A stretch of DNA of 36,354 nucleotides from a virus, in the IMG/VR virus record IMGVR_UViG_3300028197_000061, positions 1 through 36,354 of that record. One strand, given 5' to 3'. This document shows positions 1 to 36,354 of this stretch, in pieces (positions within the stretch are counted from its first letter, which is position 1; the number at the start of each line of letters is the position of its first letter). A program made the translations under genes and the position numbers. The notes beneath the pieces are model-generated. The model ran no database searches, was not told the origin of the DNA, and saw only the letters and a list, made by a program, of their open reading frames with translations.

Positions 1-22
1 ATAGTTAGTGTGGGGGCAGTTG

Positions 23-51
23 TTGACACTCTGCCCCGTATGTGCTAGAGT
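23..51 (+). promoter_or_regulatory. candidate sigma70-like promoter
   Basis: TTGACA at 23-28 is a perfect -35 box, followed after 17 bases by TAGAGT at 46-51, a 4 of 6 match to TATAAT. The -35 box lies in the loop of a possible 7-bp hairpin (13-19 pairing with 31-37). No start codon follows closely, so this would give a leader of about 145 bases to the GTG at 204. It is weaker than the promoter at 155-183 and could be chance. Confidence 0.3.
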
Positions 52-90
52 GGCAGTGTAAAATAGCAGCGTTTTATGGGGCGCGGGGGG

Positions 91-187
91 CGTATATAAA
101 AAAGCGTAACTACCCTAACCTACACTGTATGTCTTTTGCGAGAGTGATATCGAGTTGACTTAAAAAAATTTTTCGTATATAAAAAAG
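91..187 (+). repeat. 14-bp direct repeat CGTATATAAAAAAG, two copies
   Basis: The same 14 bases occur at 91-104 and 174-187. The second copy contains the -10 box (TATAAA, 178-183) of the promoter at 155-183. The first copy has no recognisable -35 box 17 bases upstream. The repeat may be a regulatory box, an extended -10 element shared by two promoters, or the result of a local duplication. Confidence 0.5.
155..183 (+). promoter_or_regulatory. sigma70-like promoter for the 204 ORF
   Basis: TTGACT at 155-160 (5 of 6) and TATAAA at 178-183 (5 of 6) are separated by exactly 17 bases. Transcription would start near 190, just ahead of the GAGG ribosome-binding site (195-198) and the GTG start at 204. 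A host-sigma promoter of this quality suggests early expression, unlike the TAAATA-type late promoters elsewhere in the window. Confidence 0.55.
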
Positions 188-203
188 GTCCTGTGAGGTC
201 GAT

Positions 204-386
204 GTGAGAGAAAAAAAATCGCGGTCTGAAAGACGGACTGAAAGGATGTATTGGAATATACCCCGTGTAGTTTTCACCTATGTGACTGCGCGGGTTTTTT
301 ATAATATGTTTATGTTATTATGGAGTGGGGTGGGGAAGTATCTGCTGTGTATTATAGTGGGTATGATAGTAGTTTCGCTGTTATAG
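204..386 (+). CDS. small membrane protein of unknown function (60 aa)
   Basis: The start is a GTG with GAGG five bases upstream; the overlapping ATG at 202 is followed directly by TGA and cannot be used. The N-terminal 25 residues are strongly basic (many R and K). The C-terminal third is hydrophobic (YLLCIIVGMIVVSLL) and would form one membrane-spanning helix ending at the C-terminus, with a further hydrophobic patch around residues 22-40. No family is recognised. It sits directly behind the sigma70-like promoter at 155-183 and is probably co-transcribed with the next small ORF. It may be an early host-directed membrane protein, but this is inference. Confidence 0.5.
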   Translation: MREKKSRSERRTERMYWNIPRVVFTYVTARVFYNMFMLLWSGVGKYLLCIIVGMIVVSLL

Positions 387-413
387 ATAGTGATAAAACC
401 CGGAGGTATATTT

Positions 414-578
414 TTGAAAACGGTTTACAGTATTTACATTAAGGATGAGTGTGTGTATGCCAATCTACCAGAAGAAATGTTTCAGGTTACTTGGGCACAA
501 CTAACTGGTATGGTAGGACTTATGAAGACGGAGTATACTGAGAATGATTTAACGTATAAGTGTAAGGTAATAGATTGA
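414..578 (+). CDS. small conserved-type phage protein (54 aa), TTG start
   Basis: The open frame extends upstream to a GTG at 390, but a strong ribosome-binding site (GGAGG, 402-406) lies seven bases before the TTG at 414, so TTG is preferred and gives 54 residues. The N-terminus (M)KTVYSIYIKDECVYANL, followed by VTW and MVGLMKTEY, resembles a family of short proteins I remember from marine T4-like phages; their function is unknown. There is no membrane segment. The gene lies 27 bases after the 204 ORF, and its stop TGA (576-578) lies inside the -35 box of the next promoter. Confidence 0.55.
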   Translation: MKTVYSIYIKDECVYANLPEEMFQVTWAQLTGMVGLMKTEYTENDLTYKCKVID

Positions 579-603
579 CAAAGACTACATAATAGACTAG
601 AAT
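575..603 (+). promoter_or_regulatory. sigma70-like promoter for the glycosyltransferase-like gene
   Basis: TTGACA at 575-580 is a perfect -35 box. After exactly 17 bases comes TAGAAT at 598-603, a 5 of 6 match to the -10 consensus. The expected start near 610 leaves a leader of about 18 bases that carries AAAGGA (611-616) before the ATG at 628. The -35 box overlaps the stop codon of the preceding gene. Confidence 0.55.
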
Positions 604-627
604 TGAACTGAAAGGAAATTTCGATTT

Positions 628-1398
628 ATGGCTAAAGGATTCACTGTAAAAGCAAAGTCACCAACTGTTGAGAAGAAAGCAGATTGGGATATTAATGCAA
701 TCAAGGAAAGAATGCGTGGGAAGACTGTAGTATTTTGTCTTCCTGGTCGAGGGTGTTCTTATATCTTCTTAAAGAATTTCGTACAACTGTGCTTTGATAT
801 GGTACAGAACGGAATGAGTATTCAGATTAGTCAAGACTATTCATCAATGGTTAACTTTGCACGTTGTAAGTGTTTAGGTGCGAATGTATTACGTGGACCA
901 AACCAAGTTCCATGGGATGGTAAGTTAAAGTATGACTATCAGTTATGGATTGATAGTGATATTGTATTCAATACCAATCAGTTCTGGCAATTATGTGATA
1001 TGTCAATTGCAGAGGACGGAACTGAGAAAGAGATTGTTGGAGGATGGTATGCCACTGAGGATGGTCAAACTACGAGTGTTGCACATTGGTTAGAGGAAGA
1101 AGACTTCCGTCAGAATGGTGGAGTAATGAACCACGAAACAGTGGAATCAATCAGTAAGCGGCGTAAGCCATTCACTGTAGACTACACAGGTTTTGGATGG
1201 GTGCTCATTAAGAATGGAGTCTTTGAGAATTTAGAGTATCCATGGTTTGCTCCAAAGATGCAAGTATTTGAATCTGGGAGTGTGCAAGATATGTGTGGAG
1301 AGGATGTAAGTTTCTGTTTGGATGCAAAGGAGAAAGGGTTTGAAATCTGGTGCGACCCTCGTATTCGCGTAGGTCACGAGAAGACTCGTATTATTTGA
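628..1398 (+). CDS. GT-A glycosyltransferase-like protein (256 aa)
   Basis: The protein reads as a GT-A type nucleotide-sugar transferase fold. A beta-strand opening VVFCLPGRG (34-42) is followed by a helix. YQLWIDSDIVF carries a DSD (109-111) in the position of the metal-binding DxD motif. A later CGEDVSFC (223-230) is followed by a DPRIRVGHEKT tail with His250, matching the acidic ED and late His of GT-A enzymes. There is no signal peptide or membrane segment. It could modify virion or host surface glycans or phage DNA bases; acceptor and donor cannot be read from the sequence. It has its own sigma70-like promoter (575-603) and AAAGGA upstream of the ATG. Similar proteins occur in cyanophages, so a diverged non-enzymatic relative is possible. 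Confidence 0.65.
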   Translation: MAKGFTVKAKSPTVEKKADWDINAIKERMRGKTVVFCLPGRGCSYIFLKNFVQLCFDMVQNGMSIQISQDYSSMVNFARCKCLGANVLRGPNQVPWDGKLKYDYQLWIDSDIVFNTNQFWQLCDMSIAEDGTEKEIVGGWYATEDGQTTSVAHWLEEEDFRQNGGVMNHETVESISKRRKPFTVDYTGFGWVLIKNGVFENLEYPWFAPKMQVFESGSVQDMCGEDVSFCLDAKEKGFEIWCDPRIRVGHEKTRII

Positions 1399-1424
1399 TG
1401 CTAAGTTTTCTGTATGTAATACTC

Positions 1425-1453
1425 TTGACCGTTCTGCTCGTCTCGGGTATGAT
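1425..1453 (+). promoter_or_regulatory. sigma70-like promoter for the 45-aa basic protein
   Basis: TTGACC at 1425-1430 (5 of 6) and TATGAT at 1448-1453 (5 of 6) are spaced by 17 bases. The predicted start near 1460 gives a leader of about 36 bases to the ATG at 1496. With the terminator at 1639-1664 this defines a single-gene transcript of roughly 200 bases. Confidence 0.6.
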
Positions 1454-1495
1454 GGTTATGGGAAATAAAAATGCTAGTCAAAGGAGATTTTAATT

Positions 1496-1633
1496 ATGGC
1501 AATGATGAAGGATGGAAATTACATTCCAGGTAAACCGAAAAAGACTCGTCAAGGTAATTCTCAGAACACTCTTTTGAGTTCTACCAGTCGTAATGGTGCT
1601 AAGAAGCGTTATCGTGGTCAAGGCAAGAAATAA
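1496..1633 (+). CDS. very basic 45-aa protein of cyanophage type
   Basis: This short frame encodes 45 residues with about a dozen Lys/Arg and few acidic residues. It begins MAMMKDGNYIPGKPKK and ends KKRYRGQGKK. A good ribosome-binding site, AAGGAG (1481-1486), precedes the ATG. I recognise the pattern NGxYxPGKPKK...RGQGK from small proteins common in marine T4-like phages; their role is not known to me. The composition suggests nucleic-acid or ribosome binding, which is inference. It has its own sigma70-like promoter and a strong terminator, and is therefore probably expressed independently of the surrounding structural genes. Confidence 0.7.
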   Translation: MAMMKDGNYIPGKPKKTRQGNSQNTLLSSTSRNGAKKRYRGQGKK

Positions 1634-1638
1634 TATAG

Positions 1639-1664
1639 AAAGGGACCTACGGGTCCCTTTTTTT
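1639..1664 (+). terminator. intrinsic terminator with UACG tetraloop
   Basis: A perfect 9-bp stem (1639-1647 with 1652-1660) closes a TACG loop with a C-G pair, giving the extra-stable C(UACG)G form common in T4-type terminators. Including the 3' side of the stem it is followed by an unbroken run of seven T (1658-1664). It ends the transcript of the 45-aa gene six bases after its stop codon. Confidence 0.9.
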
Positions 1665-1696
1665 GTGCCTAGATAAAGAAATATAACTTGATAATT

Positions 1697-2407
1697 ATGG
1701 CGTGTTTAATTGCCAATCTTCCTTCAATGGAAGTATGGGTACGTAAAGAATATCTTACTGATCATCAAAGTGGGTGGGGAGAGTTTGTAAAGGGTGTTTG
1801 GGTAACAGTTAAGTCAATACCTGGTCGTGCATTTTATTTTGAGACTTATCTACCAGAGTATGCTGCAATGTATGACAAGTTGCCCATCAGCGCGTTTGTG
1901 AGCGACCCTGAGACGCCTAATCCTGATATGAGTCTACCTAACCTACAATTTTGGAATTGTATGGATTACGGGGTTGTATCGGTAGATAAGAAATTTATTG
2001 GAAGTATGGACTTTGAGTGTTATACTCGTGACCATGGCAATGTAAAAGGAACTTATATTTGTACTATCGATAATTATCATCATGATCCTGACTACGTTGA
2101 CTATGCAACTAGTGAGAATCCTGCAGAACATAAGTCACATAATCTAATTGAACTTGAAAATGGGCAGTATGCACTGTATCCAAACAATAGATTACGTATT
2201 TACGATAATAGTTTAACTCCTGTTGATCCAAAAATGCCGGATTTCAAGGTATCAACTCAATATTATCAAGTTGAGAATGGAAATGATAGACTTGGTATGG
2301 GGCGTGAGGATGAATATTTTTGGAAAACTGCAAAAGAACGGGCAAATGACGATAATGTTGGTGGTTTTACCATAAAATTTAAAGATGAACCATTAGATCA
2401 AGAATAA
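1697..2407 (+). CDS. conserved-type unknown protein of the structural cluster (236 aa)
   Basis: The frame opens at a TTG (1688), but the ATG at 1697 gives the natural N-terminus MACLIANLPSMEVWVRKEYL. The sequence (GxFVKGVWVTVKSIPGRAFYFETYLPEY, then LQFWNCMDYGV, HKSHNLIELENGQYALYPNN and VSTQYYQVEN) resembles a cyanophage family I remember near baseplate genes, of unknown function. It is soluble-looking, acidic at the C-terminus and rich in aromatic residues. A weak late-promoter-like GATAAAGA (1672-1679) lies upstream; no clear ribosome-binding site is visible. It could be a small virion or assembly protein, but the sequence does not show which. Confidence 0.6.
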   Translation: MACLIANLPSMEVWVRKEYLTDHQSGWGEFVKGVWVTVKSIPGRAFYFETYLPEYAAMYDKLPISAFVSDPETPNPDMSLPNLQFWNCMDYGVVSVDKKFIGSMDFECYTRDHGNVKGTYICTIDNYHHDPDYVDYATSENPAEHKSHNLIELENGQYALYPNNRLRIYDNSLTPVDPKMPDFKVSTQYYQVENGNDRLGMGREDEYFWKTAKERANDDNVGGFTIKFKDEPLDQE

Positions 2408-2410
2408 ATA
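2403..2410 (+). promoter_or_regulatory. candidate late promoter (AATAAATA)
   Basis: AATAAATA differs from the T4 late consensus TATAAATA at one base. It contains the stop codon of the preceding gene (TAA, 2405-2407) and ends 15 bases before the ATG at 2426. Confidence 0.45.
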
Positions 2411-2425
2411 AGTAAAAAACGTATT

Positions 2426-2593
2426 ATGAGTCATCCACAACATCTTGATGGTTCTGTAGATAAAGGAAATTCATTCATTCAGGATGGAATGACCTTAATT
2501 ACAGAGGTAGAAAGTGAAAAACACCTAAAAAAAGTGAGAGAAAAGCGTGCATTGGAGCAAAAATTCCAAGAAGTTCAAGAACGTTGGACATAA
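2426..2593 (+). CDS. small helical protein of unknown function (55 aa)
   Basis: The ATG at 2426 opens a 55-residue frame, MSHPQHLDGSVDKG... ending KFQEVQERWT. The second half (VESEKHLKKVREKRALEQKFQEVQ) is charged and has the look of a single amphipathic helix or short coiled coil. It lies between a candidate late promoter (2403-2410) and the one before gp25 (2608-2615), so it is probably a late gene. No family is recognised. In-frame length, spacing and lack of overlap with any competing frame support it as a real gene. Confidence 0.5.
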   Translation: MSHPQHLDGSVDKGNSFIQDGMTLITEVESEKHLKKVREKRALEQKFQEVQERWT

Positions 2594-2607
2594 TTGCAAA
2601 CTTCCCT

Positions 2608-2615
2608 AATAAATA
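2608..2615 (+). promoter_or_regulatory. candidate late promoter before gene 25
   Basis: AATAAATA lies in CCCTAATAAATAAC and matches 7 of 8 positions of the T4 late consensus. It ends 21 bases before the GTG start at 2637, and would head the gp25-gp6-gp7-like transcript. Confidence 0.5.
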
Positions 2616-2636
2616 ACTTATAATTGCTGAATTAGA

Positions 2637-3038
2637 GTGCCTTTAGAGAGGGTTAGTAAGGGATTTAAAGATATTAGTATGACATTTCAGGTTAATCCCC
2701 TGAGTAGTGACTTAATTGCCCTTAAAAATGAGAATGCAATTGCACGTTCTGTGAGGAATATTATCTTTACAGTCCCTGGTGAAAAAATGTTTGATCCAGA
2801 TTTCGGAACAGACATTAATGCGTCTCTTTTTGAACTATTGGATGAAACTTCTGCAGTAGTAATTAAAGAACAAATTAAATATTCATTAGAAACATATGAA
2901 CCAAGAATCCTTCTTCTCGATGTGATTGTTGTTCCTGACTTTGAAGGTAATGGTTATGATGTTGAAATTTCTTATAGTATAGTTGGAGTAGACATTGATC
3001 CCCAACAGATAAGTTTTATTTTGCAAGCAACTAGGTAA
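2637..3038 (+). CDS. 25: baseplate wedge protein gp25
   Basis: The protein is 133 residues long, the same size as T4 gp25 (132). It carries the gp25/GpW-type core: ENAIARSVRNIIFTVPGE, then FDPDFGTDINASLFE, and YEPRILLLDVIV. In T4, gp25 binds the gp6 wedge and templates sheath polymerisation at the baseplate. The start is GTG; it gives the expected N-terminus MPLERVSKGFKDIS, whereas the next ATG (2679) would remove conserved residues. No Shine-Dalgarno motif is obvious. Only two bases separate its stop from gene 6, so the two are surely co-expressed. Confidence 0.93.
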   Translation: MPLERVSKGFKDISMTFQVNPLSSDLIALKNENAIARSVRNIIFTVPGEKMFDPDFGTDINASLFELLDETSAVVIKEQIKYSLETYEPRILLLDVIVVPDFEGNGYDVEISYSIVGVDIDPQQISFILQATR

Positions 3039-3040
3039 AA

Positions 3041-5230
3041 ATGTCATTAACAAATTTTTCTAACCTAGATTTCGATCAGGTTAAACAATCACTCAAAGAT
3101 TATCTTCAGGCAAACTCCAATTTTACGGATTATGACTTTGAGGGTTCTAACCTATCGTCTATACTTGACGTTTTAGCTTATAACACATACATTACTTCAT
3201 ATAACGCTAACATGGTAGCGAATGAAGTCTTCCTTGATAGTGCTACATTGAGAGAAAATGTAGTTTCTATCGCAAGGAATATTGGATATTTACCAAAATC
3301 AAGAAAATCTGCTAGAGCAACTATTAGTTTCTTCGTAAATGTTACTAATGTTACCCCTTCGCCAGTATCGTTAACGCTTAGGCGGGGTCCAGTCGCAACA
3401 TCATCAGGAAATTTTGGTAATAGTTCTTTTATTTTTTCAATTATTGACGATATTACAGTTTCTGTTTCTAATGGAATTGCAATTTTCAATAATATTCCAA
3501 TTTATGAAGGTCCACTGATATCACAATCATTCGTTTACAATTCCAGAAACTATAATCAGAAGTTTATTTTACCAAATTCTGGTATTGATATGGATTTGAT
3601 GAATATTTTTGTCAAAGATAGTGAAACTGCAACTGCATCTACACGTTATGCCAGACAAGATAATTTATTTGGTGCAGACAAATACACAAAATCGTATTTT
3701 TTACAAGAAGTAGAAGATGAAAGATATGAAATTTTGTTTGGTGATGGTATTTTTGCTCAAAAATTGCAAGATGGTAACCAAATTGAAGTAAGTTATATCA
3801 GATCTAACGGTGATAGTGGTAATGGAGTTTCTAATTTTACTTTTAACGGAAGAATCACCTATCAAAGAAATGCTATTGAATATAATGTAACTGATGGTGT
3901 TTCATTATTAACAACTGGTGTTTCTTCTTCTGGCGGAGAAAATATTGAAAGTGTAGAATCTATCAAAAAATTTGCTCCAAGGTCATTCGCTGCTCAAAAT
4001 AGAGCAGTTACGAGTTCAGATTATGAAACTTTAATTCCATCAAAAATTTATACCGAAACTGAGTCAATTTCAGTTTTTGGTGGGGAAGAATTAATTCCTC
4101 CACAGTATGGAAAAGTTTTTATTAGTATAAAACCAAAATTTGGAGATTTTTTACCAAATTTAATTAAAGAAAATATTAAAAAAGAACTTAAAAGATACGC
4201 CGTAGCAGGAATTCTTACAGAAATTCTTGATCTTAAGTATTTGTATGTTGAAGTTGACTCAAAAGTTTATTATAACTCAAATTTAACACCTTCCTCTCAA
4301 CGAATTTCTTCTATTATACAAAATAATATACAAAAATATGGCGAATCTACAGAATTAAATCAATATGGGGCAAGATTTAAATATTCCAAATTTCAAAGAA
4401 TTATTGACGACAGTAATCAGGCAATTACATCTAATATAACTACTATTAGTATACGAAGAGATTTAAGAGTTGTTTTAAACACTTTTGCAGAATACTCAAT
4501 TGGGTTTGGCAATCAATTTCATATAAAAAGTCTTGAAGGATACAACATAAAATCATCAGGTTTTACTGTTAGTGGAATTCAAGAAACTCTATATCTGGGC
4601 GATGTACCAAACTTAAATAATCAAACTGGAGATTTATTCTTCTTTACTGTACCAACATTAACATCCCAAAATCCTACGATTGTAAAAAGAAATGTTGGCA
4701 CAGTCGATTATGTAAATGGAATTGTAACTTTAAATCCTGTAAATATAATTTCAGGAAAAATACGTGATGGTCAACCTATTATTGAAATTTCTGCAACACC
4801 AAAATCTAATGATGTAATTGGATTGCAAGATTTATATTTACAATTAGATATTGGAAATAGTGTTTTTGACATGGTGGTTGATGATATTTCTTCTGGAGTT
4901 GATTCTTCTGCTTCTACGTATATATCGTCCTCTAGTTATGCTAATGGTAATTTGGTAAGGTCTGGTGGAAGAGCAGGATCAACTCCTCTCTCAGAAGCAC
5001 AAGCAAGGGCAGTTAATGCGTCTGGAACAAACGTTTACAGTACTGGCGCTTCTTCATCAACAAACACATCAACGACGCCTACAACGACGCCTACAACAAC
5101 CTCTACATCATCAACGTCTTCATCTTCCTCCTCTTCATCATCATCTTCATCATCTTCATCGTCTTCATCATCTTCCTCTTCCTCATCGTCAAGTTCGTCT
5201 GGCGGCGGTGGTTACAGCAGCGGTTACTAA
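3041..5230 (+). CDS. 6: baseplate wedge protein gp6 with poly-Ser tail
   Basis: The N-terminal region (DFDQVKQSLKDYLQ, TDYDFEGSNLSSILDVLAYNT, FLDSATLRENV, NIGYLPKS) lines up with T4 gp6, the wedge protein that forms the inner baseplate ring. The 729-residue length exceeds T4 (660). The excess is mostly C-terminal: after about residue 640 the chain becomes Ser/Thr-rich, with a Thr-Pro stretch, 28 uninterrupted serines (693-720), and the ending GGGGYSSGY. The poly-Ser codons are mixed TCN plus one AGT. The core wedge function is well supported; the tail's role is unknown. It is followed after 13 bases by the giant gp7-like gene. Confidence 0.92.
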   Translation: MSLTNFSNLDFDQVKQSLKDYLQANSNFTDYDFEGSNLSSILDVLAYNTYITSYNANMVANEVFLDSATLRENVVSIARNIGYLPKSRKSARATISFFVNVTNVTPSPVSLTLRRGPVATSSGNFGNSSFIFSIIDDITVSVSNGIAIFNNIPIYEGPLISQSFVYNSRNYNQKFILPNSGIDMDLMNIFVKDSETATASTRYARQDNLFGADKYTKSYFLQEVEDERYEILFGDGIFAQKLQDGNQIEVSYIRSNGDSGNGVSNFTFNGRITYQRNAIEYNVTDGVSLLTTGVSSSGGENIESVESIKKFAPRSFAAQNRAVTSSDYETLIPSKIYTETESISVFGGEELIPPQYGKVFISIKPKFGDFLPNLIKENIKKELKRYAVAGILTEILDLKYLYVEVDSKVYYNSNLTPSSQRISSIIQNNIQKYGESTELNQYGARFKYSKFQRIIDDSNQAITSNITTISIRRDLRVVLNTFAEYSIGFGNQFHIKSLEGYNIKSSGFTVSGIQETLYLGDVPNLNNQTGDLFFFTVPTLTSQNPTIVKRNVGTVDYVNGIVTLNPVNIISGKIRDGQPIIEISATPKSNDVIGLQDLYLQLDIGNSVFDMVVDDISSGVDSSASTYISSSSYANGNLVRSGGRAGSTPLSEAQARAVNASGTNVYSTGASSSTNTSTTPTTTPTTTSTSSTSSSSSSSSSSSSSSSSSSSSSSSSSSSSGGGGYSSGY
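5072..5095 (+). repeat. 12-bp perfect tandem repeat in gene 6
   Basis: ACGACGCCTACA is present twice back to back (5072-5083 and 5084-5095), encoding Thr-Thr-Pro repeats just before the poly-Ser tract. Confidence 0.85.
5117..5200 (+). repeat. poly-serine codon tract (28 codons) in gene 6
   Basis: Twenty-eight consecutive Ser codons use TCT, TCA, TCC and TCG, plus AGT once. This produces long open frames in other registers and on the opposite strand, which are artefacts of the repeat. Confidence 0.9.
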
Positions 5231-5243
5231 TACTTAAATTAAA

Positions 5244-8200
5244 ATGACAGCAAAAAGAGTTCAACTTTCCACAATTGTTAAAAGTCAAGTTCCTGACTAT
5301 GTTAGGTCTGATTTTCCTCTGATAACTGAATTTTTAAAAGAGTACTATAAAGGACAGGAATATCAGGGTGGTCCAATTGATCTTATTAATAATATTGATA
5401 GATATTTAAAAATTGATTCTTTTACTAATAGGGTATATTCAAATACTATTTCAAAATCTATCAATACCATTGATAGCACAATTGAAGTAATTGACACATC
5501 AGGATTTCCAGATTCTTATGGTTTGTTAAAAATTGATAATGAAATTATTACATATAAAGGAAAAACTGACAGATCCTTTACTGGTTGTATTAGGGGATTT
5601 AGTGGAATTTGCGAACTTTCTAAAAATAATTCTCCAGATGAAGTTCTATTTGAATCAACAAATGCAGAAACTCATGCAAATGGTGCTCAAGTTTTAAATC
5701 TTAGCGTATTGTTTCTAGCAGAATTTTTAAATAAAACTAAAAAGCAATTTTCAACAGGTTTTGATGATAGAGAATTATATTCTGAAGTAAATCAAAATAC
5801 TTTTTTAAAGCAAGTAAGAAGTTTTTATGCGTCAAAAGGAACAGAAGAGTCATTTAAAATTTTATTTAAAGCATTATATGGTATAAATGTAGAATTAGTA
5901 AATCCTTCAGATTTACTTTTCAGACCTTCTGATGCACAATTTAATCAAGTAGAAAGTATCATTGTAGATCCAACTACAAATGAAAGTGAGTTTGATGATA
6001 TTCAAAATATTACTCTTTTTCAGGATTATCCATCAAAATCTTATGCACCTATTTCTTATTCAGAAAAAGTTCTAGGAAAAGATTCTAAAGTATATCATAG
6101 ATTAGATATTGACGCTGGATATAATAAAGATATCACATTTGATGGTGCGATTTATGGAGATTTTAAAGTAACTCCTAAAACAAAACTTGTAAATCCAGTA
6201 TCTATTGGGGCATCTTACCTAGATGTAGAATCAACAGTTGGTTTTGCGAATACGGGACATATTTCCTTTAAGTATAGTGATGGTTCATTAGGAACACTAT
6301 ATTATGGATCCAAAACGATTAATCAATTTAGAGACGCTGGATACATTTATAAGCAAATTGAAGAAGAGGAGAATATAACAGATAGAGATACTTTTGCATA
6401 TGCTACAATAAATGGAAAAAGAGTACAATGCAATGTATCTTCGATTATTTCAGAGGTAAATGTCCCAAGTAAATCTCTTTATAATATTAAAGGTAGTAAA
6501 TCAAGAGTTAAAACTCTTGGTTTTGAAGGTAGAGGGTTTAAATTTAATGATTGGATTTATAACAATAAAAAATTATTTACTATTGGATCTTTAAGTATTA
6601 TTGATGCAGCAGATAATGTATATCGTGCAAATTTAAACAATAATCATTATGTTTTTAAAGATGATACTATTGAAATAATTGACAATAGTGGACAATCCAT
6701 AAACGGAGTAGTTTTATCTGTCATCAATGGAAAATCCTTAAATATTAGAACAGAGGGAACACTTAGTTTAACCGGAATATACACACTTAAAAAGAATATT
6801 TTAAAAGGTATATCTCCATCGTTCCCACAGATAGAGGATTATCAAGCAAATATTCAAAATGTATACGTAAATGACGATAACAATTTATTAATTGCATCTT
6901 CTTCAATACCTTCAGAACCAATTTCAATATCAGATGTAGATTTAGAAGTTAATGGAACCTTTGAAGGAACTGAAGTTTCATTTAATTCTGAGCATAATTT
7001 AAAAACTGGTGATAAAGTTTATTATTATCCAGAAGTAATTGAAGAAAAAATTATTGATGAAAATTTTAACTATGTGACACAAGAAGTTGAGGGAAGCAAA
7101 TTATTTAATGAGGGAATTTACTATGTTGAAAAAATTAATAATTTTTCTGTAAAATTTTCATTAAGTAAAGAAAATATTTTCTTTGAAAAATACGTTATTT
7201 TTGCACAAACTACTGTACAAAATAATAGAGTTAGACTTTATGATTATCATGAAAAAGATCTTCTAGATCAAAAATTACTAAGAGAAATTCCTTTACCATT
7301 AGAAAGTTCTTCGGAAAAAGTAAAAACTCTTCCTGGAATGACTGGAATTTTATTAAATGGTGTAGAGATTCTAAACTATAAGTCAAAAAATAATATCTAT
7401 TATGGAGAAATCAAAAGTATTGATGTAAATTCATCAGACAATCAATTTGATATAATTAATCCACCCAATTTAGTTATTGAAGACAGTGGAAGAGGTAAGA
7501 ACGCTAGCGGTTTTCTTGGAATCACAGGTTCCCTAAGTAAAGTTAAAATCGTAAATAGAGGATTTGATTATGAGAGCACCCCGACTATTAAAGTGGTTGG
7601 TGGTAATGGTAATGGTGCTTCAGTTTTAGTAAACATGAAGTCAACAGATAATGTTGCTAATTTTGATAGTAAGTTTATTCGACTATCTCCAATTAATAGT
7701 ATTGGTTTTTCAACTTATCATAAATTTAGAGATTATGAAGAAGTTGTTTATCAAACTAGTGACCAGTTAGGAATTGTTGGTTTAACTACAAATACTACTT
7801 ACTTTGTTGGTTTAATTGATATAACTACAACTTACTCAGTAACTGTTGCTAATAAAACATCAAGTCATCCTTACTACGGGGAGGGATCTGGAAACGGATA
7901 CTATATCATTGGTGGTGATTATGATACAACATCAGAAGCACCTAACTTACAGTTTATTCCTGGCGAAACTTACATATTCAATCAAAACGATGCATCATCT
8001 GCATCCCATGCCATATACTTTAGCACAGTAGAAGGTTCCTATGGCGGTAATGACAGATATGAGACTGGTGTAACTTACACTCTTGATGGAGTAAAAGTTA
8101 CGTACAGTGCATATGCAAGTGGTTTTGCAGCTGCCTCAAATCGTAGTATCAGTATAACAGTTGATGATACAGCGCCCGCAACTCTGTACTACGCATGTCA

Positions 8201-11200
8201 ACAACATGAAAAAATGGGCAATGCAATAAGAATTTTTAATGTTGAGGGCAAAAAAGATCTTAATAATCTAAAATTATATAACACTAGAAATGATGCTGTT
8301 TCTGGAATAAACACCATATCACTTACTGTATATGGAAATGGAGTTCATAGTCTTACAGCATTAACTAAAAAAAGACAAGTAGATTCCATTAATATTGTCG
8401 AACCTGGAGAAGGATATTCAAACAGAAAAGTAACCTGTCAACATACCGGAATTAATACCTCAACCAACAGCATTAATAGTATTGATCATGGATATACTAG
8501 TGGTGATAAAATCCAATATATGGGAGTTGCTAGTGGAACAGATACTCAACTAGTAGGTCTTTCATTAAATATTGACTATATTGCTACAGTATTGGATAAA
8601 GACAATTTTACCCTATCAGAAATAGGTGTTGGCAATACGATCAATATATTTGCAGATAGACAAGAATATGTAAATATAACTACAACTGGAATTGGAACTC
8701 ATATTTTTAATCATCCTCCAATTCAAGTTATTTTAACTGGTCAAACTGCTATTGGTACTGAATTTGTTGCAGAACTCCAACCACAATTCTTAGGTTCTGT
8801 TAATAATATTCATATTTCAAATGGTGGAGTTGGATATGGTGTAACTAATATTCAAAACTTTGAAAGAAGTCCAATTATTACATATTCTATTGGAAAAGAT
8901 ACTCAAATTAAAGCCAGTGTTAATAATGGTAGCATAACAGAAGCAATTGTTTTAAATAGAGGTAATAATTTCACTTCTGCTCCAGATATCGTTGTAGATG
9001 GTGATGGAACAGGTGCAGTATTAACTGCGATTATTAGAAGTGATGGTAGAATTGAAAAAATTATTGTAATTGAAGGTGGTAGAGGATATGATAGTCTTAA
9101 TACTAACATTAGAGTTGTATCGTCAGAATCTCTCTCACAATCAAAATTCAAAGCAAATCTTCAATCTTGGAAAATTAATTTATTTGAAGATGCATTTGAC
9201 AAATTAGAAAACGATGATGGTATTCTAACTCTTTCAAGTTTTGGAAACTTTGGTATTCAATATTCTCATCTTTTTGCCCCAAGATATTTAAGATCTAGGT
9301 TAATCCCAAGCGATTCTGAAGGTGATAAAAAATATGGAACAAGCGATCTTCCATTTAATAGAGTTGAAATTGATTCTCCTAATCACTCTCCTATTATTGG
9401 ATGGGCTTATGATGGAAATCCTATCTATGGACCTTACGGATATTCTGCAAACTCTGGCGGTGTAGCAGTAAGAATGAAGAGTGGATATTATACTGAGACA
9501 TCTTTATCACCAAACAGACCACCAAATTATTCTGCAGGATATTTTGTTCAGGATTATACTTATTATAGAGTTGATGACGATACTGTTCTTGACGAAAATA
9601 ACGGAAGATATTGTATAACACCAGAATTTCCAAAGGGAACATATGCATACTTTACTACAATAAGTGAACTTTCTGATGATAGTGGTCCTTTTAGAAATTA
9701 CAGAAGACCAGTTTTTCCATATCTAATTGGAGATAATTATTTCTCAATTCCAAGTAAGTTTAATAAGGAAAAAAATTCAAATCAAGATGGTTTTGATTTG
9801 AATAATAGTGATTATAAAAGAAATACTACCATATATAATTTCTTTGATAAAGATGTTAGATATCCATATATCAATTTACCAAATGATTTAAATCAAAAAG
9901 TAACAATTAAAAATCTTTCCAAAGGTAAAATTAGTGATATTAAAGTTTTAAATGGCGGAAACTCTTATAAAGTAGGAGATAGATTAGTATTTGATCAAAA
10001 AGAAACTGGTGGGAGTGGACTTGCTGCTAAAGTTTCTTTTGTAGAAGGTAAAGAAATTAGTAAAATTGAAAATGAGCATAGTGAAACTTTTATTGAAATT
10101 TTGCCCTCCGGTAAAAAAGGTATATTTGTTGGAGTAGCATCTACTGCTCATGGATATTTTAATGGAGAATTAATATCCTTAACTAATTTTTCTACAACTA
10201 GATCAAAATTAGAAGGTAATTATTCTGTAGTAGTTCCAGCAACAACTCTTACATTAATTGGTTTAGGAACCACTACACATGCTCTAGGTCCATTATCAAA
10301 TACGGGAATTGTAACTTTTGTACATGTATCAAATTCAAACTTTGATCGTATTAACGAAAATGATGTTATTCAGATTCATCAAGAAAGAGTTAAAGTTCTA
10401 AATGTAGACTCCTTATCTGGAAGACTTAGAATTATTAGAGAGTTTGATAATACTGTTTCAGGAGTTCACACGATAGGGGTTGCAGCAACTGTAGACCAAA
10501 GGAGATTTGAATTTAAATCTGATCATGATAAGTCCTTTAATTTTAAAACTAATAAAGAGTATTATTTTGACCCGCAAGAATCTGTTGGATTATCTGGTGG
10601 GTATGGGAATCCTGGAACGGGAAGTACAATAACATTTGAAGTTCCAGGAGTTGGTGGTACATCAATTCACATTAAACCAAAGTCAGTATACTTGAGAGGT
10701 CATGATCTAAAAACTGGTGATGCAGTAGTATATAATATTAATAATAGTGGAGGCAATGCAATTAAATATGAAGACTCTACTACATCGTCTGGTATTGGTT
10801 CTGACTTAATTGATGGTAGAACATATTATGTTGCTAAGTTTAATAAGGATTTCATTGGAATTTCGACCGTTAAAGTTGGAATTGGATCAACAGGAGTATT
10901 TTCTGGTATAGCAGTAACAACTAAAGATATTGGTTTAGTTGATTTTATCAATCGCGGTTCATCTACATATCATAGTTTTGCAACACAATATCCTAAAATT
11001 ACTTCAGATGCAATTAAAAACCGAGTAATTGTTTCAACTGCAACTACTCATGGACTGAGTTCTGATCATAGAGTATTATTTGATATTAAACCTAAAGTTC
11101 AAAAAACTGTAGTTGTAAAATACGACGATTTTAACAGAAATATTTTAATTAATCCAAAATCTTTTGAACCAACTGGTGTTAACACCTCAACCGGAATTAT

Positions 11201-14200
11201 TACTATTCAAGACCATGGATTTTCTACTGGTGATAAGTTAATTCACACCAGCGAATGGGCAGCAGCTGCTTATGCTAATAACAGTCCATATTTTGCAGTA
11301 AAAATTAATAATAACAATTTTAAACTTTCGGAAACACTTTATAACTCAAAACTCGATCAACCAATAACCGTTGTTGGTGTTGCAACTACTGCAGGAACAT
11401 TAAGTCCAGTAAACCCAGTTATTGACACTGAAGGATATAATTCTATTAAATTTGACTTATCAGACCCTTCTTTACAATATGAGTATTTCTCAAATCAATA
11501 TCCTGGATTCGAGTTAGATTTCTATGTTGGAAAATCATTTAATAAACCTTGGACAAAAAATCCACAGGATATTGGATTTAAAGTAATAAAAACTGGTGTG
11601 GTAGGTTCAAATGCTATTGTAACACTATTTTTAGATTCCGATACGCCTAAAGATTTGTATTACAATCTTGTTCCAAAGTATACTCAAGGTGTTCCATTAG
11701 CAGAAACAAAAAAAGATGTATATCTTGACACAACCGTAAATGGTGCAGGTTATATTAAAGTATCACCTAGTTCATATTCTGGTTCGCACAAGATAAAAGT
11801 TTCTACTGCTAGTACGTTTACATATAATTTGACCAGTGAACCAGAAATTGTATCTTATGGATCAACTAATGCATCATTGTCGTACATTACAGACTGTACA
11901 CATACAGATGGTCCCATTTCTCGACTAGAAATTTTAAATACTGGAGACAATTATAATACCCTTCCAGGTTTTACAACAGTAACCTCTATTAATGGTGTTG
12001 ATTGCGATTTGGAATTGCGAAGTTTAGATATTGGATTAGTTAAAAATAGTGAAATAACTAATTATGGATATGATTTTCCATATGATCAAACAATTAGACC
12101 ATTATTTTACTATTCACAATCTTTAAAAATAACCCCATTCTCATCAATTGAGTTTATTGGAATTTCTTCTTTTGGAAGGGGTTATTTTGGAAAGCAAGAA
12201 CTAATAGTTATTGATGGAGTTTCTAAAGAAATAGTATCTGATATTGATTTAGAATACACCAGCACTAGTGCTGAAGTGACTATATTACGTAATACTTATG
12301 GGATGAATAATGTTGTTCCGAAAATTTATCCAATAAATTCTGGGGCAGGTGTTCCCGTTGATAATAGTATACTAGGCGATGGTGTTACTACTGGTATTAC
12401 ATATAATTCAGCAACTAAAATTGCTAAAGCAATAATAAAAACAGAGTATTCTACTGGAGACTATTATCCATTTGAGGTGGGTGAAAAGATAATGATTGAG
12501 GGTTCCAATCCTGGTATTGGAAACTCTAGAGGATTTAATAGTTCTGAATTTAATTATGATTTATATACAATTACCGCAATTGATCCAAACGTTGGTGGTG
12601 GAGCAGGGTCTGTTTCATTCAATATAGCAGATCAGTTAAAAGATACTGAAACGGTTATTGAATATGATCTAATTAATTCGGCTGCAAGAATACTCCCACA
12701 AAGAGACTTTCCAACTTTTGATGTAAAAATTAAAAAGAATGAATTTATTAAAGAAGAGATAATTAGAAGTAATGGCAAGATTGCTATTGTAGAAGAATGG
12801 GATAAAGAATTTTCAATTCTTAAAGTTAATTCTATAGATGAATTTGATAGTAATGAAACTATTACTGGTCAAACCTCAAAGTCTATTGGAACAGTTGGTA
12901 GTGTCCTATTCCCTTTCAAAGAATATGGCAAATATGGCAGCACAATTAAACAGAATAGGGGTTGGAAAGCAATTGCAGGATTTTTAAATAACGATCTTCA
13001 AAGAATTCCTGATAATGATTATTATCAAAACTTCTCATATTCTCTAAAATCTACTGTTCCATTACAAACATGGAATGATCCGGTATCTTCAATGAATCAC
13101 GTTGCTGGATACAAAAAATTTGCTAACTATCAGTTAGAGTCGTATGAAAGGGGTCTTAGATTATCTACTTCTCCAACCCAAGGTTCTAGTTATATAAACC
13201 TTATAAAAGATATTGTAGAAACTGTAGATATTAATTGTGTTAATGATTTTGACTTAGTTAGAGAAAATTCTATTTCTTTGGGAGGTGCAGATTTAGTTTC
13301 TACACAAATTATTTTTGAAAGCAGACTTATATCCAACTTTGATCAAGCAATTGGCAACAGAGTTTTATCAATAGATGATATTAGTGATTTGTTTAGCCAT
13401 CGTCCAAGACCGGAGGAATTTGTAAATATTGATAAATTTAGTCTTGATAAAACAAGATTCTTAAGATTTATCACTCTTATAAGAGATCAAAGATTTACTT
13501 CAGAAAGACAGGTTTCTATTTTTGATGTTATTCATGATGGAAATTATGGATATAGTAATGAATATGCTGTCCTTTCGACGGTTGAGGATATGGGGTCATT
13601 TGATTTTGCAATTCAACAGGGGGAAGGATTAATTCAATACCATCCCACGCCAGAAAAAGTAGCATTTAATGATCTTAATATTTCATATGTTTCTTATAAA
13701 ATTGATGATAGTTTTGTAGGTATAGGAAGTAGTGCTTTTGGTGATGTTGCGATTATAAACACATCAAGCGTAGAACTGAATACTGTTGGAACAGGTGTTA
13801 CTATTGTTTCTATTGGAAGCACTTATAATTCCGTCTCAGTTATGGTAACAATAAATCCAGACACTGGAGAGCAAAATGAAGAGTTTCAATTTACTCAAGT
13901 TAATTTTATTCATGATGGAACTAATATAGTATCTTCTGGAGAATATGCATCTCTGTTTACTCAACTTGGACAAAGTGGATCTGAAGGATTTATAGGATAT
14001 GGAACTTTTTATCCATATATTAATGGTAATAATTTTAATGTGGAGTATATACCCAATGCTGGTATTGGAACAACTGCTGTTATCAATACAATCCAAATTG
14101 GATTAGCACAAACTGCTGTCAATGGTTCCACGGACTTTAATATGGTCCATACTAGAATGCAAACGCAATCTACCACTATTGCAGCATCAGCAAGTCCTGG

Positions 14201-17200
14201 AATTACAACCGTTAATGATTATAGATATATTGCAAATTCTCAAGAATTCCATGCAGCAAAATATTATGTTCATATAGCAGATAAAACTAATAATGAACAT
14301 GAATTTGTAGAACTATTTGCTGTTGACACTATTAACGCTGTTGGTATAGGTAGTGATGTATATTTAACAGAGTTTGCTAATTTAAGAACTTCATCTTCTG
14401 GTCTTGGTACTTTTGGTGCAGAAGTAGATGACACTGGGTTTGCGGTTGAGTTACAATTTACACCAAATCCAAATATAGATGTAGAGGTAAATGTTTTTGC
14501 TCAACAGTTAAAATCAGAAACAGCAGATGATGTTGATACAATTATTGATTTTAATAATGGTCTTGTTACTACTGACAGAGATGACTATGTTGGAACATTT
14601 AATGCTATTAAAACTGATTTTGACTTAACTCATGAAGGTCAGGATATTTTTGAAAATTGGTTTGAAGGAGGAAATTCTGATATTGTCAACACAACTGATA
14701 ATACGATTAAACTTCCAAACCACTTCTTTGTTTCTGGCGAAAGAGTTAGTTATTACAGAGATGATATCAATAATACAGCTTCTGCAATTGGTATAGGTGA
14801 AACATTTATCGTTGGAGTTGGATTAACCACCATTCTTCCTAATGATATTGAAAATCTCTTTATAGTTAAAATTGATGATACTTTTGTTGGATTGGCAACT
14901 AGTCCAGTAGACGCACAGTTAGCAAATCCAAATTTAATTAGTATTACAACTGTAGGAAGTGGAACTTCACATAGATTCTTAACAACTAAACAAAATTCGA
15001 GAGTTCTTGTCACCATCGATAATATTATTCAAAGTCCTATTGTTTCTACAGCAATTACAAGTTCTTTAAATGCAATAGCACTTTCAACAACAGATATTCT
15101 TGAATTTACAGGAGTAACTTCATTCTTTGGTGGAGACTTTTTACAAATTAATAATGAAATTATGAAAGTTGCTGGAGTTGGTGCTAATAATGACCCAAAT
15201 AAAGTAAGAGTTAGGAGAGCAAAACTAGGAACTAAGTTTGCCAATCATGCGGCAGGTGATGTGATAACTAAAATTTCTGGCAACTATAATATAACTGATA
15301 GTACAATTAGTTTTGCAGAGGCACCTTATGGTCTGGATCCTCTACCAAACCCATCAGATCCCAATTCAATTGACTGGGAGGGAATTGCTAAGGGTTCTAG
15401 TTTTCATGGAAGAAGTTATATGAGGGGAAAGGTTGCTACTGGCACCAGTGAAACCTACCAAAGAAATATTGTATTCCAAGATGTATCTGATAAATTTAAT
15501 GCTCTTGAAAATACATTCCCCTTGAAAACAACTGAAGGTCAAAATATTGCAGATATTGCAAATGAAAATGCTATCATACTAATCAATAGTGTATTTCAAC
15601 TTCCGGGAATTACAGTTGAAGAAGATTATAGACTCATAGAAGAAACTGTAGGTATTACCAGTGCAGTATTCAATGGTGATGCAAGAGATATTGGTTATGA
15701 TGTTGGAATTAGTAGTTTCCCTTCTGCTGGGATTATCCAGTCTATTGGTTCTACTGAAGGTCTTGGATACCAACCTCTTGTTTCTGCAGCAGGAACAGTT
15801 ACTGTGAGTGCATTAGGGACGGTAACGTCGGTTAGCGTCGGTTTTACTGGAAGTGGATATAGATCTCAAGAATATCATGAAATTATCACAAAAACAAATC
15901 ATCCTATTTCCACTGGCACTACCAATATCTTTATTGAAAATGAAAATAGTGTATTTGGTATTTTAAGTGAAGTTTATGATGGAACTAATGCATATATTGG
16001 TATTGGATCATTTAGGGCACAATATGTAACGACACTTAATGGTATTGGTAATACATTTGTCCAAATTAGACCAGAACAAACTTCTATTTACAATATTCCA
16101 TCTGGAACTTCTGTGAGCATTGGAGTTACCGTACCATACGGTATTGTTAATGTTAGTGCTGCTACTAGCAATATCAGTCCAGGAGTAGTTTCTGGTCTTA
16201 CTTATGATGTATTAAATGCAGATTATAATCCAGAGACTGGATTTATGTCTATGACTCTTCCAATAGGTCATGAATTAAGTCAAGGAGATTATATTAGATT
16301 TGTAGACAATAGTTTAAACTTCAGTTGTAACAGTGACAATAATACTAGAATCAAATCATATCCTAGACCAAATCTTGACACTAATGCAAGTAGAAGACCT
16401 TTAAGACTTGAAGATGTTTCAGATCAACGTGCGCGAGTATTTGTTGGTCTCTCAACCTTTGTATATTTTGATGTTACAGATGCAACATACACACCCAATA
16501 CTGGTAATTTAGAACTTACTATTGGTAGTCATAACTTTGTTGCGGGTAGAGGCATATCTATCGAAACTGATTCTCTATCCTTTAAGTGTGCAATGGATGG
16601 CAATACAGCAACCAAGACATATCCTCGCGCAACTGATCCTGCGGCAAATACTACTCTTGATATTACTGCAGTAACCTCTAACACAATTACTGTCAATGTT
16701 GGTGCTTCACCTCTGGTAACATATACACCAGGTGCAGGAACAACATATGATCCTAGCACAGGATTGATGGTTCTTGAAATTGGTACGCATAATTTAACTG
16801 CTGGTACAAGTATTAAATTAGCAACTGAGTCATTGACATTTAGTTGTGGATATAATGGTGCTACTGGTTCTGCTGCTGAAAAATCATATCCTAGATCTAA
16901 TGGCAATGATCCATTCTATGATACTGCAATTAACATCGCGTCAGTAACTGAAACTACAATCACACTTCAAGTATTAACAACCATTCCTTCTACAAATACT
17001 GACGTACATACATTCGTATCTGCAACGACTGGAGCAGTTATCTCTGGAGGCAACTATCTCCACTCATTCCAAAGTGCAACAGCAAATGCTGTTCGTGCTG
17101 GCGGTCAGTATACGCATACCTTCGTAGGTATTGGGACAGACGCTGTTGTTAGCACTGCAACTACATCTATCCAACATATTGGTTTTGCGACTGTCATAAT

Positions 17201-19145
17201 TGGAACTGGACATATTTCTCCAAATGTTACTATAACCAATCCAGGATATGATCTTGATATAGATCAAGAATTAATGCCACAGATAATATTTGATAGTCCA
17301 AAACCATATGGAAATATTCCCTTAGTATTTTCTAATGAGAATGCATTAGTTAGTTTGGGAACGGAAGCTAGAGTTGATGTTGTAGTTAGTAATGGTTCTA
17401 GTGTATCTTCTTTCAATTTTACAAATAGTGGTTATGCATATGGAAATAACAACATCTTAACAGTACAAACTGGAGGATTAGTAGGAATTCCGACATCACC
17501 AAACTTTAAAGAATTCCAAATTATTGTACAAAGGACTTTTGATGATACATTTAATGGATGGAATCTTGGTGAACTTGAATTACTTGATAATGTTGACGCT
17601 TATATTAATGGTAGAAGAAAACTTTTCCCGCTGTTTAGAAGCGGAGAAAGACTGTCTATCATTGCCGCAAAAGATTCAAAAATTGATCCCAATCAGTTAT
17701 TGTTAGTATTCTTAAATAATATTCTTCAAGTTCCTAAAAAATCATATTTCTTCTTTGGTGGTAATAGGATTAGATTTACTGAAGCACCTAGACCAGGCGA
17801 TTTCTTAAGAATTCTTTTCTATAAAGGTAATGGTGAAACTGATGTTGTCAATACTGAAGTAATACAAACAGTAAAAGAAGGAGATACTCTTAATATTAAT
17901 TCAAATGATATTATTCTAGATGAAGATAAGAGAACTATTACAGATATTGTTTCAACTGATACCGTAGAAACTCTTCCATATTTTGGACCAGGAAATACTG
18001 CCGATATTGATTTAACTAGACCAGTTGATTGGTGTCGTCAAAGTGAGGATAGGATAATTAATGGGTTGCCTATCTCTAAGGCAAGAACATTCTATGAACC
18101 AAATATTTTACCAAATGCCTACTTAATTAAACCAGTTGGTCTTGGCGGAACAGTGTTTAGTGTTAATACTACTAGACCTCTATTCAATCAAAGTGATGAA
18201 TTTACTACCGTTCAAGGAAAACTTGCCCAAAACGTAATTAAAATTCACCCACAAAGGGAAATATCACCTTCTACTGCAACTGCTACTGTTTCTACTGCAG
18301 GAACCGTCTCATCAATATTAATAACAGATGGTGGACATGGTTATCTTACAGTTCCTACGGTAAGTATTGCAAGTACAAATGGTGTAGGTATTGGCACAAG
18401 TGGGACAGCATCTGCGGCCGCTACGCTTACGAATGGAGTTGTTACTGGAATAACAATAACTAATGGTGGTGTTGGATATTCTACGGTAACAGCACCTAAA
18501 GTTTTAATTTCTCCTGCACAAGCATCCAAAATTGAACAATGTGAAGTTTATTTCCCAGATGGTTATAGAGGAGATTCTGGAACAGTTGTTGGATTTGCAA
18601 CAACTTCAATTTCAGGAGAAACCTTTGCATTATTTGACCTCTTTATTCCAGAACAAGACCAAGTTTTCAATAATATTAAATATGTTGGATTTGGTATAAC
18701 TGTTTCTCAAATTGAGCAAGGAGATGCATTTACAATCTACAACTCTAATGTTGGAACGGCAAATACTTCTATCACAAGTTATGATAGTGCTGGCGCTGTT
18801 CTTGGCATAAGCACTTCATATATTGATGGGGTTTATGAAGTAATAGAAGTTGTAGAAGAACCTAGAAATATGGGTGGAATTGGAACAGCAACAGCAAGAG
18901 TTCGTGCAAGAGTTGATAATCCTCCTGTAGGATTTGATTTTAATGCTAATTGGACTGGAAGCACTGGAATGACTACATCAAATTATCAAGGTTCATATAG
19001 TTGGGGTAGAATTGTAGTTAAGAGTAGAGCAATTTCTACTACCTATAATCCATATAACTCACAAGGAATAAGTGGCATTACTACCTCCCCACTTGTTGTA
19101 AGAGAGAGATCTCTAGCATTTGTGGGATATACCACAACTACGTAA
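5244..19145 (+). CDS. 7: giant gp7-like baseplate wedge protein (4633 aa) with modular insertions
   Basis: One unbroken 13.9-kb frame follows gene 6, where T4 has gene 7. Residues 194-212 (FYASKGTEESFKILFKALY), with the preceding helical region, match a conserved stretch near the C-terminus of T4 gp7 (1032 aa), supporting a wedge role. The rest is mosaic: an IDNEIITY module (about 78-120), several HG-x-x-TGD-x-V-x-Y/YYVxKI modules, GY-x-x-P-T modules (about 770-1290 and 4360-4435), a cupredoxin-like segment (862-1002; H922, C985, H988, M991), a YHYH-like domain (1375-1475), HDGT fibre-type modules (2846-3090), three 86-88-residue Cys repeats (3652-3915), three 18-residue repeats (3922-3975), and an LLVFLNNILQVP module (about 4096-4220). 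No catalytic enzyme was recognised. The excess probably decorates the baseplate rim; that is inference. No clear ribosome-binding site precedes the ATG. Confidence 0.75.
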   Translation: MTAKRVQLSTIVKSQVPDYVRSDFPLITEFLKEYYKGQEYQGGPIDLINNIDRYLKIDSFTNRVYSNTISKSINTIDSTIEVIDTSGFPDSYGLLKIDNEIITYKGKTDRSFTGCIRGFSGICELSKNNSPDEVLFESTNAETHANGAQVLNLSVLFLAEFLNKTKKQFSTGFDDRELYSEVNQNTFLKQVRSFYASKGTEESFKILFKALYGINVELVNPSDLLFRPSDAQFNQVESIIVDPTTNESEFDDIQNITLFQDYPSKSYAPISYSEKVLGKDSKVYHRLDIDAGYNKDITFDGAIYGDFKVTPKTKLVNPVSIGASYLDVESTVGFANTGHISFKYSDGSLGTLYYGSKTINQFRDAGYIYKQIEEEENITDRDTFAYATINGKRVQCNVSSIISEVNVPSKSLYNIKGSKSRVKTLGFEGRGFKFNDWIYNNKKLFTIGSLSIIDAADNVYRANLNNNHYVFKDDTIEIIDNSGQSINGVVLSVINGKSLNIRTEGTLSLTGIYTLKKNILKGISPSFPQIEDYQANIQNVYVNDDNNLLIASSSIPSEPISISDVDLEVNGTFEGTEVSFNSEHNLKTGDKVYYYPEVIEEKIIDENFNYVTQEVEGSKLFNEGIYYVEKINNFSVKFSLSKENIFFEKYVIFAQTTVQNNRVRLYDYHEKDLLDQKLLREIPLPLESSSEKVKTLPGMTGILLNGVEILNYKSKNNIYYGEIKSIDVNSSDNQFDIINPPNLVIEDSGRGKNASGFLGITGSLSKVKIVNRGFDYESTPTIKVVGGNGNGASVLVNMKSTDNVANFDSKFIRLSPINSIGFSTYHKFRDYEEVVYQTSDQLGIVGLTTNTTYFVGLIDITTTYSVTVANKTSSHPYYGEGSGNGYYIIGGDYDTTSEAPNLQFIPGETYIFNQNDASSASHAIYFSTVEGSYGGNDRYETGVTYTLDGVKVTYSAYASGFAAASNRSISITVDDTAPATLYYACQQHEKMGNAIRIFNVEGKKDLNNLKLYNTRNDAVSGINTISLTVYGNGVHSLTALTKKRQVDSINIVEPGEGYSNRKVTCQHTGINTSTNSINSIDHGYTSGDKIQYMGVASGTDTQLVGLSLNIDYIATVLDKDNFTLSEIGVGNTINIFADRQEYVNITTTGIGTHIFNHPPIQVILTGQTAIGTEFVAELQPQFLGSVNNIHISNGGVGYGVTNIQNFERSPIITYSIGKDTQIKASVNNGSITEAIVLNRGNNFTSAPDIVVDGDGTGAVLTAIIRSDGRIEKIIVIEGGRGYDSLNTNIRVVSSESLSQSKFKANLQSWKINLFEDAFDKLENDDGILTLSSFGNFGIQYSHLFAPRYLRSRLIPSDSEGDKKYGTSDLPFNRVEIDSPNHSPIIGWAYDGNPIYGPYGYSANSGGVAVRMKSGYYTETSLSPNRPPNYSAGYFVQDYTYYRVDDDTVLDENNGRYCITPEFPKGTYAYFTTISELSDDSGPFRNYRRPVFPYLIGDNYFSIPSKFNKEKNSNQDGFDLNNSDYKRNTTIYNFFDKDVRYPYINLPNDLNQKVTIKNLSKGKISDIKVLNGGNSYKVGDRLVFDQKETGGSGLAAKVSFVEGKEISKIENEHSETFIEILPSGKKGIFVGVASTAHGYFNGELISLTNFSTTRSKLEGNYSVVVPATTLTLIGLGTTTHALGPLSNTGIVTFVHVSNSNFDRINENDVIQIHQERVKVLNVDSLSGRLRIIREFDNTVSGVHTIGVAATVDQRRFEFKSDHDKSFNFKTNKEYYFDPQESVGLSGGYGNPGTGSTITFEVPGVGGTSIHIKPKSVYLRGHDLKTGDAVVYNINNSGGNAIKYEDSTTSSGIGSDLIDGRTYYVAKFNKDFIGISTVKVGIGSTGVFSGIAVTTKDIGLVDFINRGSSTYHSFATQYPKITSDAIKNRVIVSTATTHGLSSDHRVLFDIKPKVQKTVVVKYDDFNRNILINPKSFEPTGVNTSTGIITIQDHGFSTGDKLIHTSEWAAAAYANNSPYFAVKINNNNFKLSETLYNSKLDQPITVVGVATTAGTLSPVNPVIDTEGYNSIKFDLSDPSLQYEYFSNQYPGFELDFYVGKSFNKPWTKNPQDIGFKVIKTGVVGSNAIVTLFLDSDTPKDLYYNLVPKYTQGVPLAETKKDVYLDTTVNGAGYIKVSPSSYSGSHKIKVSTASTFTYNLTSEPEIVSYGSTNASLSYITDCTHTDGPISRLEILNTGDNYNTLPGFTTVTSINGVDCDLELRSLDIGLVKNSEITNYGYDFPYDQTIRPLFYYSQSLKITPFSSIEFIGISSFGRGYFGKQELIVIDGVSKEIVSDIDLEYTSTSAEVTILRNTYGMNNVVPKIYPINSGAGVPVDNSILGDGVTTGITYNSATKIAKAIIKTEYSTGDYYPFEVGEKIMIEGSNPGIGNSRGFNSSEFNYDLYTITAIDPNVGGGAGSVSFNIADQLKDTETVIEYDLINSAARILPQRDFPTFDVKIKKNEFIKEEIIRSNGKIAIVEEWDKEFSILKVNSIDEFDSNETITGQTSKSIGTVGSVLFPFKEYGKYGSTIKQNRGWKAIAGFLNNDLQRIPDNDYYQNFSYSLKSTVPLQTWNDPVSSMNHVAGYKKFANYQLESYERGLRLSTSPTQGSSYINLIKDIVETVDINCVNDFDLVRENSISLGGADLVSTQIIFESRLISNFDQAIGNRVLSIDDISDLFSHRPRPEEFVNIDKFSLDKTRFLRFITLIRDQRFTSERQVSIFDVIHDGNYGYSNEYAVLSTVEDMGSFDFAIQQGEGLIQYHPTPEKVAFNDLNISYVSYKIDDSFVGIGSSAFGDVAIINTSSVELNTVGTGVTIVSIGSTYNSVSVMVTINPDTGEQNEEFQFTQVNFIHDGTNIVSSGEYASLFTQLGQSGSEGFIGYGTFYPYINGNNFNVEYIPNAGIGTTAVINTIQIGLAQTAVNGSTDFNMVHTRMQTQSTTIAASASPGITTVNDYRYIANSQEFHAAKYYVHIADKTNNEHEFVELFAVDTINAVGIGSDVYLTEFANLRTSSSGLGTFGAEVDDTGFAVELQFTPNPNIDVEVNVFAQQLKSETADDVDTIIDFNNGLVTTDRDDYVGTFNAIKTDFDLTHEGQDIFENWFEGGNSDIVNTTDNTIKLPNHFFVSGERVSYYRDDINNTASAIGIGETFIVGVGLTTILPNDIENLFIVKIDDTFVGLATSPVDAQLANPNLISITTVGSGTSHRFLTTKQNSRVLVTIDNIIQSPIVSTAITSSLNAIALSTTDILEFTGVTSFFGGDFLQINNEIMKVAGVGANNDPNKVRVRRAKLGTKFANHAAGDVITKISGNYNITDSTISFAEAPYGLDPLPNPSDPNSIDWEGIAKGSSFHGRSYMRGKVATGTSETYQRNIVFQDVSDKFNALENTFPLKTTEGQNIADIANENAIILINSVFQLPGITVEEDYRLIEETVGITSAVFNGDARDIGYDVGISSFPSAGIIQSIGSTEGLGYQPLVSAAGTVTVSALGTVTSVSVGFTGSGYRSQEYHEIITKTNHPISTGTTNIFIENENSVFGILSEVYDGTNAYIGIGSFRAQYVTTLNGIGNTFVQIRPEQTSIYNIPSGTSVSIGVTVPYGIVNVSAATSNISPGVVSGLTYDVLNADYNPETGFMSMTLPIGHELSQGDYIRFVDNSLNFSCNSDNNTRIKSYPRPNLDTNASRRPLRLEDVSDQRARVFVGLSTFVYFDVTDATYTPNTGNLELTIGSHNFVAGRGISIETDSLSFKCAMDGNTATKTYPRATDPAANTTLDITAVTSNTITVNVGASPLVTYTPGAGTTYDPSTGLMVLEIGTHNLTAGTSIKLATESLTFSCGYNGATGSAAEKSYPRSNGNDPFYDTAINIASVTETTITLQVLTTIPSTNTDVHTFVSATTGAVISGGNYLHSFQSATANAVRAGGQYTHTFVGIGTDAVVSTATTSIQHIGFATVIIGTGHISPNVTITNPGYDLDIDQELMPQIIFDSPKPYGNIPLVFSNENALVSLGTEARVDVVVSNGSSVSSFNFTNSGYAYGNNNILTVQTGGLVGIPTSPNFKEFQIIVQRTFDDTFNGWNLGELELLDNVDAYINGRRKLFPLFRSGERLSIIAAKDSKIDPNQLLLVFLNNILQVPKKSYFFFGGNRIRFTEAPRPGDFLRILFYKGNGETDVVNTEVIQTVKEGDTLNINSNDIILDEDKRTITDIVSTDTVETLPYFGPGNTADIDLTRPVDWCRQSEDRIINGLPISKARTFYEPNILPNAYLIKPVGLGGTVFSVNTTRPLFNQSDEFTTVQGKLAQNVIKIHPQREISPSTATATVSTAGTVSSILITDGGHGYLTVPTVSIASTNGVGIGTSGTASAAATLTNGVVTGITITNGGVGYSTVTAPKVLISPAQASKIEQCEVYFPDGYRGDSGTVVGFATTSISGETFALFDLFIPEQDQVFNNIKYVGFGITVSQIEQGDAFTIYNSNVGTANTSITSYDSAGAVLGISTSYIDGVYEVIEVVEEPRNMGGIGTATARVRARVDNPPVGFDFNANWTGSTGMTTSNYQGSYSWGRIVVKSRAISTTYNPYNSQGISGITTSPLVVRERSLAFVGYTTTT
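7827..8249 (+). other. cupredoxin-like domain within the giant gp7-like protein
   Basis: Residues about 862-1002 contain LQFIPGETYIFNQ, then ASHAIYF with His922, a glycine/tyrosine-rich middle, and LYYACQQHEKMGNAI with Cys985, His988 and Met991. His plus C-x2-H-x2-M is the ligand arrangement of type-1 copper proteins such as amicyanin. Similar segments (GHPLxFST ... YYYCxxHxGMGG) are common in structural proteins of marine phages, from memory. Copper binding is not shown by the sequence. Local base composition is less AT-rich than the flanks. Confidence 0.6.
9366..9668 (+). other. YHYH-like domain within the giant gp7-like protein
   Basis: Residues 1381-1396 (HSPIIGWAYDGNPIYG) and 1454-1470 (GRYCITPEFPKGTYAYF) match the signature halves of the YHYH domain family (G-x-A-x-DG-x-PIYG, and a later aromatic strand). 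The domain is found in secreted bacterial and phage structural proteins; its function is not established. Confidence 0.6.
16197..16988 (+). repeat. three tandem 86-88-residue Cys repeats in the gp7-like protein
   Basis: Three copies share YxPxTGxxxLxI, G-x-SI-x-x-x-x-SLxFxC and K-x-YPR. Their first tyrosines are residues 3661, 3749 and 3835, giving spacings of 88 and 86. Each has one Cys in SLNFSC, SLSFKC or SLTFSC. They look like beta-rich repeats diverged at DNA level. Confidence 0.75.
17007..17168 (+). repeat. three exact-register 18-residue repeats in the gp7-like protein
   Basis: His3922, His3940 and His3958 each begin an 18-residue unit of the form H-x-F-x5-x-AV, followed in the first two copies by GG-x-Y. 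The period is exactly 54 bases, although the codons have diverged. Confidence 0.65.
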
Positions 19146-19152
19146 CTAAATA
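19145..19152 (+). promoter_or_regulatory. candidate late promoter before gene 8
   Basis: ACTAAATA lies in TAACTAAATA, where the leading TAA (19143-19145) is the stop codon of the giant gene. The identical 10-mer recurs before gene 15. It ends 19 bases before the ATG at 19172. Confidence 0.5.
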
Positions 19153-19171
19153 AAGAAAAAACTGTGGCAAA

Positions 19172-20734
19172 ATGTCTGCAATAATTACAGATCAAATTAG
19201 AATTTTGAACGCGAAAAATTTTCGCAATGGTGTATTGAGTACTTCTAATGCTTATTATACCTTTGTCGGATTGACTAACTCTACCGATTTTAGTGACACA
19301 TGGGAAGCTAGACCTCCCTCTCCAAGAGATAGTTTTAATCAGGAGAATGATTATTGGGACACCATGATTGCTATGAAGAGGATTACTTCTTCAGATATTA
19401 TGCATGTTGTACCAAAAAGAAATTGGTCTTCAGGTTCAAAATATGATATGTATCGGCATGATTATAGTATTGACAATCTTGCTGCAGTTTCGAGTGCAAC
19501 AAATCTGTATTCATCATTTTTCTATGTTATGAATAGAGATTTTAGAATATATATTTGCCTACAAAATGGAACAAGTCCCGATAATCCAACAGGAAAACCC
19601 TCACTTGATGAACCTACATTTACTGATTTAGAACCAAGAGTTGCTGGTTCAAGTGGAGATGGATATGTTTGGAAATATCTTTATACTTTAAGTCCTTCAG
19701 ATATTATTAAATTTGATTCGACTGAGTTTATGCCAGTTCCAAATGACTGGGAAACATCTTCAAATAATGCCCTTGTAAGAGACAATGCTGTTAGTGGTTC
19801 AATTAAAATTGTAACCATAAAAAATAAAGGATTAAATGTTGGAGCAGCAAATTTACAATATCGTAATGTTCCTATTAAAGGAGATGGTATTGGTGCAGAG
19901 TGTACTATTACAATCGATGAAAACTCCCAAGTTTTATCTGTAGATATATCAAATCAGGGTTCTGGATATACATATGGAACTGTAGATTTAGTTGCTGGTT
20001 CTGTTCCTACTGGAACAGTTAGACCTACATTTGATGTTATCATTCCTCCTCAGGGTGGACATGGATATGATATATATCGAGAACTGGGAGCATCTAATCT
20101 TTTACTTTATGCAAGAATTGAAAATGATACTCAAAATCCAGATTTTATTACCGGCAATAAAATTGCTAGAGTTGGTATTGTAGAAAATCCAACTGAATTT
20201 AATTCAACTACAATTCTTGATAAACCCAAAGCAAGTGCTGTTGGCGCTTTAAAACTTGTAGGAACAGGGTATAGTACTGCCGAGTTTGCTATAAATACAT
20301 TTGTTTCTCAAACTATTGCAACAGGAACAACTGCTTTTGGTAGAGTGATTAATTATGATCAAACAACTGGAATATTGAAATTTTGGCAGGATAGATACCT
20401 TGTTGGATTTAATACCTCCGATGGTACTCCAAATATTACTCCAAGACATGGATATGATTTAGCAGAATTTACAAGTTCTCCTGATACGGGTGGTTCATTT
20501 TCAGTTATACCAGATAATGGTAACAATTCTAGTTTGTTTATTGATAGTACATTTACAGGTGCTTCTACCGTAATAAATAATAGAACCTATTATTATGGTC
20601 TTAATTTCACTGACGGTATTGCTTTACCAGAAGTTCAAAAACAATCTGGTAATATCATTTACGTTGATAATCGACCTTCTATTCTTAGATCGTCAAATCA
20701 AAAAGAAGACATAAAAATTATCTTGCAGTTCTAA
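19172..20734 (+). CDS. 8: baseplate wedge protein gp8
   Basis: T4 gp8 landmarks are present in order: VPKRNW (80-85; T4 has IPRRDW), DGYVWKYLYTLSP (163-175), and the C-terminal IIYVDNRPSILRSSNQKEDIKIILQF region (495-520; T4 MIYMENRPPII...INILFTF). T4 gp8 is 334 residues and forms part of the wedge; this one is 520. The additional length is central (about 215-470) and contains a GSGYTYGTVDL unit (263-273), a TAFGRVINYDQTTGILKF unit (387-404) and other beta-rich sequence also found in neighbours. It follows the gp7-like gene as in T4 and lies seven bases before the next gene. Confidence 0.92.
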   Translation: MSAIITDQIRILNAKNFRNGVLSTSNAYYTFVGLTNSTDFSDTWEARPPSPRDSFNQENDYWDTMIAMKRITSSDIMHVVPKRNWSSGSKYDMYRHDYSIDNLAAVSSATNLYSSFFYVMNRDFRIYICLQNGTSPDNPTGKPSLDEPTFTDLEPRVAGSSGDGYVWKYLYTLSPSDIIKFDSTEFMPVPNDWETSSNNALVRDNAVSGSIKIVTIKNKGLNVGAANLQYRNVPIKGDGIGAECTITIDENSQVLSVDISNQGSGYTYGTVDLVAGSVPTGTVRPTFDVIIPPQGGHGYDIYRELGASNLLLYARIENDTQNPDFITGNKIARVGIVENPTEFNSTTILDKPKASAVGALKLVGTGYSTAEFAINTFVSQTIATGTTAFGRVINYDQTTGILKFWQDRYLVGFNTSDGTPNITPRHGYDLAEFTSSPDTGGSFSVIPDNGNNSSLFIDSTFTGASTVINNRTYYYGLNFTDGIALPEVQKQSGNIIYVDNRPSILRSSNQKEDIKIILQF

Positions 20735-20740
20735 AGGATT

Positions 20741-23700
20741 ATGCCACAACAAACTAATCTCAACGTATCGCCATATTTTGATGATTACGATCCGTCCAGT
20801 GATTTTCATAAAGTTCTGTTTAAACCTGGTTATCCAGTACAAGCAAGAGAACTAACAAATCTTCAATCAATTCTTCAGAATCAGATTGAAAAATTTGGGC
20901 AGCACTTTTTTAAAGAAGGTTCTAAAGTAATACCAGGTAACACAGGATACACTCAACTTTACTATAATGTTCAGTTGAATAATACGTATCAAGGTGTTCC
21001 GGTTTCTGCTTATGCAGATCAACTTGTAGGATTAAAAATAACCGGACAAAACTCTGGAGTAACTGCAGTTGTTGACAGTGTTCTTCTTCCTACGGATTCT
21101 GCTAATGGAAATTTAACTTTATATGTAAATTATATAAATTCAAATACAGCGAATAATTTAAGTCAAGAATTTTTTGATAATGAGGAATTAGTTTGTAGTG
21201 CTGCAATAAATTCTAGCCTATTAGGAAATTCTACAATCCCGGCAAATAGTCCTTTTGCGGTAACAATACCTCAGAATGCAAGTTCTATTGGATCTGCATT
21301 CCAAATTCAGCAAGGTGTATATTTTATTAGGGGTAATTTTATACAAGTAGATACTGAAACTTTAATTCTGGATCAGTATTCAAATAGACCTAATTACAGA
21401 ATTGGTCTTCAGATTAGAGAAGAAATTATAACTTCAGATTTAGATCAAACTCTAAATGATAATTCTCAAGGTTTTAATAATTATTCGGCACCTGGTGCAG
21501 ATAGATTAAAAATTTCAGTAAGTCTATTCAAAAAACCACTTGATGATTTTGATGATAATAATTTTATTGAATTAGCAGTAATCGAAGATGGAATTATAAG
21601 ATCGCAAATTAAAAATACAAAGGCAGGTTCAAATCAAGTCTTCCGCGAAGACTTGATGGATACTTTGGCACAAAGAACTTTTGAGCAGAGTGGTCATTAT
21701 GTAGTAAAACCTTTTGATGTATCAGTATTTAATTCACTCAACAATAATCTTGGCAATAATGGATTATTTGCAGGTGGAGAATTCACCTATGGAGGTTCAT
21801 TAGCATCTGATGATTTAGCAATATTTAAAATTTCATCAGGTAAGGCATATGTAAAAGGATATGAGATTGAGACTTCAACACCAACATTTATTGATGTTGA
21901 AAAACCAAGAACAACTAATGATGTTAATGCAGAATCTTTATCATATAATACTGGTTCCACAATTAAACTAAATCGAGTATTTAGAACACCTGCACCAGGT
22001 ATCGGAATTGGTAATACATATGTAGTAAGTTTGAGGGATCAAAGATGTGGTTCTAATCAAAATACCGCTCCAGGAACAGAAGTTGGTCTTGCTAGAGTTT
22101 ATGACTTTAGATTAGAGTCTGGTTCATATAGCGCAGATAATGCATCTACTAATGAATGGGGTCTTTCTCTGTTTGATGTTCAACCATTTACAAAACTTAC
22201 ATTAAACCAGGCACACACATTAACAGTACCAACTTTTGTCAAGGGTGCTAATAGTGGTGCTACTGCATTTCTTAGAGATGCCGTTACTGCATCTACAGCA
22301 CTAACTCTTTATGAAAGAAATGGTTCATTTATTGAAAATGAATCTCTAATTTTCAATGGAAATCAAGATGGTAGAATTGCAATTGCAATCACAGAAAAAT
22401 CTATTGCGGATGTAAGATCAGTTTTTGCTACAGAAAATAGATTAGTTGGTATTAATACTTTTGCTGGTGATGTTATTCAAACAAGATCATTTAATGTAGG
22501 TGTTGGACAGGTTAGTGCCGCAGGAAATATTGAAAGTTCTAATCCAAGATTCTTAGATAATGTTAAAGTTAGCGATCTAATTACATATTCGGATCTTGCA
22601 ACTTCTACTGATAAAATTATGGTTAAAGTAACGGCAGTTAATGCGAGTAGTATTACTGTAGAGGGAGTTCAAACAGTTGCTGGTATTGTTAATGGCAATC
22701 TTCCTGGATCAGGTTCCATTAATGTTTCTGATATGGACATTGTAAGAACTTCACTTGACAAATCTTCTGATAATACATTATATACAAAACTAACTAAACA
22801 AAATGTTGCTACTATAGACCTTGATGAGTCTTCAATTACTATCAGAAAAGTTTTTGATGTAAATATTCTTGCGAATGGAACTATTGACACTGGAACTCCA
22901 ATGGATGCAGGAGATCGTGAAGTATTTTTACCATTTGCGGCAAATAGATATTCCCTTATTAGAACTGATACAGGGGAAACAATTGAACTGACAGAAAATA
23001 AAATGTCTTTCAATGCACCTAGCAGTAGAATATTGAATATATTTAATATTGCTGGTGGTGCTGGTGCGGCAAAACTAGTTGCTACTTTAAGAAAATCAAA
23101 ACCCAGGTCAAAAGTTAAAAATAAAATTAATATAAATTCTTTGATTGTAGATAAATCAAAACTTGAAGGGTCTGGTATTGGCACAACAACCTTAAACAAT
23201 GGTCTTGAACATGGAAATTATCCTTTTGGAACTAGAGTCGAAGATGAAATTATCTCTATAAATTCTCCTGATGTTTTAGAAATTCACGGGGTATTTGAAT
23301 CAAGTGGAACTGAAAGTCCTTCTGCCCCGAAAATGACGTTTTCTTCGGTAAGTAGTCAAACCTCTACAACCCAAGATATTGTTAATGGAGAAATACTTAT
23401 TGGCCAAACTAGCGGATCTATCGCTGTCTGCGTAGAAAAACCTGACAATCTAAGTGTATCGTTTATTACAAAAAATCAAATTGATTTTATTGAGGGTGAA
23501 ACGGTTATCTTTCAAGATAGTTTAGTTGAAGGAATTATTAGTATTATTGTTGAAGGAAGTTTTAATATATCTTCAAATTATACATTTAGTACTGGCCAAA
23601 GAAAAACCGTTTATGGACATAGTTCTTTAAGAAGAAGATCTTCTGCTTCTGCACCAACTAAAAAAATAGTCACGTACTTTGCTTCTGCTAAGTATGATAC

Positions 23701-26700
23701 AGGAGATACTGGAGATATTACAACTGTAGAAAGTTATACTTCTTTTGACTATGCTACAGAAATTCAATCTATTGATGGTAGTTCTAATAGCGATATTATT
23801 GATGTTCGACCAAGAGTTTCAACTTATACAGTTTCTGAAGGATCACGTTCACCATTAGAATTTGAAGGAAGAACATATAATCAATCTGGTAATTCTGGTG
23901 CAAATATTCTTGCTTCACAGGAAAGTTTAGTATTTGATTTCTCATACTATCTGGGAAGAATTGATAGATTATTCCTCACAAAAGACGGCAAGTTCCAAGT
24001 TGTTTATGGAACTCCTGCAGAAAAACCAGAACCTCCTGTAGGAATTAATGATGCAATGGAGATTGCATCCATCAAGTTACCTCCATACCTGTTTAATACT
24101 GAGCAGGCATCTATTAAATTCTTAGAACATAAGAGATATAGAATGTCTGATATTAAACAACTTGAGAATAGAATTAGAAATCTTGAGTATTACACTTCAC
24201 TATCTCTTCTTGAGTCTAAAACAGAAAGTGCGTTTATCGCAGATTCTGATGGTCTCAATAGATTTAAAAGTGGATTTTTCGTGGACAATTTTAACTCCTT
24301 TAAATCGCAGGAGATGAAATCAACAATTAATAATTCTATTGACAGAAAAAACAAAGAACTCAGACCAAAGCATTATACAAATTCTGTTGATTTAATATTT
24401 GGACCAGTTGAGGGAGTTGACTCATCTACAGACTTTAAATTTAATATTATAGATGGTGAGAATATTTCCAGAAGTAGTGATATTGTCACTCTTAATTATT
24501 CTGAGGTCAATTGGTTACAACAAACATTTGCAACCAGATCAGAAACAATTACACCATTTACAGTAAGTTTTTGGCAGGGAACCATTGAACTTACTCCTTC
24601 TTCAGATACTTGGGTTGATACTGTTAGAGTTCAAACTAGAATTATTGAGACTGAGGGTAATTATGCTGCTACAGTTGATTACTATGAAAGAACAAACGAA
24701 TTAGATCCCCAAACTGGATTTATTCCAATTCTCTGGGATTCTTGGGAAACTAATTGGACTGGCGTATTAGATACTGTTGAATCTGAAAGTAGAGCGGCAA
24801 CTGATGCTCTTGCAGAATCTACTAAAAAACTTGATGGAACAACTGGTCCAGGTCAGTGGGTGAGAAGAAACGCTACTACTGTTTCGCAAGAAGAATTTCA
24901 AGAAACATTTGATCTTGGAACAGAATCTAGAGGTGGAACAAGAACTATTGTTCATGAGGAATATGAAAAGAATTCTATCAATGATAGAACTGTGAGTAGA
25001 GATCTAGTTCCATTTATGAGATCTAGAAATATTGAATTTAATTCAAGAAAATTAAAACCAGGAACTGAAGTTTATCCATACTTTGATGGAGTAGATGTTT
25101 CTAGGTATTGTACTCCAAAACTCATTGAAATTACAATGACCTCGGGTACATTTATTGTTGGTGAGAATTTACGAAGTGTTCCTTTGAGGAAAGGTGTTTC
25201 TGCGCCTAAATTCTATGCAAGAATTGCTCAAATTAATCATAAAGAAGGAGAGTATGATTCTGCAACTAGAACTTACGAACAAAACCCATACAACGGCCAA
25301 TTAATTCCTTCCTCATATAATTCTACTTCAACAATATTAAATATTGATACATATTCATTGTCAAATGAAACTCAAGGTGAGTATTATGGTTATATTGAAG
25401 TTGGCACTTTACTTGTTGGAGAAAGTAGTGGTGCTACAGCAACCGTATCTGATTTAAAATTAGTTGTTGATAATCAATCATCACTTATTGGTAGTTTCTA
25501 TATTCCAGAAACAATTACTTCATATCATCCAAGATTTGAATCTGGTATTAGATCATTTACTCTTTCCAGTAGTAATAATAACGATTCTGAAAACGTAACC
25601 ACTATTGCATCGGAATCATACTCTGCTACTGGAATTATTGAAAATGAAGGTTCTGTTAGAAGTATTCGACTTGAAGATAGAAAAGAATTTGAACAGCAGA
25701 CTGTAAGCAAATCTTCTGGCACACAAATTGTAGGAACCAGTGTAGTTAATAGAACCTCTCCAGAGACTATTACTGCTTGGTATGATCCACTTGCACAAAC
25801 GTTTACTGTTGATGATGAAACTGGTATCTTTGTTACGCGATGTGATATTTTCTTTAAAGCAAAGGATGATATGGACATTCCTATCACCTTGCAGATTAGA
25901 ACCGTAGATGGTGGAATTCCTACATCTAAAGTTCTTCCTATGTCAGAAGTAATTTTAGATCCTGATGAGGTTTCAATTTCGACAGACAGTTCAATTGCTA
26001 CATCATTTACCTTCAAGGCACCAATTTATCTTGAAGGTAGAAGAGAATATGCGATTTGCCTTTCTACCAATTCTACAAAATACACTACATTCGTATCACG
26101 AATTGGTCAAGAAGATTTTCTAACAGATACTTTGATTTCCTCTCAACCATTCTTAGGATCACTATTTAAATCTCAAAATGCTTCTGGTTGGGAAGCAAGT
26201 CAGTGGGAAGATCTTAAATTTACACTTTATAGAGCAGAATTTGAAGTTTCTGGTTCTATTGATGTATACAATCCACGTCTATCAGTAGGTAACAAGCAGG
26301 TTCCAAATTTGTTGCCAAATTCTATAGAATTAAAGTCAAGAAAACTTAAAATTGTTCTTAATGCGCCAGATGATACTAATAATGATTATAGATTAGGAAA
26401 CACTTTCCAACAGGTGGGCACTAATGCTACAGGCAATTTAGTTGGTGCCGGTGGTTCTGCAACAGGGCAATTAACAGTATCCAATGGAGGTCTTGGGTAT
26501 ATTCCTTCAACTGGTGCTGAGACGCGGGCCATAGTTTTAACTACATTATCTGGAAATGGTAGTGGTGCTAGTGCCAATATTACTTTTCAAAATGGAGTTG
26601 CTATTGGTGCAACAATTGCGACTGATATTGGTGGTAGCGCGTACCAAGTAGGAGATGTTCTTAGTATTTCTAGTGATAATGTTGGAAGAGATTTGAGATT

Positions 26701-28255
26701 GACCCTTACCGGAGTTGCTGCCACAAATACTTTGATATTAGATAATGTAATTGGTGATTTTGTTGCAAATAGTAGTAATGGAATTACATACGTTTCCAGT
26801 GATACGACAGTTGGTTTTACCACATTTGCTATTAGTAACGTTGCTGGAGTTGCATATCCAACTGCAATAACACCATTTACTGATGATTCTGATGGAAGAC
26901 ACATCAAAGTTAATCATTTAAATCATGGTATGTATTTTGATGACAATAGAGTTGAGATATCAGGTATTGAATCTGATATAGTCCCAACTAGACTTTCAGT
27001 TGCATACGCCGCAGGTTCAACAGCAGCACTTTCAGTAGAAGATAATGCCAATTTTGGCGAATTTGAGAATTTCCCTGTAGGAAATATAAATCGGGGATAC
27101 TTAAAAATTGGTGACGAAATTATTGAATATACTGCAACTTCTGGTAGTAATACTATTGGAGGAACGATTACTAGAGGTGCAAATAAAGCATCATATCCAA
27201 TTGGTACTTTAGTTTATAAGTATGAATTGTCTGGTATTAATTTGGCTAGAATTAACAAAATTCATGATATGAATGATGTTACTGTTCCAAATCCTATTAC
27301 TTTAGATTCTTATTATATTAAACTTGACACTCAAGAAGTGTTTAATACGAATAATTTAAATCGTAGTATTGAAAGACTTACAGATACCGCGCCTACACTT
27401 TATATAAGAGATACAAAATCTGCTGGTGGATATGGAATTAGAGCATCTCAGAATATTTCCTATGGAATTATAACTCCAATGATCCAGTCTCAAACTGTTC
27501 AGGGTTCTACAATCAGTGCTAAATTTAGATCTACAACAACGGTTGGAATTAGTGGAAACGAAATTCCATTCGTTGATAATGGATTTGAACCTGTTACATT
27601 AAACAAACCCAATTTCCTCTCTACACCAAGAGCAATATTCTCTAAAGTTAATGAAGATTTAAAACTTACTAATGTTCCTGGTAATAAGTCTATGACTCTT
27701 AGACTTTTCCTCAATACTGTTGATACAAGAGTAAGTCCTGTAATTGATTCTCAAAGAATGAATACTATTCTTTCTACAAATAGAATTAATAATCCAATAT
27801 CAAATTATATCACAGACCCTAGAGTAAATGGTATTGATTCTGATCCTTCAGCATTCCAATATATTTCAAGGGAACTTTCGCTAGAAAATTCTGCAACTTC
27901 ACTGAAAATTGATCTTAATGCATATATTAATACATTCTCTGATATCAGAGCATTCTATTGCATAGGTAATGAACCAACGTCAACCCCAATTTTCACAGCA
28001 TTCCCAGGATTCTCAAACCTTAAGTCGAATGGAAATATCATTAATCTAAAAGATAATGATGGACATCCAGATGTTGAGATTCAAAAGACGAATGTTCTTA
28101 ATTTTGATAGCAATAGTCTTGAGTATAAAGAATATACATTCACAATGGATAATCTGGAACCATTCAGATACTATAGAATTAAACTTGTAATGAGTTCTAC
28201 TAATCAAATTTATGTTCCTAGAGTTAAAGACCTTAGAGTTATTGCACTAGCATAA
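20741..28255 (+). CDS. DUF4815-type giant baseplate/fibre protein (2504 aa), gp9/gp10 position
   Basis: The N-terminus (NVSPYFDDYDPSSDFHKVLF, GYPVQARELTNLQSILQNQI, HFFKEGSKVIPG) is typical of the DUF4815 proteins of marine T4-like phages. Later landmarks are LWDSWETNWTG (about 1330), KLKPGTEVYPYFDGVDVSRYC (about 1435), ITLQIRTVDGGIPTSKVLP (about 1705) and LGSLFKSQNASGWEASQWED (about 1804). A module-rich insert (about 1890-2165) includes NGGLGY and LKIGDEIIEY units. The C-terminal domain contains NFLSTPRAIF, PGNKSMTLRLFL and SDIRAFYCIGN. It occupies the place of T4 genes 9 and 10, so a peripheral wedge, tail-pin or fibre-base role is likely, but I cannot show homology to T4 gp10. AAAGGA lies just before the ATG. 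Its stop overlaps the next start by one base (TAATG). Confidence 0.7.
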   Translation: MPQQTNLNVSPYFDDYDPSSDFHKVLFKPGYPVQARELTNLQSILQNQIEKFGQHFFKEGSKVIPGNTGYTQLYYNVQLNNTYQGVPVSAYADQLVGLKITGQNSGVTAVVDSVLLPTDSANGNLTLYVNYINSNTANNLSQEFFDNEELVCSAAINSSLLGNSTIPANSPFAVTIPQNASSIGSAFQIQQGVYFIRGNFIQVDTETLILDQYSNRPNYRIGLQIREEIITSDLDQTLNDNSQGFNNYSAPGADRLKISVSLFKKPLDDFDDNNFIELAVIEDGIIRSQIKNTKAGSNQVFREDLMDTLAQRTFEQSGHYVVKPFDVSVFNSLNNNLGNNGLFAGGEFTYGGSLASDDLAIFKISSGKAYVKGYEIETSTPTFIDVEKPRTTNDVNAESLSYNTGSTIKLNRVFRTPAPGIGIGNTYVVSLRDQRCGSNQNTAPGTEVGLARVYDFRLESGSYSADNASTNEWGLSLFDVQPFTKLTLNQAHTLTVPTFVKGANSGATAFLRDAVTASTALTLYERNGSFIENESLIFNGNQDGRIAIAITEKSIADVRSVFATENRLVGINTFAGDVIQTRSFNVGVGQVSAAGNIESSNPRFLDNVKVSDLITYSDLATSTDKIMVKVTAVNASSITVEGVQTVAGIVNGNLPGSGSINVSDMDIVRTSLDKSSDNTLYTKLTKQNVATIDLDESSITIRKVFDVNILANGTIDTGTPMDAGDREVFLPFAANRYSLIRTDTGETIELTENKMSFNAPSSRILNIFNIAGGAGAAKLVATLRKSKPRSKVKNKININSLIVDKSKLEGSGIGTTTLNNGLEHGNYPFGTRVEDEIISINSPDVLEIHGVFESSGTESPSAPKMTFSSVSSQTSTTQDIVNGEILIGQTSGSIAVCVEKPDNLSVSFITKNQIDFIEGETVIFQDSLVEGIISIIVEGSFNISSNYTFSTGQRKTVYGHSSLRRRSSASAPTKKIVTYFASAKYDTGDTGDITTVESYTSFDYATEIQSIDGSSNSDIIDVRPRVSTYTVSEGSRSPLEFEGRTYNQSGNSGANILASQESLVFDFSYYLGRIDRLFLTKDGKFQVVYGTPAEKPEPPVGINDAMEIASIKLPPYLFNTEQASIKFLEHKRYRMSDIKQLENRIRNLEYYTSLSLLESKTESAFIADSDGLNRFKSGFFVDNFNSFKSQEMKSTINNSIDRKNKELRPKHYTNSVDLIFGPVEGVDSSTDFKFNIIDGENISRSSDIVTLNYSEVNWLQQTFATRSETITPFTVSFWQGTIELTPSSDTWVDTVRVQTRIIETEGNYAATVDYYERTNELDPQTGFIPILWDSWETNWTGVLDTVESESRAATDALAESTKKLDGTTGPGQWVRRNATTVSQEEFQETFDLGTESRGGTRTIVHEEYEKNSINDRTVSRDLVPFMRSRNIEFNSRKLKPGTEVYPYFDGVDVSRYCTPKLIEITMTSGTFIVGENLRSVPLRKGVSAPKFYARIAQINHKEGEYDSATRTYEQNPYNGQLIPSSYNSTSTILNIDTYSLSNETQGEYYGYIEVGTLLVGESSGATATVSDLKLVVDNQSSLIGSFYIPETITSYHPRFESGIRSFTLSSSNNNDSENVTTIASESYSATGIIENEGSVRSIRLEDRKEFEQQTVSKSSGTQIVGTSVVNRTSPETITAWYDPLAQTFTVDDETGIFVTRCDIFFKAKDDMDIPITLQIRTVDGGIPTSKVLPMSEVILDPDEVSISTDSSIATSFTFKAPIYLEGRREYAICLSTNSTKYTTFVSRIGQEDFLTDTLISSQPFLGSLFKSQNASGWEASQWEDLKFTLYRAEFEVSGSIDVYNPRLSVGNKQVPNLLPNSIELKSRKLKIVLNAPDDTNNDYRLGNTFQQVGTNATGNLVGAGGSATGQLTVSNGGLGYIPSTGAETRAIVLTTLSGNGSGASANITFQNGVAIGATIATDIGGSAYQVGDVLSISSDNVGRDLRLTLTGVAATNTLILDNVIGDFVANSSNGITYVSSDTTVGFTTFAISNVAGVAYPTAITPFTDDSDGRHIKVNHLNHGMYFDDNRVEISGIESDIVPTRLSVAYAAGSTAALSVEDNANFGEFENFPVGNINRGYLKIGDEIIEYTATSGSNTIGGTITRGANKASYPIGTLVYKYELSGINLARINKIHDMNDVTVPNPITLDSYYIKLDTQEVFNTNNLNRSIERLTDTAPTLYIRDTKSAGGYGIRASQNISYGIITPMIQSQTVQGSTISAKFRSTTTVGISGNEIPFVDNGFEPVTLNKPNFLSTPRAIFSKVNEDLKLTNVPGNKSMTLRLFLNTVDTRVSPVIDSQRMNTILSTNRINNPISNYITDPRVNGIDSDPSAFQYISRELSLENSATSLKIDLNAYINTFSDIRAFYCIGNEPTSTPIFTAFPGFSNLKSNGNIINLKDNDGHPDVEIQKTNVLNFDSNSLEYKEYTFTMDNLEPFRYYRIKLVMSSTNQIYVPRVKDLRVIALA

Positions 28256-28482
28256 TGGATTATCACGGAGTAGAGGGTCACTCAAATCTTTTGAGAGACC
28301 CTGACAATGATTCAATTGTCAACATTGATTCTATTGGGTATCAAAAATATATTACTAGACGTAAATCTAAAGATATAAAAAATCAAAAGGTACAAAATAT
28401 AGAACAAGAAGTTGCTAATATGAAAGAGGATATTGATGAAATTAAAAACTTACTAAAGGAGTTATTAAATGGACCCAAATGA
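28255..28482 (+). CDS. small coiled-coil protein (75 aa)
   Basis: It starts at an ATG overlapping the preceding stop codon by one base, which indicates translational coupling. The first 40 residues are polar (MDYHGVEGHSNLLRDPDND). From about residue 44 (QKVQNIEQEVANMKEDIDEIKNLLKELL) the heptad spacing of hydrophobic residues predicts a coiled coil. Such short coiled-coil proteins commonly trail the large wedge gene in cyanophages. It may trimerise and attach to the baseplate or neck, but no function can be assigned. Confidence 0.65.
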   Translation: MDYHGVEGHSNLLRDPDNDSIVNIDSIGYQKYITRRKSKDIKNQKVQNIEQEVANMKEDIDEIKNLLKELLNGPK

Positions 28483-28645
28483 AATAGAACTAAAAAATCT
28501 TTCTAAAAGTTTTGAGTATACAAAACTAGCTGCTGAAATTGATGAGTGTAACGATATTAATAATTTAAAAAATTTGGCAAAGTCTTTCTGTAAACTTTAT
28601 TTTAAGCAGCAAGAAACAATATCAGTTGTAAGAGCAAATTATTAA
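28469..28645 (+). CDS. small helical protein (58 aa) overlapping the previous gene
   Basis: The ATG at 28469 lies 14 bases inside the preceding gene, with AAAGGAG (28455-28461) in front of it as ribosome-binding site. The 58 residues (MDPNEIELKNLSKSFEYTKL ... CKLYFKQQETISVVRANY) are mostly helical, with two Cys and no membrane segment. No family is recognised with certainty. Gene overlap and a good ribosome-binding site support expression from the same message as the 2504-aa protein. It ends directly at the candidate late promoter for gene 13. Confidence 0.65.
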   Translation: MDPNEIELKNLSKSFEYTKLAAEIDECNDINNLKNLAKSFCKLYFKQQETISVVRANY

Positions 28646-28653
28646 GATAAATA
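28646..28653 (+). promoter_or_regulatory. candidate late promoter before gene 13
   Basis: GATAAATA matches 7 of 8 positions of TATAAATA. It begins immediately after the stop codon of the 58-aa gene (28643-28645) and ends 24 bases before the gene 13 start. Confidence 0.55.
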
Positions 28654-28677
28654 TAAACATAGGGAATTTGTGAGTAA

Positions 28678-29520
28678 ATGGCAAAACCATCATCTAGACA
28701 AACTTTAATAGATTACTGTAAGAGGCAGTTAGGAGCGCCTGTATTAGAGATAAACGTTGCTAATGAGCAAATAGACGACCTAGTTGATGATGCCCTCCAA
28801 TACTGGAACGAGAGGCACTATGATGGTGTTGAGAAAATGTATCTTAAACATGCATTTACTCAAGAAGATATTGATAGAGGAAAAGCAAGTGGAACAAGTG
28901 GAGTTGGTATAGTTACTACAAGTAACTCTTCAAATGTACCTGGATTAGGAGCAGTTACTTCTAATTGGTATGAAAATTCAAACTTTATATCTGTTCCAAA
29001 TTCTGTAATTGGAGTTGAAAAGATATTTAAATTTGATAGTAGTACAATATCTAGTGGGATGTTTAGTATTAAATATCAATTATTTTTGAATGACTTATAT
29101 CAATTCAGTTCGGTTGATTTACTTCAGTATTCTATGGTTAAGACTTATCTAGAGGATATTGATTTTTTATTAACTACAGATAAGCAGATTAGATTTAATC
29201 AAAGGATGGATAGATTATATTTGGATATTGATTGGGGATCTCAGGTGGTTGGTGAGTATATTGTATTAGAATGTTGGAGATTATTGGATCCAAACGATTT
29301 TTCAAAAGTATGGAATGATTTCTTTGTTAAAAAATATTTAACTATGCTAATCAAAAAACAGTGGGGTCAAAATCTTATAAAATTCCAAGGAGTTAAACTT
29401 CCTGGTGGTGTAGAACTTAATGGAAGACAAATTTATGATGATGCTGTAAAAGAAATTGATGATTTAATGGAGAAAATGTCCAACACATATGAAATTCCAC
29501 CTTTGGATATGATAGGTTGA
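28678..29520 (+). CDS. 13: neck protein gp13 (head completion)
   Basis: The 280-residue protein (T4 gp13: 309) begins with the conserved LIDYCKRQLGAPVLEINVAN and IDDLVDDALQYWNERHYDG of marine T4-like gp13. It continues through a central region with VIGVEKIFKF, and ends with ...VKEIDDLMEKM...PPLDMIG. gp13 and gp14 form the neck that closes the filled head and joins it to the tail. It is followed after four bases by gene 14, as in T4. Residues 76-100 (SGTSGVGIVTTSNSSN) form a short Ser/Gly/Thr-rich loop, probably an insertion. Confidence 0.92.
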   Translation: MAKPSSRQTLIDYCKRQLGAPVLEINVANEQIDDLVDDALQYWNERHYDGVEKMYLKHAFTQEDIDRGKASGTSGVGIVTTSNSSNVPGLGAVTSNWYENSNFISVPNSVIGVEKIFKFDSSTISSGMFSIKYQLFLNDLYQFSSVDLLQYSMVKTYLEDIDFLLTTDKQIRFNQRMDRLYLDIDWGSQVVGEYIVLECWRLLDPNDFSKVWNDFFVKKYLTMLIKKQWGQNLIKFQGVKLPGGVELNGRQIYDDAVKEIDDLMEKMSNTYEIPPLDMIG

Positions 29521-29524
29521 TATC

Positions 29525-30913
29525 ATGGCATTAAATCCATTTTTTATTCAGGGTACAAGTGGAGAACAAAATCTTGTTCAAGACTTAATAAATGAACAAT
29601 TAAGAATGTATGGGGTTGAGGTATATTACCTTCCTCGTTCTTATCTGACAACAAATACAGTTATAGAAGAAGTTATTCAGTCATCGTTTGAAGACGCATA
29701 TCCTATTGAAGCATATGTCCAAAATTATGAAGGATATGATGATAATAGTACACTTTTATCTAAATTTGGTATACAGTCAACTCAAGAGATGACCTTTATT
29801 ATCTCAAAAGAAAGATTTGAAACTTATATTACTCCGTTAACAGAAGGTAAAGCAAACTTAAAATTAACATCTAGACCCAAAGAAGGTGACATAATCTATA
29901 TGCCCCTTGGCGATAGAATGTTTGAAATTAAATTTGTTGAACATGAAAAACCATTCTATCAATTACAAAAAAATTATGTTTATGAATTAAGATGTGAACT
30001 CTTCCGTTATGAGGATGAGGTTATTGATACTGGTGTAGAAGAGATTGATGATACTTTGGTTGGTAGTGATACTGATGGTATCTCTGAATCTGGTTCTTCC
30101 ACGGTTCTTGGTGGTTCATTAACCATGACATTAGTTGGGACAGCATCAACTGCTACTGCAATTACTGGATTAATCAATGGAGGTATTCGTTCTATTACTG
30201 TAGGAAACCAAGGTGCTTTGTATTCAGTTGCCCCCACAGTTGCTATATCTTCAGCACCTTCAAGTGGAATAACAGGTATTGCCACTGCTATACTTGATAG
30301 ATCTTCCGTTAGTAGTATTAATATTACCAACCCAGGTGCTGGTTACACAGTAACACCAAAGATTATGATATTGAGTAATACTGGAATTGGTGCAACTGCT
30401 TCCACAACTCTTGGTTCTGGTTCTATAGGAATTGTTACTGTTACTAGTGGTGGTGCAGGATATACAACCGCACCGACAATTACCTTTACTGGAATTTCTA
30501 CAGTATCTGCTGCAGCAACAGCAATTATTTCTGCTGCTGGAACTATTACTGCAATTAATATTACTGATGCTGGTATTGGATATACCACAGCACCAACTAT
30601 TACAATAAGTAATCCCACATCTAGTGATGTTGGAACTTTTGTATTTAATGAACTTGTTACTGGTTCTGTAAGTGGAACAAAAGCAAGAGTTAGAACATGG
30701 AATACTAATACTAATGTGCTTGAACTGGGCAATGTTACTGGAAACTTTAAAGCTGGAGAAACTATTGTAGGTTCTATATCTTCCGCTACTCACACAATAT
30801 TCTCAATTAACAATGATCCGGTAGATGATGGATTTGCTCAAAATGCAACTATTGAAACTGAAGCAGATGGAATATTAGATTTTACTGAAAGAAATCCTTT
30901 TGGATTGCCTTAA
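29525..30913 (+). CDS. 14: neck protein gp14 with inserted repeat domain
   Basis: Residues 1-190 read as gp14 of marine T4-like phages (MALNPFFIQGTSGEQNLVQDL, YGVEVYYLPRSY, GDIIYMPLGDRMFEIKFVEH, YELRCELFRYEDE), and residues 432-462 as its C-terminus (ending ADGILDFTERNPFGLP). T4 gp14 has 256 residues; here about 235 extra residues (195-430) lie between the two parts. They hold four ALY/GY-x-x-x-P-x-I units spaced about 40 residues apart (231, 271, 310, 350), then a FNELVTGSVSGTKARVRTW unit (374-392). The insert is rich in Ser, Thr, Gly and Ala and should form beta strands. Neck function is secure; the insert probably projects outward. Confidence 0.9.
   Translation: MALNPFFIQGTSGEQNLVQDLINEQLRMYGVEVYYLPRSYLTTNTVIEEVIQSSFEDAYPIEAYVQNYEGYDDNSTLLSKFGIQSTQEMTFIISKERFETYITPLTEGKANLKLTSRPKEGDIIYMPLGDRMFEIKFVEHEKPFYQLQKNYVYELRCELFRYEDEVIDTGVEEIDDTLVGSDTDGISESGSSTVLGGSLTMTLVGTASTATAITGLINGGIRSITVGNQGALYSVAPTVAISSAPSSGITGIATAILDRSSVSSINITNPGAGYTVTPKIMILSNTGIGATASTTLGSGSIGIVTVTSGGAGYTTAPTITFTGISTVSAAATAIISAAGTITAINITDAGIGYTTAPTITISNPTSSDVGTFVFNELVTGSVSGTKARVRTWNTNTNVLELGNVTGNFKAGETIVGSISSATHTIFSINNDPVDDGFAQNATIETEADGILDFTERNPFGLP
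30212..30607 (+). repeat. four GY-x-x-A-P-T-I repeats inside gene 14
   Basis: The units ALYSVAPTVAI, GAGYTVTPKIMI, GAGYTTAPTITF and GIGYTTAPTITI start at residues 231, 271, 310 and 350, a period of about 40 residues (120 bases). The last two are most alike. Relatives occur in the gp7-like, gp8 and DUF4815-type proteins. Confidence 0.8.
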
Positions 30914-30920
30914 CTAAATA
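30913..30920 (+). promoter_or_regulatory. candidate late promoter before gene 15
   Basis: ACTAAATA is part of TAACTAAATA, identical to the site before gene 8. Its TAA (30911-30913) is the stop codon of gene 14. It ends 21 bases before the ATG at 30942. Confidence 0.5.
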
Positions 30921-30941
30921 TTATTATAGTGAACAAAAGTC

Positions 30942-31931
30942 ATGTTTGAGCATTTTTACCACGAAATCCTAAGAAAAACTATCATATCATTTGGTACGCT
31001 TTTTAATAATATCAATATCCAGAAGAAAGATGCTTCTGATACAGATTTTAGTATGATGAAAATTCCTCTTTCATATGGACCTACCCAGAAGTTTTTGGCA
31101 AGACTTGAGCAGTCTGGAGACTTAAATAAGTCCACTGCAATGTCCTTACCTAGAATGTCTTTTGAGTTCACTGGTCTTACTTATGATTCTTCTCGTAAGG
31201 TTACTTCAACTCAAAAAATTGCAGTAAAAGACCCCAGTACGCAGAAAAAAGTAAATAAAGTTTTTACTCCAGTTCCTTATAATATGCAATTTGAACTTAG
31301 TATTATGTCTAAGATAAATGATGACGCATTGCAAATTGTAGAACAGATTTTACCTTTCTTCCAACCTGCATTTAATCTTAGTGTAGAGTTGATAGATCAA
31401 ATTAAAGAAAAGAGAGATATTCCAATCATTCTAGAAAATATTACAATGCAGGATGATTATGAAGGAGACTATAGCACAAGAAGAGTTCTTCTTTACACTC
31501 TAAGATTTACTGCTAAAACATATCTGTTCGGTCCTGTTACAAGAGTCGAACCAATCAAACAAGCAACTCTTTCTTACTATACTGATAGTGCTGAGAAGAG
31601 AGATCTTGCATATAAAGTTACTCCAAGAGCAGTTAAAGATTATGATAACTCTGTAGTAACTAATCTTTCTGCAGATATTTTATCTAGTGCTACTAGTATT
31701 ACTGTAGATGATGCAAGTAATATTACTGCAGATACATACTTTGAGATTGATAGTGAGTCTGTATATATTAAGAAAGTTACCGGTAATAAAATTACTATCG
31801 ATAGAGCAAGAGATAGTACTATCGCTAAAGATCACGTTAAAGGCACTGCACTTAAATCAATTACACAAGTAGACAATGACCTTATTGAAATCGGAGACGA
31901 TTTTGGATTTGATGGGAATACTTTCTTCTAA
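30942..31931 (+). CDS. 15: proximal tail sheath stabiliser and completion protein gp15
   Basis: The 329-residue protein carries gp15 landmarks: HFYHEILRKTIISFGTLFNNI, IPLSYGPTQKFLARLEQ, LPRMSFEFTGLTYDSSRK, FTPVPYNMQFELSIMSK, and LRFTAKTYLFGPV. In T4, gp15 (272 aa) caps the finished tail tube and sheath and joins the tail to the neck. Residues about 242-305 form an extra module (SATSITVDDASNITADTYFE, then IDSESVYIKKVTG and IDRARDSTIAKDH) like units in the gp7-like and DUF4815-type proteins. The last 20 residues (IEIGDDFGFDGNTFF) return to the family C-terminus. It is followed after six bases by gene 16. Confidence 0.92.
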   Translation: MFEHFYHEILRKTIISFGTLFNNINIQKKDASDTDFSMMKIPLSYGPTQKFLARLEQSGDLNKSTAMSLPRMSFEFTGLTYDSSRKVTSTQKIAVKDPSTQKKVNKVFTPVPYNMQFELSIMSKINDDALQIVEQILPFFQPAFNLSVELIDQIKEKRDIPIILENITMQDDYEGDYSTRRVLLYTLRFTAKTYLFGPVTRVEPIKQATLSYYTDSAEKRDLAYKVTPRAVKDYDNSVVTNLSADILSSATSITVDDASNITADTYFEIDSESVYIKKVTGNKITIDRARDSTIAKDHVKGTALKSITQVDNDLIEIGDDFGFDGNTFF

Positions 31932-31937
31932 TATAAT

Positions 31938-32363
31938 ATGACTGATAAATTTAATGGTTTAGATGAAGCATTTAGTATAGCAGGAGAATTAATGCCTGCC
32001 GAAAAGAAAGAAATAGAACCAGTCAAACCTAAATCATTTTCTCCACAAGATATTCAAAAAGACTATGAGTATACCCGTGGTAACTTATACTCAATTATTG
32101 AAAAAGGTCAGGAAGCAATTAATGGTATTCTTGAACTTGCACAGGAAACTGAACAACCAAGGGCATATGAAGTTGCAGGTCAGTTAATTAAAAGTGTGTC
32201 TGATGCCACAGACAAACTGATGGAACTTCAGAAAAAATTAAAGGATGTAGAAGAGACTAATACTCAGAAGGGACCAACAAACGTCACTAATGCATTATTT
32301 GTTGGTTCTACTGCAGAGTTGCAGAAAATGATTAAAAAGGCAGACGAGAATATAAATAATTAA
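31938..32363 (+). CDS. 16: terminase small subunit gp16
   Basis: The position between gp15 and the large-subunit region, the 141-residue size (T4 gp16: 164) and the helical sequence identify the small terminase. RGNLYSIIEKGQEAINGILELAQ, PRAYEVAGQLIKSVSDATDKLMELQKKLKD and the C-terminal NVTNALFVGSTAELQKM are typical of marine T4-like gp16, whose central coiled coil forms the ring that recognises DNA and stimulates gp17. The last codons contain a perfect TATAAATA. Unlike in T4, gene 17 does not follow directly; three other genes intervene. Confidence 0.9.
   Translation: MTDKFNGLDEAFSIAGELMPAEKKEIEPVKPKSFSPQDIQKDYEYTRGNLYSIIEKGQEAINGILELAQETEQPRAYEVAGQLIKSVSDATDKLMELQKKLKDVEETNTQKGPTNVTNALFVGSTAELQKMIKKADENINN
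32351..32358 (+). promoter_or_regulatory. candidate late promoter, exact TATAAATA
   Basis: TATAAATA is an exact match to the T4 late promoter. It lies within the last codons of gene 16 and ends 13 bases before the ATG at 32372. The start would fall near 32364, leaving a very short leader with AAAGAG as ribosome-binding site. The exact match is the only support; the octamer can arise by chance in AT-rich DNA. Confidence 0.45.
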
Positions 32364-32371
32364 AAAAAGAG

Positions 32372-32704
32372 ATGGCGAAAGTAGTAAAAAACATAACTAT
32401 CCCACAAGGTTCTGATTTTTCAAAAACCTTTACGTCTTTAGAATCTGACGGTTCTGCTACAAATCTCACTGGATATTCTGCTGAGGCAAAATTAAAAAAA
32501 CACTCAGAAGCATTAGTATCACATTCTTTTACTGTTGGAATAACTTCAGCAACAGGTCAAGTTTCTATTGCAATGACTTCTGGTGTAACAACACCATTAG
32601 ATTCTGGTAGATATTATTATGATGTTAGATTAACTTCCTCTTCCGAAGCAAAATCAAGATTAGCAGAAGGAATGGCGTTAGTAACCGCAGGAATTAGTAC
32701 ATAG
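32372..32704 (+). CDS. small Ig-like or beta-sandwich virion protein (110 aa)
   Basis: The sequence (ITIPQGSDFSKTFTSLESDGSATNLTGYSAEAKLKK, then GQVSIAMTSGVTTPLDSGRYYYDVRL) has the pattern of the small beta-sandwich phage proteins that resemble the N-terminal domain of BppU-type upper baseplate proteins: IPQGS-x-F at the start, NLTGY-x-x-x-x-x-L, and a G-x-Y-x-Y-D-V strand near the end. These often accompany tail or head-fibre genes. It is separated from the fibre-like gene by four bases, so the two products may bind each other. The exact attachment site is not known. Confidence 0.6.
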   Translation: MAKVVKNITIPQGSDFSKTFTSLESDGSATNLTGYSAEAKLKKHSEALVSHSFTVGITSATGQVSIAMTSGVTTPLDSGRYYYDVRLTSSSEAKSRLAEGMALVTAGIST

Positions 32705-32708
32705 TATC

Positions 32709-34115
32709 ATGACTGTTGATTTAAAAGATTTTTTCTCCGCCATAGGTAAAGCGAAACAAGAAAAAGTGGACGAAGTTCGTTCTCTTGTGGGAGAAATTGA
32801 TATTGATTCAATGTTCTCTCAAGTTAAAGTATCCATAGAAGAAGATAATAAAAAGAAAAAAGAACAGAAAAAGCAGATAGTAGCATTAGAGTCTTGGTTA
32901 TATACTGAAGTAATAGAAGAAAAAGAAATTGTTGAAGAGTCTACTACCATAGTTGTTCCTGATGAGGAAGTGGAAGATGAATTAGTTGAAGATGTAGAAG
33001 ATACTGAAGATACTGAAGATGTAGAAGATACTGAAGATGTAGAAGAAGAAAACTTAGTAAATGATGATTCAGTTGATCAGGCACTAAAAATTCTTGAGAC
33101 TATCAAGTCAAAAGAAGAAATAAGAGAAAATGTAAGTGATCCAGAAGTTGTTAAAATTCGTCGTGAACTAGAGTATCTTAAAAATCTTGTTAATGCTCAG
33201 GGGGGCGGTGGTGAAGTTCGTCTTGAGTTCTTAGATGATATTGATAGAGATACCACAAAGGTAGATGGTAAATTTCTTAAGTATGAAGCATCCTCAGGAA
33301 AATGGATAGGTGTAGATGGTTCTTCAGATTTAGATAGTGTTCTCACGCAAAGAAACACTTCATCTAAAGGAATAAATGTTGGTGTAGTAACTGCAACAGG
33401 TTTAATTGTAGATCCTGTTGGTGCTGGAACTACATTTACTGAAGATATGGTTGTAGTTGGCAATGCTAGAGTCACTGATACTCTGAGTGTTGGAACAGCA
33501 ACAATTATTTTTGATGGTTCTACCGATACTTTAACCGTAGGAACTGGTGCAACAATATCATCAGCAGGTGAAATTAGTGCTTCGTCATATGTGGGTAGTG
33601 GAACAAGTATAACCGGAGTTATAGCAGAAGGATTATCCGGAACTCCAGATATTCAAGTTGATGTAATAACAGCATCTAGTGCAACATTTAGTGGAAATGT
33701 ATCTATTGCAGGCACATTGACATATGAGGATGTAACTAATGTTGATTCTATTGGAATTGTTACTGCTAGATCTGGTATTGAAATTGGTGGTCCTGTAATT
33801 CTCAATCTCAATACATCAACTTCAACCACAACATCAACTTCACAGGGTGCTGTAGATACATTTAGTGTTACTGATTATAGATCAGCAAGTTATCAGGTGC
33901 AGATAACAAGAGGCACAGAATATCACGTTACATCTTTAAATATTGTTCACGATGGAACAGATGTTTATGTTAGTGAATTTGGAACGATTAATACTGGTTC
34001 AGTATTAGCAACTTTTACAGCAGATATAAACTCTGGAAATGTAAGAATACTGGCAACCCCAACAACGGCAACATCTACAGTATTTAAAATGTATAGAAAT
34101 CTAATAAGAGCATAA
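32709..34115 (+). CDS. fibre-like virion protein with N-terminal coiled coil (468 aa)
   Basis: Residues 1-70 are charged and helical. Residues 86-122 are an acidic linker with repeated VEDTED units, followed by a helix (123-164) and a GGGG hinge. Residues 168-204 (VRLEFLDDIDRDTTKVDGKFL...SGKWIGVD) match a module found at the base of marine-phage fibres. Residues 220-360 hold strand repeats ending in TLTYEDVTNVDSIGIVTARSG (337-357), a signature of cyanophage fibre proteins. The C-terminal 80 residues contain IVHDGTDVYVSEFGTI and resemble units in the gp7-like protein. It is probably a trimeric fibre or whisker of neck or head. Its place between gp16 and gp17 is unlike T4, where the whisker gene wac lies before gene 13. 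Confidence 0.65.
   Translation: MTVDLKDFFSAIGKAKQEKVDEVRSLVGEIDIDSMFSQVKVSIEEDNKKKKEQKKQIVALESWLYTEVIEEKEIVEESTTIVVPDEEVEDELVEDVEDTEDTEDVEDTEDVEEENLVNDDSVDQALKILETIKSKEEIRENVSDPEVVKIRRELEYLKNLVNAQGGGGEVRLEFLDDIDRDTTKVDGKFLKYEASSGKWIGVDGSSDLDSVLTQRNTSSKGINVGVVTATGLIVDPVGAGTTFTEDMVVVGNARVTDTLSVGTATIIFDGSTDTLTVGTGATISSAGEISASSYVGSGTSITGVIAEGLSGTPDIQVDVITASSATFSGNVSIAGTLTYEDVTNVDSIGIVTARSGIEIGGPVILNLNTSTSTTTSTSQGAVDTFSVTDYRSASYQVQITRGTEYHVTSLNIVHDGTDVYVSEFGTINTGSVLATFTADINSGNVRILATPTTATSTVFKMYRNLIRA
32991..33035 (+). repeat. acidic tandem repeat in the fibre-like gene
   Basis: GATGTAGAAGATACTGAA occurs at 32991-33008 and 33018-33035 with an additional GATACTGAA between them, encoding D-V-E-D-T-E units. 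A further partial copy starts at 33036. Perfect copies suggest recent expansion by slippage. Confidence 0.8.
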
Positions 34116-34118
34116 ATA
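34111..34118 (+). promoter_or_regulatory. candidate late promoter before the 630-aa gene
   Basis: CATAAATA matches 7 of 8 positions of the T4 late consensus and contains the stop codon of the fibre-like gene (TAA, 34113-34115). It ends 23 bases before the ATG at 34142. Confidence 0.5.
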
Positions 34119-34141
34119 AATGAAAGCATTGTCTTGCTATA

Positions 34142-36034
34142 ATGTCTGAGAAGAAGTATTGTCGTCTTTGTAAAAGAAAAGAGACCAGAGAACATTGTTC
34201 TTATGGACCAAGACTATATGACAAGTATAGTGTAGATGATGCTACTGAAAAAGAAACTGCTGATGCAGCAGTTGAATCTGGTATTTCTGAAAATGACATC
34301 AAAAACTTCTCTAAAACCATTATTGAAAAGTCGAAAAGTGGTGATTCTTCTTTGCGTGACTGGTTTGGCAAGAGTCGCTCTAGTGATGGCAAGCCTGGCT
34401 GGGTTCAGTTGGGTGGCAAATACTCAGGTAAACCCTGTGCCAAACAACCCGGACAAACTACAAAACCAAAGTGCGGTTCTAGTAAGATGAAGCGCAATCT
34501 TGATAGTGATGAAGAACAAGCAGCATTCCGTCGTAAGCAAAAAGAAGATCCAAATCCAAATAGAAAAGGGAAGGCAATTAACGTGAAGACAGAAGAAACA
34601 CTCCACGAAGGTGATTATTGGAATCCCGATCCCGAAAAAGATCGTAAACTAGGTGGTCCTGGAGCAAACCAAAGAGCACGGGAAGATCGTGCTTCATCCT
34701 CATCTTCTTCTGCTAAGAAAGACGACTCTAAGAAATTGAGACCTGGTGAGTCTTATCTAGAGTATTCTAAGCGTCAGAAAGGTGGTTCTGCTTCTGTCAC
34801 ACCTAAGAAAAAATCTTTGCTAGGTAAGTTAGGTCTGAGAAAAGAAGAATTAGAGATTGATGAAGGTCACAAAAATCCTGAGAGTGTGAAAGGCATTGCT
34901 AAGGAACTTGATAAGGCTGTTGAGATGCACAAGAGTCAAGCAAAGAGACTCAGAAAATCTGGCGTATCTGAAGATTATGTTGATGAAGCATGTTGGAAAG
35001 GATATGAGAAGAAAGGTATGAAAACTATGTTTGGCAAGAGATATCCAAACTGCGTCAAGAAAAAGGCAAAGACAGAAGAAGTAGAACTTATTCAGGTTAA
35101 AGAAGAGGGTAAGAAAGACGCTTGTTACCATAAGGTCAAGTCTCGCTATTCTGTATGGCCATCTGCTTATGCTTCTGGTGCTCTAGTCAAGTGTCGTAAA
35201 AAAGGTGCTGCTAACTGGGGTAATAAAACAAAGAAAGAAGAAATAGAATTAACTGATGCATATGGAGAAACTTTTGCAGTAATTACTAACTTAATTGAAC
35301 CAGAACCAATTCAAGTTGTTAAATCTTCTGCAGATTATGATACCTATGAATTAGAGGAAGCAACTAGAGTAAACGCAGAGACAGGAAATCTTATTAACGT
35401 AATTCTAACCTGGAAAGGAAGAACTTATGGAATGAAGATGTTCTTCCCTCAGGTTAGAATGCCTAAAAGAACTGAAGTGCAAGCAGAAATGGAAAAAGTG
35501 TATCCAGGTTGCAGAGTAATGTATTTTAAGATTGTTGATAAACAACCTGGAGAAACATTTTTATATGTTTCTGAAGAAAGTCAAGTTGATGAGGCAGTAA
35601 AAGGTCAAGATACTGAAATGAGAAAAGCAGGATCTGCGGAAAGAAGATTGGGTGATAATCGCCTTGCCCCTTCAAAAGGAAAGGGATATGCTGACCAACA
35701 AAAACAATCCATTAATTATATGGATAGAAAAACCAAAAATAATAAAATTATTGTTGGTATGACTCACGAAGAAACTGAAGTTTCTGAAGGTGCTGCCTGG
35801 ACTAAGAAGTCCGGTAAGAATAAGGAAGGTGGTCTCAATGAAAAAGGACGTAAGTCTTACGAAGCAGAAAATCCTGGTAGTGACCTTAAGGCACCATCTA
35901 AAAAGAAGGGTAACAAAAGAAGGGCATCATTCTGTGCAAGAATGAAAGGTATGAAGTCTAAACTTACTTCTGCCAAAACTGCTAGAGACCCCGACAGCAG
36001 AATTAATAAATCTCTTAGAGCGTGGAATTGCTGA
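34142..36034 (+). CDS. mosaic of small basic Cys-containing phage domains (630 aa)
   Basis: The protein is a string of short segments, each with a typical marine-phage motif. A putative metal site CRLC...HC lies at 7-19. SLRDWFGKSRSSDGKPGW...CGSSKMKR (70-118) is DUF5872-like. GDYWNPDPEKDRKLGGPG (157-174) is followed by poly-Ser. ACWKGYEKKGMK...YPNC (283-304) and ACYHKVKSRYSVWPSAYASG (327-346) follow. An alpha/beta domain with LTWKGRTYGMKMFFP spans about 370-476, then MRKAGSAERR (493-502), and the DUF6321-like end with SFCARMKGMK and LRAWNC (551-630). DUF names are from memory. LHE/G157, IDE/G242 and LEE/A407 fit the (L/I)xE cleavage pattern of T4-type prohead protease. It may be a cleaved head-internal or scaffold-associated polyprotein, which is inference. 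It lies immediately upstream of gene 17. Confidence 0.6.
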   Translation: MSEKKYCRLCKRKETREHCSYGPRLYDKYSVDDATEKETADAAVESGISENDIKNFSKTIIEKSKSGDSSLRDWFGKSRSSDGKPGWVQLGGKYSGKPCAKQPGQTTKPKCGSSKMKRNLDSDEEQAAFRRKQKEDPNPNRKGKAINVKTEETLHEGDYWNPDPEKDRKLGGPGANQRAREDRASSSSSSAKKDDSKKLRPGESYLEYSKRQKGGSASVTPKKKSLLGKLGLRKEELEIDEGHKNPESVKGIAKELDKAVEMHKSQAKRLRKSGVSEDYVDEACWKGYEKKGMKTMFGKRYPNCVKKKAKTEEVELIQVKEEGKKDACYHKVKSRYSVWPSAYASGALVKCRKKGAANWGNKTKKEEIELTDAYGETFAVITNLIEPEPIQVVKSSADYDTYELEEATRVNAETGNLINVILTWKGRTYGMKMFFPQVRMPKRTEVQAEMEKVYPGCRVMYFKIVDKQPGETFLYVSEESQVDEAVKGQDTEMRKAGSAERRLGDNRLAPSKGKGYADQQKQSINYMDRKTKNNKIIVGMTHEETEVSEGAAWTKKSGKNKEGGLNEKGRKSYEAENPGSDLKAPSKKKGNKRRASFCARMKGMKSKLTSAKTARDPDSRINKSLRAWNC

Positions 36035-36041
36035 TTAATTT

Positions 36042-36354
36042 ATGAGTGATGTATATCTTGGTAATCCCCTTCTAAAGAAGGCAAATACTCCCATTGAGTT
36101 TACCCCAGAACAGGTTGAAGAATTTATTAAATGTAAACAAGATCCAGTTTATTTTACTAAAAAGTATGTAAAAATTGTGACCTTGGACGCAGGTCTTCAA
36201 CCTTTCTTACCTTATGATTTTCAAGAGAAGTTAATTAATAACTTTCACGGAAATAGATTTAATATTTGTAAGATGCCCCGGCAGACTGGTAAGTCTACTA
36301 CTGTGGTATCTTTTTTGCTGCATTATGCGGTATTTAATGCCAGTGTCAATATTG
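36042..36354 (+). CDS. 17: terminase large subunit gp17, 3' end outside window
   Basis: The first 104 residues are present. A linker region (PIEFTPEQVEEFIKCKQDPVYF) is followed by LQPFLPYDFQEKLINNFHGNRFN and the ATP-binding Walker A motif PRQTGKST (79-86), close to the RQ-x-GK-[ST]T of T4 gp17 and other large terminases. The full T4 protein has 610 residues with an N-terminal ATPase and a C-terminal nuclease; only the start of the ATPase is visible here. It begins seven bases after the 630-aa gene. Confidence 0.93.
   Translation, partial: MSDVYLGNPLLKKANTPIEFTPEQVEEFIKCKQDPVYFTKKYVKIVTLDAGLQPFLPYDFQEKLINNFHGNRFNICKMPRQTGKSTTVVSFLLHYAVFNASVNI

Follow-up and report, generated by a model that had tools for sequence, protein, structure and literature searches.

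Genomic setting of the gp7-like protein

The DNA analysed here (the window) comprises 36,354 nucleotides and corresponds to the IMG/VR virus record IMGVR_UViG_3300028197_000061, of 36 kb, whose closest named relatives are myoviruses of Synechococcus and Prochlorococcus. The genes at the centre of the analysis are as follows.

3041-5230: gp6-like gene (phrog_219), upstream neighbour of the gp7-like ORF
5244..19145, plus strand: gp7-like baseplate wedge protein, an ORF of 4633 aa and host of the cupredoxin domain
19172-20734: gp8-like gene (phrog_438), downstream neighbour of the gp7-like ORF

PHROG assignment placed the gp7-like ORF in phrog_2885, baseplate wedge subunit (E=0), and its residues 9-221 gave a match to Pfam Baseplate_wedge (PF23786; E=4e-4, below the family cut-off). 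The order of the gp6-like, gp7-like and gp8-like genes matches 6-7-8 of T4. The wedge profile and this gene order together identify the ORF as a putative counterpart of T4 gp7, an outer wedge protein, which is present in six copies. Putative neck and sheath genes resembling those for gp13, gp14 and gp15 come after the gp8-like gene, the T4 names being a reading of PHROG descriptions.

Two further genes of the region were recorded. Just upstream of the baseplate genes, at 1688-2407, lies a gene of the ferredoxin-annotated PHROG 3704, which is close to S-SKS1 (85% identity over 645 bases) and for which no Pfam match was found. At 20741-28255 there is an ORF of 2504 aa (phrog_358, function not annotated) with a DUF4815 domain (PF16075); at a guess, this is the position where a VrlC-like protein might be expected.

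An additional domain in the gp7-like protein

Relative to gp7 of S-SM2, SynMITS9220M01 and P-TIM68, the gp7-like protein contains 146 extra residues, with alignment on both flanks.

7830..8267, plus strand: inserted cupredoxin domain, residues 863-1008, absent in relatives whose flanks align

The insert nearly coincides with residues 862-1002, which the first-pass annotation had singled out as a cupredoxin-like segment with a composition that would suit a domain acquired as a unit. Acquisition as a unit is supported by the clean insertion and by the presence of the same domain in unrelated virion proteins, described below. The segment had also been described as less AT-rich than its flanks, and this is correct: its GC content is 39.7% against an ORF mean of 32.5%, a value reached by 7 of 450 sliding windows along the ORF, and its GC3 is 25.2% against 14.5%, reached by 2 of the 450. 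However, GC3 exceeds that of both flanks in just 49 of 99 other copies, so composition alone is weak evidence of acquisition, and with so inconsistent a rise it was set aside as proof.

Ligand residues and predicted fold

The four residues proposed as a type-1 copper ligand set are all found at the positions claimed for them, with codons starting at 8007, 8196, 8205 and 8214.

8007..8009, plus strand: H922, predicted first His ligand; His in 107 of 132 near-full copies of the domain
8196..8198, plus strand: C985, predicted Cys ligand, located where the penultimate strand ends; 104 of 132 near-full copies have Cys here
8205..8207, plus strand: H988, predicted second His ligand; retained wherever the Cys is present and the copy is not truncated there
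8214..8216, plus strand: M991, predicted axial ligand; Gln in one homologue clade

The pattern CxxHxxM occurs once in the gp7-like protein, where 0.0009 occurrences are expected from its composition (14 Cys, 60 His and 22 Met in 4633 aa). The arrangement had been called amicyanin-type. That description holds for the Cx2Hx2M ligand loop, but the domain as a whole represents a separate family with longer His-Cys spacing: 62 residues separate the first His from the Cys in the window domain, whereas amicyanin has 38.

Structure prediction, which had been suggested as a check, favoured the proposal: the domain was modelled with confidence as a beta-sandwich, and cupredoxins are its best matches in the PDB. 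The AlphaFold2 model of the domain, built with 85 homologues, had a mean pLDDT of 94.8 and a pTM of 0.89; a model of the domain within its gp7 context reached a pLDDT of 35. The strand pattern anticipated from the sequence is present around all ligand positions. In model numbering (residue minus 860), H922 stands immediately ahead of strand 64-67, C985 terminates strand 120-125, H988 and M991 lie in the loop after it, and strand 133-137 closes the domain. As modelled, this placement of the ligands on strands and loop is the cupredoxin layout, and the window copy has the expected set of two His, Cys and axial residue in order, with the ligand loop before the last strand. The predicted topology is likewise the Greek-key beta-sandwich of the cupredoxin superfamily.

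Foldseek searches of the PDB returned AcoP and rusticyanin as top matches (E 7e-4 to 1e-3). Most of the further matches were multicopper oxidases and their relatives, and a few Ig domains appeared lower down; the TM of about 0.4 is moderate. With VIA-align the best match was the first cupredoxin domain of the Hyphomicrobium copper nitrite reductase (CuNIR; Z 9.1, rmsd 3.6, 107 residues). Laccases, factor VIII, rusticyanin and other nitrite reductases came next, all of one superfamily among the matches listed, at Z values of 8-9 that, being under about 10, are moderate.

Searched against BFVD, a model of window positions 7824-8258 matched giant-virus proteins with a beta-sandwich fold (Marseillevirus LCMAC201 and LCMAC202, Pithovirus LCPAC302 and LCPAC304; E 3e-7 to 8e-10).

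Sequence homology to copper proteins

Pfam and NCBIfam scans of the window domain found no cupredoxin family. Pfam gave a weak match to the At5g54830-like family PF25489 (E 0.04 to 0.055, below the 27-bit cut-off), and a match to L31 was dismissed as irrelevant. A search of the PDB with the eight closest sequences gave nothing useful, and wider profiles were therefore built. Iterated over the fetched loci, the profile of the window copy yielded 181 domain hits in 98 loci, among them a shorter sister type. The profile of this short type matched plastocyanin (1b3i, E 3.8e-6) and nitrite reductase (1.6e-5), as well as pseudoazurin, amicyanin and rusticyanin, and its His and Cys-His-Met pair with the copper ligands in the plastocyanin and nitrite reductase alignments. 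Two short-type members pass the cut-off of Pfam Copper-bind (28.4 and 27.2 against 21.2 bits), this family, PF00127, being matched at an E of 2.2e-6. An 85-member profile that includes the window copy matched mainly copper proteins, weakly (CuNIR, plastocyanin, pseudoazurin, auracyanin and amicyanin, E 0.004 to 0.9). These comparisons argue for homology to known cupredoxins by way of the sister copies, the window copy being not significant when taken alone. The amicyanin matches, at E 0.04 to 0.9, fall behind those of plastocyanin and CuNIR, and the profiles do not suggest close kinship to amicyanins.

In phage proteins, with their great length and many beta domains, such a motif might arise by chance in an unrelated fold. 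The expectation of 0.0009 occurrences in the protein, the conservation described below, the homology to plastocyanin and the cupredoxin fold leave this explanation a negligible probability, and it was rejected. That residues 863-1008 form a real cupredoxin domain with a full ligand set can be held with high confidence.

Distribution of the domain among virion proteins

The domain was found in proteins of phrog_2885, phrog_708, phrog_677, phrog_27200 and phrog_697, and in the tail-fibre proteins phrog_30742 and phrog_9851. At least six virion protein families carry it, sometimes in two or three copies per protein. Over 135 residues the window copy shares 73% identity with a copy in a phrog_27200 protein, and outside the cupredoxin domain no other significant similarity was found between that protein and gp7. 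Such a copy in an otherwise unrelated protein indicates that the module moves together with its ligands. Among isolates, 179 phage records contain the domain at E up to 0.01, nearly all of them cyanophages; Methylophilales phages also carry it. Judged by these matches, the domain is widespread in marine T4-like phages and is not a one-off.

No cellular donor was found when the short type was used for a single scan of archaeal and bacterial genomes, a search that reaches close relatives only. The scan returned three loci at which the neighbouring genes resemble phage virion genes. These loci (L102, L103 and L104), binned as Rhodopirellula, Nonlabens and Euryarchaeota, have phage-type virion genes flanking the domain, and are probably mis-binned phage contigs or, in Nonlabens, a prophage.

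The gp7-like protein of the window additionally contains a YHYH domain (PF14240) at 9369-9662, residues 1376-1473, with an E of 6e-21 and a match that spans profile positions 87-182 of 193. For YHYH domains of phage tails a metal-dependent hydrolase activity has been predicted (PMC7824862), and such domains are listed in structural proteins of pelagimyophages (PMC7029224); neither 'copper' nor 'cupredoxin' occurs in the text of the former paper, nor 'copper' in that of the latter. Cupredoxin copies sit beside YHYH pieces, or between them, in the proteins of L102 and of the L035 type, and because of this adjacency the two domains may act jointly.

Conservation of the ligands

Ligand conservation was assessed in 132 distinct near-full copies from phage and viral contigs, chosen regardless of their ligands; near relatives are counted repeatedly among them, and the counts are not independent events. 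An alignment selected for ligand-bearing copies (A2) was excluded as conservation evidence. His-Cys-His is present in 103 of the 132 copies, with Met (71), Gln (31) or Leu (1) as the axial residue. All of His, Cys and His are missing from 25 copies, the first His alone is present in 3, and 1 is interrupted by a contig end. No copy among the 132 has the Cys without the His equivalent to H922. In this alignment of homologues, which had also been called for as a check, the ligands are not lost freely but are retained or lost jointly, and loss appears to be nearly all-or-none.

Among ligand-keeping copies, the two His codons are both frequent at each His position, as are the two Cys codons at the Cys (CAT 66 and CAC 42 at H922; TGT 82 and TGC 26 at C985), so the conservation is not just a matter of recency and selection appears to maintain the ligand residues. 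In a tree from a quick search, all Gln-axial copies group together (31 rows, support 94), and ligand loss corresponds to about four changes, two of them forced by well-supported branches. Stellacyanin-type sites naturally have Gln as their axial ligand. Joint retention and loss, together with the Met/Gln axial pattern, is how a metal site in use is expected to look at the level of sequence.

Ligand-less copies often adjoin complete ones, and since some copies do without ligands, the fold has a copper-free use as well. In the gp7-like ORFs of L008, L009, L011 and L041-L055, a diverged copy lies directly upstream of the complete one, with Lys for the first His and without the Cys-His-Met segment; each would form a tandem pair in which one domain is metal-competent and the other metal-free.

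The cupredoxin fold might have been kept only as a beta-sandwich spacer or adhesion domain, comparable to the Ig-like domains of other phages, with the ligands serving in packing and the site normally empty. The ligand-less copies, often beside complete ones, would fit this, as would the recurrence of the domain in adhesion-type proteins such as tail fibres; moreover, the cytosol, where phages are assembled, offers little free copper. Against this, the ligands are retained and lost as a set, copies with His-Cys-His have metal-competent axial residues only (Met, Gln and one Leu), and copies that keep the ligands show synonymous differences in their His and Cys codons. An empty structural site is unlikely on this evidence.

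The site might also hold another metal such as Zn, or the Cys might act as a free thiol or redox switch. Sites of His and Cys can accept Zn, and apo-cupredoxins bind it in vitro. Copper is favoured, however, by an axial position that alternates between Met and Gln and by ligands that align with those of true type-1 sites, and a free thiol would need neither the two His nor the axial residue. Both variants seem improbable.

Proposed role of the domain

Taken together, the computed evidence (insertion, fold, homology, joint ligand fate, Met/Gln alternation and domain movement) makes it likely that a mobile cupredoxin domain, residues 863-1008, whose type-1 site is intact, has been inserted into a gp7-like baseplate wedge protein of a T4-like marine cyanophage. 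Its role would most likely be that of a metal-clamped accessory domain on the virion surface. H922, C985 and H988, with M991 as axial ligand, are predicted to form a mononuclear type-1 copper site. The copper-poor cytosol of assembly suggests that this site would receive its copper at the host envelope or once the cell has lysed, and the chance that copper is bound in the natural particle seems somewhat better than even. The metal would clamp the C-terminal loop and give a rigid, exposed accessory domain. Exposure on the virion is most likely, because the domain is inserted in gp7 and exchanged with fibre and connector proteins. If gp7 is present at six copies as in T4, each virion would have at least six sites. 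The metal-clamped domain would most likely serve in adsorption or particle stability; whether it does so rather than in redox chemistry is an evenly balanced judgement.

Blue copper proteins function mostly in electron transfer, and cyanobacterial hosts use plastocyanin. The domain could, on that analogy, exchange electrons with a protein of the host surface or of the thylakoid, or act as a redox sensor or trigger on landing. Cyanophages themselves carry plastocyanin genes (PMC3037559), which lends this idea some plausibility. On the other hand, no partner site or redox protein was identified, and the domain is spread over many different virion proteins and phages, some with non-photosynthetic hosts such as Methylophilales. 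Electron transfer by the domain is possible but less likely, and as the main explanation we regard it as highly improbable.

On the metal-clamped reading, virus particles may carry copper, since a conserved copper-protein domain is shuffled among their tail and other virion proteins. A bolder and rather doubtful extension is that tails with built-in copper are widespread among marine T4-like phages, that interchangeable type-1 domains in baseplate, fibre-connector and fibre proteins take copper from seawater or host lysate, and that this copper stabilises or triggers the particle, so that virions are themselves blue copper particles and phages constitute a pool of the metal.

If phage particles have intact blue-copper sites, these would represent a new kind of virion metal, to be set beside the iron in T4 fibres, and would bear on marine copper chemistry and cyanophage attachment. 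Virion cupredoxins would also bear on the annotation of many virion proteins with nameless repeated beta domains. The question of virion copper is directly testable with the cultured phages P-HM1 and P-HM2, which carry the domain, on Prochlorococcus MED4.

Comparison with known systems

No earlier description of cupredoxin domains in phage virions was found in the open-licence papers searched, which is not proof that none exists. The phage domain shares with plastocyanin and azurin (PF00127, Copper-bind) the fold, the strand order at the site and the aligned His and Cys-x2-His-Met, and sister copies pass the family cut-off, whereas the window copy does not. It differs from them in having additional loops in the 62-residue stretch that separates the first His from the Cys, and in being embedded in the middle of a virion protein. 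With amicyanin, which was found in the profile searches, it has the Cys-x2-His-x2-Met loop in common, but the profile score is weak (E 0.04 to 0.9) and the His-to-Cys stretch of the phage domain is longer. The best structural match, the N-terminal cupredoxin domain of Hyphomicrobium nitrite reductase (2dv6, 6tfo; Z 9.1), is 17% identical and, unlike the phage domain, is part of an enzyme. The axial Gln of stellacyanin-type sites recurs in 31 of the 132 near-full phage copies, although the phage spacing is Cx2Hx2Q and the window copy has Met. Iron-binding HxH tail fibres such as T4 gp37, and the Ferrojan horse hypothesis, have been discussed for marine phages (PMC11705849). These fibres, which likewise place a metal in the phage tail, are the nearest parallel, but their metal is iron, held by paired His in a fibre and with no cupredoxin.
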